NCBI RefSeq assembly: GCF_014203045.1
Contig: NZ_JACHIF010000003.1
Location: 496,001-560,000 of the forward strand
Reading direction: 5' to 3'
Source: Prosthecobacter dejongeii
Lineage (GTDB): Bacteria; Verrucomicrobiota; Verrucomicrobiia; Verrucomicrobiales; Verrucomicrobiaceae
DNA length: 64,000 bases
Part shown: piece after piece, positions 1 through 64,000 of the stretch
How the letters are laid out: each line of letters begins with the position of its first letter
Position numbering within the stretch: the stretch's first letter is position 1
The notes under the pieces: generated by a model
The model's input: only the letters and a program-made list of their open reading frames with translations
Told to the model about the DNA's origin: nothing
Database searches by the model: none
Program-made: the position numbers and the translations under genes

Positions 1-353
1 GTTTGCTTCACCTTCAAGCCTGAAAGAATATTCATCTTCGGGTAGTGGCCTCCGGGCCCAGTAACCGTCGAGGGATTCCACAGGCCTTTGAAGACCATGA
101 CCTTGTTTTTCACGGGCTCCAAAGGTTTCAGCGTTTGCAGAAACTCTAAACCTCCGGGTGTGTTGGACGCGCCCCAATGATGTGGGTTCACCCCGTTGCC
201 AAAAAAGCAGATTCCCAGACGCCGAGGGGCCTGTGGTGTGCCTTTGACCACCGGAGCGCCAAAGGACGACACCGACTCAAACCACGGTAGGCCGAGCATG
301 ATGCCGGCACCACGCAGAAACTGACGGCGGGAAAACTGAGAGGAACTTTTCAT
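1..353 (-). CDS. DUF1552 domain protein, N-terminal part (runs off window)
   Basis: Read by hand on the minus strand from ATG at 353; only about 117 codons lie in the window. The protein begins with a twin-arginine signal (SRRQFLRGAG) and a hydrophobic stretch, then GICFFGNGVNPHHWG, which resembles the start of the DUF1552 family. That family is abundant in Planctomycetes and Verrucomicrobia and usually sits beside DUF1592/1587/1595 cytochrome-type proteins. The function is unknown; Tat export to the periplasm is inferred from the signal. It is divergent from the metal ATPase, with 94 bases between the two starts. No clear Shine-Dalgarno precedes the ATG, which follows a C-rich run. Confidence 0.72.
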   Translation of the reverse strand, partial: MKSSSQFSRRQFLRGAGIMLGLPWFESVSSFGAPVVKGTPQAPRRLGICFFGNGVNPHHWGASNTPGGLEFLQTLKPLEPVKNKVMVFKGLWNPSTVTGPGGHYPKMNILSGLKVKQ

Positions 354-447
354 TGGGGGGATTACAGATACTACGTCGCAAAAAGGCGCAAGTTTTCGGC
401 CAATAAGACACATAGCAATACGCCCGATCCTGCGTATTTTCCAGCCC

Positions 448-2685
448 ATGGCTGATTTGACATCGCAAGACACCTCCTGGACACACGCGCTGGCGGATTT
501 CCTCCTCGATCAGCAAGGGGTGGAGGCCATTCGTCTGAATCCTGAAGAGCGCAGTGTTCAAATCGCCACGCTGGGGCAGGTCGATACCGCACTGCTCCAG
601 GCGCAGCTCAATGAAGTGCTGCGAGCCCTGGATGCGGAAACGCGGCCTAGCTCTTCCAACGCAACGGTGAGCGGCCTCACGCTGACCCGTAAAGAAGGCG
701 CACTAACTCTACAAAAACCGAGCTGCATCACGGCTCCGCGTTTTTGGAAATGGCGTGATTTCGAATGGCCTGCAGCCGAGGAAATCGAGCAACAAAGTGC
801 GGAGGAATGGAAGGAGATGGCCGTTCAGGCTGCCATCTGCGGAGTGACGCTTGTGAGTGGATTGCTCGCAGAAAAGGTTTTTTCTTCGCCTGCTTGGTTG
901 GTGCAAAGTTTGTTCGGCATCGCTCTCGTCAGTGGTGGCTGGGATGCGGCCAAGGATGCGTGGGAAAACCTCAAGGAAAAGCGCCTGGACGTTCACTTCC
1001 TCATGCTGGCTGTGGCAGCGGGCACGGTGGCTATCGGGGCCTGGGAGGAAGGGGCTCTGCTTTTGTTTCTTTTCTCCACTTCAGGTGCTTTAGAGCATTA
1101 CGTTCTGCACCGCACCCATCGCGAGATTAATGCCCTTACGAAGGCGGCCCCGAAACATGCGCGTGTGATGCTGCCAGATGGCAAAACCGAAGAGCGTGCA
1201 GTTTCCGCTCTTCGAATTGGCGATGTCCTGCAAGTACGTCCGGCAGAGCTTTTCCCCGTGGATGGCACCATCACTCTGGGAGAGTCTGCGGCTGATGAAT
1301 CTACCCTAACAGGCGAGGCGGTACCGATTGACAAAGGTGTCGGGGCCGAGGTCTTCGGCGGAACCCTGAATCTCTGGGGCCTCGTTCAGATGCGAGTGGA
1401 CCGTCTTGCCACCCAGAGTGCGTTGGCGAAGATCATCACCATGATCCAGAACGCCCAGCATCTGCGGGCTCCGAGCCAGCGTTTCACAGATCGTTTTGGC
1501 ACCAACTACACGCTGCTGACGCTCGCGACTGTGGCGACCATGTTCTTGGTCTGGTGGCTCGCCCTCGGCATCCTCCCATTTGAGAATACGGAGGTTTCGA
1601 AGTCAGCCTTTTATCGGGCCATGACACTCCTGGTCGTCATGAGTCCTTGTGCTCTCGTTCTCTCCATTCCCTCCGCCATTTTGGCGGCCATCGCTTGGGG
1701 GGCGCGGCGTGGTATTCTCTTTCGTGGTGGTGCTGCCATCGAAAAATTGGCCGAGGTGGATGTCATTGCCATGGATAAAACGGGTACGCTGACAGAAGGC
1801 AATTTGAAGGTAGCACTGGTGGAAAGCTTCCCTCCAGGGCATGAGACCGATGTGCTGCGTCTGTGCGTGACGCTGGATGCCAATTCAAATCACCCCATCG
1901 CCCACGCCATCACGCGTCATGCCAAAGAGCTGGGGATCGAACCCGGTGAGTTGCTGGAGTTTCAGTCCATTCCAGGGCAGGGGCTGCGTGGCCTAACCAA
2001 AGATGGCGTTACCTACGTGGGGCGGCGCGAATTGATGAATCAGGGGGACTTTGCCCGCTGGCTGAAGGACGTGCCAGATGCGCCTTTAGGCTTTTCCGAA
2101 GTCTGGGTGCTGAATGCCCAGACCATGGGCCGGATACTGCTGAAAGATGAAATTCGCAGCGGTAGCAAGGCTGTGCTCTCGGCCCTGGCTGCTGAAAACG
2201 TGCGCACCATCATGCTTACGGGAGATCGCCGGGCCGCTGCGGTGCAGGTGGCAGAGGAATTGGGCGTGGCGGATGTCCGCGCAGGATTGCACCCCGAAGA
2301 TAAAGTGAAGGCCATCCGCGAGCTAACCCAGAAAGGTAAAAAAGTGGCCATGGTGGGAGATGGCGTGAACGATGCCCCCAGCCTCGCCGCGGCCTACGTC
2401 AGCATCGCCATGGGTGCGCGTGGCAGCGATGCCGCCTTGGAGCAGGCGGATGTCGTTCTCATGCAGGACAAGATTGAAAAACTTCTTTCCGCCCGTCACA
2501 TCAGCCAGCAGGCCCGCCGCATCATCCGGCAAAATTTGGCCATCTCCCTGGGATCCGTCATCATCATGGCGGTGGCCTCCTTGTTTGGCCTCGTGCCTTT
2601 GACCCTGGGCGTGCTAACGCATGAGGGTAGCACGGTCGTCGTATGCCTGAATAGCCTGAGACTGCTCTTCGTTAAAGAACGTTAG
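448..2685 (+). CDS. Heavy-metal P1B-type ATPase, P1B-4-like (SPC / HEGST)
   Basis: 745-residue metal-exporting ATPase of the inner membrane. Visible motifs: TGEAVP in the actuator domain, SPC at residues 399-401 in the metal-binding helix, phosphorylation motif DKTGTLT with Asp443, SNHPIAHAI in the nucleotide domain, hinge GDGVNDAP at 637-644, and HEGST at 725-729 in the last transmembrane region. SPC plus HEG-T is the signature of the P1B-4 subgroup (Co/Zn/Ni/Fe export) rather than the CPC copper pumps. The first ~70 residues resemble an HMA fold but have no CxxC metal-binding pair. The exact metal cannot be read from sequence. It stands alone and is followed by a REP element. Confidence 0.93.
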   Translation: MADLTSQDTSWTHALADFLLDQQGVEAIRLNPEERSVQIATLGQVDTALLQAQLNEVLRALDAETRPSSSNATVSGLTLTRKEGALTLQKPSCITAPRFWKWRDFEWPAAEEIEQQSAEEWKEMAVQAAICGVTLVSGLLAEKVFSSPAWLVQSLFGIALVSGGWDAAKDAWENLKEKRLDVHFLMLAVAAGTVAIGAWEEGALLLFLFSTSGALEHYVLHRTHREINALTKAAPKHARVMLPDGKTEERAVSALRIGDVLQVRPAELFPVDGTITLGESAADESTLTGEAVPIDKGVGAEVFGGTLNLWGLVQMRVDRLATQSALAKIITMIQNAQHLRAPSQRFTDRFGTNYTLLTLATVATMFLVWWLALGILPFENTEVSKSAFYRAMTLLVVMSPCALVLSIPSAILAAIAWGARRGILFRGGAAIEKLAEVDVIAMDKTGTLTEGNLKVALVESFPPGHETDVLRLCVTLDANSNHPIAHAITRHAKELGIEPGELLEFQSIPGQGLRGLTKDGVTYVGRRELMNQGDFARWLKDVPDAPLGFSEVWVLNAQTMGRILLKDEIRSGSKAVLSALAAENVRTIMLTGDRRAAAVQVAEELGVADVRAGLHPEDKVKAIRELTQKGKKVAMVGDGVNDAPSLAAAYVSIAMGARGSDAALEQADVVLMQDKIEKLLSARHISQQARRIIRQNLAISLGSVIIMAVASLFGLVPLTLGVLTHEGSTVVVCLNSLRLLFVKER

Positions 2686-2693
2686 GTCCAGGT

Positions 2694-2798
2694 GAAAGTG
2701 ATGCGGGCACTCCTGCCTGCAATGCTTTGACGATGCACCTTTCCGTAAGGACCTCTCTCGGCCTTCGTTTTGCAGGCAGGAGTGCCCGCATCACTTTC
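2694..2798. repeat. REP palindrome, upstream copy flanking the RAYT gene
   Basis: A 29-bp perfect inverted repeat (arms 2694-2722 and 2770-2798) with a 47-base loop. The arm core is GATGCGGGCACTCCTGCCTG. The same element, in the same orientation, recurs at 3486-3589 on the other side of the transposase gene, and parts of the loop (TGCTTTGACG, TTCGTTTTGCA versus CTCGTTTTGCA) are also shared. It may double as a transcription barrier after the ATPase gene. Confidence 0.9.
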
Positions 2799-2826
2799 CA
2801 GAATCCGGTGCCAGGAAAAGTGAACC

Positions 2827-3423
2827 TCACTCGTCTCGAATCGCCCATCTTTGTTCATAGAAATAAGTTCCTTCCGACAGACCTGCTTTGTTGGGATTAG
2901 CTGCCAGATAGCGCTGGAATTTCTTCAATGACTCCAAGCTTCGCACAATGTGGTCGAAAGACTCGTCCATCCATAGCACCCCAGACCTGCCGGTCATCTG
3001 GTTGATCCGTCTCGCACTCGCTCCTTTGGCAGGCCCCATCAACTTCGAGACCGGTGTTGGCGAAAGCGGTTTTAATAAAACATGCACATGGTTAGGCATG
3101 ATCACCACATCGCCTAGATCATAGTGGCGACCATCATCGTGGTACAAGCTCGTCAGCACCTCTTTACGTAGATTTTCTGTGCGTAGATCACAAGCCCCAT
3201 ACCCAGCGTCCAGATACCTTTCCATTCGCATCGTAAAACGGCGGTGATATTCCTTTTCGGTCTCTTCGGACCAGGGCGGCGGATTTTGCTCCAACCATGC
3301 CGTGCGTGCCTGTTTCCACTGCTGCGCCACTTCCAAAGGCACTGCATCACCTAGTCGAAATGTCACGAAATAAATGGCTCCTGGTAAAGTCAGATGTGGG
3401 AGTCTCCTTCGTCGAGAAATCAT
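2827..3423 (-). CDS. REP-associated tyrosine transposase (RAYT, Y1_Tnp family)
   Basis: 198-residue HUH single-strand nuclease of the IS200/IS605-like Y1 family. It has the typical RAYT start (RRRRLPHLTLPGAIYFVTFR), the HUH motif MPNHVHVLL (His112, His114) and a C-terminal candidate catalytic Tyr172 in FQRYLAANPNKAGL. RAYTs bind and nick REP hairpins, and a REP lies on each side of this gene. An in-frame start 51 bases upstream (3474) is possible. I chose the ATG at 3423 because GGGAGG sits five bases before it and the upstream start has no ribosome site. The gene appears intact. Confidence 0.9.
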   Translation of the reverse strand: MISRRRRLPHLTLPGAIYFVTFRLGDAVPLEVAQQWKQARTAWLEQNPPPWSEETEKEYHRRFTMRMERYLDAGYGACDLRTENLRKEVLTSLYHDDGRHYDLGDVVIMPNHVHVLLKPLSPTPVSKLMGPAKGASARRINQMTGRSGVLWMDESFDHIVRSLESLKKFQRYLAANPNKAGLSEGTYFYEQRWAIRDE

Positions 3424-3485
3424 GACAGCCTCCCAGTCAAAAGGTGTGAAGTCAGCTCGTGTAATGACCTTCATTCAGGCAAAAA

Positions 3486-3589
3486 TAAGTGATGCGGGCA
3501 CTCCTGCCTGCACTGCTTTGACGGCGCTCATTTCCCAAAGTGTTTTTCTTATCCCCTCGTTTTGCAAGTGGGAGTGCCCGCATCACTTA
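3486..3589. repeat. REP palindrome, second copy flanking the RAYT gene
   Basis: Inverted repeat with arms 3486-3512 and 3563-3589 (27 bases each, three mismatches), homologous to the copy at 2694-2798 and in the same orientation. The left arm keeps the core exactly; the right arm has drifted (AAGTGGGAG instead of AGGCAGGAG). It lies six bases beyond the 3' end of the convergent-side yqgE-like gene and upstream of the RAYT start. Confidence 0.88.
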
Positions 3590-3595
3590 AAGACC

Positions 3596-4150
3596 TCAAT
3601 TCAGATCCACCCGTTCCGGTGTGTTGGCCATCAGTTGATAAATAGGGCCCATCTCATCCAGCACAGCTCCCCACATGGCGGACGGTTGATCCACGGTGAG
3701 GATGACTTTTTTCGCCGGGGAGATGATCCAGGATTTGCGTTCGATTTCGCCTTCGATTTGGCCGCTCGACCAGCCAGAGTAACCCACAAAACCACGTACT
3801 TCATGCCCCATGCTCAGTTCATGGATGGCATCTGCTACGGATAGGTGGGTCTGGCAGCGGAGGATGCTCTTTTTCCGGTTCCATTGCAGGGAGGCAAAGG
3901 CCAGCTTGTCCGTGGCTACGGGCCCGCCGATGTAAACGGGCACTTGGCCGAGGGCACCTAGATTTTGGTCAGGTAGCAGGTCCGCCACCCGCTGGTCCAG
4001 AGGGCGGTTCAGCACGTAGCCAAAGGCCCCGTCTTCTTGATTGTGCGCGGCCACAAAGATGACCGTGCGTTTAAAATTGGGGTCCTGCATGGAGGGCACA
4101 GCCAGCAGCAGATTCCCGGTGAGGGGCGGCGCGTCGGGGGTGGTCGGCAT
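3596..4150 (-). CDS. YqgE/AlgH family protein
   Basis: 184 residues from the chosen ATG at 4150. The YqgE/AlgH (UPF0301) fold is recognised from LTGNLLLAVPSMQDPNF at the N terminus, VIFVAAHNQEDGAFGYVLNR, VYIGGPV and GFVGYSGWSSGQIEGEI. The family is widespread but its molecular function is unsettled; AlgH affects alginate regulation in Pseudomonas. A longer in-frame start at 4198 would add 16 residues that do not resemble the family. Neither start has a clear ribosome site. The gene is divergent from the glycosyltransferase at 4265. Confidence 0.88.
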   Translation of the reverse strand: MPTTPDAPPLTGNLLLAVPSMQDPNFKRTVIFVAAHNQEDGAFGYVLNRPLDQRVADLLPDQNLGALGQVPVYIGGPVATDKLAFASLQWNRKKSILRCQTHLSVADAIHELSMGHEVRGFVGYSGWSSGQIEGEIERKSWIISPAKKVILTVDQPSAMWGAVLDEMGPIYQLMANTPERVDLN

Positions 4151-4264
4151 GATATGGATTCTGACCGCACAGGTAGGGCCAACGTTGCACTTTTGCATCG
4201 AAATTCATCGGTTGTGGAACATGCCACATCTTGCCAGCGCCCATTCCCCGCCTAGCCTACCCTC

Positions 4265-5839
4265 TTGACCTCCTCGACCGACTCCTCCCCCGACGCTCTC
4301 TGGAGCCGCCGTTTTGCCTGGCTGCTGGCGTGCGTTTTCATGTTTCGCCTGGGTTTCATGCTTTTTTTCACCTCCCAGGCCGATCTGGCTGGCGATGAAG
4401 CTTACTACTGGGACTGGGGCCGCCGCTTGGACTGGGGTTATTTTAGCAAGCCGCCCATGATCGGCTGGCTTATGGGCCTCATCGGTCGCCTCACGGGCGA
4501 TGCAGAGTGGGGCATTCGTCTAGCACCGCTGCTTTTCGGCACGGCCACCTTGGCCACCTTGTTCGTGCTGAGTCGTCGCCTTTTTGGTGCAGCCACCGCT
4601 TTCCTGGCTGCGCTCCTCATCCTATTTACTCCCGGGAACATCGGGCTGAATCTCTTCTTCACCATTGATGCCCCCCTCTTGTTTTTCTGGTCGCTGGCGC
4701 TGCTGCTCTTCTGGCTAGCCCTGGAGAAACCCACCTGCCTCTGGCGCTGGGCGGGTCTCACGCTGACCATCGGCCTGGGCACCTTGAGCAAGCAGATGAT
4801 GCTCGTTTTCCCTCTGCTCATGGTCGTCTTCGCCATCGTGTCCAGGCAGGACCGCGCCCTGCTGTGGAACCCCCGCCTCTGGCTCACCGTCATCATAGGT
4901 ACCGGTTTTATCACCCCCGTGCTCTGGTGGAATACCCAGCATGACTGGATCACCCTGGAGCATACGAAGCACCACTTTCAGGGCGATAAGCTGGACTTGG
5001 TCGGCTGGCTCGGCCGTACCCTCCAGTATCCCACGCTGCAAACGCTCGTCTATTCTCCCTTCACCTTCGCGGGCCTGATGACCGTCCTATTCCTCGCGGT
5101 CAAGTCTTACCGGTCACTGGATCGCCGTTCCCATTACCTCTTGCTCTGCTCCGTGCCGGCGCTTCTAGCGATCTTGGCCCTGTCACTGCGCCAGGAGATC
5201 AATCCCAACTGGCCTGCGGTCTTTTATGTGCCCGCTTTCATCCTGCTGGCTGCCTGGGTGAATGGGAAGCTGCCCTTCACGGCTCACCCTTTTTGGAAAA
5301 CTTGGCCCCTGCGTCTTGGCATCGCCTTTTTTGTCCTCGCTCACCTTGCTGTGGGCGTCGTCTTGCTCACGGATCTGAAAGGGAGTAAGAAGCTGAAAAA
5401 ATTCCATGAGATGTGCGGCTGGACAGAAACAGGCCGTCAGGCTGGAGCCTTCCTGGATCGCGTCCCACGCCCGCAAAACACCTTCGTTCTCACCAGCAAT
5501 CTGCGGACGGATGCCGCCCAGCTCGCCTTCACCATGCCGCAGCACCCACGCGTCTATCGGTGGGAGCGCTCCGGCCAGGTCCTGTCCCAGTATGAAGTCT
5601 GGCCCGGGCCCGAGGAGCGCCTGGGGGACGATGCCCTCATCTTCCAAAATGGTCGCGAAAAACCCGGCAATGTCTTCCCTGCCATCTCCAGTTGCTTTGA
5701 AAAAGTCGAGTTCCTCGGCCAAGTGAACGTCACCCTGGGCAAGGGCGAGCCCCGCATCCTCGATGTATTCCTTGGCCACAAACTTCACCAGTGGGTGAAG
5801 CCTGGCAAAGCCCCCGTTCCTGCCATTCCCGCCCCCTGA
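4265..5839 (+). CDS. Glycosyltransferase family 39-like membrane protein (ArnT/PMT type)
   Basis: 524-residue polytopic membrane protein. The first periplasmic loop has the acidic pair and pattern of lipid-linked sugar transferases (GDEAYYWDWGRRLDWGYFSK), as in ArnT and PMT_2 proteins that move a sugar from polyprenyl phosphate to lipid A, protein or glycan. Many Trp/Leu-rich helices follow, then a soluble C-terminal part of about 140 residues. The start is uncertain: TTG at 4265 gives the longest frame, and the first ATG (FMFRLGFM) lies about 25 codons in, inside the first helix. The stop overlaps the next ATG (TGATG), so translation is probably coupled to the PAP2 phosphatase. Confidence 0.85.
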   Translation: MTSSTDSSPDALWSRRFAWLLACVFMFRLGFMLFFTSQADLAGDEAYYWDWGRRLDWGYFSKPPMIGWLMGLIGRLTGDAEWGIRLAPLLFGTATLATLFVLSRRLFGAATAFLAALLILFTPGNIGLNLFFTIDAPLLFFWSLALLLFWLALEKPTCLWRWAGLTLTIGLGTLSKQMMLVFPLLMVVFAIVSRQDRALLWNPRLWLTVIIGTGFITPVLWWNTQHDWITLEHTKHHFQGDKLDLVGWLGRTLQYPTLQTLVYSPFTFAGLMTVLFLAVKSYRSLDRRSHYLLLCSVPALLAILALSLRQEINPNWPAVFYVPAFILLAAWVNGKLPFTAHPFWKTWPLRLGIAFFVLAHLAVGVVLLTDLKGSKKLKKFHEMCGWTETGRQAGAFLDRVPRPQNTFVLTSNLRTDAAQLAFTMPQHPRVYRWERSGQVLSQYEVWPGPEERLGDDALIFQNGREKPGNVFPAISSCFEKVEFLGQVNVTLGKGEPRILDVFLGHKLHQWVKPGKAPVPAIPAP

Positions 5840-6447
5840 TGTTCCCCTGGGATCTCCAGCTTCTGCAGCGCATCAATCTCCACTGGACCCATCCAGTGCT
5901 GGATTGGCTGATGCCCGCTGTTTCCGCCATCAATGCCTGGATTCCTCTCCTCGCCATCGTGGCGCTACTGGTTCTCTGGCGTGGTGGGAAACAGGGCCGC
6001 TGGCTGCTGCTGTGCATCGCTTTGGCCATCGGCATCGGCGATGGACTCGTCTCGAACACGCTTAAGAAAACGGTGGGCCGTGTCCGGCCTCGCGATGCTG
6101 TCGAGGGCCTCATTGTCCGTGACCTGGCCCCTGGCAAACCGGATATCCTGCGGCTGTTCAAAGCACCCGAGCAGCACCCGAGCAAACCGCGCTCGGAGAC
6201 CCGAGGCAAGTCCTTCCCCAGCAGCCACACCGTCAATATGTTTGCCCTCGCCACCGTGGTCGCGCTTTTCCATCGCCGCTGGGGCATCCTTCTGTATGGG
6301 CTGGCTGCCCTGGTGGCCTATTCCCGCCTCTACGTCGCCGCCCATTGGCCCTCGGATATTCCGCCATCCATGGCCCTCGGCGTACTAGTAGGACTCAGCA
6401 CCGTGTGGGCTGTCCGCGCCATTCAGGAGCGCTTTCGCCTCGCCTAA
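5839..6447 (+). CDS. PAP2-family phosphatase (membrane lipid phosphatase)
   Basis: 202 residues from the ATG overlapping the preceding stop. All three PAP2 signature blocks are present: KKTVGRVRP (residues 76-84), FPSSHT (126-131) and SRLYVAAHWPSD with His169 and Asp173. The family dephosphorylates undecaprenyl diphosphate, phosphatidylglycerophosphate or related lipids at the outer face of the inner membrane. Coupling to a polyprenyl-phosphate-dependent glycosyltransferase suggests recycling of the lipid carrier or removal of a lipid phosphate; that link is inference. A longer start at 5791 would lie inside the upstream gene and is unlikely. Confidence 0.92.
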   Translation: MFPWDLQLLQRINLHWTHPVLDWLMPAVSAINAWIPLLAIVALLVLWRGGKQGRWLLLCIALAIGIGDGLVSNTLKKTVGRVRPRDAVEGLIVRDLAPGKPDILRLFKAPEQHPSKPRSETRGKSFPSSHTVNMFALATVVALFHRRWGILLYGLAALVAYSRLYVAAHWPSDIPPSMALGVLVGLSTVWAVRAIQERFRLA

Positions 6448-6493
6448 GTTCCCTTGAATTTCAGGACTCTGAACAGCGTTGGTAAAGGCAGCC

Positions 6494-7264
6494 ATGTTCA
6501 AAAGCACTTTCTCCGCCTGTCTCCTCATCGCCCTCGCCACAGCCCTCCATGCTGAAGACAAGCCCATCGGCCTCGGGGCCAAACCCATCGAAGGGGCCGA
6601 GGTCATCCTCGATGGCAGCCGCGAAACTTTGGACAGCAAATGGACCTACTGGAAAGGTCCCCGTTTTGCCTCAGCCCTGCCCATCAAGTGGAAGGTCGTC
6701 GAAGATCCCGTCAATGGCGGCACCTGCATCATGACCGATGATCGCGCGGCCGATGGTGGCAAATACGGCGCGGCAGACATCGTCACGAACAAAGCCTATC
6801 GCGACTTCCGTCTGCACATTGAGTTCCTCGTCATGAACCCCCGTGGCAACAGCGGCGTCTATCTGCAAAACCGCTACGAAATCCAGATTCAGGAAGGCGA
6901 CCGCACCAAGCACGGCATGGGCGCCGTGATCAATGAGACCGACTCGCCATACCACGCCTTCGCGGGCCTGGGCAAATGGAACGCCTACGACATCACCTTC
7001 CGCGCCGCCCGGTTCAAAGACGGCGTCCTGGTGGAAAAACCCCGCGTCTCCATGTACTTCAACGGCCAGAAAGTACACACCAATGTCGAGATCCAAAAAG
7101 TCTGGGGCGGCCCCAACTCCGGAGTGGATGGCGGCAACGACGGCGGCAAAGGCATCACCGATACCCCCCAAGGTTTAAAGCTCCAATGCGAAGGCCACGA
7201 CGTCCGCTACCGCAACGCCTGGATCAAGGAACTGGACCTCGCGACTCCAGATACGGATTTCTAG
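6494..7264 (+). CDS. Exported DUF1080 protein (3-keto-disaccharide hydrolase family)
   Basis: 256 residues from the ATG at 6494, preceded by AAAGG at five bases. A Sec signal peptide (MFKSTFSACLLIALATALHA) is followed by a single DUF1080 domain: VILDGSRETLDSKWTYW, the FRLHIEFLVMNPRGNSGVYL core and KVWGGPNSGVDGGNDGG. DUF1080 is a jelly-roll fold related to LamG/concanavalin lectins. Some members hydrolyse 3-keto-glycosides; many planctomycete and verrucomicrobial copies are uncharacterised. A periplasmic or extracellular role in glycan breakdown is inferred. It lies 61 bases upstream of the M28 peptidase gene in the same direction. Confidence 0.9.
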   Translation: MFKSTFSACLLIALATALHAEDKPIGLGAKPIEGAEVILDGSRETLDSKWTYWKGPRFASALPIKWKVVEDPVNGGTCIMTDDRAADGGKYGAADIVTNKAYRDFRLHIEFLVMNPRGNSGVYLQNRYEIQIQEGDRTKHGMGAVINETDSPYHAFAGLGKWNAYDITFRAARFKDGVLVEKPRVSMYFNGQKVHTNVEIQKVWGGPNSGVDGGNDGGKGITDTPQGLKLQCEGHDVRYRNAWIKELDLATPDTDF

Positions 7265-7325
7265 ATCTGGACGTTCCCTTGACTGCAAGACGCGTCTGGG
7301 TGCGTATGTTCTTCCCATTCTCATC

Positions 7326-10256
7326 ATGCGCTTGCTCGTCCCCCTTTGCTTGATTCTCACCTCGGCCTTCGCCCAGACGGAGGCCGACTACCTCACGAAC
7401 ATCCGCCAGCTCACCTTTGAAGGTCGCCGGGCCGGGGAAGGGTATTTCAGTGCTGATGGAACGAAGATGGTCTTCCAGTCAGAGCGTGAAGAGGGAAACC
7501 CCTTTTACCAGATCTACCTCATGGACTTGGAGACGGGCGATCAAGAACGCATCTCCCCTGGCATGGGCAAAACCACCTGCGCGTGGATCCATCCCGATGG
7601 CAAACGAGTCCTCTTCGCCAGCACGCACACCGACCCCAAATCCAAGGAACTCCAGGAGGCGGAAATCAAAGACCGCGCCACCAGCCGTGTGCGCAAATAC
7701 TCCTGGGACTACGATGAAAATTACGACCTCTGGGAATACACCCTGGCGGATAAAAGTCTGAAAAACCTGACCCACACACGTGGTTACGATGCCGAAGGCG
7801 GCTGGTCCCCGGATGGCAAGCAACTCGTCTTTGCCAGCAACCGCTCGGCTTATGAAAAGGAACTGTCCAAAGAAGACGCCGAGCGCCTGAAGGTGGACAA
7901 GCAGTACTTCATGGACATCTACATCAGCGATGCTGATGGCCAGAATGTGAAGCAGCTGACCGACGTGCCCGGCTACGATGGCGGACCCTTTTTCAGTGCC
8001 GATGGCAAACGCATCTGCTGGCGCCGTTTCACTCCGAAGGGCGATGTGGCAGAAGTGTGGACGATGCACACCGATGGCAGCGACGCACGCCCCATCACTA
8101 GGCTAGGCGCCATGAGCTGGGCCCCGTACTTTCATCCCAGTGGTGACTACCTCATCTTCACTACAAATCTCAATGGCTTCGCCAATTTCGAGCTCTACAT
8201 CGTGGATGCCGCAGGCAAGCACGACCCCGTGCGCGTGACCACCACCGATGGTTTTGATGGCCTGCCCGTCTTCACACCCGATGGCAAAAAACTCTCCTGG
8301 ACCACAGGCCGCACCAGCAATGGCCAGAGCCAGATTTTCCTGGCCGACTGGAACCACGAAGCCGCACGGAAAGCCCTGGGTTTGGTCAAAGATGAGTCAG
8401 CGGTCAAGGCCGTCCCGCCTGCTGAACAACCCGACTTCGCCACCACTCAAGGCGAGGTGACGGAGGCCGATCTGCGCCAGCATGTGACCTACCTCGCCAG
8501 CGATGCTCTCGACGGTCGCCTCACCGGAACGCCTGGCGAAAAGCTGGCCACTCAATATGTGGCGGATGTGTTTAAAGGCATCGGCCTCGTGCCTTATGGA
8601 GATGAAGAGTGGTTCGAGCCTTTCGAATTCACCGCCGGTGTCGCCTTGGGCGATGGCAATCGCTTGACCCTTCAGCCTGAAGGCAAAAGTCTCGTGACCG
8701 ATAAAGACTGGCGCCCCTTGTCATTCTCTCAGTTAGGCGAAGTGGCGGCCAGCGACATTGTCTTTGCAGGTTACGGCATTGAGACCCCGGATGAGGCCAC
8801 CAGCGAGAACGGGAAAAAGATGGAGACTTACAGCAGCTACGCTCACCTGGAGGTGAAGGATAAATGGGTGCTCGTGCTGCGTTACCTGCCGGAAGGCATC
8901 ACCCAGGAACGACGCAATGAACTCACCCGCTACGCCAGCCTTCGGCATAAGGCCCTCGTCGCCCGCCAGAAAGGCGCACGCGGTCTCATCATCGTCAGTG
9001 GGCCGAATAGCAAAGTGGTGGAGCAGCTCGTGCCCATGTCCTTCGATGCCTCTCTGGCCAGTTCCGGCCTCGCTGCCATCAGCATCACTGATGCCCTGGC
9101 CAATGACCTCCTGAAACCTGCGGGCAAGACCCTGAAAGAACTTCAGGACAAGCTGGATACGGGCGATCTCATGGGCGGCATTGACTGCAAAGGCCTGAAG
9201 TTCAGCGCTCAGATTGATATCCGACAGGAAAAGAAAACCGGACGCAATGTCATCGGTGTCTTGCCCGCGCGGGACAAACCCGATCCACATGTGGCCCCGC
9301 TCATCGTTTGCGCCCACATTGACCACCTGGGCAGCAAAGGCGGCAGCAACTCACGCGCCAAAGGCGATGAGTCCAACAAGATCCACCATGGGGCCGATGA
9401 CAATGCTAGCGGCGTGGCTGGCGTGATCGAAATCGCCCAGTGGCTGGCCGAGCAAAAGAAGCAGGGAAAAGTGAAGCTCACCCGCGATGTCATCTTCGCC
9501 ACCTGGTCCGGTGAAGAACTCGGTTTGTTAGGCAGCAGCCACTATGTGGAGGCCTTGGCCAAGATGTTCAAGGGTGATCCGAATGGCAAGCTCACCGGCA
9601 TGTTTGCTGCCTGCCTGAACATGGACATGATTGGCCGTTTCCAGAAAACGCTCGTGCTTCAAGGGGTCGGCTCCAGCACCTGGTGGCCGAAGGAGATCGA
9701 GAAACGCAATGCCCCCATCGGCCTACCCATCACCACGCAGACCGATGCTTACCTGCCGACTGATAGCACCATCTTCTACCAGCGCGGCATCCCCACGCTG
9801 AACGCCTTCACCGGCAGCCACGAGGACTATCACAAACCTAGCGATACAGCGGATAAGATTGACTACGTCAATGCGGCCAAGATCACCAAACTCATGGGCC
9901 TCATTGCACGCGGCGTTGCCACAGCGGATAGCAATCCTGACTTCGTGGCCATGGAGGCTCCGAAAAACAAAGACAGCCGTGGCGGTCTGCGAGCCTACCT
10001 CGGCACCATTCCCGACTATGCCCAGGGCGATGTCAAAGGCGTGAAACTCAGCGGCGTGTCCCCCATCGGCCCTGCGGGTAAAGCCGGCGTCAAAGGTGGA
10101 GACATCATCGTCAAGCTCGCCGGCAGGGATGTCCTGAATATCTATGATTACACCTCCCTCATGGGCGAGCTAAAGATCGGTAAAGAAACCTCCATCACCG
10201 TCATTCGCGAAGGCAAGGAGGTCGAACTGAAGATCACCCCCGGCTCACGCGAATAG
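7326..10256 (+). CDS. Exported TolB-like propeller / M28 aminopeptidase / PDZ fusion
   Basis: 976 residues. A signal peptide (to about residue 16) precedes WD40-like PD40 repeats (about 20-350: FSADGTKMVF, WSPDGKQLVF, FSADGKRICW, FTPDGKKLSW). A protease-associated-like region follows, then an M28 zinc peptidase core with AHIDHLGSKGG (His664), GADDNASG (Asp691/692), WSGEELGLLGSS (Glu730/731), NMDMIGR and GSHEDYHKPSDT. A PDZ domain closes the protein (GKAGVKGGDIIVKLAGRDVL). The metal ligands of M28 peptidases all appear present. The propeller probably selects or gates peptide substrates, as in tricorn-type or DPP-like enzymes; this is inference. The total length is unusual for M28. Confidence 0.9.
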   Translation: MRLLVPLCLILTSAFAQTEADYLTNIRQLTFEGRRAGEGYFSADGTKMVFQSEREEGNPFYQIYLMDLETGDQERISPGMGKTTCAWIHPDGKRVLFASTHTDPKSKELQEAEIKDRATSRVRKYSWDYDENYDLWEYTLADKSLKNLTHTRGYDAEGGWSPDGKQLVFASNRSAYEKELSKEDAERLKVDKQYFMDIYISDADGQNVKQLTDVPGYDGGPFFSADGKRICWRRFTPKGDVAEVWTMHTDGSDARPITRLGAMSWAPYFHPSGDYLIFTTNLNGFANFELYIVDAAGKHDPVRVTTTDGFDGLPVFTPDGKKLSWTTGRTSNGQSQIFLADWNHEAARKALGLVKDESAVKAVPPAEQPDFATTQGEVTEADLRQHVTYLASDALDGRLTGTPGEKLATQYVADVFKGIGLVPYGDEEWFEPFEFTAGVALGDGNRLTLQPEGKSLVTDKDWRPLSFSQLGEVAASDIVFAGYGIETPDEATSENGKKMETYSSYAHLEVKDKWVLVLRYLPEGITQERRNELTRYASLRHKALVARQKGARGLIIVSGPNSKVVEQLVPMSFDASLASSGLAAISITDALANDLLKPAGKTLKELQDKLDTGDLMGGIDCKGLKFSAQIDIRQEKKTGRNVIGVLPARDKPDPHVAPLIVCAHIDHLGSKGGSNSRAKGDESNKIHHGADDNASGVAGVIEIAQWLAEQKKQGKVKLTRDVIFATWSGEELGLLGSSHYVEALAKMFKGDPNGKLTGMFAACLNMDMIGRFQKTLVLQGVGSSTWWPKEIEKRNAPIGLPITTQTDAYLPTDSTIFYQRGIPTLNAFTGSHEDYHKPSDTADKIDYVNAAKITKLMGLIARGVATADSNPDFVAMEAPKNKDSRGGLRAYLGTIPDYAQGDVKGVKLSGVSPIGPAGKAGVKGGDIIVKLAGRDVLNIYDYTSLMGELKIGKETSITVIREGKEVELKITPGSRE

Positions 10257-10448
10257 TACAGTACCCTGCACTCTCCGAGTGCGGCATCTGGAACCTCGAA
10301 GCTCCCTTGCATCTAAGTATCCTGCCTTCTCAGGGTGCTGCATCTCCCTTGTTGCGTTCCATCTTCCGCTTACGCCCAAAGTCACAGGAATACCACCTCT
10401 CATAACAAGCCCGCCGGAAACCACATCTCCTCTGCTGTTCTATCTCCA

Positions 10449-13400
10449 ATGACCTCCGCCCGTATTCTCCTTCCCGCCTTGCTTGGCCTCAGCCTGCCCA
10501 TCTCTGCGCAGCAGCCCGGTGCCGTGGCTGGCAATGAAGAGGTCAAAAAGATCATGGAGACACGCAAAGGCCGTGGAGTGATGGCGGACGACACCCCGCC
10601 GACGCCTCCTATGGAGGCCGTGAAAAAATTTGCCACCCGCAGCGATGTGGCGGTGGATCTCATGGCCTCGGAACCTGCCGTCGAGCAGCCTCTTTACGCA
10701 AGTTGGGATTCCAAAGGCCGCATGTGGGTCACTCAGTATCGCCAGTATCAGTTTCCGGCAGGTCTGAAGATCGTCAGTTACGACCAGCATCTGCGTGCCA
10801 AGTTTGACAAGGTGCCTCTGCCACCGCCGCGTGGCGAAAAAGGCGCAGACAAAATCACCGTCTTTGAAGACACCGATGGCGACGGCGCTTTCGACAAGCA
10901 CACGGATGTCATTACGGGCCTGAATATCGCCAGCGCCGCCCTACCCGGGATGGGCCGCATCTGGGTGCTGAACCCGCCTTACCTGCTCAGTTATCCCGAT
11001 GCCAACCAGGATAGTCTGCCCGATGGCGACCCTGAAGTGGAACTCACCGGATTCGGCCTGGAAGATACCCATGCTGTGGCCACCAATCTTCAGTGGGGCC
11101 TGGATGGCTGGCTTTATGGGGCCAATGGCAGCACCACCACCGGTAACGTCAGCAGTGCCAATACCAAAAATGTGAAGTGGGAAGGCCAGTGCATCTGGCG
11201 CTATCATCCTAACAAAAAGCTTTTCGAGATCTACGCCGAGGGCGGTGGCAATACCTTCAGCCTGGACATTGACAGCAAGGGTCGGGTTTTCTCTGGCACC
11301 AACAACGGCAGCACCCGAGGCATGCATTATGAGCAGGGCAGCTACGGCATCAAAGGTTGGGGTAAGCACGGTCCTCTGACCAACCCCTACGCCTTCGGTT
11401 GGTTCGAGCACATGAAGCACGAAGGAGACAACAAACGTTTCCCTCAGGCCTTCGCGATCTATGAAGGCGGTCTACTCGGCAGCGGTTATGAAGGCAAGAT
11501 CATCGCCCCCAACTCCCTGGCGAATGTCGTCTATGTCAGTGAGCGTTTCCCCGATGGCTCCACCTTCCGCAGCAAGGACGAGGAGAATCTGATGAGCTCG
11601 CCTGATCGCTGGTTCCGCCCAGTGTGGGCAGGCGTTGGCCCCGATGGTGGTTTCTACATGGCCGACTGGTATGACACCCGCCTCAGCCACGTCAGCCCGG
11701 TGGATGACTGGCACAAGACCAGCGGCCGCATCTATCGTGTGCGTCCTGCGGCAGGCGCCCCCAAGCTCAAGCCCTTTGATCTGGCCAAAGCCTCCCCTGA
11801 AGAACTGCTCAGCCACCTTAGCCACACCAACGAATGGTTTAGAAAACAGGCCGCACTGGAGATTGCCTGGCGTGGTTTGAAAGAGCTGACCGAGCCACTC
11901 GCAAAATTGGCCCGCAGCAACGATCCGCATGCGCTGGATGCACTCTGGACGCTGGACATGTTAATGGCTTATGAGGATCCCATGGCTAACGAGTTTATCC
12001 ATAAGGTGTTGATGTCCCCTGAGATTACAAGCCACAAGGACCCATACGTGCAACGGTGGGCTGCCAAGATTGTCGGGGAGCGCCCAATGTCTTGGAATGC
12101 GCTGCAAACATTGAACCATTTGTCCAAGAGTCAGAACATTGAAGTTCGGGCGCAATTATTGGCTTCTGCGAAACGCCTTCAAGCCGGTTTGGCGCTCTCT
12201 GTGATCCGTGATGTCAATCTTGATGACGCAAGCGGTCATCTACCTCTTCTGGCCTGGTGGGCTCTGGAATCCAAAGCAGAGAAGAACAGGGACGTGATAT
12301 TGAGCTTTTTGAAAGACAGCCCGGATTTTGCCAAAGGACCTTTCAGAGAGCATCTCGCGGAGAAGCTGGCCAAACGTTATGCCCTTGCCGGTGGTGAGGA
12401 GAATTTACAGACCTGCGCCGATCTGCTGGCCTTGTCTGAAGATGAAGTATTGCGTGGCAAGATCATCGCAGGTATCGCGGCAGCTTTTGAAGGCGCTGAA
12501 ATGCCGCCACTGCCAGACAGCCTGTCCAAGGCTCTGAACGACTACATGGCCAAGCAGTCTGGTGGCAATTTAGCCCTGGCCCTGCGCACGGGCAATGCCG
12601 CTGCTCTCAAAGACGCGCTCAAGCTCCTCTCGGACTCCAAAGCTTCAAACGCGCAACGCATCTCCATCGCCAAGACCCTGGCGGAACTGGGCAAACAGGA
12701 ATCCGTGGCCCCCATGGTGGCCATTCTGAAAGGAGGGGCCAATGCCCCCAGCCTGAAACGCGGCATCCTGCAGGCGGCGGCGAAGTTCGACGACCGCCGC
12801 ATCCCCGAAGCCCTGCTCACCGGTTATGAGGCCCAGATCGCCGGCGATAAAGCTCTGCGTGAAGATGCTCTACGCACTTTGGCGGGCCGCAAGGAATGGG
12901 CACTCCTACTGATTAACTTTGTCAACGATGGCAAAGTGCAGCCTAAACACATCACCCTTGATACTGCCCGGCAGCTCAGCCTTTACAAAGATCCGGAGAT
13001 GGATGCGGCCATCGAGAAGCATTGGAAGAATCTTCTCATGACCGGCCCCACCGAAGCCAAAGTAAAGGAGATGGCACGCATCAAGGCCGTCATCAAAACC
13101 GGCCTGGGAGATGCTGATAAAGGCAAGCTCCAGTTCATGGCCCGCTGCGCCATCTGCCACAAGCTCTTCGGTGAAGGCAACATCATCGGCCCGGAGCTCA
13201 CTGGTTATGATCGCGCCAACCCTGACTTCTGGCTCGACAATATCTTCAACCCCAGCCTGGAGATCCGCGAAGGTTTCGGCAACTACATCGTCAAGTTGAA
13301 GAATGGCCAGATGCTCACTGGCATCATGGATGCCCAGGACGCCAGTGGCATCGTGCTCAAGGACATCGCCGGTAACAAGACTCCCGTGAAACAGCCAGAG

Positions 13401-13511
13401 ATCGAAAAACTGGAAGCCTCACCGATTTCCCTTATGCCCGAGGCCCTGACCACCGGCATGACCGATGCCGACCTCAAGGATTTCTTCGCTTACCTGATGA
13501 AGCTGCCGTGA
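10449..13511 (+). CDS. PVC-type haem-binding CxxCH dehydrogenase (membrane-bound dehydrogenase type)
   Basis: 1020 residues from the ATG at 10449, which directly starts a signal peptide (MTSARILLPALLGLSLPISA). The N-terminal half is a beta-propeller like glucose/sorbosone dehydrogenases (WDSKGRMWVTQYRQYQFP, VFEDTDGDGAFD, WGLDGWLYGANG, GPDGGFYMADWYD). The middle has HEAT-like helices, and the C terminus is a haem domain with CAICH at residues 900-904. This order defines the planctomycete/verrucomicrobial PVC-type haem family. A periplasmic sugar or alcohol dehydrogenase passing electrons to its own cytochrome domain is the usual inference; no substrate is known. An upstream extension to 10335 is poorly supported. 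Confidence 0.92.
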   Translation: MTSARILLPALLGLSLPISAQQPGAVAGNEEVKKIMETRKGRGVMADDTPPTPPMEAVKKFATRSDVAVDLMASEPAVEQPLYASWDSKGRMWVTQYRQYQFPAGLKIVSYDQHLRAKFDKVPLPPPRGEKGADKITVFEDTDGDGAFDKHTDVITGLNIASAALPGMGRIWVLNPPYLLSYPDANQDSLPDGDPEVELTGFGLEDTHAVATNLQWGLDGWLYGANGSTTTGNVSSANTKNVKWEGQCIWRYHPNKKLFEIYAEGGGNTFSLDIDSKGRVFSGTNNGSTRGMHYEQGSYGIKGWGKHGPLTNPYAFGWFEHMKHEGDNKRFPQAFAIYEGGLLGSGYEGKIIAPNSLANVVYVSERFPDGSTFRSKDEENLMSSPDRWFRPVWAGVGPDGGFYMADWYDTRLSHVSPVDDWHKTSGRIYRVRPAAGAPKLKPFDLAKASPEELLSHLSHTNEWFRKQAALEIAWRGLKELTEPLAKLARSNDPHALDALWTLDMLMAYEDPMANEFIHKVLMSPEITSHKDPYVQRWAAKIVGERPMSWNALQTLNHLSKSQNIEVRAQLLASAKRLQAGLALSVIRDVNLDDASGHLPLLAWWALESKAEKNRDVILSFLKDSPDFAKGPFREHLAEKLAKRYALAGGEENLQTCADLLALSEDEVLRGKIIAGIAAAFEGAEMPPLPDSLSKALNDYMAKQSGGNLALALRTGNAAALKDALKLLSDSKASNAQRISIAKTLAELGKQESVAPMVAILKGGANAPSLKRGILQAAAKFDDRRIPEALLTGYEAQIAGDKALREDALRTLAGRKEWALLLINFVNDGKVQPKHITLDTARQLSLYKDPEMDAAIEKHWKNLLMTGPTEAKVKEMARIKAVIKTGLGDADKGKLQFMARCAICHKLFGEGNIIGPELTGYDRANPDFWLDNIFNPSLEIREGFGNYIVKLKNGQMLTGIMDAQDASGIVLKDIAGNKTPVKQPEIEKLEASPISLMPEALTTGMTDADLKDFFAYLMKLP

Positions 13512-13541
13512 GCGTTTTTGCTAAATGAATGGTTAGGCTGC

Positions 13542-14834
13542 TCAGGCATACAGCACGCGGAAGGGCCGCAGCCAGCTCACCACCACTCCAATCAGCAGGG
13601 CCGTGACTCCAAACAGTTCGGCTGAGGGCAGGGCGATTCCACCGAAGATGGCAGTGGCGGTGTAGAGAGCTCCAAAGCCAGCGATGCCTGCTGCGATAGC
13701 GTAAAGGTAACGGCCTAGATGGTGGTCATTGGTGAAGGCAGCTGCATTGGCCACGGCGGACAGAAGGAAGACCAAGGAGCTGTAGCTGCCCGCCTCAATC
13801 TGCCAGACATAACCCATCACTAGGGCACCCAAGGATGCAAAGATCAGCCCGCCCACGACAACGCCTTCCCAATATTCTCGAGGGCGCAAAGCCTGCCTAG
13901 CGAAGCGATCCATGACAAGGAAGAAGGAGCTGAAGCCACGCGCTAGATGCGACCAGAGGGCAAACAAAAGCCAGGCACCAATCACGATCGAACTGAGTAC
14001 TGGAGACACGCCCTTGAGCAGGGTACTGGCCACCTTGTAGGCCACGAATCCTCCTAACATGATCATGTTCTGCCGACCTTCGGTGAACTGATTCATGAAA
14101 TGGGCAAAGCGAAGCTGCAGCCGATAGATGGTTGAACGTGCACGTAAGGATTCTACCAGGCCCATGCGCGCGCTTTCGCTCATCGGGCTCAGCCTCAGGG
14201 CTTCCATGAAATGCTGGTTGGCACGTTTGTGATCTCCCTGCATCAGCGCCTGCCACCCGGCACTGGTGTGCGCACTGTCATCATCAGGATCTCTTTGGAG
14301 CTGATAATCAATCAGGCTTTGGTGATCCTGGTCCTTCTTTTGCATCAACAGGGCAGCCGAGAGGACTTCGGTGGCCATGGTGTTTTCCGTATCCAGTTGC
14401 AGGGCTTTCCGCGCCGAAGCTTCCGCCTGCGGGTAATCGCGCAGCCGTAGATGAATGCGGGCAGTGACGGCGTGGGCAAAGTCACTGTCGGGGTCAATCG
14501 AGATGGCTGCTTCCGCATGCTTCAGCGCCTCTTGAATGGCACTTGTCTGGCCATCCTTAGCCTTGGCATTCAGCGTCAGAGCCAAGACACCATGGGCAAA
14601 GGGATCTTCAGGCTCCAGTCCCACCGCGCGCTGGGCGGCATCCACCGCCTTGGCCACCGTGCTATCATCGTTCAGCCAGCACAGCGCCAGCATGACGTAG
14701 CTGGGTGTGTGATTGGGATCCAGTTCCAGTGCCTGTTGATAGGATTGCACGGCATCGGTGTAGCGATGCTGCGTCTGCAAGAGACGGCCGCGTGCGAAGT
14801 GCATACTGGCGTTGGTGGCTTCGTAATCAGACAT
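13542..14834 (-). CDS. TPR protein with C-terminal membrane domain
   Basis: 430 residues. The first ~230 form at least five tetratricopeptide repeats (ARGRLLQTQHRYTDAVQSYQ, ALKHAEAAISIDPDSDFAHA, ARKALQLDTENTMATEVLSA, HFMEALRLSPMSESARMG). The rest has about five or six hydrophobic segments ending near the C terminus (VVSWLRPFRVLYA). No enzyme motif is visible. It starts six bases beyond the stop of the TPR-AAA gene, so the two are almost certainly cotranscribed. The likely role is a membrane-anchored scaffold for that ATPase; this is inferred from context only. Confidence 0.8.
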   Translation of the reverse strand: MSDYEATNASMHFARGRLLQTQHRYTDAVQSYQQALELDPNHTPSYVMLALCWLNDDSTVAKAVDAAQRAVGLEPEDPFAHGVLALTLNAKAKDGQTSAIQEALKHAEAAISIDPDSDFAHAVTARIHLRLRDYPQAEASARKALQLDTENTMATEVLSAALLMQKKDQDHQSLIDYQLQRDPDDDSAHTSAGWQALMQGDHKRANQHFMEALRLSPMSESARMGLVESLRARSTIYRLQLRFAHFMNQFTEGRQNMIMLGGFVAYKVASTLLKGVSPVLSSIVIGAWLLFALWSHLARGFSSFFLVMDRFARQALRPREYWEGVVVGGLIFASLGALVMGYVWQIEAGSYSSLVFLLSAVANAAAFTNDHHLGRYLYAIAAGIAGFGALYTATAIFGGIALPSAELFGVTALLIGVVVSWLRPFRVLYA

Positions 14835-14840
14835 GAGGTA

Positions 14841-16247
14841 CTAGCGTTTGAGGAGCCCGAGGTACTTTAACACATCGTCATAGAATCCGCTTTGATTCGA
14901 GTACATGGCGTAGTTTTTGGCACTCTCAAACCAGGCCTTCGTGGTCGGTTTATGGCGGCCTGCGGCCTTGATCAGTTCCTTGGTGGTCAGGGGCACCACC
15001 TTGCCAGTGCGCATGACTTCGGTCAAAACCTCCTCAGTGGCGAGGTCAAAGACGGCCTTGAGATCGGCCCCGGAAAAGTCAGGCGTTTTCTTTGCCAGAG
15101 CACGTGGGTCCAGTTCTCCAATGGGCTTTTTCTCGGCCATCACTTCAATGATGGAGGCGCGGCCAGGTTCATCTGGCGGCGGCACGAAGAGAGTGCGGTC
15201 GAAGCGGCCTGGCCGCCGAAAGGCGGGATCAATGTGCCAAGGAGCATTCGTCGCGCCCAGGATCAATACTCCATCATTTTGGGAGTCGGCTCCATCCATC
15301 TCAGAGAGGAATTGGTTGATGAGGTTTCGCCCCGCGCTTTGGCGCAGATCCCGGCGGTCAGCGGCCAGTGCATCCACTTCATCAAAGAAGAGCACGCAGG
15401 GCGCATTCTTGCGGGCCAGCTCGAAGACCTCATGCATGTTTTTCTCGGAGTTGCCGATCCACATGTCCAGGATCTGATGCAGCCCGAGGGCAATGAAGTT
15501 GGCCTTGATCTCTCCAGCCGTGGCTTTGCTGATGAGCGTCTTACCACAGCCTGGAGGACCATACAGAAGGACTCCACCGCCCACCTTCTTGTCGTAGGCT
15601 TTGAACAGTTCTGCGTGCTGAAGCGGATACATGATCTTCATGCGGATCTCTTCCTTCAGCGCCTCCATGCCGCCCACGCTGCTGAAGTTTAGCTTGGGTT
15701 TTTCAAAGTCAGCAAGGCCCAAGTCAAACGCCGATCCTCCTCGGGGCTGGCTGTCGTCCTCATCTTCGTCTTCATCATCTGCCTCGACATAATCACCATT
15801 GGAAGCCAGGCCCGCGCGCTTGCGCCCCTCAGTTCCCTCATCGTTGGGTTTGATGTTGCGAAGATTCTTTTCCAGACCTGGATCGGAAAGGGCTGGGTTG
15901 AGGATCAAAGCCTTATCATAGAGGCTGCGGGCACGGCCCAGCTCCCCTTCAGTGACCAAGATACGGGCGAGCAGGAGGTAACCTGGCGCGTAGTCAGGTT
16001 TTTGCGCAATCAGTTGTTCGGCTCGCACTGCCGCCTCAGAGAGGCGTCCTTGCAGGAGGGCCACCTGGGCTAGCCCCGTGCGAGCTTCCGCATTTTCAGT
16101 GTCGTATTTCAGGGCGCTGGTATAGGCCGCCTCCGCTTCATCATGCATCATTTCTTCCATGCAGCCAGAGGCATAGAGCAGCAGCAGGGGCACATTATCC
16201 GGGGAATGTTGCAGGGCCAGACGAAGGGCATCGAGGTTTTGAGCCAT
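14841..16247 (-). CDS. TPR-AAA+ ATPase (classic AAA module)
   Basis: 468 residues from the ATG at 16247. TPR-like repeats occupy about 1-120, an acidic linker (EADDEDEDEDD) about 155-165, and a single AAA module about 190-460. The module shows Walker A GPPGCGKT (230-237), Walker B FFDE (Asp289, Glu290) and a second region of homology GATNAPWHIDPAFRRPGRFD with arginine fingers, as in the FtsH/p97/spastin group. There is no protease domain and no second ATPase ring. Such proteins remodel or extract other proteins. The adjacent TPR membrane protein is the probable partner. The upstream in-frame start at 16283 overlaps the divergent gene's leader and is less likely. Confidence 0.88.
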   Translation of the reverse strand: MAQNLDALRLALQHSPDNVPLLLLYASGCMEEMMHDEAEAAYTSALKYDTENAEARTGLAQVALLQGRLSEAAVRAEQLIAQKPDYAPGYLLLARILVTEGELGRARSLYDKALILNPALSDPGLEKNLRNIKPNDEGTEGRKRAGLASNGDYVEADDEDEDEDDSQPRGGSAFDLGLADFEKPKLNFSSVGGMEALKEEIRMKIMYPLQHAELFKAYDKKVGGGVLLYGPPGCGKTLISKATAGEIKANFIALGLHQILDMWIGNSEKNMHEVFELARKNAPCVLFFDEVDALAADRRDLRQSAGRNLINQFLSEMDGADSQNDGVLILGATNAPWHIDPAFRRPGRFDRTLFVPPPDEPGRASIIEVMAEKKPIGELDPRALAKKTPDFSGADLKAVFDLATEEVLTEVMRTGKVVPLTTKELIKAAGRHKPTTKAWFESAKNYAMYSNQSGFYDDVLKYLGLLKR

Positions 16248-16323
16248 GCTTCTCAGTCCAGCGTGCGACCTAGGGGCACGCAAGAGATATTATCATGTCA
16301 TATTCGCACGAAGGGAGAGCGCG

Positions 16324-17442
16324 ATGATGAACGTTAGTAGCCCCATGCGCTTTTTCCTCGCTCTGCTCTTGGCCCTGCAACTCCAGGCTGCCGCTGACAC
16401 TGTGGTTTTAAATTTGGAACCGACACCAGAGTTCCCTCGCAACTCAGAAGGCTCTTTTATCACACTCAAGTCGGGCCGATTGCTCTATTACTACACCCAA
16501 TTTTTCGGTGGAGCCTCAGATCACAGTGCGGCCCGCATTGTTTCCATCCAGTCGGATGATCAAGGCCGCACCTGGGATGCCCCACGCATCATCTTGGAAA
16601 ACAAAGGCGGCGCGAATGTGATGAGCGTCTCCCTCCTTCGACTGCAAAGCGGTCGCATCGCCTTTTTCTACCTGCTTAAAAACACTTGGCTGGACTGCCG
16701 CCCTCATGTGCGTTTCAGCGATGATGAAGGACAAACATGGAGTGACCCCGTGCTCATGCTGGAGGCACCGGGTTACTTTGTGATGAATAATGACCGCGTC
16801 ATTCAGCACAGCAGCGGCAGACTCATCGCCCCCCTGGCTTCCCATCGGTCTCGGAATTCGAACCCGGATAGCAGCAAGTCTTTCGATGGTCGGGCCATCG
16901 GTCTGTGGGTGATCTCCGATGACGAAGGAAAGACCTGGAAAGAGGCTCCTCAGTGGCAAGCACTGCCAGTCCCCTCCACCCAATCTGGCCTGCAAGAACC
17001 TGGCATTGTGGAACTGGCCGACTCCTCCTTGCTCACCTTCTTCCGCACGGATCAGGGCGTGCAGTATGAGTGCCGCTCGCGTGATCGTGGCCAGACTTGG
17101 ACTCCTGTCTCCCCAGGCCCCCTGAGGTCTCCTACTTCCCCCGCCAGCATTGAGCGCGTGCCTGGCTCTCCGGACCTATTGGCCGTCTGGAATGACCACA
17201 GTGGTGACCATCCCATGGTGGAGAAAAAGCGCACGCCGCTGGTGATTGGCCTGTCTTCAGACGGTGGCCTAACCTGGAGCCGCAAGAAACTCATCGAGTC
17301 CGATCCCGAAGGCTGGTATTGCTACACCGCCATTCACTGGGTGCCGGACGCAGTTCTGCTAGCCTACTGCGCAGGAGATTCCAAAATCGGCGGGCTCAAT
17401 CGCCTGCGAATCCGACGCGTGGAACTGGAATCGCTGAAGTAA
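16324..17442 (+). CDS. Exported Asp-box sialidase-family protein
   Basis: 372 residues from the ATG at 16324, with AAGGGAG upstream. A signal peptide (FFLALLLALQLQAAA) is followed by a six-bladed neuraminidase-type propeller with five readable Asp boxes: SDDQGRTW, SDDEGQTW, SDDEGKTW, SRDRGQTW and SSDGGLTW. These place it in the BNR/exo-alpha-sialidase superfamily, in which many environmental members act on glycans other than sialic acid or are uncharacterised. The PVC phylum carries many such exported proteins. It is divergent from the TPR-AAA gene (starts 76 bases apart) and convergent with the respiratory gene cluster. Confidence 0.88.
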   Translation: MMNVSSPMRFFLALLLALQLQAAADTVVLNLEPTPEFPRNSEGSFITLKSGRLLYYYTQFFGGASDHSAARIVSIQSDDQGRTWDAPRIILENKGGANVMSVSLLRLQSGRIAFFYLLKNTWLDCRPHVRFSDDEGQTWSDPVLMLEAPGYFVMNNDRVIQHSSGRLIAPLASHRSRNSNPDSSKSFDGRAIGLWVISDDEGKTWKEAPQWQALPVPSTQSGLQEPGIVELADSSLLTFFRTDQGVQYECRSRDRGQTWTPVSPGPLRSPTSPASIERVPGSPDLLAVWNDHSGDHPMVEKKRTPLVIGLSSDGGLTWSRKKLIESDPEGWYCYTAIHWVPDAVLLAYCAGDSKIGGLNRLRIRRVELESLK

Positions 17443-17462
17443 AAGATTCAACAATGGCCTGC

Positions 17463-17894
17463 TCAGCGGATCGGCGGGCCGTACCACTGATAGCACATGA
17501 GGTAAACGATCACCCCCGTGATGGAGACATACAGCCAGATGGGCGCGGTCCATTTGGCAATGCGCTTATGCTTATCAAAGCGCTGCCGGAGTGCTGGGAT
17601 CACCGTCATGATGATCATGGGTAAGTTCACGATGGCGAGGAAAACGTGGGTGATGAGCAACCCATAGTAGAACGTTTTGATACCCCCTGTGCCGGCGAAT
17701 TTCACATGCAGCACATGAAAGTGGTAATACAGATAACAACCCAAAAACGCCGCCGAAAACGTCAGCGCTGTGGCCATGCAGGCAATGTGAGCTTTCTTGT
17801 TGCCGGTCTTGATGAAGATGAGGCCCAAGATGATGAACACCGTGGCACAGGCATTCAAGGTGGCATTGATCGGCGGTAGGTCGTAAACAGTCAT
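17463..17894 (-). CDS. DUF420 membrane protein, oxidase assembly (CtaM-like)
   Basis: 143 residues, four hydrophobic helices. It matches the DUF420 pattern: LPPINATLNACATVFIILG at the N terminus, a His-rich helix end (CYLYYHFHVLHVKFAG), YYGLLITHVFLAI and LYVSITGVIVYLMC. In Bacillus and Staphylococcus the family member CtaM is needed for haem A-type oxidase maturation. It is the last gene of the respiratory cluster, 39 bases downstream of the SCO gene, which fits an assembly role. The assignment is by pattern, not alignment. Confidence 0.82.
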   Translation of the reverse strand: MTVYDLPPINATLNACATVFIILGLIFIKTGNKKAHIACMATALTFSAAFLGCYLYYHFHVLHVKFAGTGGIKTFYYGLLITHVFLAIVNLPMIIMTVIPALRQRFDKHKRIAKWTAPIWLYVSITGVIVYLMCYQWYGPPIR

Positions 17895-17932
17895 TCGAGA
17901 GAGGAATGTGAGGGGTGTGAAAACGAGGCTGT

Positions 17933-18637
17933 TTATTTGCCCTGTTCCTTTTCCTTGAGCACGAAGTCCAGGTCCTTGCGAAGTTGGGCCTCAAAGTAAT
18001 CTCCAAATTGAGGATCGGCATTCATCAGATCGTACTGCGTGCCACGCACGTGACCTTTGTGATCTACCAGGGCTACGCGCAGGTCGTGAATGTATTTGTC
18101 ATCCGGAGACAGACGGTCAGCCTCAGGGAGATCCTGCACCGGGCGGAATTTCATGAATTGGGTCATGTAGTTGCGCACTTCATCCTTCGTTCCGTTCACA
18201 AACCACCAGGGATCCTTATCTTGCACATTGATACCACGGGCAAATTTCTGCATCATTTCCGGGGTGTCTTCAGGATCCAAAGTGAAGGAGATGAAATGCA
18301 CATTCGGATTATTTTTGTACTCTTCCTGAAGCTTCTTCAGCTTGGCAATAACCCCCGCACAGCCTCGTGGGCAGCGGGTGTAAACCCAGGACACCAGCAG
18401 GACTTTTCCCCGCAATTCATCTAGGTGGACCTTTCGGCCATCGCGCTCTGTCAGTTCCAGATCCCGCTCCAAGCGACCTAGGATGGCCGGGCGATTTTTA
18501 TCTTCGCTCTTGGCCTGCTGCTGCATGGCGATGAGGTAATTGTAGAAAACCACCACGCCAAGTACCGCAATGATGATCGGAATCCAGATGGCCCACGGGG
18601 TGAGGGAAGGTTTGGAGGGAGAAAGGGGCTGGGACAT
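17933..18637 (-). CDS. SCO1/SenC family copper chaperone
   Basis: 234 residues. One N-terminal membrane anchor (about 15-38) is followed by a thioredoxin-like domain with the copper-binding CPRGC (Cys89, Cys93) in WVYTRCPRGCAG and a candidate His184 (KYIHDLRVALVDHKG). SCO proteins deliver copper to the CuA site of cytochrome oxidase subunit II, or keep its cysteines reduced. The position between ctaB and the DUF420 gene, downstream of coxB, supports this. Confidence 0.93.
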   Translation of the reverse strand: MSQPLSPSKPSLTPWAIWIPIIIAVLGVVVFYNYLIAMQQQAKSEDKNRPAILGRLERDLELTERDGRKVHLDELRGKVLLVSWVYTRCPRGCAGVIAKLKKLQEEYKNNPNVHFISFTLDPEDTPEMMQKFARGINVQDKDPWWFVNGTKDEVRNYMTQFMKFRPVQDLPEADRLSPDDKYIHDLRVALVDHKGHVRGTQYDLMNADPQFGDYFEAQLRKDLDFVLKEKEQGK

Positions 18638-18680
18638 AGTGAAAAATCAAATAGGTAGGGCTTTGCGGCAGAGGTCCTCA

Positions 18681-19625
18681 TCAAGCTCGCTTCCAGGCGA
18701 TGGCAGAGATGAAAAGGATGCCGGGCAGATACATCAAGGTGCAAAAGAAAAGCTTACGGGCAGACGCGCGTTCGGGATTCTTTTGGAAATCCACCGCCAG
18801 TTTGCACAGCCAACCTGCCAGGGCCAGAGCTAGCGGCAGGAAAAGCCAGGTGACGACCAGGCCCTGCTGCACCGGATAAAACATCAGCAGAAGCGTGGCG
18901 ATGGAGTAAGCCAAGGCATGTTTGGAGGTACGCACCCCTGCTTCATCATCATTGGCCAGCATGACAAATCCCCCACGGCGGTATTCATCACGATACATCC
19001 AGTTGATGGCCAGGAAGTGAGGGAGCTGCCAAAGGAAGAGTAAAGAGAAAAGGTAAATGGCCCCGGGCTCCCACAAAAGCTCCCAGCGCACGTAGGCGGC
19101 TTCGTGAGGCAATTGACCCGCCGCACCTGCCCAGCCGATCAATGGAGGCAGTGCCCCTGAAACCGCACCCACAAGCGTGTTGGTAGGCGATTGTTTTTTC
19201 AGAGGAGTGTAAATAAAGAGGTAGGTGAAGAGCGTCAGCGCCGTGAGCGCCGCAGCTTCAAAGTTCACTTTGGCGACAAGGTGAATGAGAGCGAAAGAAC
19301 TCAGCAGCCAGCCGATGCCGAATGCGGCACTGGGACTGATGCGGCCTGAGGGCAGGGGACGATCTGCCGTGCGCAGCATGCGCGAATCAGGCTCGATCTC
19401 CATGAGCTGGTTAAACACGGCGGCTCCGAAGGCGGCCAAGCTGCTGCCTAAAATAGTGTGGAAAAGCAGCCATCCATCCAAGTTTGTGCCTACCCGCAGC
19501 CAAAAGCCCACGAAAGTGGTGACGATAACCAAAGCACTCAGCCGGAACTTGGTGAGCACGAGCAAGTCATTCATGCTCCAGGTTTTGGAGGCAGTCTCGG
19601 GGGAGGGGCTAGCGCTTTCAGACAT
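18681..19625 (-). CDS. ctaB: Protohaem IX farnesyltransferase
   Basis: 314-residue UbiA-superfamily membrane prenyltransferase that converts haem B to haem O. Motifs: LTKFRLSALVIVTTFVGF in helix 1, FNQLMEIEPDSRMLRT (first aspartate-rich region), RPLPSG, YTPLKK and LWQLPHFLAINW. In the first motif the usual NxxxDxxxD reads N72...E76...D80, so one metal-binding Asp is Glu. It is 12 bases downstream of ctaA, together supplying haem A for the oxidase in this cluster. Confidence 0.94.
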   Translation of the reverse strand: MSESASPSPETASKTWSMNDLLVLTKFRLSALVIVTTFVGFWLRVGTNLDGWLLFHTILGSSLAAFGAAVFNQLMEIEPDSRMLRTADRPLPSGRISPSAAFGIGWLLSSFALIHLVAKVNFEAAALTALTLFTYLFIYTPLKKQSPTNTLVGAVSGALPPLIGWAGAAGQLPHEAAYVRWELLWEPGAIYLFSLLFLWQLPHFLAINWMYRDEYRRGGFVMLANDDEAGVRTSKHALAYSIATLLLMFYPVQQGLVVTWLFLPLALALAGWLCKLAVDFQKNPERASARKLFFCTLMYLPGILFISAIAWKRA

Positions 19626-19637
19626 TGGGGTGACAAC

Positions 19638-20666
19638 TTAACGCGCTGGTGACGATTCGCCAGAAACACTGACAACCTTTCCTGTGGAACCCAGCAGCCA
19701 GAGAAACAACGCACTGACCAGCAACGAGGACAGACCGATGTGCAGCACCTGAGCGATGCCCACAATACCGATATGGGCCAAGACAACCCCCAGCATCATT
19801 TGACTGAAGATCAGGCCAAAAACACTCCATTCCAACCAACCCACGCGTGTCAGGTGACGCCGACTGAGATGTAGAAAGGCAGCCCCTGCAAAGAGAATGA
19901 GCCAGGAGAAACTGCGGTGGAGGAGATAGACCCAGCTCTGCTCCAGCTCTGTTACCCATTCGCTACGCGGATGTCCAGCATGAGTCTGAGCCAACATATC
20001 CGTTAATTGGCGAACTTGGGAGCCCAGAACGCCTTCAATGGCGATGAGACCGAACAGAATCCAAGCGATCCAGCGTAAACCGTTGTGGACGTGTTGTTTC
20101 CAAGAAAGTTTCCACGGCTGATCATTGGCACTCCAGGCTGTATAGACCAGGACACATTGCAATAGAATAGCTAAAGCCATGTGCACCGTGATGGTGCCAG
20201 GTTTCAGGGCGCTGAAGACCACTTTGGCCCCGAGCCAAGCATTGATCCCCACCAACAAAGCTGAAGCTATCGCAGCAAGGAAAACACGAGTCCGCCCTTT
20301 GCGGTATTCACCAAACGCGGCGATGAATAGAGCGATTGTGGCAATACCGACAGGGATGCTGGTGAGGCGGTTAAAGTATTCGATCCAGGTCGCCGTAGCA
20401 TCGAACTCCGCTTTGATCGTTTCAGGCGTGATCGTCGCGGGATCGCGTCCATGCGCGGCGGCCTTGGCGCGGAATTTCTCGATCTTCAGTTGGCTGAAAT
20501 CAATGTCCTCCGCGCTCGTTGGTGGGACCCAGCAACCATAGCATTTTGGCCAATCCGGGCAACCTAGCCCTGAACCTGTGGCCCGCACCACAGCGCCGAC
20601 AAAGATCAACACTTCGACAGTGATGAAAGCGATGAGGGCGAGTTTTTGAAAGCGGGTCCAGATCAT
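19638..20666 (-). CDS. ctaA: Haem A synthase (COX15/CtaA family)
   Basis: 342 residues from the ATG at 20666; the TTG two codons upstream is an alternative. The N terminus carries FVGAVVRATGSGLGCPDWP, diagnostic of CtaA/COX15, with a cysteine pair close by (CPDWPKCYGCWVPP). Further helices contain the haem-ligand histidines (HMALAILLQC, LLHRSFSWLIL). It oxidises haem O to haem A in the inner membrane. It lies between coxB and ctaB, as expected for an A-type oxidase operon. Confidence 0.93.
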   Translation of the reverse strand: MIWTRFQKLALIAFITVEVLIFVGAVVRATGSGLGCPDWPKCYGCWVPPTSAEDIDFSQLKIEKFRAKAAAHGRDPATITPETIKAEFDATATWIEYFNRLTSIPVGIATIALFIAAFGEYRKGRTRVFLAAIASALLVGINAWLGAKVVFSALKPGTITVHMALAILLQCVLVYTAWSANDQPWKLSWKQHVHNGLRWIAWILFGLIAIEGVLGSQVRQLTDMLAQTHAGHPRSEWVTELEQSWVYLLHRSFSWLILFAGAAFLHLSRRHLTRVGWLEWSVFGLIFSQMMLGVVLAHIGIVGIAQVLHIGLSSLLVSALFLWLLGSTGKVVSVSGESSPAR

Positions 20667-20753
20667 GGTCAATGGAAGTTAGTCAAAAAAATGTCCCGCT
20701 CCCTGATCAGAAGCGGGACATTCCCGAAAAAAACTGAACAGGGATGCGTCGAG

Positions 20754-21551
20754 TTACTTAGCTGCGGTCACAGGTGCAGTGGCTGCTGCAGACTTCGCTG
20801 CGGCACTTGCGGACTGCTCCTTGGCCCACTCATCATATTCTTTGCCATCCATGACTTCCAGCACAGCTCGCATCTGGGCATGACCTGGGCCGCAAAGCTG
20901 ACCACAGATAATATCCCAAGTGCCTGTCTTCACCGGCTTGAACCACATATGAGCTTTCACGCCTGGTATAGCATCCTGGGCGGAACGCATTGGCACGAGA
21001 GCCAGATTATGAATCACATCTTTGCTGCTGACGTCCACAATGACTGGGCGGCCGACAGGGAGTTTCATGGTGCTAGGGCTGACAAAGTCATCCTTACCAT
21101 TCGGGTCCATGAGATCACGGCCAGTCACGTTTGACGGGGTGATTCCCTTCATGCTCCAGGTGCTCAGCATCATGTCATTGCCAGGATACTGGAAGTTCCA
21201 GAGGAATTTCTCGCCAAGGGCGCGGATTTTGATGGTGTCTGGGCTGGTCGGGAAGTCATCAGCTTGGCGGGACCACAGAGGAAAGGCGAAACCCAAGAGA
21301 AGGATGGCTTCCACCACGACCACGCCGATTTCGATGTGGGTGGAGGCATGGCCGCGAACGCCGTGGTAATCCGCAGAGGGATTTTTCGACTTACGGAAAC
21401 GCGTGAAGGCGATCGTGAGGAAGATGGACCAGCCGATGAACAGGGCCAGCATGAACCAATGGACGAAGCCGAGCATGTGATCCACAAGACCGCCGTGCTC
21501 AGAGGCGTTTTGAGTGATGCCGATCCAGGTATTGATGTCAGAGACGCTCAT
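20754..21551 (-). CDS. coxB: Cytochrome c oxidase subunit II (CuA subunit)
   Basis: 265 residues: two transmembrane hairpin helices (about 27-50 and 70-93), then a periplasmic cupredoxin with the CuA ligands His181, Cys216, Cys220, His224 and Met227 in CGQLCGPGHAQM. The residue between the cysteines is Gln218 rather than the Glu of most A-type enzymes, as also seen in ba3-type subunits. The C terminus is an Ala-rich tail with no CxxCH, so this is not a fused caa3-type subunit. A separate cytochrome must donate electrons. It is the last structural oxidase gene, after coxA, coxC and coxD, which is an unusual order. Confidence 0.95.
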   Translation of the reverse strand: MSVSDINTWIGITQNASEHGGLVDHMLGFVHWFMLALFIGWSIFLTIAFTRFRKSKNPSADYHGVRGHASTHIEIGVVVVEAILLLGFAFPLWSRQADDFPTSPDTIKIRALGEKFLWNFQYPGNDMMLSTWSMKGITPSNVTGRDLMDPNGKDDFVSPSTMKLPVGRPVIVDVSSKDVIHNLALVPMRSAQDAIPGVKAHMWFKPVKTGTWDIICGQLCGPGHAQMRAVLEVMDGKEYDEWAKEQSASAAAKSAAATAPVTAAK

Positions 21552-21570
21552 GAGAGATTACGAGAGAAAA

Positions 21571-21762
21571 TTAAAGCTGCGCGTCAGCGGAGAGACGGTT
21601 TTGTTTACGGACAAAGTTAATGAAGATCAAACCCACGGCACCCATACCGAGGGCAAGGAAACCCAACATCACCAGAACGGCTAAATCCTGAGCCTGAGCC
21701 ATCACACTGCCCGGATCTGGGCGGCAGGTGGCGCAGGCAAGCTGGAAAAAGAAAGCGCTCAT
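21571..21762 (-). CDS. Small single-helix membrane protein in the oxidase cluster
   Basis: 63 residues from ATG 21762. It contains FQLACATCRPDPGSVMAQAQ, then one hydrophobic helix (AVLVMLGFLALGMGAVGLIF) and a basic tail. The CATC pair just before the helix is noteworthy. I do not recognise a family. It lies between two oxidase subunit genes in the same direction with short gaps, so it is probably an accessory subunit or assembly peptide. A TTG start ten codons upstream is possible but would overlap the preceding gene. Confidence 0.62.
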   Translation of the reverse strand: MSAFFFQLACATCRPDPGSVMAQAQDLAVLVMLGFLALGMGAVGLIFINFVRKQNRLSADAQL

Positions 21763-21784
21763 GGTGGAAGCAAGGTGAGAGGAT

Positions 21785-21991
21785 TCAGACAATGATGGTG
21801 CGGCTCTTTTTCACCACATACCAGATGCCATAGGCCGTCATGACAAGACTGAGCCAACCAGCGAAAGCACCCAGGCCAGTCACCCCCAAAGAAGCCGCCT
21901 GCTCTGGGAGCATGCGAGTCCACAGCCAAAAACCCAGGTCACCGAGAATGGCGAAAAAGAGAAAGACAATGTGGAAGTGCTTGAGGGACAT
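21785..21991 (-). CDS. Small two-helix membrane protein in the oxidase cluster
   Basis: 68 residues with two hydrophobic segments (IVFLFFAILGDLGFWLW and GWLSLVMTAYGIWYVV) and a basic C terminus (KKSRTIIV). No family recognised. It starts 18 bases after the stop of coxD and shares its direction. The topology is that of small accessory subunits often found beside quinol or cytochrome oxidases; no catalytic motif is visible. Confidence 0.65.
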   Translation of the reverse strand: MSLKHFHIVFLFFAILGDLGFWLWTRMLPEQAASLGVTGLGAFAGWLSLVMTAYGIWYVVKKSRTIIV

Positions 21992-22009
21992 AACCAGTGA
22001 AGGGGGAGA

Positions 22010-22336
22010 TCAGTTGTTGCTGTCGTAGAATCCACTGAACACGAGTGGATCACTGGCAGAGAATACGAACAGAAAGAACAACGCGATGGCGAAGGCTCCT
22101 GTGAAAGCCAAGATTTTGTAAATCAGGGGGCTTTCATGATTCAAGTGCATGAAGATCAGCGCGACAAGACCTGCCTTGAAAGCAGCCAGGATCATGCCCG
22201 CCAGAATGTTCATGCTGTGGGTGGGCAATTCCACATAGGAAAGACCCACTGTAGCGGCGGTGAGGAATGCAAGGGCTCCTCCGACGATGAGGATCTTCTT
22301 GATCGACTTGTGGATTTCTTCAGGACTGTCGGCCAT
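22010..22336 (-). CDS. coxD: Cytochrome c oxidase subunit IV (prokaryotic)
   Basis: 108 residues, three hydrophobic helices. It resembles the prokaryotic COX4 family (cytochrome C oxidase subunit IV): LIVGGALAFLTAATVGLSY, then ILAAFKAGLVALIFMHLNHE, the most characteristic block. It stabilises the oxidase core and has no cofactor. It lies 39 bases downstream of coxC. Confidence 0.9.
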   Translation of the reverse strand: MADSPEEIHKSIKKILIVGGALAFLTAATVGLSYVELPTHSMNILAGMILAAFKAGLVALIFMHLNHESPLIYKILAFTGAFAIALFFLFVFSASDPLVFSGFYDSNN

Positions 22337-22375
22337 AAAACTTGAGAGGGAAAAGGTGAAGAGGAGAGCTGGCGA

Positions 22376-23788
22376 TTACAGGAGATAAAGAAGTGGGAAC
22401 AGGAAGATCCACACCAAGTCCACAAAGTGCCAGAACAGGCCACCGACTTCCACGCGGTTCGCAAGGCGCTCAGGGTCGTTGCGAAGCATTTTGCCGTCAA
22501 ACAAGAGGAAGTAGGTGAGCACCAGTGCACCGGCCACCACGTGAAGGCCGTGCAGGCCTGTGAGGGTGAAGTAGATAGCGTAGTAGGTGTTCAGTTTCGG
22601 TGTGTAGTTGGAGTAGAAAGCGATGTCTTTCTTTTCCAGCACCACTTTTGGTCCGTGGGCGGCGTGCGCGTCGTGGGATTCACCGTGTTCAGCTTTAGCC
22701 TCAGCTGCATGACCGTCTCCATGGGCACCTTCAGCAGGAGGTGTGGCAGAATGAATGTGCAGGTAAAAAGCTTCTTTCTGGTGCGTGGCACTCTTTTGAG
22801 GATCGCGGTTCGGGTAGTGTTCCTTGAATTCAGCCTGCGCTTCGTCGCGTTTGGCAATGAAGGCCTTCTTCCAACCTTCACCGAGATACTGGCTGTTCCA
22901 GGCCAGGGACTTCTCAGCGTCGGGTACGGAGCGAGTATCCACGCCGTCCACGGTAAGAGTCATCTTGTCGTCAATCAACTTGCCCTTGGCGGTGGTGCCG
23001 TCAGCGAAAGTGATGGCGTCAGAGGAGTAACCGAGAAGCTTGGAGGGCTTGACCTTGAACTTCACGGGCTGGCTAGCGATGATCTTGACCGTCGTGTCAG
23101 GGACAATGTTCAGCTCGCGAGCTTTGTCGGCTTTGCCTTGATCACGCAGTTCCTGACGGCGCTTTTCGAGGGTTTCTTTAGCGGCAGCGACAGTCTTTTT
23201 CTGGAAGGCTTTGAAAGCGGAAGCTTCCAACGAGAACTCCTCGCCAGAATCAAGTTTAAAGGAAGGCAGTTCGCCGTCCACGAAAGGCACGACGTAGCCA
23301 GCAGGATCAGCGTTAACAGCCTTGTTTTCACCCGTGATGGTGAGAGTGAATTCCTTGGCTTCGCCAAACTTGATTTCATAACCCTCGTCCAAGTGACCGG
23401 TAAGGAAGGTGCCATCCGTCAGTTTAACAGCGTAGTGATTGAATTTGGAGTTGTATTCAAAACCCTTAATGACCATGAATGCCATGGCGCAAAGGATTGT
23501 GATGGCCAGATACATCTTGAATTTGCCGATGTTTCGCAGCTTCAAGTTAGCCCAAGCGAGCAAGACCGTCACGGAGGAAAAGATCAGCACCAAGGTGTTG
23601 ATGAATCCCATTGTAACGTTCAGCTCATGCACGGGCCAGTGGTAGTCAGCCCCCACACGCAGGAAGATGTAGGAAGAGAAAAGGCCGCCGAAAAGCATCA
23701 CCTCAGAAGCGAGGAAGAGCCAAATGCCGACTTTGGCATTGTAGAGGCCCGTGTCGGGACGGGCGGTTACGGTATAGGGGATGTCCAT
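22376..23788 (-). CDS. coxC: Cytochrome c oxidase subunit III with ~280-residue insertion
   Basis: 470 residues, about twice the usual length. Residues 1-115 hold three canonical helices (VGIWLFLASEVMLFGGLFSS; GFINTLVLIFSSVTVLLAWA). Residues 400-470 hold the last two (YFTLTGLHGLHVVAGALVL; FWHFVDLVWIFLFPLLYLL). Between them, about residues 117-398 form a hydrophilic insertion absent from normal subunit III. It includes two similar blocks, KLTDGTFLTGHLDEG (122-136) and TFADGTTAKGKLIDD (260-274), a charged helical part (about 190-225) and a His-rich stretch (about 343-380). One uninterrupted frame spans it, so it is not an assembly artefact visible here. Its function is unknown. Confidence 0.93.
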   Translation of the reverse strand: MDIPYTVTARPDTGLYNAKVGIWLFLASEVMLFGGLFSSYIFLRVGADYHWPVHELNVTMGFINTLVLIFSSVTVLLAWANLKLRNIGKFKMYLAITILCAMAFMVIKGFEYNSKFNHYAVKLTDGTFLTGHLDEGYEIKFGEAKEFTLTITGENKAVNADPAGYVVPFVDGELPSFKLDSGEEFSLEASAFKAFQKKTVAAAKETLEKRRQELRDQGKADKARELNIVPDTTVKIIASQPVKFKVKPSKLLGYSSDAITFADGTTAKGKLIDDKMTLTVDGVDTRSVPDAEKSLAWNSQYLGEGWKKAFIAKRDEAQAEFKEHYPNRDPQKSATHQKEAFYLHIHSATPPAEGAHGDGHAAEAKAEHGESHDAHAAHGPKVVLEKKDIAFYSNYTPKLNTYYAIYFTLTGLHGLHVVAGALVLTYFLLFDGKMLRNDPERLANRVEVGGLFWHFVDLVWIFLFPLLYLL

Positions 23789-23834
23789 TGCGAAGGGAAT
23801 TGCTCAGGGTTCAGTTCTCAGGTCTGGGCTCGGA

Positions 23835-25787
23835 TCAATGATGAGCAACCGGGGCAGAGGTGGAGGCAGGAGCGGTGGCAGCTTTGCCGGGCTCGCTTTC
23901 CCACTGGGGAAGGTAATCCTGGGTGCAGCCAGGAACGCTGTATTCGTAAGGGCCACGAGTGACGATCGGCTCAAATGTGAAGTTACCGTGTGGAGGTGGC
24001 GTTGGAGTCGCCCACTCAAGGGTGGTGCAATGCCAGGGGTTGTCGCTATTGGCTTTCTTGCCAGCTTTGATGCTGAGGAAGACGTTCAGGATGAAAGGCA
24101 CCTGGCCCAGGGCGAGGATGGTTGCGCCAACGGTCATCAGCACGTTAAGACCGAGAAGATTGTTGGGGACGTCCATGCCGAAGATGCTGAAGAAGTCCGA
24201 GGTCAGCTTGGTCACCCAGTTGGATGCGCTGCTGGTCTGCTCGAAATACTTACCACCGTCATACCAGCGGCGGTGGAAGCCACCCATGCCCTGAATGAAC
24301 ATCGGAGCGAAGATCAAGTTCATGCCGACGAGGGAAGGCCAGAAATGCAGCTTGCCCAGGAAGTCACTCATGATGCGACTAGTGATCTTCGGATACCAAT
24401 GATACACACCGGCGAAGAGGGCAAAAATGGTGCCTGGAGCCACAACATAGTGGAAGTGACCGATCACGTAGTAAGTATCGTGTAGAGCCAAGTCAATGAA
24501 GGTGAAAGCGAGCGGCAGACCAGTCAGACCACCGATACCGAACATGGGCAAGAAGGCAGATGCGAACAACATCTGTGGAGTGAACCGGATGGATCCGCCC
24601 CAGAGAGAGATCATCAGTCCGGTCAGAAGGATCACCGACGGCACGGAAATCAGCACGGTAGTGATCTGGAAGTAGGTGGACATCATGGTGCCCATGCCTG
24701 TCAGATACATGTGGTGAGCCCAAACCAAGAAGCTGAGGAAGCCGAGGGTCATAGCCGCATAGACCATGGACTTGTATCCCCAAAGCGGACGACGGGTATT
24801 TGCCGGGATGACTTCCGACAGGATAGCGAAGGCAGGGAGGATCAAAACGTACACTTCTGGGTGAGCCAGGAACCAGAAAAGGTGCTGGTAAAGCAGCGGG
24901 CTACCACCACCGGAGATGTCGAGGTGCTGACCACCTTCCATCAGACCGGTCGGAAGGAAGAAGCTGGAACCAAAGACACGGTCCACAAGCTGGAGAAGAG
25001 CGGCCACTTCCAGAGGAGGGAAGGCCAGAAGGAGGAGGAAGCTGGTGACAAACATGGCCCAGCAGAAGAACGGCATCCGCATCCAGCTCATGCCTTTGGC
25101 ACGAAGGTTGATCACGGTAGTGATGACGTTCACAGACCCCAGAAGAGAGGCCGAGATGTTAAACACCATGGCGGTGAGCCACCAAGTGTGACCGTGTGCC
25201 CAAACGTTCGTGACGGCTAGCGTGGTGGTGGAAGCGAGTGGGGAATACATGGTCCAACCTGTTTGAACCGGACCTGTGCCAACGAAGAAGCTGTAAATCA
25301 TCAGGACGCCGCTGACGAAGAAGAGCCAGAAGCTCCACATGTTGAGTTTCGGAAAGGCCATATCAATCGTGCCAATCTGAAGCGGCATGACGAAATTGAC
25401 GAAACCTGCGAAACCGAGAGGCACGATGCCGAGGAACACCATGATGGTACCGTGCATGGCCCCAAGCATGTTGTACAGTTCACCATTGACGATACCGCCA
25501 GGTGCCCAGCGACCAATAGTTTCATGGAAGAGGGGGCCTAGGACAGGGAGGCTCTCCACAAACAGCAATCCTGGAACAGGCTGGCCTGGGAAGGCAATGC
25601 TCCAGCGCATGAGCAACATGAGGAAGAACCCCAGAAGCAGGAAAAGCAAACCACTGAGTGCGTACTGAATGCCGATGACCTTGTGGTCACAGGAGAAGAT
25701 ATACTTGCCGAAGAATCCCGGCTCGTGGTGGTCATGCGCATGATCGGCTCCGTGGGAGTGATCGTGGGTGGTGGCGGCGGCGCTCAT
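23835..25787 (-). CDS. coxA: Cytochrome c oxidase subunit I, A-type, without the K-channel lysine
   Basis: 650 residues, twelve-helix haem-copper oxidase core. Ligands: His112 (HGTIM) and His446 for the low-spin haem, His444 for haem a3, and His309, His358 and His359 for CuB, with Tyr313 in HPEVY. D-channel residues Asn131, Asp142 and Glu311 are present. At the place where A-type enzymes have PTGVK (K-channel Lys) this protein reads PSVILL, giving Leu387. A His-rich N terminus (residues 8-21) and Pro/Ala-rich C terminus extend the core. A 256-base gap separates it from the upstream cytochrome gene, so it may have its own promoter. Confidence 0.96.
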   Translation of the reverse strand: MSAAATTHDHSHGADHAHDHHEPGFFGKYIFSCDHKVIGIQYALSGLLFLLLGFFLMLLMRWSIAFPGQPVPGLLFVESLPVLGPLFHETIGRWAPGGIVNGELYNMLGAMHGTIMVFLGIVPLGFAGFVNFVMPLQIGTIDMAFPKLNMWSFWLFFVSGVLMIYSFFVGTGPVQTGWTMYSPLASTTTLAVTNVWAHGHTWWLTAMVFNISASLLGSVNVITTVINLRAKGMSWMRMPFFCWAMFVTSFLLLLAFPPLEVAALLQLVDRVFGSSFFLPTGLMEGGQHLDISGGGSPLLYQHLFWFLAHPEVYVLILPAFAILSEVIPANTRRPLWGYKSMVYAAMTLGFLSFLVWAHHMYLTGMGTMMSTYFQITTVLISVPSVILLTGLMISLWGGSIRFTPQMLFASAFLPMFGIGGLTGLPLAFTFIDLALHDTYYVIGHFHYVVAPGTIFALFAGVYHWYPKITSRIMSDFLGKLHFWPSLVGMNLIFAPMFIQGMGGFHRRWYDGGKYFEQTSSASNWVTKLTSDFFSIFGMDVPNNLLGLNVLMTVGATILALGQVPFILNVFLSIKAGKKANSDNPWHCTTLEWATPTPPPHGNFTFEPIVTRGPYEYSVPGCTQDYLPQWESEPGKAATAPASTSAPVAHH

Positions 25788-26043
25788 AAGATGATTGAAA
25801 AAGGAACCTGAAAGCTACGTGGCAGAAATGTGGAAAGACGTGGCCTAAGCGACGAAAAAATGAGGAGTATGATTGGCCTGGGAATCCCTGATTTCTAGAG
25901 GCAAAGAACGATGGTTCAGCACTGGCTGGACCATCGTCGGGGACACAAGATTTTGTCCAACTGGCCACACCGAGACTGAGGCTGCCTGGGGCGCCTTGCC
26001 TTCAACGGAATGCCATTTGCAGAACATGAAAATAAATCTTCGA
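25788..26043. other. Intergenic region with 13-bp hairpin inside the respiratory cluster
   Basis: The only long gap within the minus-strand respiratory genes. It contains an inverted repeat at 25908-25920 and 25925-25937 (13-bp arms, one T/C mismatch that can pair as G-U in RNA, 4-base loop). No T-run follows it on the minus strand, so it is not a clear intrinsic terminator. It could be an operator, a processing or stability hairpin, or part of a promoter for coxA. No small open frame with a ribosome site was seen. Confidence 0.5.
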
Positions 26044-26763
26044 TTACTTAGCGGCAGGGGCTGTGGCGCCCGGGCCTGCTGGGATGTCTCCAGGGACGTT
26101 TTTATCTTTGAAAGCTTCAAGATCAGCCATGGTCCACTGAGTGGCGCGTTTTTCTTCAGCGCGAACTTTTTCAACCATTTCTTTGGTGATCATCGGAGCT
26201 TCATTGCCCCAAGAGTTACGAATGTAAGTCAACACATTGGCGAGGTCAGTCGCGGACATCCCCGCACCGAAGGCCTGCATACCGCCAGGGAAGTTGTAGT
26301 TCTGTCCTTTCACCGTAACCTGGCCGACAAGACCGTGCTGCACGACACGAATCAGACGCTCCGTGCCACCCAAGACCCATTCGGAACCTGCAAGGGGCGG
26401 ATACTGGCCAGCAAGACCTGCACCGTTACCTTGATGGCAACCACCACAGACGGCGTAACCATTGGCGCCTTTTTTCATGGCAGTCTGGAAAGGATCGGCA
26501 GCAGCCACATCACCACCAGCACCACCGCGTGGGTCGGAGGATTTGGAAGCGGTGAATGGGTTGCTGACATCAAAACTATAACCGCCGGTCATCGGGCCAA
26601 GTTGGCCACCGGCGATGATGGCGACGATCATGAACAGGAAGATCACCCACATCGGCGCGGGTTCTGTGCCTGGGGCGAGATCGGCCTTTTCACGCTTCAC
26701 GGCGGCGTGAAGACGGTCGAGATCGTTGCTGTCGGGATTGGGGAAGGAGGAAGGAGCGCTCAT
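26044..26763 (-). CDS. Membrane-anchored monohaem cytochrome c
   Basis: 239 residues. One transmembrane helix (about 38-56) is followed by a class I cytochrome c domain with CGGCH at 106-110, GQYPPLAGSEWV and candidate Met ligands in the FPGGMQAFGAGM stretch. A hydrophilic C-terminal tail of about 50 residues follows. It resembles a one-haem version of CcoP, which normally has two haems. It lies 27 bases after the ccoO-like gene. The likely role is relaying electrons from the CcoO-like or Act subunits towards CuA of CoxB, which has no fused haem. This role is inferred. Confidence 0.88.
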   Translation of the reverse strand: MSAPSSFPNPDSNDLDRLHAAVKREKADLAPGTEPAPMWVIFLFMIVAIIAGGQLGPMTGGYSFDVSNPFTASKSSDPRGGAGGDVAAADPFQTAMKKGANGYAVCGGCHQGNGAGLAGQYPPLAGSEWVLGGTERLIRVVQHGLVGQVTVKGQNYNFPGGMQAFGAGMSATDLANVLTYIRNSWGNEAPMITKEMVEKVRAEEKRATQWTMADLEAFKDKNVPGDIPAGPGATAPAAK

Positions 26764-26790
26764 AGGCGGGGGTCGCGAGTGTTCCGAAAA

Positions 26791-27480
26791 TTATTTCTTG
26801 GCAGCAGCAGCAGGGGCTGCAGCGACAGCGGCGGATTCACCAGGAACAGGGTAATCTTTCTTGAGAGAGAGGAGGTAATCCACCAGAGCTTCGGCTTCTG
26901 GTGTTGGAATCACTTCGTAGCCTTCTTTCACAGCAAATTTCTTCGGCAGTTTCAGCGCTTTGTTCGAAGGCTGCCCCTGTGCGAGACGCTCTGTGTAAAG
27001 GTGAGCGAAGGAAGGCATGTTGGACCAGTCGTGAAGGGACTTGGGAGCAAACAACATCTGGTGGATCTGGCTTCGCTCAGGAGCACGCCAGCCGTAGTTT
27101 GCGAGATCTGGACCGCTGCGCTGGACACCGAGGAAAGCGAAGGGCTCACCCAGATAGTCACGAAGGTTGTTGGAGCGAACCGCCGCAGCCGGGCGGGCTT
27201 CCTGGTCCTGTCCCCAGCCTTTGCGCCAGCCATCGAGAGCGAGCTGTGTGGGGCGGATCATCTGCGTGTGACACTGGACGCAACCTTCACGAGCATAGAC
27301 CAACTGGCCTTGACGGTTGATGGGTGCAGGCGGGAACAGACCTTCGACACCGTCGCGATCCTTATCGTAAGCGATTTGAGTGAGGGCCTGATATTTGATT
27401 GCCGGGACGACAATCAGGCACAGCCAAGGAAGACCAAAGCTGGCGATGAGGGCGAGAATAAAGGTGCGGAACTGGCTCAT
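26791..27480 (-). CDS. CcoO-like monohaem cytochrome c
   Basis: 229 residues with an N-terminal membrane anchor (about 8-28) and the CcoO signature REGCVQCHTQMIRP, haem motif Cys67-Cys70-His71. QRSGPDLANYGWR and the probable Met ligand in NMPSFAHLY also match CcoO, the second subunit of cbb3 oxidases. Its ATG overlaps the stop of the ccoN-like gene by four bases (ATGA), implying coupled translation and a complex of the two. The C terminus is Ala-rich. Because the partner CcoN lacks key ligands, this cytochrome may be an electron-transfer subunit of a non-oxidase complex. Confidence 0.9.
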   Translation of the reverse strand: MSQFRTFILALIASFGLPWLCLIVVPAIKYQALTQIAYDKDRDGVEGLFPPAPINRQGQLVYAREGCVQCHTQMIRPTQLALDGWRKGWGQDQEARPAAAVRSNNLRDYLGEPFAFLGVQRSGPDLANYGWRAPERSQIHQMLFAPKSLHDWSNMPSFAHLYTERLAQGQPSNKALKLPKKFAVKEGYEVIPTPEAEALVDYLLSLKKDYPVPGESAAVAAAPAAAAKK

Positions 27481-28955
27481 GCGTGGGCGGCGTGGGGAAG
27501 GGCTTCTTCGTGATCATGCTCAAGCAGCGTCGGGGCAGAGCTGCGGCGGCCAAGACCGGCGACCATGAGCATGAGATGGATCAGGAACCAAACATTGGAC
27601 CAGGTGATAAGGCCCCAGGCGATAGCGCGAGCGATGATGTAAGGACGAAGGTTCAGCGTGAGCTGCATGAAATCCTGATCCCACATTTCAGGGGAGTTTA
27701 GATCCCCACCTTGCTGGGCACCAGCGACTAGACTGGTTACGACGATCGCGCCGATACCATAAACGGAGAACCAGAAGTGGTTGCGGATGAGGCGAACAGA
27801 GAGCCATTCACAGCCAGTGAGGCGAGGAACGATGTAATAAATGGCTCCGAAGATGGTCATGCTAAAGAAGCCATAAACTGCGACGATCTGGAAACCATAC
27901 CAGGCCTGTGTGAACTGGAGAGTAGCACCGGTGGAGAAGTTGGAGATCAGGGCCAAGATGGCACCGCTCACTGGATAGAAAAGGGCTCCGAAGAAGACAA
28001 AGCGCAAGGTTGGGCTGGAGGCAACCATGCTGTGCTTGCCCAGGGTGGTGAGGTGATGATTAAGACCGACCACACCGACAGGAATCAAGAGAAGAACTCC
28101 CGTAGCAGCGCCGATGGCTGGCATCCAAGCAGGAAGAGGGCCGCCCATGTAATGCTGCATACCTGTCCAACCGCCGAGGACTGCCAGGAGCCAGAACCCA
28201 ATTTGAGAAAGCTGAGAGCTAGCGATGGGTTGGCCGGTGATTTTAGGGATGAAGTAATAAGCTGCACCGATCGCCACAGGAGCGAAGAACAGCAAGATCA
28301 TCGTGTGAACGTACCAAGCATTGATACCAGCACCCAGTGCACCTAGACCAGGAAGGCAATGAAGGGCGACGTTGGCAGTGACGAAAATCCAGGGGAACCA
28401 GAAACAAGCACCAATGATGTACCAGGTGCTCACCATGAAACCTTCTGGGCGGAAAGCACGGCCAAACATGAATACCATGGGCCAGGCAAAGGCGAGAAAG
28501 CTAATTAAAAGCACTGGCCAGATGAAGGACGGCATTTCCAACCACTGCATCGAGGTGCTTTTGCCGAGAAGAATCGCAACGAGACCGATGGTGACAGCGA
28601 TGTTCCAGAAAATAGCAGCCACATAAAGGACGCTTTTGCCCGTGCGAAGCTCCTGGCCCGAACGACGAGCCATGAGCCAAAGCATGGCACCTAGGCCAGC
28701 CTGAACACCCCAACCATAAACAAGAGCATTGATATGGGTAGGTTGAAGGCGGCCGTATTGAAGCACACTGCAAGCGCCGAGGAAATCGGGAGCGAATTGC
28801 TTGATGGCAGCAAGGACGCCCAAAATGGTGGAAGCCATCAACCAGAAGGCGCCATTGAGGAAGAGGAAGAGCACCGGGCCTTTCACCGACTTGTCAATCG
28901 CCGCGCGGCGAATGTTGTCAGCGAGGGTGTCCGTGGATGCTGGGGAGGTCTGCAT
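27477..28955 (-). CDS. CcoN-like haem-copper oxidase subunit I homologue with missing ligand histidines
   Basis: 492 residues from ATG 28955 (a TTG five codons earlier is possible). About twelve helices align without gaps to cbb3 subunit I by eye: RLQPTHINALVYGWG (His74, haem b ligand) and WYVHTMI (His217, CuB). The helix with the CuB His-His pair reads GMQHYM (Gln267-His268). The helix that should hold the H-x-H ligands of haem b3 and haem b reads AWYGFQIVAV, with Phe355 and Ile357 at the ligand positions. Conserved LPxW, SxPTLRF and FGAIYYIVPRL anchors fix the register. It is therefore probably not a conventional oxygen reductase. It is coupled to the ccoO-like gene. Confidence 0.88.
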   Translation of the reverse strand: MQTSPASTDTLADNIRRAAIDKSVKGPVLFLFLNGAFWLMASTILGVLAAIKQFAPDFLGACSVLQYGRLQPTHINALVYGWGVQAGLGAMLWLMARRSGQELRTGKSVLYVAAIFWNIAVTIGLVAILLGKSTSMQWLEMPSFIWPVLLISFLAFAWPMVFMFGRAFRPEGFMVSTWYIIGACFWFPWIFVTANVALHCLPGLGALGAGINAWYVHTMILLFFAPVAIGAAYYFIPKITGQPIASSQLSQIGFWLLAVLGGWTGMQHYMGGPLPAWMPAIGAATGVLLLIPVGVVGLNHHLTTLGKHSMVASSPTLRFVFFGALFYPVSGAILALISNFSTGATLQFTQAWYGFQIVAVYGFFSMTIFGAIYYIVPRLTGCEWLSVRLIRNHFWFSVYGIGAIVVTSLVAGAQQGGDLNSPEMWDQDFMQLTLNLRPYIIARAIAWGLITWSNVWFLIHLMLMVAGLGRRSSAPTLLEHDHEEALPHAAHA

Positions 28956-28976
28956 AGGTTCCAGGGGCAAGAAAAA

Positions 28977-29360
28977 TCAGTTCGCAGGAGGAGTAACTGC
29001 TGGGGCGGCGGGAGCCGGAGCAGCAGGGGCCGGAGCGGCCGCCTGTTTCAGTTGAGTGGGAGAACCAGGGACAACCTGAGTGCTAGCGCCAGCGGGCTTA
29101 GCTTTCAGGGTTTCGAGGGTCTTGGCGAAGATAGCGGCTTTTTTCTCAGAATCCTTGAGGCCCATCTTGGTGATGAGTTCGTTTTGGGCCTTGAGAATTT
29201 CTTCCTTGTTAGCCAGGCGTTCAGGGGCACGTGGATCTTCAGCACCCTGGGTGGCAAAGGAAGCCTGAATGACGTAAAACAGCACGGCAAAGCTGGCGAA
29301 TGCGCCAAGCACCCAAAGGAAGGTAGCTCCGGCTTTCGAAGGGGTAGCAATCGAAGACAT
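28977..29360 (-). CDS. Small single-helix protein between actF and the ccoN-like gene
   Basis: 127 residues with one N-terminal helix (ATFLWVLGAFASFAVLFYVI), a charged probable helix (about 45-85) and a Pro/Ala-rich tail. No cofactor motif. No family recognised. It starts eight bases after actF stops and ends about 20 bases before the ccoN-like start, so it is cotranscribed with both. It may link the Act and Cco-like parts, but that is only positional reasoning. Confidence 0.7.
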   Translation of the reverse strand: MSSIATPSKAGATFLWVLGAFASFAVLFYVIQASFATQGAEDPRAPERLANKEEILKAQNELITKMGLKDSEKKAAIFAKTLETLKAKPAGASTQVVPGSPTQLKQAAAPAPAAPAPAAPAVTPPAN

Positions 29361-29368
29361 GAAAAGAA

Positions 29369-30745
29369 TCAGTTGATGACGTTGGCGGACTCGAGAAGGC
29401 GCGGGTCGCGGCAGGGGTAGAGACTGTAACGGGAAAGGCTGCGGAGGAAGACGAAGCCCATGGTGCCAACAACAGCAAACAAGGCAACCACGTCACCCAC
29501 CCATGCACCATCCACCCACCAGCCGAGCCCCAAAGAAGGGCCACGTTCTGGGATGACGTTCCAGTAGATGTCCACCAAGTGCATGAAGAGAATCCAAAGG
29601 CAGATCAAGCATACTGCGACGGGGTTCTTCTTGCGAGGCTGGGAGAGAAGGAGGACGAAAGGACCGATGAAGTGGCCCACTACGATGAAGATGGACACCC
29701 AGCGCCAGCCTTCGGTGTTACGGGTCAGGTAGAAGCGTGTTTCTTCCGTGATGTTGGCGTACCAGATGAGGAAATACTGGCTGAAGGCGATGTAAGCCCA
29801 AAACACCGTGAAGGCGAAGAGCAGCTTGCCCATGAGGTGATAATGTTCTTCGGTGACGACTTGCTTCATGTAACCGAGGCCTTTGAGCCAGGTCACGAGG
29901 AGGATTGTGAGGGCCATGGAGGCCCAAGCGCAACCAGCGAAGATATAAACACCCCACATGGTGGAGAACCAAGAGTAGTCGAGGGTCATCAACCAATCCA
30001 CGGCTGCAAAGGTGACCGTCAGGGCGTAGAAGAGAAGCCAGCGGCAGGAGAAAGTGCGGGATTTGATGGTGTGGGTGATGTCACCGTCCTGATCCTGCAT
30101 GACCGACTTCTTGCGAAGCGTGCGAGCGATGTGCCAGAGGATGAAGAAGTAAAAAGCGAAGCGGAAATACCAAGCGTCCACATTCAGGTAGCCATACTTC
30201 TCTACCAGGATGTGGAGATGTGGATTGCTGAGGGAATTGTGATGAAGCTGATCCTTGATGGAGTGTGGAGCGTGGTGCTCATCGCCTTCTTCGTGTGCAG
30301 GGGCAGCGGCGGTTTCAGCGTGCTTGTCAGCGCCGGCGTGTTCAGACGCCACAAGCTGGGTTTTAGCCTCGCGGTGGTGATTCATCCACTCATACAGATG
30401 CGTCTGCACTTGAGGGAAGAGGAGGGGGATGCCCAGGAAAGCGAGCGGGAGGACCATGTTGGCCAATTGCTCCCAAAGACGACGGACGGCGACACCCCAG
30501 CCTGAGTTGGAGGCGCTGTGGAGGAGGATCCAGAAGCAGCCACCGCAGACGAAGGTGAAAGCAAAGAAGAAGGCGAAGAGCCAGCTGTAAGCAAAAACAT
30601 CCGGCTTGGCAAAAAACATGTAGGCAGAGCCTGCGATGCCCAGCAAGCCAGCAGCCCCGAAGGCGCTGATAAGCTTGCCGCCTTTGGCGGTTTCGAATTT
30701 CTCACCGCCCGGAGGCAGGTCGTTGAATGTGACGTGGTGACTCAT
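29369..30745 (-). CDS. actF: Alternative complex III membrane subunit ActF
   Basis: 458-residue polytopic protein, about ten helices. It matches the ActF quinone-associated subunit of alternative complex III: VDWLMTLDYSWFSTMWGVY, HLMGKLLFAFTVFWAYIAFS, QYFLIWYANITEETRFY and FIVVGHFIGPFVLLLS. A His/Ala/Glu-rich hydrophilic insert (about 125-165) is atypical in length. ActF and ActC are NrfD/PsrC relatives; only this one is present here. It lies 18 bases after actE. Transfer of quinol electrons to cytochrome is known for the whole complex, but the catalytic and haem subunits ActA-D are not encoded nearby. Confidence 0.9.
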   Translation of the reverse strand: MSHHVTFNDLPPGGEKFETAKGGKLISAFGAAGLLGIAGSAYMFFAKPDVFAYSWLFAFFFAFTFVCGGCFWILLHSASNSGWGVAVRRLWEQLANMVLPLAFLGIPLLFPQVQTHLYEWMNHHREAKTQLVASEHAGADKHAETAAAPAHEEGDEHHAPHSIKDQLHHNSLSNPHLHILVEKYGYLNVDAWYFRFAFYFFILWHIARTLRKKSVMQDQDGDITHTIKSRTFSCRWLLFYALTVTFAAVDWLMTLDYSWFSTMWGVYIFAGCAWASMALTILLVTWLKGLGYMKQVVTEEHYHLMGKLLFAFTVFWAYIAFSQYFLIWYANITEETRFYLTRNTEGWRWVSIFIVVGHFIGPFVLLLSQPRKKNPVAVCLICLWILFMHLVDIYWNVIPERGPSLGLGWWVDGAWVGDVVALFAVVGTMGFVFLRSLSRYSLYPCRDPRLLESANVIN

Positions 30746-30763
30746 GCCTTGAAATGCCTGCTG

Positions 30764-31429
30764 TTACTGGACGGACACGTTGTTTTCCTTCACCGCCACC
30801 TGCATGGCGCGGATGTAGGCCACAATGGCCCAGCGATCTTGAACGGTGATGTTGCCACCGTAGGGGCCCATCAGTCCTTTGCCGTTCGTGATCACATCGT
30901 AAATGGCACCGTCAGCGCGGTAAGCGCCAGCATTGGCAGGGTCGGTGCTGCCGTTCTGGTGAAGATTGAAGGCGGTCATGATGCCGTACTTCGAGGTGAT
31001 GCCCTTGCCGTTTCCGGAGGCACCGTGACAGACGGCGCAATAGATATTGAACTGACGCTCGCCGCGCTCAATGAGGGCTTTATTGAGCGTCACTTCCTGG
31101 GGAAGGCCGTCGCCATAATAGTCACCGATTTTTCCAGTGTTATAATAGTCGAGCCCGTTGGTGAAGCCATACTGCGGCGGCTTGAAATCAGGGGCGGAAG
31201 CAGGCTTGGCCGGGATTTCGAAACCCACTGGGACCGTACCTTTGACGGGGCGACGTGCACCGAGGCCATCGGCAAAGAAATCACTCTTGGCTTGATACTT
31301 CACTTTGGCCTGGTGGTCCATGTCTTGGAAGATTTCCAGGGGCGGCAATTCAGACTTGCTGCCACGTGTGCCAAAGGCAGCGACGACAATCGCGGCAACA
31401 AAGAGGTAGCTGAGGAAGAAATATTTCAT
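30764..31429 (-). CDS. actE: Alternative complex III monohaem cytochrome ActE
   Basis: 221 residues. An N-terminal hydrophobic signal or anchor (about 3-20) is followed by a region with PPLEIFQDMDHQAKVKYQ, typical of ActE, then a cytochrome c domain with CAVCH at 131-135 in NIYCAVCHGASGNGKG and the candidate Met ligand in GLMGPYGGNI. It is the first gene of the minus-strand respiratory run. In complete act operons it follows actA-D; here upstream DNA holds unrelated genes. Confidence 0.9.
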   Translation of the reverse strand: MKYFFLSYLFVAAIVVAAFGTRGSKSELPPLEIFQDMDHQAKVKYQAKSDFFADGLGARRPVKGTVPVGFEIPAKPASAPDFKPPQYGFTNGLDYYNTGKIGDYYGDGLPQEVTLNKALIERGERQFNIYCAVCHGASGNGKGITSKYGIMTAFNLHQNGSTDPANAGAYRADGAIYDVITNGKGLMGPYGGNITVQDRWAIVAYIRAMQVAVKENNVSVQ

Positions 31430-31460
31430 GGAACGAGCTGGCGAGGGACGCCTGATCTGA

Positions 31461-31482
31461 GCTTGTGAAAAATTTCACAAGC
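31461..31482. promoter_or_regulatory. CRP/FNR-type palindromic operator upstream of actE
   Basis: A perfect 10-bp inverted repeat with a 2-base spacer. Its core is TGTGA-N6-TCACA at 31464-31479, identical to the half-site consensus of CRP-family regulators. It is 32 bases upstream of the actE start on the minus strand. A weak promoter candidate (TTGCAA, 16 bases, TAATCT) lies upstream of it, which would place the palindrome near or after the transcription start; this is tentative. Confidence 0.6.
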
Positions 31483-31564
31483 ATACGAAGATTAAAAACT
31501 CACGGTGACATTGCAAGGACGATTTCGATTTTCTCAGGGCTGAAAATCAGTGCTTCGGGCAGAT

Positions 31565-32155
31565 TCACCGCACAATGAGCTTGAAAGCGGCCTGTCCTTG
31601 CTGGTCTTCGGAATTTGAGACCAGGAGCTGGCCCAGGTGATGACCCGTTTTCCAGGGAGCCCCATTGATGGGTTTGGTCTGCAAAAGATAAGCTCCGCTT
31701 CCCGCATTGCGAAAGGAACTGATACTGTTGCTGAAGGAGGCCACCTGTCCGGGTACTTCAAAGTGCTCCATAAGGGTGAAGTGGTTTTTATCCAATTCCG
31801 TCACGGGCCAGCCAGCACACGTTACGATGACCAGGAGATTGGCCGGGTGGGTATTGCCATTGGCCGCCAGGCCTTGAGAAGTCTGGACACTGACGGTCAG
31901 TGGCACCGTTTTGGGTAGGCCAGTGGGCGCGATTTCCTGAATCGCTGGAGGGGATGGACTGGCCGATGCCTCGTGGGCCGTTGGTCGTGTGGGGAGGAGA
32001 GGGGGGCGAATGGCTGGTTTGGCGATTTTCTTGGGGCCTGGTTGATTGGAAACTTTGCCGACTGGGGCCTTCGTTTTAACGACTGAAGATGGCTTCTTGC
32101 TGGTGGCAGCAGGTTTGACGCCCATGTTTTTATGAAGCAGCGCTTTTTTGGCCAT
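31565..32155 (-). CDS. Hypothetical protein with basic Pro/Ala/Lys-rich N terminus
   Basis: 196 residues. The first ~70 are low complexity and basic (MAKKALLHKN, KKPSSVVKTKAPVGK, PGPKKIAKPAIRPPLLPTRP). The rest looks like a small beta domain (VPLTVSVQTSQGLA, NLLVIVTCAGWPVTELDKNH, SGAYLLQTKPINGAPWKTGH, QAAFKLIVR). No signal peptide, helix or known motif. Its stop lies 135 bases upstream of actE in the same direction. I do not recognise the family. Confidence 0.6.
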   Translation of the reverse strand: MAKKALLHKNMGVKPAATSKKPSSVVKTKAPVGKVSNQPGPKKIAKPAIRPPLLPTRPTAHEASASPSPPAIQEIAPTGLPKTVPLTVSVQTSQGLAANGNTHPANLLVIVTCAGWPVTELDKNHFTLMEHFEVPGQVASFSNSISSFRNAGSGAYLLQTKPINGAPWKTGHHLGQLLVSNSEDQQGQAAFKLIVR

Positions 32156-32255
32156 ATCGCGGAATTTCTAAATTTCCGGTTAGGCTATCCGAGGAGTGGT
32201 CGCTCTGTCGAGCTTCGTATTGGTCGTCCTTTCAGGGGGAAATGAGCGTGCTGGC

Positions 32256-33422
32256 TTAATCCGCCGGTGTGTCTGCGATGGCATCCACCACGCGGTCCAT
32301 TTCTGCCTCGGTGTTGTAGAAATGCGGGCTGAAGCGCAAGTAGGGCTGGCCCGCGCGGTCAAAGCGCAGCGAGGGGCTGATTTTTTGGCGGGTGAGGTGA
32401 TCGTAGATTTTCGCGACGGAGGGGCCGCTGCCTTCAGGCCGCCAAGCTGTGGTAATTCCCGAGGCGTTCGGCCCGGAGACGGGACCGAGAAAATGGAAGC
32501 CGAGAGGCTCCAGGCCCTGGACGAGCCGGGTTTTCAGGCGCAGTAGTTGAGCGCTGACGGTGGGGATGCCGTGTTCTAGCAGCAGTTCCAGCCCGGCTTT
32601 CATGCCGAGAATGCCCACGACATTCAGCACGCCTGGTTCATAACGGCGGCCACCTTTTTCAAAAGTGATGGTGTCCTGGGCGATGAAGTTGGGGCTTTGC
32701 ACGTTCCAAGAGCCTAATAAAGTGGGCCGTAGGCGCTCCTGCACCTCTTCCCGCACATACACGATCCCCGCTGCCATGGGGCCCAGCATCCATTTGTGAG
32801 AGTCGGCAGAAAGGAAGTCCACATAGTCCACTCGGGTCTCGAAGGCCCCCAACGTCTGGATGGCATCGAGACAAAAAAGGACACCACGCGCCCGCAGCAT
32901 CTGGCCGATGGCATCAATCTGAATGCGGTAACCGCTGAGAAAGTGGCAAGAGGCGAGGGCCACAAGTTTGGTCTTGGGCGTGAGCATGGCCTCGACCAAT
33001 TCCGGGGTGATAGCTCCGGGCGCTTCCGGCTTTAAAAGCCGCACCACCACGCCGTGGCGGGCCAGATCTGTCCAGGGATACACATTGGCAGGGTAGTCGT
33101 CCTGGTAACACACCACCTCATCGCCTGGCTGCCAGTCTAGGCCATTGGCGACGAGGCTGAGGCCCAGGGAGGTGGGGCCGAGGAGAGAAATTTCGCTGGC
33201 TTTGGCCCCGAGCATCTGGGCGGCGATGACGCGGGTCTCATTCACGGCGCGCCAGGCTTCGGGAAATTCCTGCATGCGCAGGCAACTTTCCTCCAGGTAG
33301 TCCTGCATCACCTTCGTGACCCGGCGAGGTAGAATGGTAACGCCAGCATGTGCTAGGAAGATGCTATCGCGGGCGACGGGGAATTCGGCGAGGCGGGCAT
33401 CTTCGGAGGGGAAAAGGGACAT
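32256..33422 (-). CDS. Class V aminotransferase-fold PLP enzyme
   Basis: 388 residues from ATG 33422. It has the fold-type I features of the class V/cysteine desulfurase group: FLAHAGVTILPRRV at the start, GPTSLGLSLVANGL, FCLDAIQTLGAF and the PLP lysine in DSHKWMLGPMAAGIVY. A C-terminal small domain includes ASGITTAWRP and LRFSPHFYNTEAEMDRVV. It lacks the flexible Cys loop expected of a desulfurase, so isopenicillin-epimerase-like or aminotransferase activity is more likely. The substrate is unknown. A 39-codon upstream extension (to 33539) looks non-coding. Confidence 0.9.
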   Translation of the reverse strand: MSLFPSEDARLAEFPVARDSIFLAHAGVTILPRRVTKVMQDYLEESCLRMQEFPEAWRAVNETRVIAAQMLGAKASEISLLGPTSLGLSLVANGLDWQPGDEVVCYQDDYPANVYPWTDLARHGVVVRLLKPEAPGAITPELVEAMLTPKTKLVALASCHFLSGYRIQIDAIGQMLRARGVLFCLDAIQTLGAFETRVDYVDFLSADSHKWMLGPMAAGIVYVREEVQERLRPTLLGSWNVQSPNFIAQDTITFEKGGRRYEPGVLNVVGILGMKAGLELLLEHGIPTVSAQLLRLKTRLVQGLEPLGFHFLGPVSGPNASGITTAWRPEGSGPSVAKIYDHLTRQKISPSLRFDRAGQPYLRFSPHFYNTEAEMDRVVDAIADTPAD

Positions 33423-33677
33423 GCTTGATTTACGTCTGGGAAGGCTGCCAGTGCAAGATGATGGGTGCGGGTAGGAGAATCTAGGAAGCCAGATAATGAG
33501 CTTGGTTGAAGGACGGTCTAATCGCGAAAAAAACGGCACAAACGAGGCTGCAGGCCGAAATTTGGCCTCAAAATGGAAGGTTTATGACCTCCGGAGCCCC
33601 TTTTCCCAGCTTACCTAACAGCAAACGTCAAAGGTTTCCTTTGCTACGCAGCCTCAGCGCGCTAGCATCGCCCTCCC

Positions 33678-35525
33678 ATGAATTCTGAGGTCCAAAACTT
33701 GGTCGCGGCTGGCAAACTCGCCGCCGCAGACGGCGAAAAATTATCGAAACTCGAACCCGGTACCTTCTGCCTGCATAAAAGCTGGGGTGTGGGAAAGGTC
33801 GCTGAATGGGATCTGCTCGGAGATCGCATCATTCTGGATTTCGAAAGCAAACCTGGTCACGGACTGAAGCTTTCCTTCGCTATCACGTCCCTGGAAATCC
33901 TGCCTTCAGAGCATTTGCTTTCCCGCCGTCACTCGGACCTCGATGGCTTGAAAGCTCTGGCCAAGGGCAAGGTGACCGAACTCATCGAACTGGCGCTGAA
34001 ATCTTCCGGTAGCTCCATGTCTCTAGATGATCTAGAGCGTCTGTTGAAGCCTCGCATCGTCTCCGAAGCGGAGTACAAGAAGTGGTGGGAATCTGCAAAG
34101 AAGACTCTCAAAACAGCCCGTCACATCGTGGTTCCCTCCAAGCGCACCGAACCTCTGGTGCTGCGTGACAGTGCAGAAAAACCCGGTGGCGTGATGGTGC
34201 AGAACTTTCTGGCCAAGCGCGACCTGAAAGGCAAACTGGGAGTTTTGGCGTTGATCCAGAAAGACCTGGACCTGTTTGAAGATGCCGCCACGGAACTGAA
34301 ACCAGTATTCCAAGACATTTCTGACACCGTTCGTAAGGCTTGGAAGCTGCACCTCAAAGACAGTCTGCAACTGCTGTTGGCTCGCGATGAATTGATTGAC
34401 GCCATCGAAGGTGCTTCGGCCCCGATGGGCTCGATGAAAGTGGCTGACCTCGTGTGTGAAGCGCGTCCTCTTTTGGCCGAAAACATCGGCGGTTTGCCTG
34501 TCAGCCAACTTGGTCGCATGTACCGTGCCTTTCCTGAGGCGTTTCCAGAGCGTGTTTGGGTGCCGGAAATCCTCAATCATCTCACCCGCACCGGCGGCCG
34601 GGCTGTGGCTGAGATCGCTGTGGTTTTGGATGCCAATGGCGAGCTGGAAGTACTTTCGGAATTCCTCAAAAAATCTGTTCGTAACCGCACCCTGAGCGCG
34701 GATCTGCTGATCTGGATCTGCAAAGAACGCAAGGGCCTGGCCCAGTCTGTGTTCAGCATTGACCTGGGCAATGCCATCCTGGATGCCGTGGAAGATGACC
34801 ATGTGCAGGGTGGGCCAAAACGCACGGGCCGCCTCAGCGATCAGCTTTCCGATGACAAGACGCTCATCCATGAACTGGTGGTGGATACGGATGACGAATC
34901 CCTGCGTAACTTTGCCAAGCGTCTCCTCAACAGCTCTGTTCTGGATGAACTGACCCGCCGCTCTTTGTTGGCGCGTGTTATCAAAGCCCGTCCGGAAATG
35001 GAGAGCTTGATGAGCGAAAACACGGAATCCCGTGAAGATAATCGCCTCATCGTTTCCTGGGAAAGCCTGGAAAAGAAAAAGGCCGAGCTGGATGAGCTGG
35101 CCAACGTCAAGATCCCGCACAATAAGAATGAGATTCAGATCGCGCGTGATGAAGGTGACCTTCGAGAAAACGGCGGTTATAAGGCGGCTCGTGAGCAGCA
35201 GGCGGTGCTGAACCGCATGAAGGACCAACTGGAGCGCGAAATCAGCCTTTCCCGCGGCACGGACTTTGCCAACGTGAATACAGACAAGGTCGGTATCGGC
35301 ACGGTGGTGGATTTCCAGGACGTCGCGACGGGTGAAAACGAAACCTACACCATCCTGGGGGCCTGGGACGGCGATCTGGATCACAACATCGTCTCCTACC
35401 TGTCTGACATCGCTAAGGTGCTGATCGGCATGGCTCCAGGTGATGAAGCAGACATCCCGACTGAAGAAGGCACCGGGCGTAAGATCAAAGTCCTCGCCAT
35501 TCGTGCGTTCAATCCTGCAGCCTAA
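33678..35525 (+). CDS. GreA-type transcript cleavage factor with ~450-residue N-terminal extension
   Basis: 615 residues against about 160 for ordinary GreA. The C-terminal 165 residues form a complete Gre factor: the coiled-coil hairpin with tip ARDEGDLRENGGYKAA (Asp494, Glu497 at the catalytic positions) and the FKBP-like domain with LIGMAPGDEADIPTEEG. The N terminus has a small CarD/RID- or Tudor-like segment (HKSWGVGKVAEWDLLGDRII, about 30-75), then about 370 mainly helical residues of no known motif. Chlamydial GreA is also very long, so this may be a PVC-wide form. The gene stands alone and ends at a strong terminator. Confidence 0.9.
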   Translation: MNSEVQNLVAAGKLAAADGEKLSKLEPGTFCLHKSWGVGKVAEWDLLGDRIILDFESKPGHGLKLSFAITSLEILPSEHLLSRRHSDLDGLKALAKGKVTELIELALKSSGSSMSLDDLERLLKPRIVSEAEYKKWWESAKKTLKTARHIVVPSKRTEPLVLRDSAEKPGGVMVQNFLAKRDLKGKLGVLALIQKDLDLFEDAATELKPVFQDISDTVRKAWKLHLKDSLQLLLARDELIDAIEGASAPMGSMKVADLVCEARPLLAENIGGLPVSQLGRMYRAFPEAFPERVWVPEILNHLTRTGGRAVAEIAVVLDANGELEVLSEFLKKSVRNRTLSADLLIWICKERKGLAQSVFSIDLGNAILDAVEDDHVQGGPKRTGRLSDQLSDDKTLIHELVVDTDDESLRNFAKRLLNSSVLDELTRRSLLARVIKARPEMESLMSENTESREDNRLIVSWESLEKKKAELDELANVKIPHNKNEIQIARDEGDLRENGGYKAAREQQAVLNRMKDQLEREISLSRGTDFANVNTDKVGIGTVVDFQDVATGENETYTILGAWDGDLDHNIVSYLSDIAKVLIGMAPGDEADIPTEEGTGRKIKVLAIRAFNPAA

Positions 35526-35555
35526 GCTCTGCGAGATCTGACCGAGATTCATGAG

Positions 35556-35584
35556 AGAGGCGATGCGAAAGCATCGCCTCTTTT
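35556..35584 (+). terminator. Intrinsic terminator of the long greA gene
   Basis: An 11-bp perfect stem (35556-35566 and 35571-35581) closed by a GAAA tetraloop and followed by TTTT. It lies 30 bases after the stop. It rules out the ATG at 35551 as start of the next gene. Confidence 0.9.
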
Positions 35585-35595
35585 GCGTCAGGCGT

Positions 35596-36270
35596 ATGTT
35601 GATCATCATGGATGACTCGCCGCCAGATTCACCGCCTCTCCGTCACCGCATTGAAGAAGCTTATTTGCACGAGCTGCGCTCAGAGGGCCGTGCCCCACTT
35701 TCCGTCTTTCGGTTTTGCCAAAATCTGGGCATCACGGAGCGAGAGTTTTTTTCTGAATACCCTTCGCTAGAGGCTGTGGAGCGGCACTGGTGGAAAGGCA
35801 TGCTGGAACATGTGATTCATTCAGTGGAGAGCGGACCAGAGTGGTCTGGATTCACGGCTCGCCAGCGCACGCTGGCTTTTCTTTTCGCTTTTTTAGAAGC
35901 CTCTTTGGATCATCGCAGCCTCTTCCTTTTGCGTCATGGATTGAGCTCACCAGTGAAACCCGTGCCGGAATGGTCGGCTCTGGAAGATCGTTTTGATGTC
36001 TTTGCGCATTCACTCCTGCAGCATGGGAAAGTCCAGGGGGAGATCGTAAATCGCGGTCCTCTGACGGCGGCGTATCCAAAGGCTTTGCGGCTACTGCTGC
36101 GCAGTGTGGTAGCGTTTCACCTCAAAGATGACAGCCCGAAGTTTGAGCGGACGGATGCATTTGTGGAAAAATCTGTAGCGGTCTTGTTTGATCTTATTGG
36201 TCGCCAGGCCCTGGACTCTGGTTTTGACCTCATGCGTTTTCTTTTGCCGGGGGCGATGAATCGCGCCTGA
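35596..36270 (+). CDS. TetR-like transcriptional regulator
   Basis: About 224 residues from the ATG at 35596 (35608 is also possible). The N-terminal part reads as a divergent TetR helix-turn-helix (RIEEAYLHELRSEGRAPLSV, CQNLGITEREFFSEYPSLEA), followed by an all-helical C-terminal domain (TLAFLFAFLEASLDHRSLFL, PKALRLLLRSVVAFHL). The recognition helix resembles TetR proteins paired with AarF-type kinases. The stop is one base before the start of the aarF-like gene, so the two form an operon and probably a functional pair. The ligand and target are unknown. Confidence 0.75.
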   Translation: MLIIMDDSPPDSPPLRHRIEEAYLHELRSEGRAPLSVFRFCQNLGITEREFFSEYPSLEAVERHWWKGMLEHVIHSVESGPEWSGFTARQRTLAFLFAFLEASLDHRSLFLLRHGLSSPVKPVPEWSALEDRFDVFAHSLLQHGKVQGEIVNRGPLTAAYPKALRLLLRSVVAFHLKDDSPKFERTDAFVEKSVAVLFDLIGRQALDSGFDLMRFLLPGAMNRA

Positions 36271-36271
36271 T

Positions 36272-37579
36272 ATGGCTGCTCCCCCTACCCAGGACAGCAT
36301 CCGTAGTACGCCCCTCACCCGCATGGCGGATCTGGCAGGAACGGGGGCGCGCGTGGGGATGAATTATCTCAAGTATTACGGTCAGCGCGCGGTGACTCCG
36401 CAGACCGCTCAACTTGCTTTGAGAGATGAACTGGACGCAGAGAATGCGAAGGCCGTTTATGACTCGTTTAGCCGCCTCAAAGGCGGTCCGCTGAAGCTGG
36501 CGCAGATGCTCAGCATTGACCAAAATCTGCTGCCGCCTGCCTATGCCAGCCAGTTTGCCCAGGCCCAGTATTCGGCTCCGCCGTTATCATGGCCCCTCGT
36601 TCGAAGGACCCTGGAGCGCGAATTCGGCCAACCTGTGGAGGCGCTGTATGATACCTTTTCCCGTGAGGCTGCCCATGGAGCTTCCATCGGTCAGGTTCAT
36701 GTGGCCACGCGGGCTGGGAAAAAATTGGCGGTGAAGGTGCAGTATCCGGGCGTGGCAGAGTCCATGCGCAGTGACTTGCGCGTGGTGAAACCGGTCGCGC
36801 TCCAGATGTTTGGGCTGCGGGAGGAAGACATCGCCCACTATTTCACGGAGGTGGAGGCAAGACTGCTGGAAGAAACCGATTACGTCACGGAGTTGCGTCG
36901 TTCCCAGGAAATTGCCGTAGCCTGTGCCCCTCTGGAACGGGTGAGATTCCCTGCTTTTTACCCAGATCGCTGTTCCAGTCGGGTATTGACGATGGATTGG
37001 ATCGATGGGCTGACCCTGGATCGTTTTGCTGCGAGCGATGCGACCCAAGAAAGTCGGAACCAAATCGGTCAGGCCTTGTGGGATTTTTATCAGCATCAGA
37101 TCCATGTCCTGCACGTCTTCCATGCCGACCCGCATCCCGGGAACTTTCTGGTATCAGATGGCTTTTTGTACGTGCTGGATTTCGGCTGCACCCGCGCCAT
37201 CACGCCCGAGTTTCATGCCCAGCAATTTGCCTTTTTGAACCCTGATTTGCTAGAGTCTGAAGCCAAGCTGGAGCAATCCTTGCGGGATATGGATGTGCTG
37301 CTGCCGGGAGATGGGGCTGCACAGCGAAAGAAGATCATGGATCTAGCGCGTGAATCTATCGAGGTGCTGACTCGACCCTTCCGAGCAGGTCGTTTTGACT
37401 TTGCCGATCCCTCCTTCATGCAAACGCTGTATGCCATGGGCGAGGCGAATCGTCAGGATCGAGAACTGCGGTCCCTGCGCGGGGCGCGTGGGCGGGCGGA
37501 GTCCGTGTATGTGAACCGGGCGTTTTTTGGCCTGTTTAGCCTGCTGCATCGGTTAGGGGCAGTGGTAAATACCCAGTAG
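36272..37579 (+). CDS. AarF/ABC1/UbiB family kinase-like protein
   Basis: 435 residues with the atypical kinase motifs of the family: LKGGPLKLAQMLS (KxGQ-like, with Ala for Gly), AAHGASIGQVHVA (Ala-rich loop replacing the P-loop), KKLAVKVQYPGV (nucleotide-binding Lys), EETDYVTEL, VFHADPHPGNFLV and VLDFGC. ABC1 proteins bind ATP and support quinone or lipid metabolism; the substrate here is unknown. It is coupled to the TetR-like gene. Its stop is four bases from that of the convergent caspase-like gene. Confidence 0.92.
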   Translation: MAAPPTQDSIRSTPLTRMADLAGTGARVGMNYLKYYGQRAVTPQTAQLALRDELDAENAKAVYDSFSRLKGGPLKLAQMLSIDQNLLPPAYASQFAQAQYSAPPLSWPLVRRTLEREFGQPVEALYDTFSREAAHGASIGQVHVATRAGKKLAVKVQYPGVAESMRSDLRVVKPVALQMFGLREEDIAHYFTEVEARLLEETDYVTELRRSQEIAVACAPLERVRFPAFYPDRCSSRVLTMDWIDGLTLDRFAASDATQESRNQIGQALWDFYQHQIHVLHVFHADPHPGNFLVSDGFLYVLDFGCTRAITPEFHAQQFAFLNPDLLESEAKLEQSLRDMDVLLPGDGAAQRKKIMDLARESIEVLTRPFRAGRFDFADPSFMQTLYAMGEANRQDRELRSLRGARGRAESVYVNRAFFGLFSLLHRLGAVVNTQ

Positions 37580-37582
37580 CTT

Positions 37583-38935
37583 TCACTTCAATTTTTCCAA
37601 AGCTTCTTCCGCTAGCTTGCGGGCTTTGGGTTGATTGAACTTCGGGTTACTGGCGGCGGTAAAGTCGGCCCGCGCTTTTTCGTCATCTCCTACTGCCGCA
37701 TGGGCGCGACCTCGGTTGTAGAGAATGTAGGCATCTGTGGGATCCAGAGCCAGGGCGGTATCGAAAGCAGCGATGGCTTCGGTTTCTTGGTCGAGGAGGA
37801 GCAGGGCATCGCCATGGCGATTGTGGGCCTTGGCTTGGAAGGCTTGATAGCTTTCGTGGGTGGCTGGCAGGCAGTGTGGCAGAGCCCGCAGCACTTGTAG
37901 GCAGGTGGTTGCTGCGGCTTCGACTTTCGGGTCTCCCGTGGTGGCGTCCTTGAGATTTTCTTTGGCCTGTTCCAGAAGTAGGCCCAGAGGTTCGGCTGCA
38001 TAAGCTCCGGGGCCTTGGGCTTTAGCCACAGAAAGGAGGGAGTCGGCACATTCTTCAGCCATGCCAGCCTTGGCCAGATTGAGGATCTGAGTTTGGCTGG
38101 GAATGGCGGGAGTTGCGGCTGACATCACTGCAGCGGGGGAGGCCGAGGGGCCAGCGATGTAAATATCATCGCCGACCAAGCGAGAGTATTCCGCTGGAAT
38201 TTGTCCGCCCTGAGAGCGCTCAAGAACGCCTGCACGTGTGCGTTTAAAGACTTGCTCAATGGTTAGGCCGGGTGTGCTCAGGTGCTTTAGCCACTCCTCG
38301 GTGTAAAGACCATTGGCTCCGTCACCATCCAGGGCTGTTTGTCCAGCATCCGTGGCAAAGGCGATGAGCGAACCTGCTGGAGGTTTCATTTCATTCAGCC
38401 CTCCCGGAGCTGTGGCATCTCGGGTGCGCCCGGTGCGGCTGAGGGCCGTGGTGCGGCAGGCATCTAGGATGACGAGATTGCACTGTGCCCCCGCGGTGCT
38501 CATGTCAGCCACGGCCTGCTCCACATTGAATAGGCGGGTTTCTGCCAGAAGACGCAGGCTGATGTCATCGGCTCCTTCTGGGTTGTAGCCGGACTTCAAA
38601 GGGATGAGGTAATTGGACCCTGCTACGGCGATGCCATGTCCTGCAAAGTAAAACAGGGCCACTTCTGCTCCAGCCAAAGTGCCGCGAAATTCCAGCACCG
38701 CTTTGAGCAATTGGTCACGAGTGACATTGTGCTTTTCGATGACTGCAAAGCCGAGGTCTCGAAGGGTTTTTGCCACGGCCTTCGCGTCGTTCGTGGTGTT
38801 GCGTAAGGGGCCGACGAGCGGTTCATAACGAGCGTTGCCGATGACCAGAGCCGTGCGGATTTTAGCTTCAGTCGCCGCTTGCAGAGGCAGGGATAATAGG
38901 CACAGGCCCAAAAAAAGGTGAATCCAGAGGTTCAT
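37583..38935 (-). CDS. Exported caspase-family (C14) protease with TPR tail
   Basis: 450 residues from ATG 38935, which begins a signal peptide (MNLWIHLFLGLCLLSLPLQA). The caspase/metacaspase domain (about 25-265) has the dyad His100 in FYFAGHGIAV and Cys160 in VILDACRTTAL, plus ALVIGNARYEPLVGPLRNT. About 150 linking residues follow and then TPRs (AIAAFDTALALDPTDAYILY, GRAHAAVGDDEKARADFTAA). Such secreted orthocaspase-like proteins are common in bacteria with complex envelopes; their targets are mostly unknown. Longer starts at 38953 and 39010 are possible. It is divergent from the NlpC/P60-like lipoprotein gene. Confidence 0.88.
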   Translation of the reverse strand: MNLWIHLFLGLCLLSLPLQAATEAKIRTALVIGNARYEPLVGPLRNTTNDAKAVAKTLRDLGFAVIEKHNVTRDQLLKAVLEFRGTLAGAEVALFYFAGHGIAVAGSNYLIPLKSGYNPEGADDISLRLLAETRLFNVEQAVADMSTAGAQCNLVILDACRTTALSRTGRTRDATAPGGLNEMKPPAGSLIAFATDAGQTALDGDGANGLYTEEWLKHLSTPGLTIEQVFKRTRAGVLERSQGGQIPAEYSRLVGDDIYIAGPSASPAAVMSAATPAIPSQTQILNLAKAGMAEECADSLLSVAKAQGPGAYAAEPLGLLLEQAKENLKDATTGDPKVEAAATTCLQVLRALPHCLPATHESYQAFQAKAHNRHGDALLLLDQETEAIAAFDTALALDPTDAYILYNRGRAHAAVGDDEKARADFTAASNPKFNQPKARKLAEEALEKLK

Positions 38936-39031
38936 ACGCAGGGGGCGTGGCATGGCTGCCATTGCAAGCCAGAGACGAGCACAGTATGAAACAGCCTCGC
39001 ACGGCGGCAAGCCTCAACGTTTTTCTATTCC

Positions 39032-39862
39032 ATGCATCCCTCGATTGCTCTGCTTTCCATGATGGTTTTGAGCCTGGCTTCCTGCCAGACAGCGGTCCCC
39101 AAATCTGTGGCGCCAGAGCTGGTGCCGGGTGCTGCGGATGCCCCATCTCAGATCACGCCCACTGAATCGCTGGCACTTGCGGAGCGTTACACGACTCATC
39201 CGTGGCGGCCTTTTGCCCGAAATATTTTGCATGGGGAAGATGGTGCGGGAGTGCTTGTCCACACCCCGGATGCCAGTCTGAACGATCCCCCAGAGCGACC
39301 AGGTTGGTGGCTACCTGGGGAGGTGAATCGTGGCATTCCCTATAAGTGGGGTGGCTTTGATGATCCGGTAAGCTTTGACCGCTCCATCGCGCAGGGGGCC
39401 GCAGGTGGAGATGTCTCTTCTCCAGCGAAACGCCGAGCTGACAATGCAGCGGTCAGCGCAGCGGCGGCGGGCGTAGATTGCTCCGGGTTCGTCTCCCGCT
39501 GTCTGAAACTACCGACTGTGCATGACACCTCACAGCTTCCTTCCGTATGTTACCCTTTGGAGGCAGGAAACCTACGCCCTGGAGATCTGCTGAACATTCC
39601 CCGAAAACACGTTGTGCTTTGTGCTGGCTGGGCGCGGCCAGATAAAAGTTGGATCTACTATTATGAAACCGGCGGTGGTCCAGAATATTGGAAACCCGGG
39701 TTGAAGGAGGCCCCTCTAGCGGCCATGCTGGCCCTAGGATACCAACCTCTGCGCTATCGTGGCATGGCCTATGAGCCGACGACTTCAGGCAAAGAGGTGC
39801 TGACGCGTTCTATCCGCACCCGTGCGGCCACGGTGGCCGAACCGACGGTAGGGGAACCCTGA
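39032..39862 (+). CDS. NlpC/P60-like cysteine peptidase lipoprotein
   Basis: 276 residues. The lipoprotein signal ends LSLASC (acylated Cys18). The catalytic region has GIPYKWGGFDDPVSFD, the nucleophile Cys150 in GVDCSGFVSRCL and His193 in LRPGDLLNIPRKHVVLCAGW, matching NlpC/P60 or CHAP-like papain-fold hydrolases. These usually cut peptide bonds in peptidoglycan stems. Residues 120-148 form an Ala-rich insertion before the catalytic helix. It starts 97 bases from the divergent caspase-like gene. Confidence 0.85.
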   Translation: MHPSIALLSMMVLSLASCQTAVPKSVAPELVPGAADAPSQITPTESLALAERYTTHPWRPFARNILHGEDGAGVLVHTPDASLNDPPERPGWWLPGEVNRGIPYKWGGFDDPVSFDRSIAQGAAGGDVSSPAKRRADNAAVSAAAAGVDCSGFVSRCLKLPTVHDTSQLPSVCYPLEAGNLRPGDLLNIPRKHVVLCAGWARPDKSWIYYYETGGGPEYWKPGLKEAPLAAMLALGYQPLRYRGMAYEPTTSGKEVLTRSIRTRAATVAEPTVGEP

Positions 39863-39916
39863 AATGGAGCGCAGGCTTGCGAGAAGCGGGCGAGCTCGGC
39901 ATGGTGGGCGGCATCT

Positions 39917-40576
39917 ATGACTTCTGCCATTATCGTTGCCGCGGGTAGTAGCCGCCGGATGGGATTTAACAAATTACTGGCCCCCTTAGCGGGTGTGCCT
40001 GTATTGCATCGTACGTTAGGCCAGTTTCAGGCTTGTGTGGAAGTGGGGGAGATTCTCGTTGTCGCGGGAGATGAGGTGCGTGCTGTGGTGGAAGCTTGGC
40101 GCGCGGAGTTTCCCAAATTGAAGGCCATTTTACCAGGGGGCGCTGAGCGTCATCTTTCCGTTTGGGCTGGGTTGCAGGCCTGCACGGCGGAGAGCGATGT
40201 GGTGGCGGTGCATGATGGAGCGCGGCCTTTGATTCATCCAGAGCAAATCACGCGCTGCATCGAGGCGGCACGTCGTCTGGCCGCTGTGGCCTGCGCAAGA
40301 CCCATGACGGAGACGATCAAACGTGTGGATGCGGAGGGCCACATCACGGGATCCCTAGACCGCACGGGAGTGTGGGTGATGGAGACACCGCAGGTTTTCC
40401 AGCGGGATGTGCTGGTGCGGGCCTATGAAGCGGTGATTCGCGATTCTGCTTTGGTGACGGATGAAGTCTCCGCGGTTCAGCATGTGGGCGAGGTGGTCTC
40501 TGTGGTGGAAAACACCTCGCCCAATCCCAAGATTACCTTCCCGGCAGATTTGACTCTGGCGGAAAAGTTTCTCTAG
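39917..40576 (+). CDS. ispD: 2-C-methyl-D-erythritol 4-phosphate cytidylyltransferase
   Basis: 219-residue enzyme of the MEP isoprenoid pathway that joins CTP and methylerythritol phosphate. Motifs: IIVAAGSSRRMGFNK (CTP-binding loop, Lys at its end), GGAERHLSV, VAVHDGARPLI, TIKRVDAEG, ETPQVFQRD and TDEVSAV. The length is normal for IspD alone; no IspF is fused. It ends nine bases from the convergent oxidoreductase gene. Confidence 0.95.
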   Translation: MTSAIIVAAGSSRRMGFNKLLAPLAGVPVLHRTLGQFQACVEVGEILVVAGDEVRAVVEAWRAEFPKLKAILPGGAERHLSVWAGLQACTAESDVVAVHDGARPLIHPEQITRCIEAARRLAAVACARPMTETIKRVDAEGHITGSLDRTGVWVMETPQVFQRDVLVRAYEAVIRDSALVTDEVSAVQHVGEVVSVVENTSPNPKITFPADLTLAEKFL

Positions 40577-40584
40577 GGAGCCGG

Positions 40585-41922
40585 TTAGATCTCTGTGCCG
40601 GGGCGATACTGGCGTTTCACCAGGGCATTGGCGGCCTCGCTATTGGTGATTTTGAGGGCGGGTGCATCCCATTTGAGATCTTCATTGGGGAATGCACTGG
40701 CGAGGCATCCCAGCAGGACGGCTTCCGTGAGCGGGCCTGCGTAGTCGAAGTTGGCGGTGGGTTTCTGGTTACCCCCTTTGAGGCAGCAGTCAATGAAGTC
40801 GGCCCAGTGGTCGCGAGGCTCCAGTTTAGGGTATTTAAAGCCGGTGAATTTATCTCGCGGGTAGAGCAGGGGAGTGCTGGTGTGGGGAGAAAGGAGGACA
40901 CCCTCAGTGCCGATGTAAATGCTACCCTGGCCTGGGAATTTGGCGGGATCAGCTAGCGCCATGACCTCGGCTGGAGGCCGGGCATTGCCATCATACCAGG
41001 TGACCTTGACGGTATCGGCAGCGGTATGCGCAGTGCCTTTGAAGGTGTATTCCACCACGGCATCAATGGCCCAGTTGGTGGCATTCAGCGGAGCAGGGCC
41101 TTTGGATTTTACGCCGATCGGCGCGGCGAGATCCAGGGCACGAAACCAGCCGCTGAACATGTGGCAGCCCATGTCACCGAGGGTGCCTGTTCCGAAGTCA
41201 CGGCGTTTGCGCCATTGGCCGGGGTGGTAATAGCCTTCGATGTAAGGGCGGTCAGTGGCGGTGCCCAGCCACTTTTGCCAGTCGAGCTGGGCTGGCACCG
41301 GGTCGGACTTCTGTGGCACGGGGTCCATGTCGCCCCAGAACTTGTTGGAGAAGGTGTGGACTTCTTTGACTTTACCGATGGTCCCCTGCTGGATGATGGC
41401 AACGGCAAGACGCTCGGTAAACGAGGATGAAACCTGGATGCCCATCTGTGTCATCACACCCGTCTCACGGGCCTTGAGCATGAGCCTGCGGCATTCATGC
41501 AAATTCTGCGCCAGAGGTTTTTGGCCGTACACGTGCTTGCCTAGTTCCATGGCCTTTAGGCCCATGGGGCCGTGCATGTGGTCCGGGGTGGAGACGTTCA
41601 CGGAGTCAATGTTGCCCGCTTCCTTTTCGAGCATCTCCTGCCAGTCTTGGTAGCATTTGGCGTTAGGCCATTTTTTCGTAATCTGGTCGAACTTCCGCGT
41701 GTCCACATCGCACACAGCCGCCAGTTCCCACAGAGGGTGATTTGACATGGCGGTCATGTCTGCCATGGACATGCCAGCGGCACCGAAGGCTGCGTGGCGT
41801 AACTTGCCGTTAGGCGAGGCGGCCCGCATGCCTGTGGTGATGAAGGGGGCTGCAAAAAGGGAGCCGGTTGCTTGGGTGAGGAAGCGGCGGCGGGTGAGGC
41901 TGGCTGAGGGTGGATGTGTCAT
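40585..41922 (-). CDS. Tat-exported Gfo/Idh/MocA family oxidoreductase
   Basis: 445 residues. The N-terminal Tat signal (SLTRRRFLTQATGSLFAAPF) is followed by an NAD(P)-binding domain (LRHAAFGAAGMSMADMTAMS, then WELAAVCDVD), the family's EKP-like motif as GKHVYGQKPLAQNLHE, and a C-terminal domain with GDMGCHMFSGWFRAL. Secreted members with a bound cofactor are frequent in Planctomycetes, Verrucomicrobia and Bacteroidetes, where they oxidise or rearrange sugars. The substrate is unknown. The terminator at 41964-42004 isolates it from the upstream gene. Confidence 0.92.
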   Translation of the reverse strand: MTHPPSASLTRRRFLTQATGSLFAAPFITTGMRAASPNGKLRHAAFGAAGMSMADMTAMSNHPLWELAAVCDVDTRKFDQITKKWPNAKCYQDWQEMLEKEAGNIDSVNVSTPDHMHGPMGLKAMELGKHVYGQKPLAQNLHECRRLMLKARETGVMTQMGIQVSSSFTERLAVAIIQQGTIGKVKEVHTFSNKFWGDMDPVPQKSDPVPAQLDWQKWLGTATDRPYIEGYYHPGQWRKRRDFGTGTLGDMGCHMFSGWFRALDLAAPIGVKSKGPAPLNATNWAIDAVVEYTFKGTAHTAADTVKVTWYDGNARPPAEVMALADPAKFPGQGSIYIGTEGVLLSPHTSTPLLYPRDKFTGFKYPKLEPRDHWADFIDCCLKGGNQKPTANFDYAGPLTEAVLLGCLASAFPNEDLKWDAPALKITNSEAANALVKRQYRPGTEI

Positions 41923-41963
41923 GTGGGTAGAGAGGTTTTACGGGCTTTAAGAGGTTGATCTTC

Positions 41964-42004
41964 AAAACAAAAAAGGCCGGATCTCTGGGGAAGAGATCCG
42001 GCCT
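41964..42004 (-). terminator. Intrinsic terminator after the 42027-43514 gene
   Basis: A 13-bp perfect inverted repeat (41974-41986 and 41992-42004) with a 5-base loop. On the minus strand it is followed by a T-rich tract (TTTTTTGTTTTG). It lies 22 bases after the stop of the upstream minus-strand gene. Confidence 0.9.
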
Positions 42005-42026
42005 CGGAGATCAAGGGGAGTCAGGA

Positions 42027-43514
42027 TTACTCAGCCTTCTTTTTCTTGAAGGCGAGAATGCCAAACAGGACCAGAAGTGCGGCCATACCTGCAATGATGA
42101 AGGTTTGGGTGTTCGACTCTTCTGCTGGAGGCGCGTAAACAGGCTGGGCCATGGGCGCTGGAGCCTGGGCCTGAGGAGCAGGTGCCACTGGGCGCTGCTG
42201 CATGGCAGGATTGACGGCTGGTGCTGTGCCGGCTGCTGGGGCCGTAGCAGCCGCTGCTGGTGCGGCCATGCCTGGAGCAGCAGTGCCTGCGGCGGGTGCG
42301 GCGGCGGCGGGTTGGCCGCCGTTGGCTTCAGCCAAAATGCGTGCCACGCGGTCATCCACAGAGGATGAGGTCTGACCTGTCGCTGCGGATGAACCACTGA
42401 CGGCGGTTTGACCTGCGGCATTTTTGCGAACGATTTCACCGTAAAGCTTGAGGAGCTGATTCTTCAGATCGGCCACCACGTCCCGATACTCAGGTACGTT
42501 GGAGAAACCCTGGATACGCTCAAAAGCGGCGGCCCCTGCCTGATAGTCGCCTTCACCGATCTTGCGGTAAACAGTGACGAAAGCCTCATTGCGAGTCTTC
42601 ATTTCGTTGAGGTCAACGGCTTCCAGTTTGGTGAGCTCACCGACGACGACTTTCTGCGAGGCGAGGATGCTCGGCATGTCGTACTTGTAAGGCTCGATCC
42701 AGCGAACGTTGGTGCGGCGCTGGGCTTCGGACTGTGCACGCCACTTGCCTTTTTCATCATCAATGGCGGCGCGGGTGCGGGCTTTGTCGGCGTCGTTGAG
42801 TTTCTTCAAGCCATCATCGCGCTGCTTTTGCAGAGTGGGCTGCTCCTGAGCCATTTTGGACAGGCTGGCTTGCAGCTTTTCCATGCAGATCTTCGCGTCT
42901 GCCACAGCGGCGGGGTAATAAGTGGAGGCTGTGAGTGGGGGACGATTTTTGATGAACTGGTCAAAGACGCGAAGAGCTTCCAAGTAGTTGTACTTGGCCA
43001 TCAGCTCTTTCATTTCTTCATGAATTTTGTAGGCCTGGATGTTGTATTGTTCACCCTTGGCTTCACCCACGCTCAGCCAGCGACCTTCCATTTTGAGCTC
43101 GCCATTGGAGACGCGCTTCTTTTCTTCCTGAAGGGTGGCGGCGATGCCTTCGGCCTCCTTAGCTTCAGGGGTGCCCTGATACTTATTGATGAAGGGGCGC
43201 ACACGATCCTGGATAAGCTGCTCGTATTTATCAGCCGGCAGAAGGTCGGGGCTAGGGACTAGTTTTTTCAGTTCGATCAGCTCCACTTCCTGAGGAGACT
43301 GTTTGATGACCTGCTGGATTTCGGTCATTTGGAAATCCTTTTCATCCCAGATCTTGGGGGTCAGGCGATACTTCATCCGGATCGCCGTGGGGCTTTCGTT
43401 CAGAATATTGCCTTCGACCTTGGTGCCGTTTTTCAGGATCAAGATGTCAGCTTGGAGGAGGGACGTACCGCAAAGGAACGCCAGCATGGCGATGCGGGAT
43501 CGGCTAGATTTCAT
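42027..43514 (-). CDS. Exported hypothetical protein with C-terminal membrane anchor
   Basis: 495 residues. A signal peptide (about 1-22) is followed by a short beta segment (ILILKNGTKVEGNILNESPT) seen at the start of several verrucomicrobial exported proteins, and by VPSPDLLPADKYEQLI, which is close to the PTPDL motif of a verrucomicrobial family. A long helical region (about 95-365), an Ala/Pro/Gln-rich linker (about 385-460), one transmembrane helix (TFIIAGMAALLVLFGILAF) and a KKKKAE tail complete it. The topology suggests a periplasmic rod anchored at its C terminus. No enzymatic motif. Confidence 0.75.
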   Translation of the reverse strand: MKSSRSRIAMLAFLCGTSLLQADILILKNGTKVEGNILNESPTAIRMKYRLTPKIWDEKDFQMTEIQQVIKQSPQEVELIELKKLVPSPDLLPADKYEQLIQDRVRPFINKYQGTPEAKEAEGIAATLQEEKKRVSNGELKMEGRWLSVGEAKGEQYNIQAYKIHEEMKELMAKYNYLEALRVFDQFIKNRPPLTASTYYPAAVADAKICMEKLQASLSKMAQEQPTLQKQRDDGLKKLNDADKARTRAAIDDEKGKWRAQSEAQRRTNVRWIEPYKYDMPSILASQKVVVGELTKLEAVDLNEMKTRNEAFVTVYRKIGEGDYQAGAAAFERIQGFSNVPEYRDVVADLKNQLLKLYGEIVRKNAAGQTAVSGSSAATGQTSSSVDDRVARILAEANGGQPAAAAPAAGTAAPGMAAPAAAATAPAAGTAPAVNPAMQQRPVAPAPQAQAPAPMAQPVYAPPAEESNTQTFIIAGMAALLVLFGILAFKKKKAE

Positions 43515-43670
43515 GGCTCAGAGGTGGGAAGTGGGGTATGAAGTGTAGGGCGGGAAATCCCCGCCGAATTTGCGAATTAAATCTGGATTCGTTTCCTGAG
43601 TAAAGCGTGAATGCGCTTCATTTACGCCCAATTTGGGGCAGCGACTGAGTTGCCGCCCCTGCGGCCTAGG

Positions 43671-44693
43671 TCAATCCTTCAGCCATAGGTCCCGGTTGGC
43701 AGTGACAAAGGCGTCATCATTCAAATGCGGATAGGCCGCATACACGCGATCTATTTCTTCAAGCTGGCCTGGGCTGAGCGTTTCCTGGGGGTCTAGGCAC
43801 CACAAGCCCCCCAGCAGCCCCTGCCGGCGCAGCACTTCATGCAGCCCGGCGATGCAGCCGCGAAATCCATGTGCCGCATCAAAAAAGGCGGCATTGCAAT
43901 CCGTGATCTCTTGACCGAGCCGGAGCAGCTCCGGGGAGGCGGGCTCACGCTGGCAGCGCTGGAGGAGCGCCACAGCTTTTTGAGTCCACACAGACCAGTG
44001 GCCCAAGAGCCCACCTACAATCCGCCGCTGCTTTCCCTGATATTCAAAAGGGGTGACGAGATCTGCCACAATGTTGTCATCATTGCCCGTGTAGAGGGCG
44101 ATGTCGTCTCGTCCTGCATCCATGACGGCACGGATCACGTCCAGAGTTTGATAACGATTGAAAGGGGCCATTTTGATGGCGACGACGTTTTCGATTTCAG
44201 CGAATTTTCGCCAAAAAGAGTATGGGAGCACACGCCCGCCGACGCTGGGCTGAAGGTAAAAGCCGATGATGGGCACCACCTGTGCAACAGCACGGCAATG
44301 GGCGATCAGCGCTTCCTCGGGTTCACTCCGCAGAGCCCCTAGACTGAGTAATCCTGCCTGATAGCCGAGCGAGCGCAGGAGTTCGGCCTCGGCGATTGCC
44401 TGATAGGTCTGCCCACAAATACCAGCGATCTTGACTAAGGGACGCGGGCAGCGGTCCATCTCTTCGGCGGCCAACTCCAGAACGGGCTTCAAAAGCTGGA
44501 TCTCTGGGGAGCGAATGGCAAATTGAGTGGTATGGACGCCTACCGCCAGCCCGCCGACACCAGCCGCTAAATAATACCTGGTAAGGGCGCGCTCACGGCG
44601 CTCGTCCAGATGACGTTGGGCATTGAGCGCCAAGGGATGGGCCGGGATGGCTAAGCCTTGATGAAGGCGCTGGCGTAGGTCAAAATTTTCCAT
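43671..44693 (-). CDS. Dihydrodipicolinate synthase/N-acetylneuraminate lyase family protein
   Basis: 340 residues from ATG 44693. TIM-barrel class I aldolase family member: the Schiff-base lysine is Lys174 (VVAIKMAPF), the catalytic Tyr is Tyr146 (PIIGFYLQPSVGGR), and GVGGLAVGVHTTQ occupies the GTTGE-like position but without the Thr-Gly-Glu. The substrate is therefore probably not the DapA one; sugar-acid or keto-acid lyases are likelier. The first 14 bases overlap the end of the NAD-epimerase gene, so the two are translationally coupled and probably act in one carbohydrate pathway. Confidence 0.88.
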   Translation of the reverse strand: MENFDLRQRLHQGLAIPAHPLALNAQRHLDERRERALTRYYLAAGVGGLAVGVHTTQFAIRSPEIQLLKPVLELAAEEMDRCPRPLVKIAGICGQTYQAIAEAELLRSLGYQAGLLSLGALRSEPEEALIAHCRAVAQVVPIIGFYLQPSVGGRVLPYSFWRKFAEIENVVAIKMAPFNRYQTLDVIRAVMDAGRDDIALYTGNDDNIVADLVTPFEYQGKQRRIVGGLLGHWSVWTQKAVALLQRCQREPASPELLRLGQEITDCNAAFFDAAHGFRGCIAGLHEVLRRQGLLGGLWCLDPQETLSPGQLEEIDRVYAAYPHLNDDAFVTANRDLWLKD

Positions 44694-45708
44694 CGCGGGT
44701 TTCAAAGTGGGTGGGTTTGCCCAGAGATTGACCGCCTTGGCTCACCCACTGAGCCGTAGCTGCGATCATTTCTTCCAAGGTGACGGTAGGCGGGCCGAAC
44801 CATTCATAAGAACGGCTCGCGTCAAAAAGCCAAGCGGTGGCTCCTTCCTCCCCAACGATGACGGGTGCTCGACCGAAAAGACGGCCAAACTCCTCGGCTA
44901 AGTGGCGGATGGAGACGCGCTCCAGCCCGGTGACATTCAGTGCACAGGGCGGTTGGGTGGTGTGGTTGAGGCATTGGATGGCGCGGGCATTGGCATCTCC
45001 TTGCCAAATGACATTCGCATACCCCATGGTCACATCCACGGGTAGGCCTTGGGCGACTTTTTGGGCCACGTCATGCAGAACACCGTAGCGGAGATCAATG
45101 GCGTAACTGAGGCGGAATAGCAGAGCGGCAGTGCCATTTTTCTTGGAGAAATGCATAAAGATGCGTTCACGCCCCACGCAGGAGTTCGCATAGTCTCCAG
45201 GTGGGTCGAGTAGATCTTCTTCCCTGGAACCTGTGCCCGCTGTGGAAGAGAGGGGATAGACGCAGGCGGTGGAGAAAACCACAATGCGGGAGTGAGGGTA
45301 GCGCTCCGCCACGATGGCGGGAACGAGGGTATTCATCACCCAGGTGAGTTCGGGGGCATCCTGTGTGCCAAATTTTTGCCCCGCCATGAAGATGATGTTG
45401 GGCACATCCGGCAGAGCCTGGACGGCGGCACGGTCCAAAAGATCGCAGGCGATCGTCTGCACTCCGTGTTGCTGGAGTTCGGCCGCAGCAGCGGGGGAGG
45501 AGAAGCGGGAAACGGCGAAAACGCGGCGTTCAGACTGACCTAGGCTATCTAGCCCACGCCGGATCATACGGGCTAGAGAGGGCCCCATTTTACCCCCGGC
45601 TCCTAGCACCATGAAGTCTCCCTGCAAACTCTGCAACATGTCCAGCACGCCTGCGGTGGGCAGGCTGAGCTGGTCTTCGAGTGCGGCATGGGTGAGCAGG
45701 GGTTTCAT
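44680..45708 (-). CDS. NAD-dependent epimerase/dehydratase family protein, altered YxxxK
   Basis: 342 residues of the extended short-chain dehydrogenase fold. The dinucleotide motif is VLGAGGKMGPSLA (Gly36 onwards), then ACDLLDR, FMAGQKFG and VFSTACVYP. The catalytic Tyr sits in GDYANSCVGRE, where Tyr173 is followed four residues later by Cys177 instead of Lys. NAD(P) binding is likely; ordinary YxxxK catalysis is questionable. It is the first gene of the coupled pair with the DapA-family lyase. Confidence 0.85.
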   Translation of the reverse strand: MKPLLTHAALEDQLSLPTAGVLDMLQSLQGDFMVLGAGGKMGPSLARMIRRGLDSLGQSERRVFAVSRFSSPAAAAELQQHGVQTIACDLLDRAAVQALPDVPNIIFMAGQKFGTQDAPELTWVMNTLVPAIVAERYPHSRIVVFSTACVYPLSSTAGTGSREEDLLDPPGDYANSCVGRERIFMHFSKKNGTAALLFRLSYAIDLRYGVLHDVAQKVAQGLPVDVTMGYANVIWQGDANARAIQCLNHTTQPPCALNVTGLERVSIRHLAEEFGRLFGRAPVIVGEEGATAWLFDASRSYEWFGPPTVTLEEMIAATAQWVSQGGQSLGKPTHFETRDGKF

Positions 45709-45835
45709 GATGAAGGAGACGATACAGCAGCCGATCTGGCGATGTGCATGCTTTTATCACCAGAATAGATTCGAAAAAAAGTGAGAATCCTTCTTGCCAG
45801 ATGACCGCCATTTTTGATAACTCTGTGCTGACCGC

Positions 45836-46255
45836 ATGAAAAATCGTATAGCCCTCACCATTCTCTCCGCCCTGACGCTCTGCGGCGTCGCCTTTGCCGA
45901 TATCCAGTCGCCTCCAGGACATCACTACAACTGGAGCCGCAAACTGAGCCGTGGCTTTGGCAACGTTCTCTACGGATGGACAGAACCCTTCAATGTCTGG
46001 CAGCGCACTGTCGAGACGGATGGTGCCCATGCTGCTTTCGCTGACTTCTTCATTGAAGGTGTGAAGCGCATCACCGTTCGTGCTGGTTACGGTGTGTATG
46101 AAATGGCCACTTTCCCGCTGCCTTCTTGGAAGCTGACGTATCGCCCACCTTATTACCGCAAGGCACAGATCGATCCATGGTGGGGCTACACGGAGTTCTC
46201 TCCGCAGATGGGTTTCATGTCCCAGACCGATTACAGCCGCAATCAGGGCTGGTAA
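45836..46255 (+). CDS. Exosortase system-associated protein, TIGR04073 family
   Basis: 139 residues. A signal peptide (to about residue 21) is followed by the family core: KLSRGFGNVLYGWTEPFNVW, then FIEGVKRITVRAGYGVYEMATFPLPSW, and a C-terminal part ending in RPPYYRK and aromatic repeats. The family occurs in bacteria with an exosortase/PEP-CTERM system; its role is unknown. It is a single-gene unit with its own terminator. No exosortase lies in the window. Confidence 0.85.
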   Translation: MKNRIALTILSALTLCGVAFADIQSPPGHHYNWSRKLSRGFGNVLYGWTEPFNVWQRTVETDGAHAAFADFFIEGVKRITVRAGYGVYEMATFPLPSWKLTYRPPYYRKAQIDPWWGYTEFSPQMGFMSQTDYSRNQGW

Positions 46256-46275
46256 TTTGATCCAATGTTTTTGAG

Positions 46276-46306
46276 AGCGCAGACCGAAAGGTCTGCGCTT
46301 TTTTTT
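46276..46306 (+). terminator. Intrinsic terminator after the TIGR04073 gene
   Basis: A 10-bp perfect stem (46276-46285 and 46290-46299) with a GAAA loop and eight consecutive T residues (46299-46306), 21 bases after the stop. Confidence 0.93.
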
Positions 46307-46346
46307 GAACTTCGTTACTCAACGTGAGGATTTTCGGAACTGCGGT

Positions 46347-47747
46347 CTAACCGTTTTTGAGGCGATCCTTGATCTGGCGTAGGACGTACAAGCAGGCTAG
46401 CACAGCGGAGGTCATTTGAATCAAGACGGTGGACAGGGCGATGCCTGCCGCGCCCATGTTCTTCATGAGAACCCAATTCAGCCCGGCATTGCCAATCAGC
46501 CCGATCACGGAAATCCAGATGATGAAGTGGGTGGCTTGCATGGCCACGACCACCCTTGAGGCAAGACTGCCCACGATGTAAAAGGGGATCTGCAAAGCAG
46601 CAAAGCGGAGGACTTCAGCCACACGAAGAGTGTCTTCTGAAGTGAAGGAGCCCCGCTGAAATAACAAACTGACGACCCAGGGGGCTAGCCAGCAGAGCAT
46701 GAGCACCGCTGGCAGCGCGAGTGCCAAAATCGCTCCTGCACTGACCCAAAGCTGGTGTTTTACGCCGAGCCAATCGCGGCGGGCCACTTTATCTGCAAAG
46801 TAGGGGAAGAGGACATCGCAGGAAGGGGCCACGGTGACGGCCAGGATGATGCCGCAGATTTTTTCCGTGTAACCGAGCACTGCGACACTGCCGGGCGGTA
46901 GCCAAGCGGCCATGGTTTGATCCACCACCACGGAGCTGCTGAAAATGCCACCGGCAAAAAGGAAGTGAGCCGTGTGGCGGCAGATGCGCCCGAGCTTAGG
47001 CTCCCAAAGTTTCCAGCAGCCCTTCCAAAAACGTCTTTGTCTCGGTAGCCCGTGCAATAGGGTGCCTAGAAGCACCATGAGGTGGAGAGCTGCGCCCGCA
47101 ACGGTGCCCGTAACCAGCGTGGCGACGGTGGCCCGATCTCCGTCATAAATCAGTAGGCCGATGATCGTCATGGGGATCAAAGTGGGCGCGCTGGTGGCGA
47201 CGATGAATCGCTTGTCTGCACGCAGCCAGGCAGAAAATTGATAGCTGAGGCCAAAGCAGACCATGAAGGGAAGCAACTGGCGGAGTAAGCTGACCGCTAG
47301 CGCTTGTTTTTCAGGATTGAAGCCTCGCGTCGCCCAACTCACAAAGTAAGGGGCGATGAAATACACCGCAAAAGCGAGGAGGCCCAGAGTGGCGGCATGA
47401 AGGATGCTGCTCTGCACGGCGAGGCGCAGGGCCCGCCTACGAATACCCCGGTGAGCACTCTCGACATACACGGGAAGAAAAGATTCCGGCAGCCCGCCGC
47501 CGACCAATGCAGCGAGGAAAGTCAGTAGGCCAAAGGAAACAAGGAATGCATCCAGCGCGTCTCCAGTCCCGAACTGGCGGGCGATGGCTGCATCTTTGAG
47601 AAAGGATACGGCTTTTGACCCAACGGTCAGAAGCGCCACCATGAGGAAGCCTGAGACGATGCGAGACCCCGCTCCGCGTGAAAGCAAAGACTGGGCACGA
47701 GAACTGAGCTGGGAAAGGAGAGGAGGCAAACGCAGTACGATAAGCAC
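46347..47747 (-). CDS. MurJ/MviN-like lipid-linked oligosaccharide flippase
   Basis: 466 residues, about 14 helices of the MOP exporter superfamily. The N-terminal block KAVSFLKDAAIARQFGTGDALDAF and LPESFLPVYVE match MurJ, as does LFPYFADKVARRDW. MurJ flips lipid II for peptidoglycan; related Wzx-like members flip exopolysaccharide units. The neighbourhood (TIGR04073, GNAT-like, polysaccharide deacetylase) leaves an exopolysaccharide role open, so I give no symbol. The start is GTG at 47747, without a clear ribosome site. Confidence 0.87.
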   Translation of the reverse strand: MLIVLRLPPLLSQLSSRAQSLLSRGAGSRIVSGFLMVALLTVGSKAVSFLKDAAIARQFGTGDALDAFLVSFGLLTFLAALVGGGLPESFLPVYVESAHRGIRRRALRLAVQSSILHAATLGLLAFAVYFIAPYFVSWATRGFNPEKQALAVSLLRQLLPFMVCFGLSYQFSAWLRADKRFIVATSAPTLIPMTIIGLLIYDGDRATVATLVTGTVAGAALHLMVLLGTLLHGLPRQRRFWKGCWKLWEPKLGRICRHTAHFLFAGGIFSSSVVVDQTMAAWLPPGSVAVLGYTEKICGIILAVTVAPSCDVLFPYFADKVARRDWLGVKHQLWVSAGAILALALPAVLMLCWLAPWVVSLLFQRGSFTSEDTLRVAEVLRFAALQIPFYIVGSLASRVVVAMQATHFIIWISVIGLIGNAGLNWVLMKNMGAAGIALSTVLIQMTSAVLACLYVLRQIKDRLKNG

Positions 47748-47765
47748 ACGTGGCCTAGGCCGATA

Positions 47766-49277
47766 CTAAAAATCCAGATAGATCTCTGCGCGGCGGTTTT
47801 TTGACCGTCCTTCGGGGTCATCCGTGCCGTCAGCTTTTTGGTTAGGTCCCAGGGGTTGGGCTTTGCCCAGGCCGGTGGTGACGATCTGTGCCGCAGCCAC
47901 GCCTAGTCCTGCGAGCTGCTTTTTGACAGACTCTGCACGGGCTTGAGAGAGGGCGAGGTTGTAGTTGTCAGTGCCCTTGGCATCCGTATGGCCGGCGATC
48001 TGGAGCTTTTTAGAAGGATCTGAATTGAGCAGGCCAGCGACGATTTCTAACTGCTTGAGCGCACGAGGATGCAGTTCCGCCTGGTCATACTCAAAGTAGA
48101 GCGCCAGGGATTCTCCTCCTTTGGGATTGCTCACGATCGGGGTGTATGGCACCCCCATTTTGGAAGCGGAAGAAGCGAAGGAACTGAGGATTTCAGAAAG
48201 GTTGAGGCCCACCACTTTCCACGGTTGGTCCACCCCTGCGCGTTGCATTTCCAGGCCAAATTCCGTGGACTGCTGCAGCTTTTGCGACTGCACCTGGGCG
48301 ATGACCCAGGAGACTTCGGGATTAGCCACGGTGATGATGAGGGGCTTGGTGGGCTTAAACTCATACGCCCCTTCTTCAAAGACGATGCAGAGTCCAGCTA
48401 ACCGCTCAGCAGGTACCTTTTTTTCATCCACAAACTTCCGGGCTGCCACGAAGTCATGCTTCAAGAGCGCCCGCACGAAGTCGCTGCCAAAGGTCAAGGC
48501 ATCGGGCGTTTCTTCGACGGTGAAGAGGGGACTTTTAGGAGCAGATTTTGGCGATGGGGCTGAGCTTACCTGTGGCGCGGGAGCTGTGGCTGGACCGGAG
48601 GGCAACGCCGCTGGGGATGGGGCGGCTGCACTCATGGCTGGGGCAGGCGGTGTGGCAGCTACCACGGCGCTGCTGAGTTCTTTAGGCAAGTGCAGGCGGG
48701 AGATCTTCCATCCCATTTTGTCATCTCTTTCCAAGTCGAGTTGCAGGCGCACAGGCTCCTGATTGCCGGGCAAAGTGAGGGGGATGGCGACCCGGGTTTT
48801 ATTTTCCACCAGACCAATGAGCTCGACCTGATCCTCGATTCCTACTTTAGCTCCCAGTCCCTTGAGCATGCGCTCAAACACTGCTGTCGCAGCTTTGGAC
48901 TGGTCGGGATCTCCCGCCGCCGCCAGTTCCCCAGCGCGGATAAAATCGCCGGCAGTGAGGCTGCGGACCATTTCTTTTCCAAGGTCGAGAGGCCGAGCGA
49001 AACCAAAAATTGGCTTTGCCGCAGGCACTGGGGCAGGAGGGGCCGCAGGGGTGGGCGTCTCCTTGGCTGGAGCGGGGGCTTTGACACTCGCTGGGGGGGG
49101 GTTGGAGGCTGCGGGCTTATCTTCCTGTTTTGCCTGCTCCATAGACGGTCGGGTGAACAAGAAGAAGATGGCCACGCTGGCGACCAGCGCGAGGAGGACA
49201 ATCACCACTGGCATCGCCCCACCCGAAGTGGAAGGATTGAGGACGCGGTGAGATGTCAGTGAAGAAGGGGTGCGCAT
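47766..49277 (-). CDS. OmpA-family peptidoglycan-binding membrane protein
   Basis: 503 residues. An N-terminal helix (about 22-41) anchors it in the inner membrane, followed by an Ala/Pro-rich linker, two weakly similar domains of about 100 residues (about 85-190 and 250-370; LTAGDFIRAGELAAAGD versus LLKHDFVAARKFVDEKK) and a C-terminal OmpA domain (LALYFEYDQAELHPRALKQL, IAGHTDAKGTDNYNLALSQA, NRRAEIYLDF). OmpA domains hold the diaminopimelate of peptidoglycan. It is the gene before the flippase in transcription order, 18 bases away. Confidence 0.9.
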   Translation of the reverse strand: MRTPSSLTSHRVLNPSTSGGAMPVVIVLLALVASVAIFFLFTRPSMEQAKQEDKPAASNPPPASVKAPAPAKETPTPAAPPAPVPAAKPIFGFARPLDLGKEMVRSLTAGDFIRAGELAAAGDPDQSKAATAVFERMLKGLGAKVGIEDQVELIGLVENKTRVAIPLTLPGNQEPVRLQLDLERDDKMGWKISRLHLPKELSSAVVAATPPAPAMSAAAPSPAALPSGPATAPAPQVSSAPSPKSAPKSPLFTVEETPDALTFGSDFVRALLKHDFVAARKFVDEKKVPAERLAGLCIVFEEGAYEFKPTKPLIITVANPEVSWVIAQVQSQKLQQSTEFGLEMQRAGVDQPWKVVGLNLSEILSSFASSASKMGVPYTPIVSNPKGGESLALYFEYDQAELHPRALKQLEIVAGLLNSDPSKKLQIAGHTDAKGTDNYNLALSQARAESVKKQLAGLGVAAAQIVTTGLGKAQPLGPNQKADGTDDPEGRSKNRRAEIYLDF

Positions 49278-49345
49278 GAGGTAAAGCCTGGAAGACCGCA
49301 GCAGCTAAGATGCCACGCGATACACCCATCCTTCAAGGTGGAATT

Positions 49346-49822
49346 TCATTCGGTGGCGGTGCGAAGCTGCCCCTTGGGTCCTGCTGGCCAGGACGCCCCT
49401 TGAGAAATCCAGCGTTTGATGACGGCTGTTTCTTCCTTGGTTAGGCTTTCTCCCACGGGAGGCATCGCCTGAACGGTGGCGTGGGATTCGCCCAGTCGCA
49501 TGATCAAAGGGCTGGCCTCCGGCTGCCCTGGGATGATGAATCTGCGAAGGCCGCCCGTACGATGGGCCTCGGTGCGGTTTGCGAGGCTCATTTTCCCTGA
49601 TGGCGCTTCCTGATTGTGGCAGGTGGCGCATTTCGCCTCCAGGATGGGTTTGACATGGCGGGTGAAATCCACCGTGCCTACCTGAGCTTGGCTTAAAGCA
49701 GTAGGGCTCAATACATTGGTTCCGGCAGGCCGGGTTTCAGACTCTTCGGAGGTGCTGCAACTGGGGAGTGCTAGCAGAGGTAGCCCAACACAAAATAAAA
49801 TGAAGCGACCGTGCATAGACAT
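49346..49822 (-). CDS. Cytochrome c-type lipoprotein
   Basis: 158 residues from ATG 49822. The lipoprotein signal ends LALPSC. The haem domain has VDFTRHVKPILEAKCATCHN (CATCH), SGKMSLANR and VQAMPPVGESLTKEE, similar to the planctomycete-type PSCyt1 cytochrome module. Several of its usual companions (DUF1553, DUF1587) are absent here. It lies between the OmpA-family and DUF6600 genes in the same direction; its electron partner is unknown. An in-frame start ten codons upstream is less likely. Confidence 0.85.
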   Translation of the reverse strand: MSMHGRFILFCVGLPLLALPSCSTSEESETRPAGTNVLSPTALSQAQVGTVDFTRHVKPILEAKCATCHNQEAPSGKMSLANRTEAHRTGGLRRFIIPGQPEASPLIMRLGESHATVQAMPPVGESLTKEETAVIKRWISQGASWPAGPKGQLRTATE

Positions 49823-49900
49823 CGGTCTATCACGGTCGCCAAATGAGGTCAACGAAGGTCGCTAGCCTGAATTGGGTGAATCCATAACTCCCTATTGCGG

Positions 49901-52384
49901 TTAGCGTTCGCGCCGGCGGTTTCCATCGTCATTACGTCGTTGAGTCTCTTCCTGCGCGCGGCGTTGGGACTGCTCCTGCTGCTGACGCATCGCTTCACGC
50001 TGCGCAGCGTCTTGCTGTTTTTGCAAAGCTTCACGTTGGCGTTCGGCCATCTCTTGCTGCTGACGGGCAGCGGCCTCACGGGCTTTTTCGGCCAAGGCTT
50101 CGCGTTGACGATTCATCATTTCTGCTTGCTGGGCCTCAAGCTGGCGTTTCTGCATTTCGGCCGCAGCCTGATTGCGGCGGGTAAGCTCTTGCTGCTGCGC
50201 CATGGCGGCTTCACGAGCGCGGCTGGTTTCCGCGTCTCGCTGGCGGCGGGCCATTTCGGCTTGCTGAGCTGCCTGCGCTTCACGGGCCTTCATGGCTTCT
50301 CCCTGCTGGCGGCGCAGGTCTTCGCGGAGCTTTTGTTGTTCTTGTAGGCGCTCCTGCATGGCGCTGGATTCCGCCTGTTTGCGGGCCAGTTCCTGCTGTC
50401 GGGCCATAGCAGCTTCCTGCGCAGCCATGTTTTCGCGGTTTTTCATGGCTTCGGCTTGCTGCTTCAGAAGCTCTTGTTTGCGCATTTCGAGCTTGCTGTT
50501 TTCAGCCTGTTGTCTTGCCAATTCCTGTTGCTGAGCCATCGCCGAATCCCTCTGGCGGCGGTTAGCTTCGGCCTCTTTCATGGCTTCAGCGGCTTTTTCA
50601 CGGCCCCTAGCTGCATCGCGCATTTTTTCTTCAGCCGCTTCTTTCTGTTTGAGCAACTCATTATGCCGGGCGGCGTCTTCGCGTTGTTTCAGGCTTGCAG
50701 CTTCAGCGGCACGGCGGGCGGCTTCCGCCTCTTTAGCGGCTGTCGTATCCAGGCCGGGGCGATCTCCACGGTCACGACCGCGATCCTTCATGCGATCTGC
50801 GGGAGTGGTAACTCCTCCTGGCAGGGGGAGTCCAGGGCGTACTTCGGGGCGTTCGCCTGGCTGTGGACGATCTTCACGATCACGGTCACGACCGCGATCC
50901 TTCATGCGATCTGCGGGAGTGGTAACTCCTCCGGGCAGGGGGAGTCCAGGGCGTACTTCGGGGCGTTCGCCTGGCTGTGGGCGCTCTTCGCGATCACGGT
51001 CGCGGTCACGACCACGATCCGTCATGCGGTCAGGTGGGGTAGTGACTCCGCCTGGCTGGGGCATTCCGGGGCGTTCGCCTGGGAACGGGCGGGTGCCTGG
51101 GCCTTGATCTGGAACCTGTGGCGGCTGGGTGACAACGGCGGGCAGCACAGGCTTGGGCTCACGGGCCTGACGGCTGATGGTGTCACGCAGCTTTTGGCGG
51201 CGGTCATCTGGCACATCCGTCCAGGCATCCACAATGGCTGGGCGGGCGATTTTGTCGGTAATGCGAGGCAGTTTCGATGGGCGGCCTGGGCGGCCTGAGG
51301 GCAGGGGCGCGGCGATGAGAGGGCGAACAGAATCCCGGTCCCGGTCTCCGCGATCCAGAACGGGGCGCTCCAAGGTGGGCACGATGCGGACCGGGGCCAC
51401 GGGCACACGACCGCCGAAACGTTCTTCCAGCCAGCGGCGGTCTGGACCACCGCGATGCACAAAGAAATTCGTCTGCTGCTGATTGATGCGGACGATGTTG
51501 GTCAGGTTCACCGTCTGCTGGAAGATGTTGGTGATGTTAGTGACGGAGAGGCAGACGTTTACGTAGCTGTTGCGACCAAAGTTGGACGACTGGATGAACA
51601 CGTAGCTGCTGGGGGAGAGGCCGTAATTGACATCACAATCATAACCGATGCTGGTGTACCCGCGTCGGCGTTCGGGGGGCAGGGGAGCCCAGCCCACACA
51701 GTCGGCCCCAGAGCGCCAGGAAACCCATGCCGGTGCCCATTCACGTCCGGGTACCCAGACCCAGCCATGGCGGGCGATGCGTTCCCAGCGGCCATAATGG
51801 TAACAGGCCCAGCCAAACGGCTCTGGCGTATCCCAAGCCCATCCTTGGTCACTCCAGACCCAGCGCCCATCCACATAGGGTCGCCAGTTAGACCGGGAGG
51901 CAAGAGAGGGCTGCCAAGCATACCCGTAGCCTTCTACGTCCAACCAGTTACCATGGGGCGTCAGCTCCTCATAAAACATGGAGTAGTCTGCCTCTGGATC
52001 TACCCAAGCCTGCCCACCAGGGGTAGGGGCTGGAGAGGGCGCGGGCGTGGCAGCCAGTTGATCCCTCAATTCCTCACTTTTCTGGCGAGCTGCTTCAGCC
52101 TCAGCCATCAGTTTTTCGTTTTCTCTCTGGATGGCTTCCAGCTTGGCCTGCAACTCGGCATTTTCCTTTTCCTGAATGCTGCGCTGGAGGTCGGCAAGTT
52201 GCTGCTGCAGGTCAGCACTGCGGGCCTGCATATCTGCGGCCTGCTGCTCATAGGCGGCCTGGCTTTGCTCCAGTTTGAGGCGAGCTTCTTCGGCAGCGGC
52301 GTTATTGGCCGGGGCTGAAGGATCGCAACTGACGAGAGCCAGTGAGAAGAGCGCCATGGCGCTCAGGGAAGTGATCGGTTTCAT
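49901..52384 (-). CDS. DUF6600-type lipoprotein with coiled coils and tandem repeats
   Basis: 827 residues. A lipobox (LALVSC) is followed by a coiled coil (about 30-112) and a Trp/Tyr-rich DUF6600-like domain (about 125-270: GNWLDVEGYGYAWQP, WRPYVDGRWVWSDQGWAWDT, HGWVWVPGREWAPAWVSWR). An Arg/Asp/Pro region with 38-residue tandem repeats (about 425-545) and a very long Gln/Glu/Arg/Ala coiled coil (about 550-827) complete it. The protein probably stretches across the periplasm or the cell surface. Its function is unknown. The coiled coil gives strongly biased codon use and long antisense open frames. Confidence 0.85.
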   Translation of the reverse strand: MKPITSLSAMALFSLALVSCDPSAPANNAAAEEARLKLEQSQAAYEQQAADMQARSADLQQQLADLQRSIQEKENAELQAKLEAIQRENEKLMAEAEAARQKSEELRDQLAATPAPSPAPTPGGQAWVDPEADYSMFYEELTPHGNWLDVEGYGYAWQPSLASRSNWRPYVDGRWVWSDQGWAWDTPEPFGWACYHYGRWERIARHGWVWVPGREWAPAWVSWRSGADCVGWAPLPPERRRGYTSIGYDCDVNYGLSPSSYVFIQSSNFGRNSYVNVCLSVTNITNIFQQTVNLTNIVRINQQQTNFFVHRGGPDRRWLEERFGGRVPVAPVRIVPTLERPVLDRGDRDRDSVRPLIAAPLPSGRPGRPSKLPRITDKIARPAIVDAWTDVPDDRRQKLRDTISRQAREPKPVLPAVVTQPPQVPDQGPGTRPFPGERPGMPQPGGVTTPPDRMTDRGRDRDRDREERPQPGERPEVRPGLPLPGGVTTPADRMKDRGRDRDREDRPQPGERPEVRPGLPLPGGVTTPADRMKDRGRDRGDRPGLDTTAAKEAEAARRAAEAASLKQREDAARHNELLKQKEAAEEKMRDAARGREKAAEAMKEAEANRRQRDSAMAQQQELARQQAENSKLEMRKQELLKQQAEAMKNRENMAAQEAAMARQQELARKQAESSAMQERLQEQQKLREDLRRQQGEAMKAREAQAAQQAEMARRQRDAETSRAREAAMAQQQELTRRNQAAAEMQKRQLEAQQAEMMNRQREALAEKAREAAARQQQEMAERQREALQKQQDAAQREAMRQQQEQSQRRAQEETQRRNDDGNRRRER
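50767..51110. repeat. 114-bp tandem repeats inside the DUF6600 gene
   Basis: Two nearly identical 114-base units (starting 50767 and 50881) and a third, diverged unit from about 50995, which carries six extra bases in an RD-codon run. Each encodes 38 residues containing PGERPEVRPGLPLPGGVTTP and DRMKDRGRDRD. The high DNA identity of the first two implies recent duplication and possible copy-number variation. Confidence 0.88.
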
Positions 52385-52484
52385 AACGAGGGTGGACCTG
52401 ACCTTCGACGAGGATGCGTCTTTTCTTGTTCAGGGACAATGCAGAAAATTGGAAAGGCCGCCACGTTCTAGGGGGCAGCCTAGG

Positions 52485-53600
52485 CTAGAGGTGGCTGGGC
52501 CCTTCACCATCACCACGCATGAATTGCGCCCTGCCGATTTTTTCAGGGTAGGGGTTGAGGCGTTGGCTGAGTTTGGGCGAGGTGGCGAGGGTGAAATTGC
52601 TCGGGCCACTGAGAAAACCCACTTTGAGCAATGCTCTGCGCCAGCTTTCGTGCTGCATGTTGGCTACAATGATGTCTGCCTGCTGCTGGATGAGAAATTG
52701 GCGGGCTGCCCAGGCGATGTGGCCCTCCTGGCCAGGCTCTGCGATGGCATCAATGATGGACCCCACGCACATATTGCCAAAATACTTGTGGTTATGCATG
52801 GGGCTGGCGCGGGCGATGAACCAGCCGATCACGCGGCCCGCCTCCCTCACGAGCACACGAATACTTTTCTGGGCACCTGGTGCGTACAGGCGGTTTTGCT
52901 CTTCCTGTCCACGGCTGGCAAAAAGGGAGTAGTCATGACAGGCCTTGGCCCACAGTTCATCGGCCCAAGGGCCAAAAGATTCGACGAGCTCCCAGGTGGT
53001 GGTTTGCTGAACCTGACGAGGGGCACGACGAAGTCTGTGGAAACAAGCTAGCCCCAGGCTGGCAATGCCGGTGTTAGCGGCGATTTGGGCAGCGATATTC
53101 AGCCAACGTTTAGCCTTCACAGGCTGGAGGTTTCTCAAAAAGGGGCGTGCGCGCAGGGGCAGGAAAAAGAAGGGAATGTCATGCACCTGCCAGCCCATCA
53201 TTTTGAGGGTTTTCGGCAGATCCCGATGACTGCCCCCCATGCCGAGACAAAAGGTGAGGGGATTACGTGTGAGGGCATCGCGGATCAAAACGAGGCCGAG
53301 AAGGTTGTATTTAGAATTCACCACGCCCTCAGAGAGCGGCAGGTAAAGCGTGCTCACTTTTTCGATTTGGCCTTCTACCTGAAAGGGCTGCCATTTTAAG
53401 ATGTAGCCACCGCGTATTTCATCGCCTTCCACCGCGACATAGTAGTGTTCGACGATCTCTTGGTCACGTGTGTCGGGTAGCCACTGGCTAACGGATTGCT
53501 CCGGGAAGTGCCAGATGGAACCTCCGGCTGCTAGCCGCTGGTTGAAGCGCCTGACGGCCGGGATGTGATGGTCTTCGTAGCGGACAATTCGCACACTCAT
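52485..53600 (-). CDS. GNAT-like N-acetyltransferase
   Basis: 371 residues. It appears to hold two acyltransferase-like halves: an N-terminal one (VRIVRYEDHHIPAVRRFNQR, YYVAVEGDEIRGGYILKW) and a C-terminal one (SIRVLVREAGRVIGWFIARA, SIIDAIAEPGQEGHIAWAA). This resembles the FemAB/GNAT proteins of polysaccharide clusters. No acetyl-CoA loop is certain. It starts eleven bases after the stop of the polysaccharide deacetylase gene, so both belong to one envelope glycan operon. Confidence 0.72.
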   Translation of the reverse strand: MSVRIVRYEDHHIPAVRRFNQRLAAGGSIWHFPEQSVSQWLPDTRDQEIVEHYYVAVEGDEIRGGYILKWQPFQVEGQIEKVSTLYLPLSEGVVNSKYNLLGLVLIRDALTRNPLTFCLGMGGSHRDLPKTLKMMGWQVHDIPFFFLPLRARPFLRNLQPVKAKRWLNIAAQIAANTGIASLGLACFHRLRRAPRQVQQTTTWELVESFGPWADELWAKACHDYSLFASRGQEEQNRLYAPGAQKSIRVLVREAGRVIGWFIARASPMHNHKYFGNMCVGSIIDAIAEPGQEGHIAWAARQFLIQQQADIIVANMQHESWRRALLKVGFLSGPSNFTLATSPKLSQRLNPYPEKIGRAQFMRGDGEGPSHL

Positions 53601-53611
53601 GGTCGGTCGTG

Positions 53612-54550
53612 TCAGCTTTCCCCCCGGGTCAGTTTATGCCACAGCCAGCGGCGTTCCACCTCACGGCGGTCTTTGTCCGTCAGGGTCAGTGGGCCACGCT
53701 GTTGGACGATGTAATCCAGCAGGGTGGAAACCGGGACAAACCAGCCGTTTTTCTGGCTAAGGCGTTCCATGAGGAAACGAAAGCGATCACTGATGACGCC
53801 ATCTCGGCGAAAGAATTTCCCTAAATGTGCATACATGATGCAAGCACCGCCTTCAGCTTCCAGTTGATCCTGGTTTTCTTCTTTGAGGGTCTCGAGGTAA
53901 CTCTCCAGGCCGCCTCCTTCTGAGGAGGCATACCATTGATTGACCCACGGGCGAAGAGGGTCGTGGTAAGGCATCCATGGGCAGGCGCGGAGGGTGTTGA
54001 TATCAGGGAAGACAAAATTGCGCGCGTAAGTGATGCGCTCTTTGCAGAGGTCTCCCCAAAAGTGTGGGTCCCCTTCCACATGGCCCTTGAATCCGCCTTT
54101 GCGTCCGAATGTGGCGGCTTGATAGATGAGCCGATGCAGGCCCGTCACACGGTCTGGCCCCCAATACAGATTTTCCCGGCAGCCGGTGTGGTTGGCCATG
54201 CTCCGTGGCGGGTGACCGAAGATTTCTTCAAACCTTTCCAGCCCTGTCTGAATGCGATCCCGTGTGGAGTGGTGACAGCAGACATTGTGCAGGCCGATTT
54301 CAAAACCTTCTTCTTGGAGCTGAAGGGCCCAAGCACGGTACCCTTTATCGGCACAGTCTGCACCGCCGACAACGACCGGTGGGGCGATGGCTTCCAGGGG
54401 CCAGACAGATTTCGTCGTACGGAATCCCAAATCCCGCAGCAACGCGTAAACCGGACCTGTGTTAGCGACGGTGGCCGCATCGGTATCATCGAAGATCGTG
54501 AAGGCGAATTTTTTGCCTTCGGGCCACTGAATGGAGGGCGTGGTCATCAT
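53612..54550 (-). CDS. Polysaccharide deacetylase-family protein
   Basis: 312 residues. The metal-binding region begins FTIFDDTDAATVANTGPVY, with the Asp pair of the NodB fold, and a His-rich block GFEIGLHNVCCHHSTRDRI follows. FGHPPRSMANHTGCRENLYW and a C-terminal MYAHLGKFFRRDG complete the barrel. It resembles CE4-like enzymes that remove acetyl groups from glycans, but the spacing of motifs differs from canonical NodB, so the substrate is open. It is followed directly by the GNAT-like gene. Confidence 0.82.
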   Translation of the reverse strand: MMTTPSIQWPEGKKFAFTIFDDTDAATVANTGPVYALLRDLGFRTTKSVWPLEAIAPPVVVGGADCADKGYRAWALQLQEEGFEIGLHNVCCHHSTRDRIQTGLERFEEIFGHPPRSMANHTGCRENLYWGPDRVTGLHRLIYQAATFGRKGGFKGHVEGDPHFWGDLCKERITYARNFVFPDINTLRACPWMPYHDPLRPWVNQWYASSEGGGLESYLETLKEENQDQLEAEGGACIMYAHLGKFFRRDGVISDRFRFLMERLSQKNGWFVPVSTLLDYIVQQRGPLTLTDKDRREVERRWLWHKLTRGES

Positions 54551-54862
54551 CTCAGAACCGAGGGCTTGCGCCTACTGGGAAGTGACTGCGCTGAAGCGAC
54601 CTGAGCGCGCGACACCCGATACTGGCGAAACAGGGGGGGAGGGGCAGTCGCGGATCCATGAGAAAATGGGGAGATCGGGAGAGAAAGCATGGATCGTAGG
54701 TAAAACGATTTGCTGTGCCATTCAGCCACTGCGCTTGAAGGAATCAAGTTGAAAGCGACTCTCGACGGCACGGTGAGGAAGGTCTGCCTCGAAGGGGCAT
54801 GTGGAATCTCACGAAATGGCAGATGCAGAGCTAGGATGAATATGAAATAAAGGAAGTCTGTT
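54551..54862. other. 312-base divergent intergenic region, nothing recognised
   Basis: This stretch separates the deacetylase start (minus strand) from tilS (plus strand). It must carry both promoters. I see no tRNA, no strong hairpin with a T-run and no reading frame with a good ribosome site. Only the AAGGAAG site just before tilS is assignable. Confidence 0.6.
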
Positions 54863-55822
54863 TTGAATCTTCATGTTCCCAACGCCTCAGCATCTGCTCC
54901 TGGGTCTGCCTTGCTGGCGATCTCGGGAGGGAGAGATTCTGTCGCCCTGCTGCACATGCTGGTGAGTGCTGGCCTGAAACGGTTGGTGTTATGCCACTTC
55001 AATCATGGCCTGCGGGGGCGGGAGTCTGGGCAGGACGCGGCCTTTGTGCGGCGTTTGGCCGTTCATTATGGACTGCCTTGTGAGGTCGAAAAAGCAGATG
55101 TGATCACCTGGGCAGCCAAGCGGAAAGTATCTCTCGAAACAGCCGCGAGGACGCTGCGTTATGACTTTCTCCATCGCATGGCGGCGAAGCATGCTGCGGC
55201 TCGCATCTACCTAGCTCATCATGCCGATGATCAGGCGGAAACCATTTTGGCGAACCTTTGCCGAGGCACGGGGATCGGTGGGCTCAAAGGCATGGTCATG
55301 GAAACAAATTCCACGCCTGCTCTCTGTCGGCCCTTGCTGAATAAGACTCGGGCAGAGATCGCCGACTATGTGCAAAAGCACGGCTTGAGTTTCAGAGAGG
55401 ATTCGAGCAACACCAGCCCGCAGCATCGGCGGAATCGCCTGAGGCATGAGGTGCTGCCACTGCTGAATGCAGTCTATGCACGGGAAGTTTCGCCGTTGAT
55501 TGTGAGGCTCGGGAAACAAGCGGAGCGAGATGATGATTGCCTTCAGCAGCAGGCGTTGGCGTTGATCCAAGAAGAGGGGCTGATCACCCAGGAGGGACGT
55601 TTACGGGTGACAGCAAAGCTGCGTTCTCAACACCCGGCTGTGTTATCGCGAGTGTTATACTTTTGGTTAGGTGAGGTGCTGGGCCTGCCGGGATTGGATT
55701 CAGAGTCTCTTGAAGCTGCTAGTTCTCTCTTGCTTCCTGGTGGTGTGGCCAAGATGAATTTGCCAGAAGGTCGGCATCTTCGGAGAAAGGCCGGTTACCT
55801 ATGGGTAACCGAGCCTACGTGA
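54863..55822 (+). CDS. tilS: tRNA(Ile)-lysidine synthase
   Basis: 319 residues. N-type ATP pyrophosphatase with the PP-loop SGGRDS (residues 21-26), then CHFNHGLRGRESGQDAAFV, SLETAARTLRYDFL, AHHADDQAETILANL and REDSSNTSPQHRRNRLRHEV, all diagnostic of TilS. It modifies the wobble C34 of tRNA-Ile(CAU) so that it reads AUA, an essential step. The start is TTG at 54863, supported by AAGGAAG six bases upstream and by the family's N-terminal length. It ends six bases from the convergent kinase gene. Confidence 0.95.
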   Translation: MNLHVPNASASAPGSALLAISGGRDSVALLHMLVSAGLKRLVLCHFNHGLRGRESGQDAAFVRRLAVHYGLPCEVEKADVITWAAKRKVSLETAARTLRYDFLHRMAAKHAAARIYLAHHADDQAETILANLCRGTGIGGLKGMVMETNSTPALCRPLLNKTRAEIADYVQKHGLSFREDSSNTSPQHRRNRLRHEVLPLLNAVYAREVSPLIVRLGKQAERDDDCLQQQALALIQEEGLITQEGRLRVTAKLRSQHPAVLSRVLYFWLGEVLGLPGLDSESLEAASSLLLPGGVAKMNLPEGRHLRRKAGYLWVTEPT

Positions 55823-55828
55823 GGCAGA

Positions 55829-58372
55829 TCACTTCCGGCGTTCCAAGACGATGCGGAAGCTGACGGTGGGCCGCTTGGTATCTACGGGAAGAGGGGTGCG
55901 GACGGAGGACAGCAGCTCATCTGGGTCTGAGGTCTGCCAGTTACCGCCGCGCACGGTGCCGAGGACCTTTTTTTCCTTGCCGCCTTTGGGCGTGCTGCCG
56001 GGTTCGAAATCCGTGTCCACCCATTCGGACGCATTGCCTCCTAGGGCGATGATGCCCCGTTCATTGGGCGGGAATGCCCCCACAGCACCGAGTTGAGCAA
56101 ACCGATCTTCATAGCCAGGGATGAAGCTCTCCAGGCGGTTTTTTCGTGCAGCATTATTATCTGCTAGGTTTTCGGTATTCGGCGGAGGGGGCCAGTCAAA
56201 ACCCCAGGGGTATATGCCCCGGATGCGTCCGTTCCTTTCAGCGGGGGAATTGCCACGCTCCAGAGGTAGGCCCACGGCGCGGCTCCACTCTTCATCGCTA
56301 GGCAGGCGGTAGCGATCCTTCGCCCCGATGAGGCCCGCATTGCGCTCACGCTCGGTCAGCCAGGCACAGAAAGCGCGGGCTTCTTCACGGTCCACTCCCA
56401 CCACGGGCTGGGTGCCGCCACGGCCATCGGCATCCATATTGCCAGGTCGGCGGGCATTGGTGGCCTTCACGTATTCCAGGTAGTCGCGGCGGCGGGTTTC
56501 CACGGCGGCGATCATGACATCTCCCAGGGGGACAAAGCGCAGGCCTAGACCATTGGCCTTCCACTCACGGCCAAAGGTCACCGCCTGGCGGGTCTGCATG
56601 TCGGAGAAAAGTTCCAGCAAAGCTCCCGACTTCACATCGCCCTCGAGAACCACATCGGAAAAACCTTCCTCCCGCAGTTCAAACTCCACGGGGCCGCTAC
56701 GCACACGGGGCAACTCCAGCGGGGTGTATCCCAGAAACTCATCGTGCTGGAAGATGCGGACTTTCTCTGGCGTGGTGCGGATGATGACGCTGCCATAGGT
56801 CTGGCGTTCCACACGAAGGTGAAAGGCCTGCCAGTTTTTATCCTCGCCGCTGCTGAAGTTATCGGTATCGCGATCCTCCGGCATGTCTTCATTGCCGCCG
56901 GCATTGCTTTCCACGTAGTAGAAGGGCTCCACCTCGTAGTGGTGCTCCTGGCTCAGGGCACCGGCTGCGCGGTCGGTATCCGTCATCCAGAAGCGAAAAG
57001 CTTCGGCATCGCCCATAGGCACGACGACGAAGTAGGCAGCGTCTTTGCTCGCATCAGCCAGGGAGGCTCGCACCACCTTGCCCTCAAAGGAGCGGCCTGT
57101 AGCTTCGAGGAACCGTTTGAAGAATTTGATCTCCACGGGCTGAACGCTGATGTGGCCCATTTGCGCGGGCTTAAAGGTGATGCCCAGGCTGTTGGTCCAG
57201 CGCTCTCCGGGCTGGGGCAGGCGGGTGGCTTCCAGCTTCAAATCATACTCAGCAGGGCGGTTGCGGTTGGCGCTGTGCTCGATCTCCAATTGCTTGTGAC
57301 CTGGGAGGCGCAACTGATAGATGACGGGCACGCCTTCCTCGGGGTTGAGTGCTAGGGGGGTAACGCCTAGTTTGTCCTCTCCAGCGAAGACATCGGCCCC
57401 GGCGGGTTCGGTCTTGATGGTCAGCATGGGCAGGCTTTTTTGCACCTCCAAGAGACCGCGATTATCCTGCCGCTGAGCCAACCACATGCCAAAGCCGACG
57501 GCGAGGGCCAGGGTGGTAGCGGCTGTAGCGGCCCAGTACCAGACCAGACGCCGAGAGGGCAGGGGCTGACCGCGCAGGTCCAGCGTCATCTCATAGGCAC
57601 TGGAATAACGGTCCTTCGCCTTTGGTGCGCAGGCGGTGCAGATGACCCGGTGCAGGCGCTGCCAGACATCCAGTTTATCTCCGCTTTCGGAGCAAGATGG
57701 GATGTCAGGAAAATCCAGCCGATCTTTGCCGGTGCTGGCTTCGTAGAGCACCATGCCCAAGGAAAAAATATCAGATTCCGGTGACCCAGGGCCTTCGGGG
57801 GCCACAAAGCCCTCGGTGCCCACAAAGCTGCGCTGGCCTAGCAGAGCCACGAGGCCGATGTCTGCCAGGCGGCAGGCCCCATCAATAAAGATGAGATTCG
57901 AAGGTTTGACATCCCGGTGGATGAGTTTGTTCTCATGCAGGTAGTGCAGGCCCTCAGCCACGTTGGCACCGATCTTCAGGCAGCGCTCTGCCATGACACG
58001 TGTATCCCGGCGCATTTCCAGGCCCAGGGTGTGGGCCTTGTAAGTTTCGGGGCTGATGTCGCGGCCCTTATCCAGGTCATCCGCCAGCTCCATCACATAA
58101 TAATAGAAGCCTTGGGCATCACTGCGGCCTACCTGAAGGATAGGCACCAGCCCGGCATGGCGGCGGGAGATGGGCTCGTACCGCTTGATGGCCTCAAACT
58201 CGCGTTCGAAGGAATCTGCCTGGTCGTAGTCCTCCCGCCAGACGACCTTGACGGCGCGGAGTGCGCCTGTGACGGAGCGCGCCATCCAGACCTCACCGTA
58301 CGCACCACGACCGATGAGGCGCAGGGTCTCATGGTCGCGAATCTCAGGGGCTGTGCGGACGGGGGCGGTCAC
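55829..58372 (-). CDS. Ser/Thr kinase - PEGA - FGE/sulfatase-modifying-factor fusion
   Basis: 847 residues. The cytoplasmic Hanks-type kinase (about 13-268) has GRGAYGEV (21-28), Lys42, HRDVKPSN (Asp154), APEG and, unusually, DIG (171-173) for DFG. One transmembrane helix lies at about 276-298. Outside are a PEGA domain (TIKTEPAGADVFAGEDKLGV), a first FGE-like region (about 390-480), a second PEGA (RTTPEKVRIFQHDEFLGYTP) and a C-terminal FGE-sulfatase/SUMF1-like domain (KDRYRLPSDEEWSRAVGLP, IIALGGNASEWVDTDF). Such receptors are typical of PVC bacteria. The ligand is unknown, and formylglycine-generating activity is doubtful because no Cys pair is evident. Confidence 0.92.
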   Translation of the reverse strand: MTAPVRTAPEIRDHETLRLIGRGAYGEVWMARSVTGALRAVKVVWREDYDQADSFEREFEAIKRYEPISRRHAGLVPILQVGRSDAQGFYYYVMELADDLDKGRDISPETYKAHTLGLEMRRDTRVMAERCLKIGANVAEGLHYLHENKLIHRDVKPSNLIFIDGACRLADIGLVALLGQRSFVGTEGFVAPEGPGSPESDIFSLGMVLYEASTGKDRLDFPDIPSCSESGDKLDVWQRLHRVICTACAPKAKDRYSSAYEMTLDLRGQPLPSRRLVWYWAATAATTLALAVGFGMWLAQRQDNRGLLEVQKSLPMLTIKTEPAGADVFAGEDKLGVTPLALNPEEGVPVIYQLRLPGHKQLEIEHSANRNRPAEYDLKLEATRLPQPGERWTNSLGITFKPAQMGHISVQPVEIKFFKRFLEATGRSFEGKVVRASLADASKDAAYFVVVPMGDAEAFRFWMTDTDRAAGALSQEHHYEVEPFYYVESNAGGNEDMPEDRDTDNFSSGEDKNWQAFHLRVERQTYGSVIIRTTPEKVRIFQHDEFLGYTPLELPRVRSGPVEFELREEGFSDVVLEGDVKSGALLELFSDMQTRQAVTFGREWKANGLGLRFVPLGDVMIAAVETRRRDYLEYVKATNARRPGNMDADGRGGTQPVVGVDREEARAFCAWLTERERNAGLIGAKDRYRLPSDEEWSRAVGLPLERGNSPAERNGRIRGIYPWGFDWPPPPNTENLADNNAARKNRLESFIPGYEDRFAQLGAVGAFPPNERGIIALGGNASEWVDTDFEPGSTPKGGKEKKVLGTVRGGNWQTSDPDELLSSVRTPLPVDTKRPTVSFRIVLERRK

Positions 58373-58580
58373 GGCAGGGGTTTGACAGGATTTAGCGTGC
58401 AGTATTCAGTGTTTGCCCTGGGAAGGTCAAGATTTGCCGTCTGGAAGCGGGGGATTCAGACGTTTTAAAAAGCTGGTTGACCCCTGGGCGGGCTGTGGCA
58501 AACTGATTGCCCTCACGCTCCGGCGAAAGTGACGCCCCTTGTCCCTCGTCGGTCCTACGTGATCTCAGATCTCTACCCTC

Positions 58581-58823
58581 ATGAAAGAACAAGGCCACCC
58601 TACGGTTTACGAAACCACGATCACCTGCACCTGCGGTGCTGTGTATCAGACCATCTCCACCGTGCAGAACCTGAAGATCGGTATCTGCGCTGGTTGCCAC
58701 CCTTACTTCACCGGTGAGCAGCGCTTCATCGATACCGCTGGCCGTGTGGACAAATTCGCTCAGCGTTACGGCAGCACCCGCGCCCGCCGCTCCCCGCCGA
58801 AGCTCAGCGACGTTTCCGCGTAG
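58581..58823 (+). CDS. rpmE: 50S ribosomal protein L31, zinc-binding type
   Basis: 80 residues. The four zinc-ligand cysteines are Cys16, Cys18, Cys36 and Cys39 (TCTCGAVYQT and GICAGCHPYFTG), followed by the RFIDTAGRVDKFAQRYG core. This is the C+ form, stable under zinc-replete conditions. It is followed by its own terminator, so prfA has a separate transcript or depends on read-through. Confidence 0.96.
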   Translation: MKEQGHPTVYETTITCTCGAVYQTISTVQNLKIGICAGCHPYFTGEQRFIDTAGRVDKFAQRYGSTRARRSPPKLSDVSA

Positions 58824-58846
58824 GCTCGATATCCCCTTTGACCAGA

Positions 58847-58885
58847 AAACGGTGCCCGTGCCTCCGAGCTCGGCACCGTTTTTTG
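58847..58885 (+). terminator. Intrinsic terminator after rpmE
   Basis: An 11-bp stem (58847-58857 and 58873-58883) with a 15-base loop and a T-run to 58885, 24 bases after the rpmE stop and 55 bases before prfA. Confidence 0.85.
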
Positions 58886-58939
58886 TTGCTTTCCGCCCCG
58901 CTGCTGCCCTGAGGCCTCTTTTTCTCGTCCCTTACTGTC

Positions 58940-60016
58940 ATGGATTACGCCCCCATCATTGCCACCAAACGCACCCGTTTTGAGCTCCTGGAAGAACTCA
59001 TGGGGCAGCCAGGCTTTTTTGATGATGCTAAAAAGGCCGGAGAACTCACGCGTGAGCATCGCACGCTGGGTAATCTTTTGGAAAGCTGGGACGAATATCA
59101 AAAGCAGCTCACTGAGCTGGCCGACAGTCAGGAGATGCTGAAAGCTGGCGACGAAGAATTTGCCGCCATGGCCGCTGCCGAGATCCCGATCATCCAGAAA
59201 CGGATTGAGGAACTGGAAAAGGCTGTGCAGTTCTCCATCCTGCCGCCTGATCCCCTGGAAGGCCGTGATGCCCTGGTGGAAATCCGTGCAGGTACAGGTG
59301 GTGACGAAGCCTCACTCTTTGCCGCTGATCTCGTGCGCATGTATTCCCGCTACTCAGAAACCCGTGGCTGGAAGGTGGAGACTCTGGAGTCTAGCCCCTC
59401 GGATGTGGGTGGGTTTAAAGAAATCGTTATGAAAGTGGCGGGTGAAGACGTCTTCCGCATCCTCAAATACGAAAGCGGGGTGCATCGCGTGCAGCGTGTG
59501 CCTGCCACAGAAGCTCAAGGCCGCATTCACACCTCCGCCGCTACGGTGGCTGTGCTGCCCGAGGCTGAAGAAGTGGACTTTGAACTGAAGTCCGATGAAG
59601 TTCGTATCGAAGTCTGCCGCTCCTCCGGTGCTGGTGGTCAGGGCGTGAACACCACGGACTCTGCCGTGCAGGTGATGCATATCCCCACAGGGACCATCGT
59701 GCGCTGTCAGGACGGGCGTAGTCAGATCAAAAACAAGGAGAAGGCTCTGACGATTCTGCGCTCGCGCTTGTTGGAAAAGAAGCAGCAGGAAGAAGCGGCG
59801 AAGTACTCTGCCCACCGTCGTAATCTGATCGGCAGTGGTGGCCGTGAGGAAAAGATCCGCACCTACAATTACCCGCAAAATCGTGTCACGGATCACCGGA
59901 TTGAAATGACGGTCTATAACCTGGACATGTTCATGGAAGGACGGGTGGACCAGATTTTGGACTCTCTTTTGGCCAGTGATCTCCAGGAGCGATTGGCTGA
60001 AGCGGGGTTGAAGTAG
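58940..60016 (+). CDS. prfA: Peptide chain release factor 1
   Basis: 358 residues. It has the codon-recognition tripeptide Pro188-Ala189-Thr190 (RVQRVPATEAQGRIHTS), which reads UAA and UAG, and the catalytic GGQ at 232-234 (GAGGQGVNTTDSAVQV). The helical domain 1 and the C-terminal HRRNLIGSGGREEKIRTYN block are normal. The GGQ glutamine is the methylation target of PrmC, encoded about 0.9 kb downstream. It ends ten bases from the convergent ATP-grasp gene. Confidence 0.97.
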   Translation: MDYAPIIATKRTRFELLEELMGQPGFFDDAKKAGELTREHRTLGNLLESWDEYQKQLTELADSQEMLKAGDEEFAAMAAAEIPIIQKRIEELEKAVQFSILPPDPLEGRDALVEIRAGTGGDEASLFAADLVRMYSRYSETRGWKVETLESSPSDVGGFKEIVMKVAGEDVFRILKYESGVHRVQRVPATEAQGRIHTSAATVAVLPEAEEVDFELKSDEVRIEVCRSSGAGGQGVNTTDSAVQVMHIPTGTIVRCQDGRSQIKNKEKALTILRSRLLEKKQQEEAAKYSAHRRNLIGSGGREEKIRTYNYPQNRVTDHRIEMTVYNLDMFMEGRVDQILDSLLASDLQERLAEAGLK

Positions 60017-60026
60017 CACGGGGTTA

Positions 60027-60770
60027 TCAGCCCGCACAAATTTCCGTCCAGCGTGCGTGCAGCAGCTCGGCATATTGGGTGGAGGTTAGGCCTCCATGAC
60101 CGAGCGAATAACCATCGTTGATTTCAATCAGGAAGGTTTTGCCTTCTGGGGTCACGCCAAAGTCAGCACTGTATCCGGCGGGTGCATTTTCAAAGGCCGC
60201 CACGGTGTCATGGATGAACTTGCCGTTAGGAAATACCAGAGGATCACCTTTGTAGAAACTAGCGCCGATAACCTGCGTCTGAATGACAAAGGTTCTCCAC
60301 TCACTCACGAAATGAATGGGTGATTGAGCTAGGACTGCGAGATCTCCGGTGATGGCCGGGAATCCAGGACGGGCAGTGAGTAAACTGCGAAGGTCAGCCT
60401 CGTGTTCAAAGACCTGACCATTGAACAATTTGGCTTCGGAATGAGGCTTCACAAAAACCGGAAACCGGCCTGCATTCAAAACGCCATTCAGTGTGGTAAC
60501 TCGGCAAGTGCGACCTAAGAAAGATAGCAGGCTGGTCGGGGCGGAATCCTGCTGAGGGGGAAGTTTACCGAGTTGGAGCAAGGCAGCTCGCACAGTTCCC
60601 ATGCCGCCTACCACGACTGTGGCGGTATTCAATGCCAGACGTTCCAGTTCTTCACGGTGAAAGTATCTCACTTCGAATCCTAATAATTCAAAACCCTTAG
60701 CTGCCACTGCGCCGTGAGCGCTGTAAGGCTGGCCGTTTGAATCGGTCTGAACATAGGCAATGGGCTGCAT
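60027..60770 (-). CDS. ATP-grasp domain protein (DUF4343-like)
   Basis: 247 residues from ATG 60770. The C-terminal two thirds read as a minimal ATP-grasp fold: FPVFVKPHSEAKLFNGQVF (ATP-binding Lys), WRTFVIQTQVIGASFYKGDP, GYSADFGVTPEGKTFLIEIND (metal ligands near Glu and Asn/Asp). This resembles the DUF4343 family, of unknown ligase activity. It is on the opposite strand within the prfA-prmC block, so it is probably an insertion into an otherwise conserved neighbourhood. An alternative start at 60839 would add 23 poorly conserved residues. Confidence 0.78.
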   Translation of the reverse strand: MQPIAYVQTDSNGQPYSAHGAVAAKGFELLGFEVRYFHREELERLALNTATVVVGGMGTVRAALLQLGKLPPQQDSAPTSLLSFLGRTCRVTTLNGVLNAGRFPVFVKPHSEAKLFNGQVFEHEADLRSLLTARPGFPAITGDLAVLAQSPIHFVSEWRTFVIQTQVIGASFYKGDPLVFPNGKFIHDTVAAFENAPAGYSADFGVTPEGKTFLIEINDGYSLGHGGLTSTQYAELLHARWTEICAG

Positions 60771-60940
60771 AGCATGGCAACCCTGGGCAGATGTTTTCAC
60801 CGAGCAACCAGATCGTGCCCGGAATGAGGCCAACATCACCTTCTGGCCATTGTGTCGGGTAAGACAACCTCGTTTAAGGTAGTTCGAGCTGGGGTTGACT
60901 CCACGCTCTTTGCCCTTAGCTCTTCCCCCCTTTTTAACGC

Positions 60941-61789
60941 ATGAAACTCCTCCTCGATACTCTCCGCGCTGGCACTGGCTACCTGGAGAAGCATGGCGTG
61001 GATGAGGCCAGGCTGAATATGGAGCATCTTTTGGCTCATGTTTTGGGCTGTCGGCGGCTGGATCTCTACCTACGTTTTGGTGAGATGCTGCAAGAGGTGG
61101 ATCTGGAGAAGCTGCGCGGGCTCACCAAACGCCGGGCGGAAGGGGAGCCTTTGCAGCACCTCCTGGGGACGGTGGACTTTCTGGGGAACGAACTCGTCAG
61201 TGACCACCGAGCTCTCATCCCCAGACCAGAGACGGAGTATCTGTGTGATCTTTTGATCAAACATTACGGTAAAAATCCGCCGGCGCGTGTGCTGGACATG
61301 GCCACAGGTTCAGGCTGCATCGGCCTCACGCTGGCCTGTGCGTGGAAGGAGAGTGAAGTCACGCTGGCAGATATTTCTGAGGATGCGTTGGATCTCGCAC
61401 GGCTCAACACTAGCCGCCTGGGGCTGGAGCGTGTGCAGATTCTGCGCAGTGATCTTTTTGAAAAGATCAATGGCTCCTTCGACCTCATCGTCAGCAATTT
61501 ACCCTACATCCCCAGTGGCGAGATCCCTGCACTGAGCCGCGAAGTAAGGCGAGATCCCGTGCTGGCGCTGGATGGTGGACCGGACGGTTTGGACATTGTG
61601 CGTCGCTTTTTAGTGGAGGCACCGGCTCACTTAGCCCCTGGCGGGCGCATTGCCCTGGAAGTGGGGCATGACCAAGGGTACGCCACGGCTGAACATGCCA
61701 GTGGCTTAGGTTTTAGTGAGGCTGAGGTGCGCGCTGACCTGGCTGGGGTCGAGCGTTTTGTGTTCGCTACCAAGGCTTTGGGAGATTGA
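60941..61789 (+). CDS. prmC: Release factor glutamine methyltransferase
   Basis: 282 residues: N-terminal five-helix domain (ARLNMEHLLAHVLGCRRLDL), LIPRPETEYL, SAM motif VLDMATGSGCIGLTLA, then the substrate motif SNLPYIPSGEIPALSREVRR. The usual Asn-Pro-Pro-Tyr is Asn-Leu-Pro-Tyr here; the rest of the block, including LALDGGPDGLDIVRR, is standard. It methylates the GGQ glutamine of release factors. It lies between the divergent ATP-grasp gene and murA. Confidence 0.94.
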   Translation: MKLLLDTLRAGTGYLEKHGVDEARLNMEHLLAHVLGCRRLDLYLRFGEMLQEVDLEKLRGLTKRRAEGEPLQHLLGTVDFLGNELVSDHRALIPRPETEYLCDLLIKHYGKNPPARVLDMATGSGCIGLTLACAWKESEVTLADISEDALDLARLNTSRLGLERVQILRSDLFEKINGSFDLIVSNLPYIPSGEIPALSREVRRDPVLALDGGPDGLDIVRRFLVEAPAHLAPGGRIALEVGHDQGYATAEHASGLGFSEAEVRADLAGVERFVFATKALGD

Positions 61790-61982
61790 TTTCATTTTTT
61801 TTCCAAAAAAGTGTAACTGCATTTTGCGAATGTAGTAATCCCCTATGTCTGCGGGGCTCGCCGCATGGAACTGGCTTTCACGGTAGCTTTTTCCGGCGGT
61901 GGGCTCCGTGGGCGTCGCTCTCTTCACGAGGATCATCTTCCCGCTTGCACCTGAGCCCGCCCGACGCACTTAGACGGGAAAC

Positions 61983-63245
61983 ATGGAAAAACTTATCGTC
62001 CACGGCGGCGCACCTCTGAAAGGTCGCGTAAACATCAGCGGCAGCAAGAACTCCTCCCTGCCTATTTTGGCAGCTACTCTGCTGACCAAAGACACCTGCA
62101 CCATCCGGCGTGTCCCAGATCTCAGCGATACCAACTACATGGTCCGAATCTTGGGCGAACTGGGTGCCGAAGTGGAACGCGCTAGCGGCGTGGTCGTGGT
62201 GAAGGCGGAAAAAATCAAATCTGTCGCTCCTTATGAACTCGTGCGGAAGATGCGCGCCAGCATTTGCGTGCTAGGGCCTCTCACGGGCCGCCTAAAGAAA
62301 TGCACCGTCTCCCTCCCTGGGGGTTGCGTCATCGGGGATCGCCCGGTGGATTTGCATCTTAAAGGTCTGGAGGCTCTAGGAGCCATCGTCACCGTGGATG
62401 GCGGGGACATCAGTGTGAATGCCAAAAAAGGCTTCAAAGGCGGCCCGATGAATCTCATGGGCAAGCATGGTTCCACCGTGCTGGGCACGGACAATGTCAT
62501 GATGGCGGCCACGCTGGCTAAAGGCACCACGGTTATCGAAGGTGCCGCTGCTGAGCCTGAAGTGGAGGATCTAGCCAATTTCCTCATCAAGATGGGGGCC
62601 AAGATCGAAGGGGCGGGGACGAATCGCATCACCATCGAAGGCGTCAAAGAACTGCATGGGGCGGAACACACCGTGATCCCGGATCGTATCGAGGCCGGTA
62701 CCTTCCTATGCGCCGGGGCCATGATCGGCGAAGGCATCACCCTGAAGCGTGTCATGCCGGAGCACATGACCGCCGTGACGGACATGCTCAAGAAGTGCGG
62801 TTTCCCGATTGAGATCGGCAAGGACAGCATCAGCATCGCGCCGAATCCTGACGCGAAAGGTTTTGATCTCACCACTCTTTGTTATCCTGGATTTCCGACG
62901 GACATGCAGGCGCAGTTTTGCGCGCTCGCCTGTGCCATCAGCGATACCAGCACCATCACAGAAACCATCTTCCCACAGCGCTTCATGCATGTGGCTGAAA
63001 TGAAGCGCATGGGCGCGAACATTGATCTTCAGGGTGCCACCGCCCGCATCCGTGGCGGCAACGCCCTCAAAGGTGCCCCTGTCATGGCCAGCGACCTTCG
63101 TGCCTCGGCCGCCCTCGTGCTCGCGGGCCTCATCGGCAGCGGCAAGACCGAGGTCAACCGCCTCTATCACATTGACCGTGGCTACGAGCACCTCGATGAC
63201 AAACTCGCTGGCCTGGGTGCTCAGTTGGAACGGGTGAAGGAGTGA
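61983..63245 (+). CDS. murA: UDP-N-acetylglucosamine 1-carboxyvinyltransferase
   Basis: 420 residues, full length. First committed step of peptidoglycan synthesis, adding enolpyruvate to UDP-GlcNAc. Key residues are visible: Lys22-Asn23 in [11 protein letters not shown], catalytic Cys115 in [14 protein letters not shown] (so fosfomycin-type alkylation is possible), and the conserved [14 protein letters not shown] and FPTDMQAQF. It follows a 193-base leader with an A/T-rich stretch that probably carries its promoter. Confidence 0.97.
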
Positions 63246-63281
63246 GATTGTTTTTTCTGCATTTTGAGCCATTATTTGTGT

Positions 63282-63467
63282 ATGAAGACTCTAGCGCGCA
63301 CTGCGGATGATCTCGTTCGTACCTACAGGACCTTTGGTGAATACGGACCTTTGTATGAAGTTGTGAGCAAAGTGAGCGAGTCAAAAGTACACATACGCGT
63401 CGTCGAAAGTGGCGAAGAATTGGATTACTCCGTCGACAAAGCACTCAATGATCCCGAGGCAGATTAA
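63282..63467 (+). CDS. DUF5397 family protein, probable antitoxin of VapD
   Basis: 61 residues from ATG 63282: LVRTYRTFGEYGPLYEV, KVHIRVVESGEELDYSVDKALNDPEAD. This matches the small DUF5397 family as I know it. It ends two bases before the vapD-like ATG, the usual antitoxin-first arrangement. The antitoxin role is inferred from the pairing. A start six codons upstream is possible. Confidence 0.8.
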   Translation: MKTLARTADDLVRTYRTFGEYGPLYEVVSKVSESKVHIRVVESGEELDYSVDKALNDPEAD

Positions 63468-63469
63468 GC

Positions 63470-63748
63470 ATGTTCGCCATCACCTTTGATCTCGTTGTTG
63501 CGGAGGCGGAATTGCATCACCCAAAGGGCGTTACATCGGCCTATGCCGAAATTGCTTCGACCTTGCGTAAATTCCAGTTCGAAAGGATTCAGGGCAGTGT
63601 CTATGTCACCGAAAAAAATGACATGGCCAATCTCTTTGCGGCTTTGCTTGCACTGAAAGCACTGCCTTGGTTTCCTATGGCCGTGCGCGATATTCGTGGC
63701 TTCAAAATTGAAAATTGGAGTGATTTCACTCCAATCATCAAAGGCTAA
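63470..63748 (+). CDS. VapD family endoribonuclease (toxin-like)
   Basis: 92 residues: MFAITFDLVVAEAELHHPKG, FERIQGSVYVTEKNDMANLF, LKALPWFPMAVRDIRGFKIE and WSDFTPIIKG. This is the VapD pattern of a small Cas2-like ferredoxin fold; VapD of Haemophilus and Helicobacter is an mRNA-cleaving ribonuclease paired with VapX or a similar antitoxin. The Asp near the N terminus (FDL) expected for catalysis is present. It is coupled to the DUF5397 gene. Distinct from VapC PIN toxins. Confidence 0.88.
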   Translation: MFAITFDLVVAEAELHHPKGVTSAYAEIASTLRKFQFERIQGSVYVTEKNDMANLFAALLALKALPWFPMAVRDIRGFKIENWSDFTPIIKG

Positions 63749-63852
63749 TCAGAGCCTAAACGGGTTAGCTTCGACAAAGTTAAGTGTTATTGGCTCAACC
63801 CACTTGTAATCGCAGGGTGAGCCCTAGGTTAGATGGGGAAACCATCTCTTCT

Positions 63853-64000
63853 TTACATCTTCATCGCCCGCAGGGCAGGCAGATCCACCATGATGTTCTG
63901 GCTGCGCATGAGGGTTTCCCCAACCAAAAGTGCGTCAGCGCCAGCTTCGGCCAGGAAGGCGGCGTCAGCAGGAGTTTTGATGCCGCTTTCGGAAACGAGC
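63853..64000 (-). CDS. trpC: Indole-3-glycerol phosphate synthase, C-terminal end (runs off window)
   Basis: Read by hand on the minus strand to the TAA at 63853-63855; 48 codons are visible. The sequence LVSESGIKTPADAAFLAEAG followed by ADALLVGETLMRSQ is the phosphate-binding end of the TrpC TIM barrel. It catalyses ring closure to indole-glycerol phosphate in tryptophan synthesis. It is convergent with the vapD-like gene. The remainder lies beyond the window. Confidence 0.88.
   Translation of the reverse strand, partial: LVSESGIKTPADAAFLAEAGADALLVGETLMRSQNIMVDLPALRAMKM

Follow-up and report, generated by a model that had tools for sequence, protein, structure and literature searches.

The window, by which we mean the whole 64,000-nucleotide stretch of Prosthecobacter dejongeii DNA analyzed here, contains a run of respiratory genes on the minus strand. 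Their order is actE, actF, a gene for a small protein, a ccoN homologue, a ccoO-like gene, a cytochrome c gene, coxA, coxC, coxD and coxB, with ctaA-, ctaB- and SCO1-type genes after coxB:

30764..31429, minus strand: ActE, monohaem cytochrome c of alternative complex III (ACIII) (6f0k_E, E 8.6e-27)
29369..30745, minus strand: ActF, membrane subunit of ACIII (6f0k_F, E 7.6e-56)
28977..29360, minus strand: small one-helix protein between ActF and the CcoN homologue
27477..28955, minus strand: pseudo-CcoN, a ligand-poor CcoN homologue of 492 aa (PF00115, E 4.9e-46; AF2 model; 3mk7; three of six ligand His)
26791..27480, minus strand: CcoO-like membrane-anchored monohaem cytochrome c (PF02433 FixO, E 2.9e-17; 3mk7_B, E 1.5e-12)
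26044..26763, minus strand: monohaem cytochrome c in the CcoP position (PF00034; TIGR00782 ccoP, 25.7 bits, cut-off 180)
23835..25787, minus strand: CoxA, A-type oxidase subunit I (PF00115, E 6.4e-125; TIGR02891, 536 bits, cut-off 671)
22376..23788, minus strand: CoxC (subunit III), 470 aa with a long insertion (PF00510 in two stretches)
22010..22336, minus strand: CoxD (caa3-type subunit IV) (TIGR02229, above cut-off)
20754..21551, minus strand: CoxB, CuA-type domain (PF00116, TIGR02866)
17933..20672, minus strand: CtaA-, CtaB- (UbiA) and SCO1-type oxidase assembly genes (PF02628, PF01040, PF02630)

The 492-aa frame is open on the minus strand (28955..27477), and the plus-strand frame contains stops. 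As the sequence-only reading had it, the gene is joined by an ATGA overlap to a CcoO-like gene with a CVQCH motif; the partner also matches FixO and has a putative axial Met within SNMP. The third gene of the group encodes a cytochrome with an N-terminal hydrophobic segment, whose closest counterparts among solved structures are nitrite reductases fused to cytochrome c, and Thermus c552. By its sequence it is monohaem, and its TIGR00782 score is far under the cut-off, so a dihaem CcoP is absent from this position. The small protein encoded at 28977..29360 matched nothing in Pfam or NCBIfam. At 170 of 186 loci the slot that separates ActF from the CcoN homologue has a small ORF with a TM-like segment. 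CoxB matched only COX2 and cupredoxin domains in Pfam and NCBIfam, and no cytochrome c domain was found in it. The genes actABCD lie about 220 kb from actEF on the same contig (locus L041); among 33 related loci whose upstream sequence exceeds 8 kb, 8 likewise have no actABCD beside actEF. For ActF and ActB there are matching subunits in solved structures of ACIII, which oxidises quinol.

By sequence and predicted structure, the 492-aa protein is a clear homologue of CcoN, subunit I of cbb3 oxidases. Besides its match to Pfam COX1, it gave an AF2 model of high quality (mean pLDDT 90.3, pTM 0.91) with a haem-copper subunit I fold. In VIA-align this model superimposed on 3mk7 with Z 45.1 and 2.3 A over 450 residues. 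The top five rows were all cbb3 subunit I (Z 43.7-45.1), and the NorB chains 4xyd (Z 39.9) and 3o0r (Z 38.1) ranked below the CcoN chains. With NCBIfam ccoN (TIGR00780) the protein scored 121 bits against a cut-off of 583, a threshold that is not diagnostic by itself because three intact ACIII-linked members (225-246 bits) fall below it as well. The same genome encodes a second CcoN-type protein elsewhere, in a 794-aa frame with all ligands present.

Ligand positions were read by phmmer against 3mk7 chain A and by MAFFT alignment with four canonical fused CcoNO proteins, one from the same genome and three from order-level relatives. The Pseudomonas stutzeri enzyme has six histidines as ligands of haem b, haem b3 and CuB, and only three of them are kept here: His74 (H60), His217 (H207) and His268 (H258). 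Both methods placed Gln267 at H257, Phe355 at H345 and Ile357 at H347. H60 is a ligand of the low-spin haem b, H345 of haem b3 and H347 of haem b. Tyr251 of CcoN is cross-linked to a CuB ligand; the aligned residue here is Gly261, and the cross-linked Tyr is thus gone. NorB shares the haem b3 and low-spin haem His ligands with the oxidases, and with Phe and Ile at the H345 and H347 positions the window protein does not fit a NorB either. For the CuB ligands (H207, H257 and H258) the P. stutzeri numbering is also given in PMC3578206. Every residue number and ligand assignment of the sequence-only reading was thereby reproduced exactly, and alignment to the 3mk7 CcoN put no His pair at H-x-H. 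Its remark that the H-x-H helix holds no other His was also borne out, as none occurs at 350-380 in the sequence or the AF2 model. On this evidence the protein, predicted to fold normally, would be missing residues needed to bind haem b3, CuB and a low-spin haem b of the normal kind.

We next considered the family, using N for the CcoN homologue of an ACIII locus, in the slot between ActF and the CcoO-like cytochrome c. A match was present in 50 of 56 close and order-level genomes, although in two of them, G019 and G038, it was no better than that of the canonical protein. The six genomes with no match (2.4-3.2 Mb) share one genus code and are probably Akkermansia. At the level of the class we used an even draw of 189 Verrucomicrobiae genomes, each at least 85 percent complete, of which 122 gave a match at E<=1e-60. 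ActF was detected in 145; setting aside nine of the Akkermansia-like code (E 1e-12 to 1e-17) and G106 (3e-18) leaves 135 genomes with strong ActF. N is encoded in 131 of these, namely 121 of the 122 and ten with weaker E values, all ten ligand-poor and one truncated. In the remaining four (G061, G065, G073 and G082) ActF is present and N was absent at 1e-5. The earlier proposal of a conserved family beside ACIII genes holds at the level of single loci too: where 3.5 kb or more of upstream sequence was available, a same-strand ActF precedes N in 173 of 176 loci, with L093, L130 and L229 as the exceptions. The gene is thus genetically linked to the act genes, as expected for part of an ACIII assembly. 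In a contig search, the best 80 of 299 relatives were all Verrucomicrobiota. The overall arrangement is a superoperon, actABCDEF - small TM protein - N - CcoO-like - cytochrome c, followed by cox genes in part of the lineages only.

The ligand state divides the family sharply. It was read in 109 of the 122 draw genomes (the other 13 sequences are not included): 33 keep five or six ligands, 76 keep none to three, and none keeps four. By His count, 32 of the 109 have six, one has five, two have three, eight have two, 38 have one and 28 have none. A wider set, with minima of 380 aa and 30 bits and with its ligand-poor members over-sampled in Verrucomicrobiales, comprised 213 distinct sequences: 166 ligand-poor, 35 intact ACIII-linked and 12 canonical or outgroup proteins. 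Again the 166 keep none to three of the six His, the other 47 keep five or six, and no sequence keeps four. In locus L221 H207 alone is lost, to Arg. An H-x-H near the site was found in 1 of the 166 ligand-poor and in 47 of the 47 ligand-rich sequences, so that ligand loss is no accident of a single sequence; its absence in the other 165 also disfavors a misalignment that hides the motif. The statement that half of the ligand histidines are lost is therefore right for Prosthecobacter and understates the family, in which the remaining ones are mostly gone as well.

Among 85 ligand-poor cluster representatives, H60 is retained in 23, H207 in 7, H257 in 7, H258 in 12, H345 in 2 and H347 in 12. 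With H207 and H345 kept so rarely, the alignments point to no residual metal site conserved among ligand-poor members. Within the 166 sequences, H60 is found in 86, H345 in 2 and Tyr251 in 1; since the H60 frequency (86/166, or 23/85 representatives) exceeds the overall His frequency of 2 percent, some members may bind something there. With 21 intact representatives and a threshold of 90 percent, 153 columns count as conserved. Ligand-poor members have mostly lost 40 of them, including all 7 cofactor columns (hypergeometric 5.5e-5, a descriptive value and not a test, because six of the 7 served to define the groups). Seventy columns are retained between intact and ligand-poor members. A further 28 are common to both and unlike two canonical CcoN proteins; they would be consistent with a shared non-catalytic constraint. 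Fully liganded members occupy the same operon slot, and hence the loss is secondary and repeated. Taken together, the sequences indicate that the ligand-poor family has very probably lost conventional oxygen reduction. The idea that the CcoN-CcoO scaffold was kept while this activity was lost is thus supported, with the refinement that the histidines kept in the window protein are not conserved.

How often the ligands were lost depends on the gene that is followed. CcoN trees, built without the ligand columns and their neighbors, require two changes of ligand state with 111 rows and three with 50 rows. For the 50-row tree, whose rows were chosen after the larger tree had been seen, a single clade of all 28 ligand-poor rows is rejected, being worse by 109 log units (p-AU 0.0002). 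A tree of ActB, ActC and ActF (97 rows) requires 16 changes; counting losses only from a midpoint root gives 22, 21 and 19 when branches under support 0, 80 and 95, respectively, are collapsed. Either long-branch attraction among the CcoN sequences or gene replacement, or the two combined, underlies the disagreement. Two to three losses are shown, and many more are likely. One history, fully compatible with a scaffold role, would replace some 16-22 independent losses by two or three, after which the ligand-poor gene spread by replacement at the act locus. This would account for the few changes in the CcoN trees beside the 16 in the ACIII-gene tree, but long branches may themselves group ligand-poor rows in the former. 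In addition, both states occur within genus code g46 (intact in G197, locus L225; lost in G087, L172) and in sister rows of the ACIII tree (L192/L168 at support 100, L178/L137 at 99). We therefore regard such a spread as rather unlikely, though a serious contender. The idea that ligand loss followed the arrival of cox genes in the operon was not borne out: intact loci with coxA exist (L190, L220, L222, L226 and L230), and many ligand-poor loci without coxA contradict it as well.

The partner cytochromes are preserved. By homology, 166 of 193 loci (32 intact and 134 ligand-poor) have a CcoO-like gene where one is expected, and all 166 of these genes encode CXXCH; the other 27 loci gave no match. 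When the nearest downstream ORF with CXXCH was taken instead, a count that selects by the motif itself and leaves out 2 contig-edge loci, one was present in 199 of 199 loci, and its motif aligned with that of the window in every case. The axial-Met column of this cytochrome has Met at all 35 intact loci and at 139 of the 164 ligand-poor ones; the other 25 have a different residue there. The third gene, for the cytochrome c, was found in 190 of 193 loci and encodes CXXCH in 189; the one that lacks it, in L099, possibly carries a frameshift. Nei-Gojobori dN/dS was calculated for 398 pairs from 49 of 73 loci in which dS of N was 0.3-1.2 (294-395 of these pairs for the other genes). Median values, which are rough because dS is high, were 0.18 for N, 0.168 for CcoO, 0.16 for cytochrome c, 0.15 for ActE, 0.20 for ActF, 0.158 for CoxA and 0.19 for CoxB. 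Purifying selection on N persists.

We consider it probable that the ligand-poor protein is a catalytically dead CcoN that serves as a cofactor-poor scaffold, holding the CcoO- and CcoP-like cytochromes so that they connect ACIII with an oxidase. ACIII would oxidise menaquinol, and electrons would pass from ActA/ActE to the two membrane-anchored cytochromes, which the CcoN scaffold would hold in place, and from them to an oxidase such as the aa3 enzyme encoded next door, whose CoxB is without a detected cytochrome domain. The neighboring CoxA (23835..25787) is the likely electron acceptor at this locus, and electron transfer is expected to run via the c-type cytochromes rather than the CcoN homologue. 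Once another oxidase had taken over the oxygen chemistry, the CcoN ligands would be free to decay, as they did more than once. We infer the absence of cofactors, a physical supercomplex and this electron route; gene order suggests contact of N, CcoO and ACIII. The acceptor presumably differs or is encoded elsewhere in the many ligand-poor loci that have no coxA in the fetched flank.

Oxidase content was surveyed in 60 chosen genomes, 35 ligand-poor and 25 intact, by PF00115 (bd-type oxidases are outside its scope). Among the matches listed, a further PF00115 gene at E<=1e-100 is present in 35 of 35 ligand-poor genomes, and the ACIII-linked gene is the single PF00115 match at 1e-15 in 3 of 25 intact genomes (G057, G062 and G186); this sole-oxidase contrast, 0/35 versus 3/25, is only suggestive. 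More tentatively, and with doubt outweighing belief, one may imagine a distinct ACIII-N-O-P supercomplex of Verrucomicrobiota in which a cbb3 core was converted independently some 20 times to a haem-free scaffold wiring ACIII to other oxidases, and in which even the intact members may mainly bridge.

Other roles for the protein can be weighed against the same data. It might still bind a metal or haem through new or remaining ligands, such as His74, His217 and His268, and have a redox or sensory function of its own, as the three His kept in some Prosthecobacter members and the H60 retained in about half of the ligand-poor sequences would allow. However, the retained set varies by lineage, H345 and Tyr251 have nearly vanished (2 and 1 of 166), the nine Methylacidiphilaceae members described below have neither HH nor H-x-H anywhere, and no replacement ligand column was noticed in an unsystematic reading; we judge such binding improbable. 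A redox-free ion translocator, coupled to ACIII through conformational changes in the manner of the complex I antiporter-like subunits, would explain the tight linkage to ACIII (131/135). Yet the polar columns equal by offset to T215, S240 and Y251 of P. stutzeri CcoN, which lie on the proton path, are mostly lost, and we give this idea very little credence, even though energy conservation by ACIII is debated (PMC8498564, section 14).

Least credible of all is a functionless, decaying gene carried along by a useful operon. It would be in keeping with the missing ligands and with the long branches of several ligand-poor lineages, but nearly all ligand-poor loci hold open frames of about 460-600 aa (shorter ones, as far as seen, lie in cut contigs), 70 columns are kept, and N has a dN/dS of 0.18 and a class-wide presence in 131 of 135 genomes. 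A pseudogene is disfavored likewise by the open frames, dN/dS and linkage. The sequence-only reading had also raised a quinol module; nothing favoring a quinol site in the CcoN homologue came up in analyses directed at other questions.

The scaffold reading bears on verrucomicrobial methanotrophs. All nine Methylacidiphilaceae genomes tested encode PmoA, and their N proteins keep one of the six ligands (H258). In each locus N is followed by CcoO, a cytochrome c match and coxA; act genes lie upstream in eight of the nine, and L130 has none within 7 kb. Two further genomes of the family, G112 and G209, are alike (the G209 sequence is cut short); in G061, noted above, N is missing. In G098, presumed to be strain Kam1, the sole CcoN homologue found is the ligand-poor one. 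Its other PF00115 genes at 1e-15, typed partly by score, would be two A-type-like, one B-type-like and one NorB-like. Two of these were considered as a second cbb3 and rejected: a 467-aa match with no NCBIfam hit follows what we take to be a NorC-like gene, and a 561-aa match scored best as CtaD/CoxA (96 bits; cbb3-type, 18.7 bits).

In the literature, ACIII genes are described as lying together with those of a cbb3 oxidase, the high affinity of which accords with physiology (PMC6688271), the adjacency is repeated (PMC8498564), aa3 and cbb3 genes adjoin ACIII in strain IT6 (PMC11102522), and the cbb3 type is listed for verrucomicrobial methanotrophs (PMC10205796). From gene position in the nine genomes, we infer that the ACIII-linked "cbb3" of these papers would be the ligand-poor protein; some published cbb3 claims for volcanic methane-eaters thus appear to rest on it. 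Haem-copper subunit I is used to recognise oxygen respiration, and cbb3 to recognise high oxygen affinity; the present family, spread over a class, looks like CcoN but lacks the residues that oxygen chemistry requires. We recognised no report of the ligand loss in the open-access literature, and an earlier mention in Refojo 2010 is possible. The same operon slot contains a liganded enzyme in some genomes and its ligand-poor form in others, a natural experiment in which a bridging role can be tested apart from oxygen chemistry.

Compared with CcoN of the C-family cbb3 oxidase of P. stutzeri (3mk7), the window protein shares the fold, recognisable anchors and a coupled CcoO gene; it differs in lacking H345, H347, H257 and Tyr251 and in its context, which is ACIII and not ccoNOQP. 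Closer are the intact verrucomicrobial ACIII-linked C-type oxidases (L177, L176 and L226), with the same slot, cytochromes and family-specific residues; they keep all six ligands and Tyr251 and, judged from these residues, could be true oxidases. ACIII-linked C-type oxidases have been noted for Opitutaceae and methanotrophs (PMC8498564, citing Refojo 2010). The ACIII-aa3 supercomplex of Flavobacterium johnsoniae also has ACIII, with actE and actF homologues, feeding an A-type oxidase; the abstract mentions no CcoN/CcoO pair and reports that ACIII reaches aa3 even without ActE (PMC8552683). Apparently, then, a CcoN-like bridge is not needed everywhere, and this case is the strongest counterpoint to the scaffold reading. 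Enzyme folds that have lost their cofactors and are kept as architecture are known from the molybdopterin-type domain of ActB and the core proteins of mitochondrial complex III. These share with the present family the retention of a dead enzyme fold as structure; here the fold is that of a terminal oxidase, and a single class contains both its liganded and its ligand-poor forms.

The alternative complex III (ACIII) genes of P. dejongeii lie in two places, with approximately 220 kb between actABCD and actEF. The features concerned, together with a subunit III gene of the same window, are as follows.

L041 (actABCD locus, same contig as the window), 5514-11724: actABCD
Window, 29369-31429: actEF
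Window, 28977-29360: small protein with one helix, belonging to no known family, that lies between ActF and the CcoN homologue
Window, 22376-23788: CoxC, 470 aa, Pfam COX3

The actABCD genes were also absent upstream of actEF in 8 of the 33 listed loci among L042–L088 that have more than 8 kb of upstream sequence. In 170 of 186 loci, the interval between ActF and the CcoN homologue contains a small ORF whose product has a TM-like segment, and the one-helix protein is a candidate extra subunit of ACIII or a candidate CcoQ-like subunit. In the 470-aa CoxC, a long insertion inside subunit III parts the Pfam COX3 match into two stretches.

The CcoN family was also carried by records titled Akkermansia muciniphila (L058, L081, L093, L101, and L104). 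The presumed Akkermansia genomes of the draw were without it, and the titled records are probably mislabelled bins. In one ACIII-linked CcoN (L221, genome G156), H207 is replaced by Arg as the sole altered ligand, perhaps an early step of decay or else an assembly error. Genomes G077 and G135 each encode a second CcoN (L133 and L134, respectively). These two represent another CcoN-like type, in which all ligands are present and the frames are longer (546 and 618 aa); both loci also have a CcoO-like gene, and no act genes were found in the fetched flanks.

At the methanotroph locus L130, no act genes were found within the 7 kb flank upstream of the CcoN homologue; ActF lies approximately 7 kb away from it (L130 and G084:C1:962443-971958). 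In strain IT6 a nos cluster is reported to lie within the ACIII genes (PMC11102522), and the arrangement at L130 could be the same.
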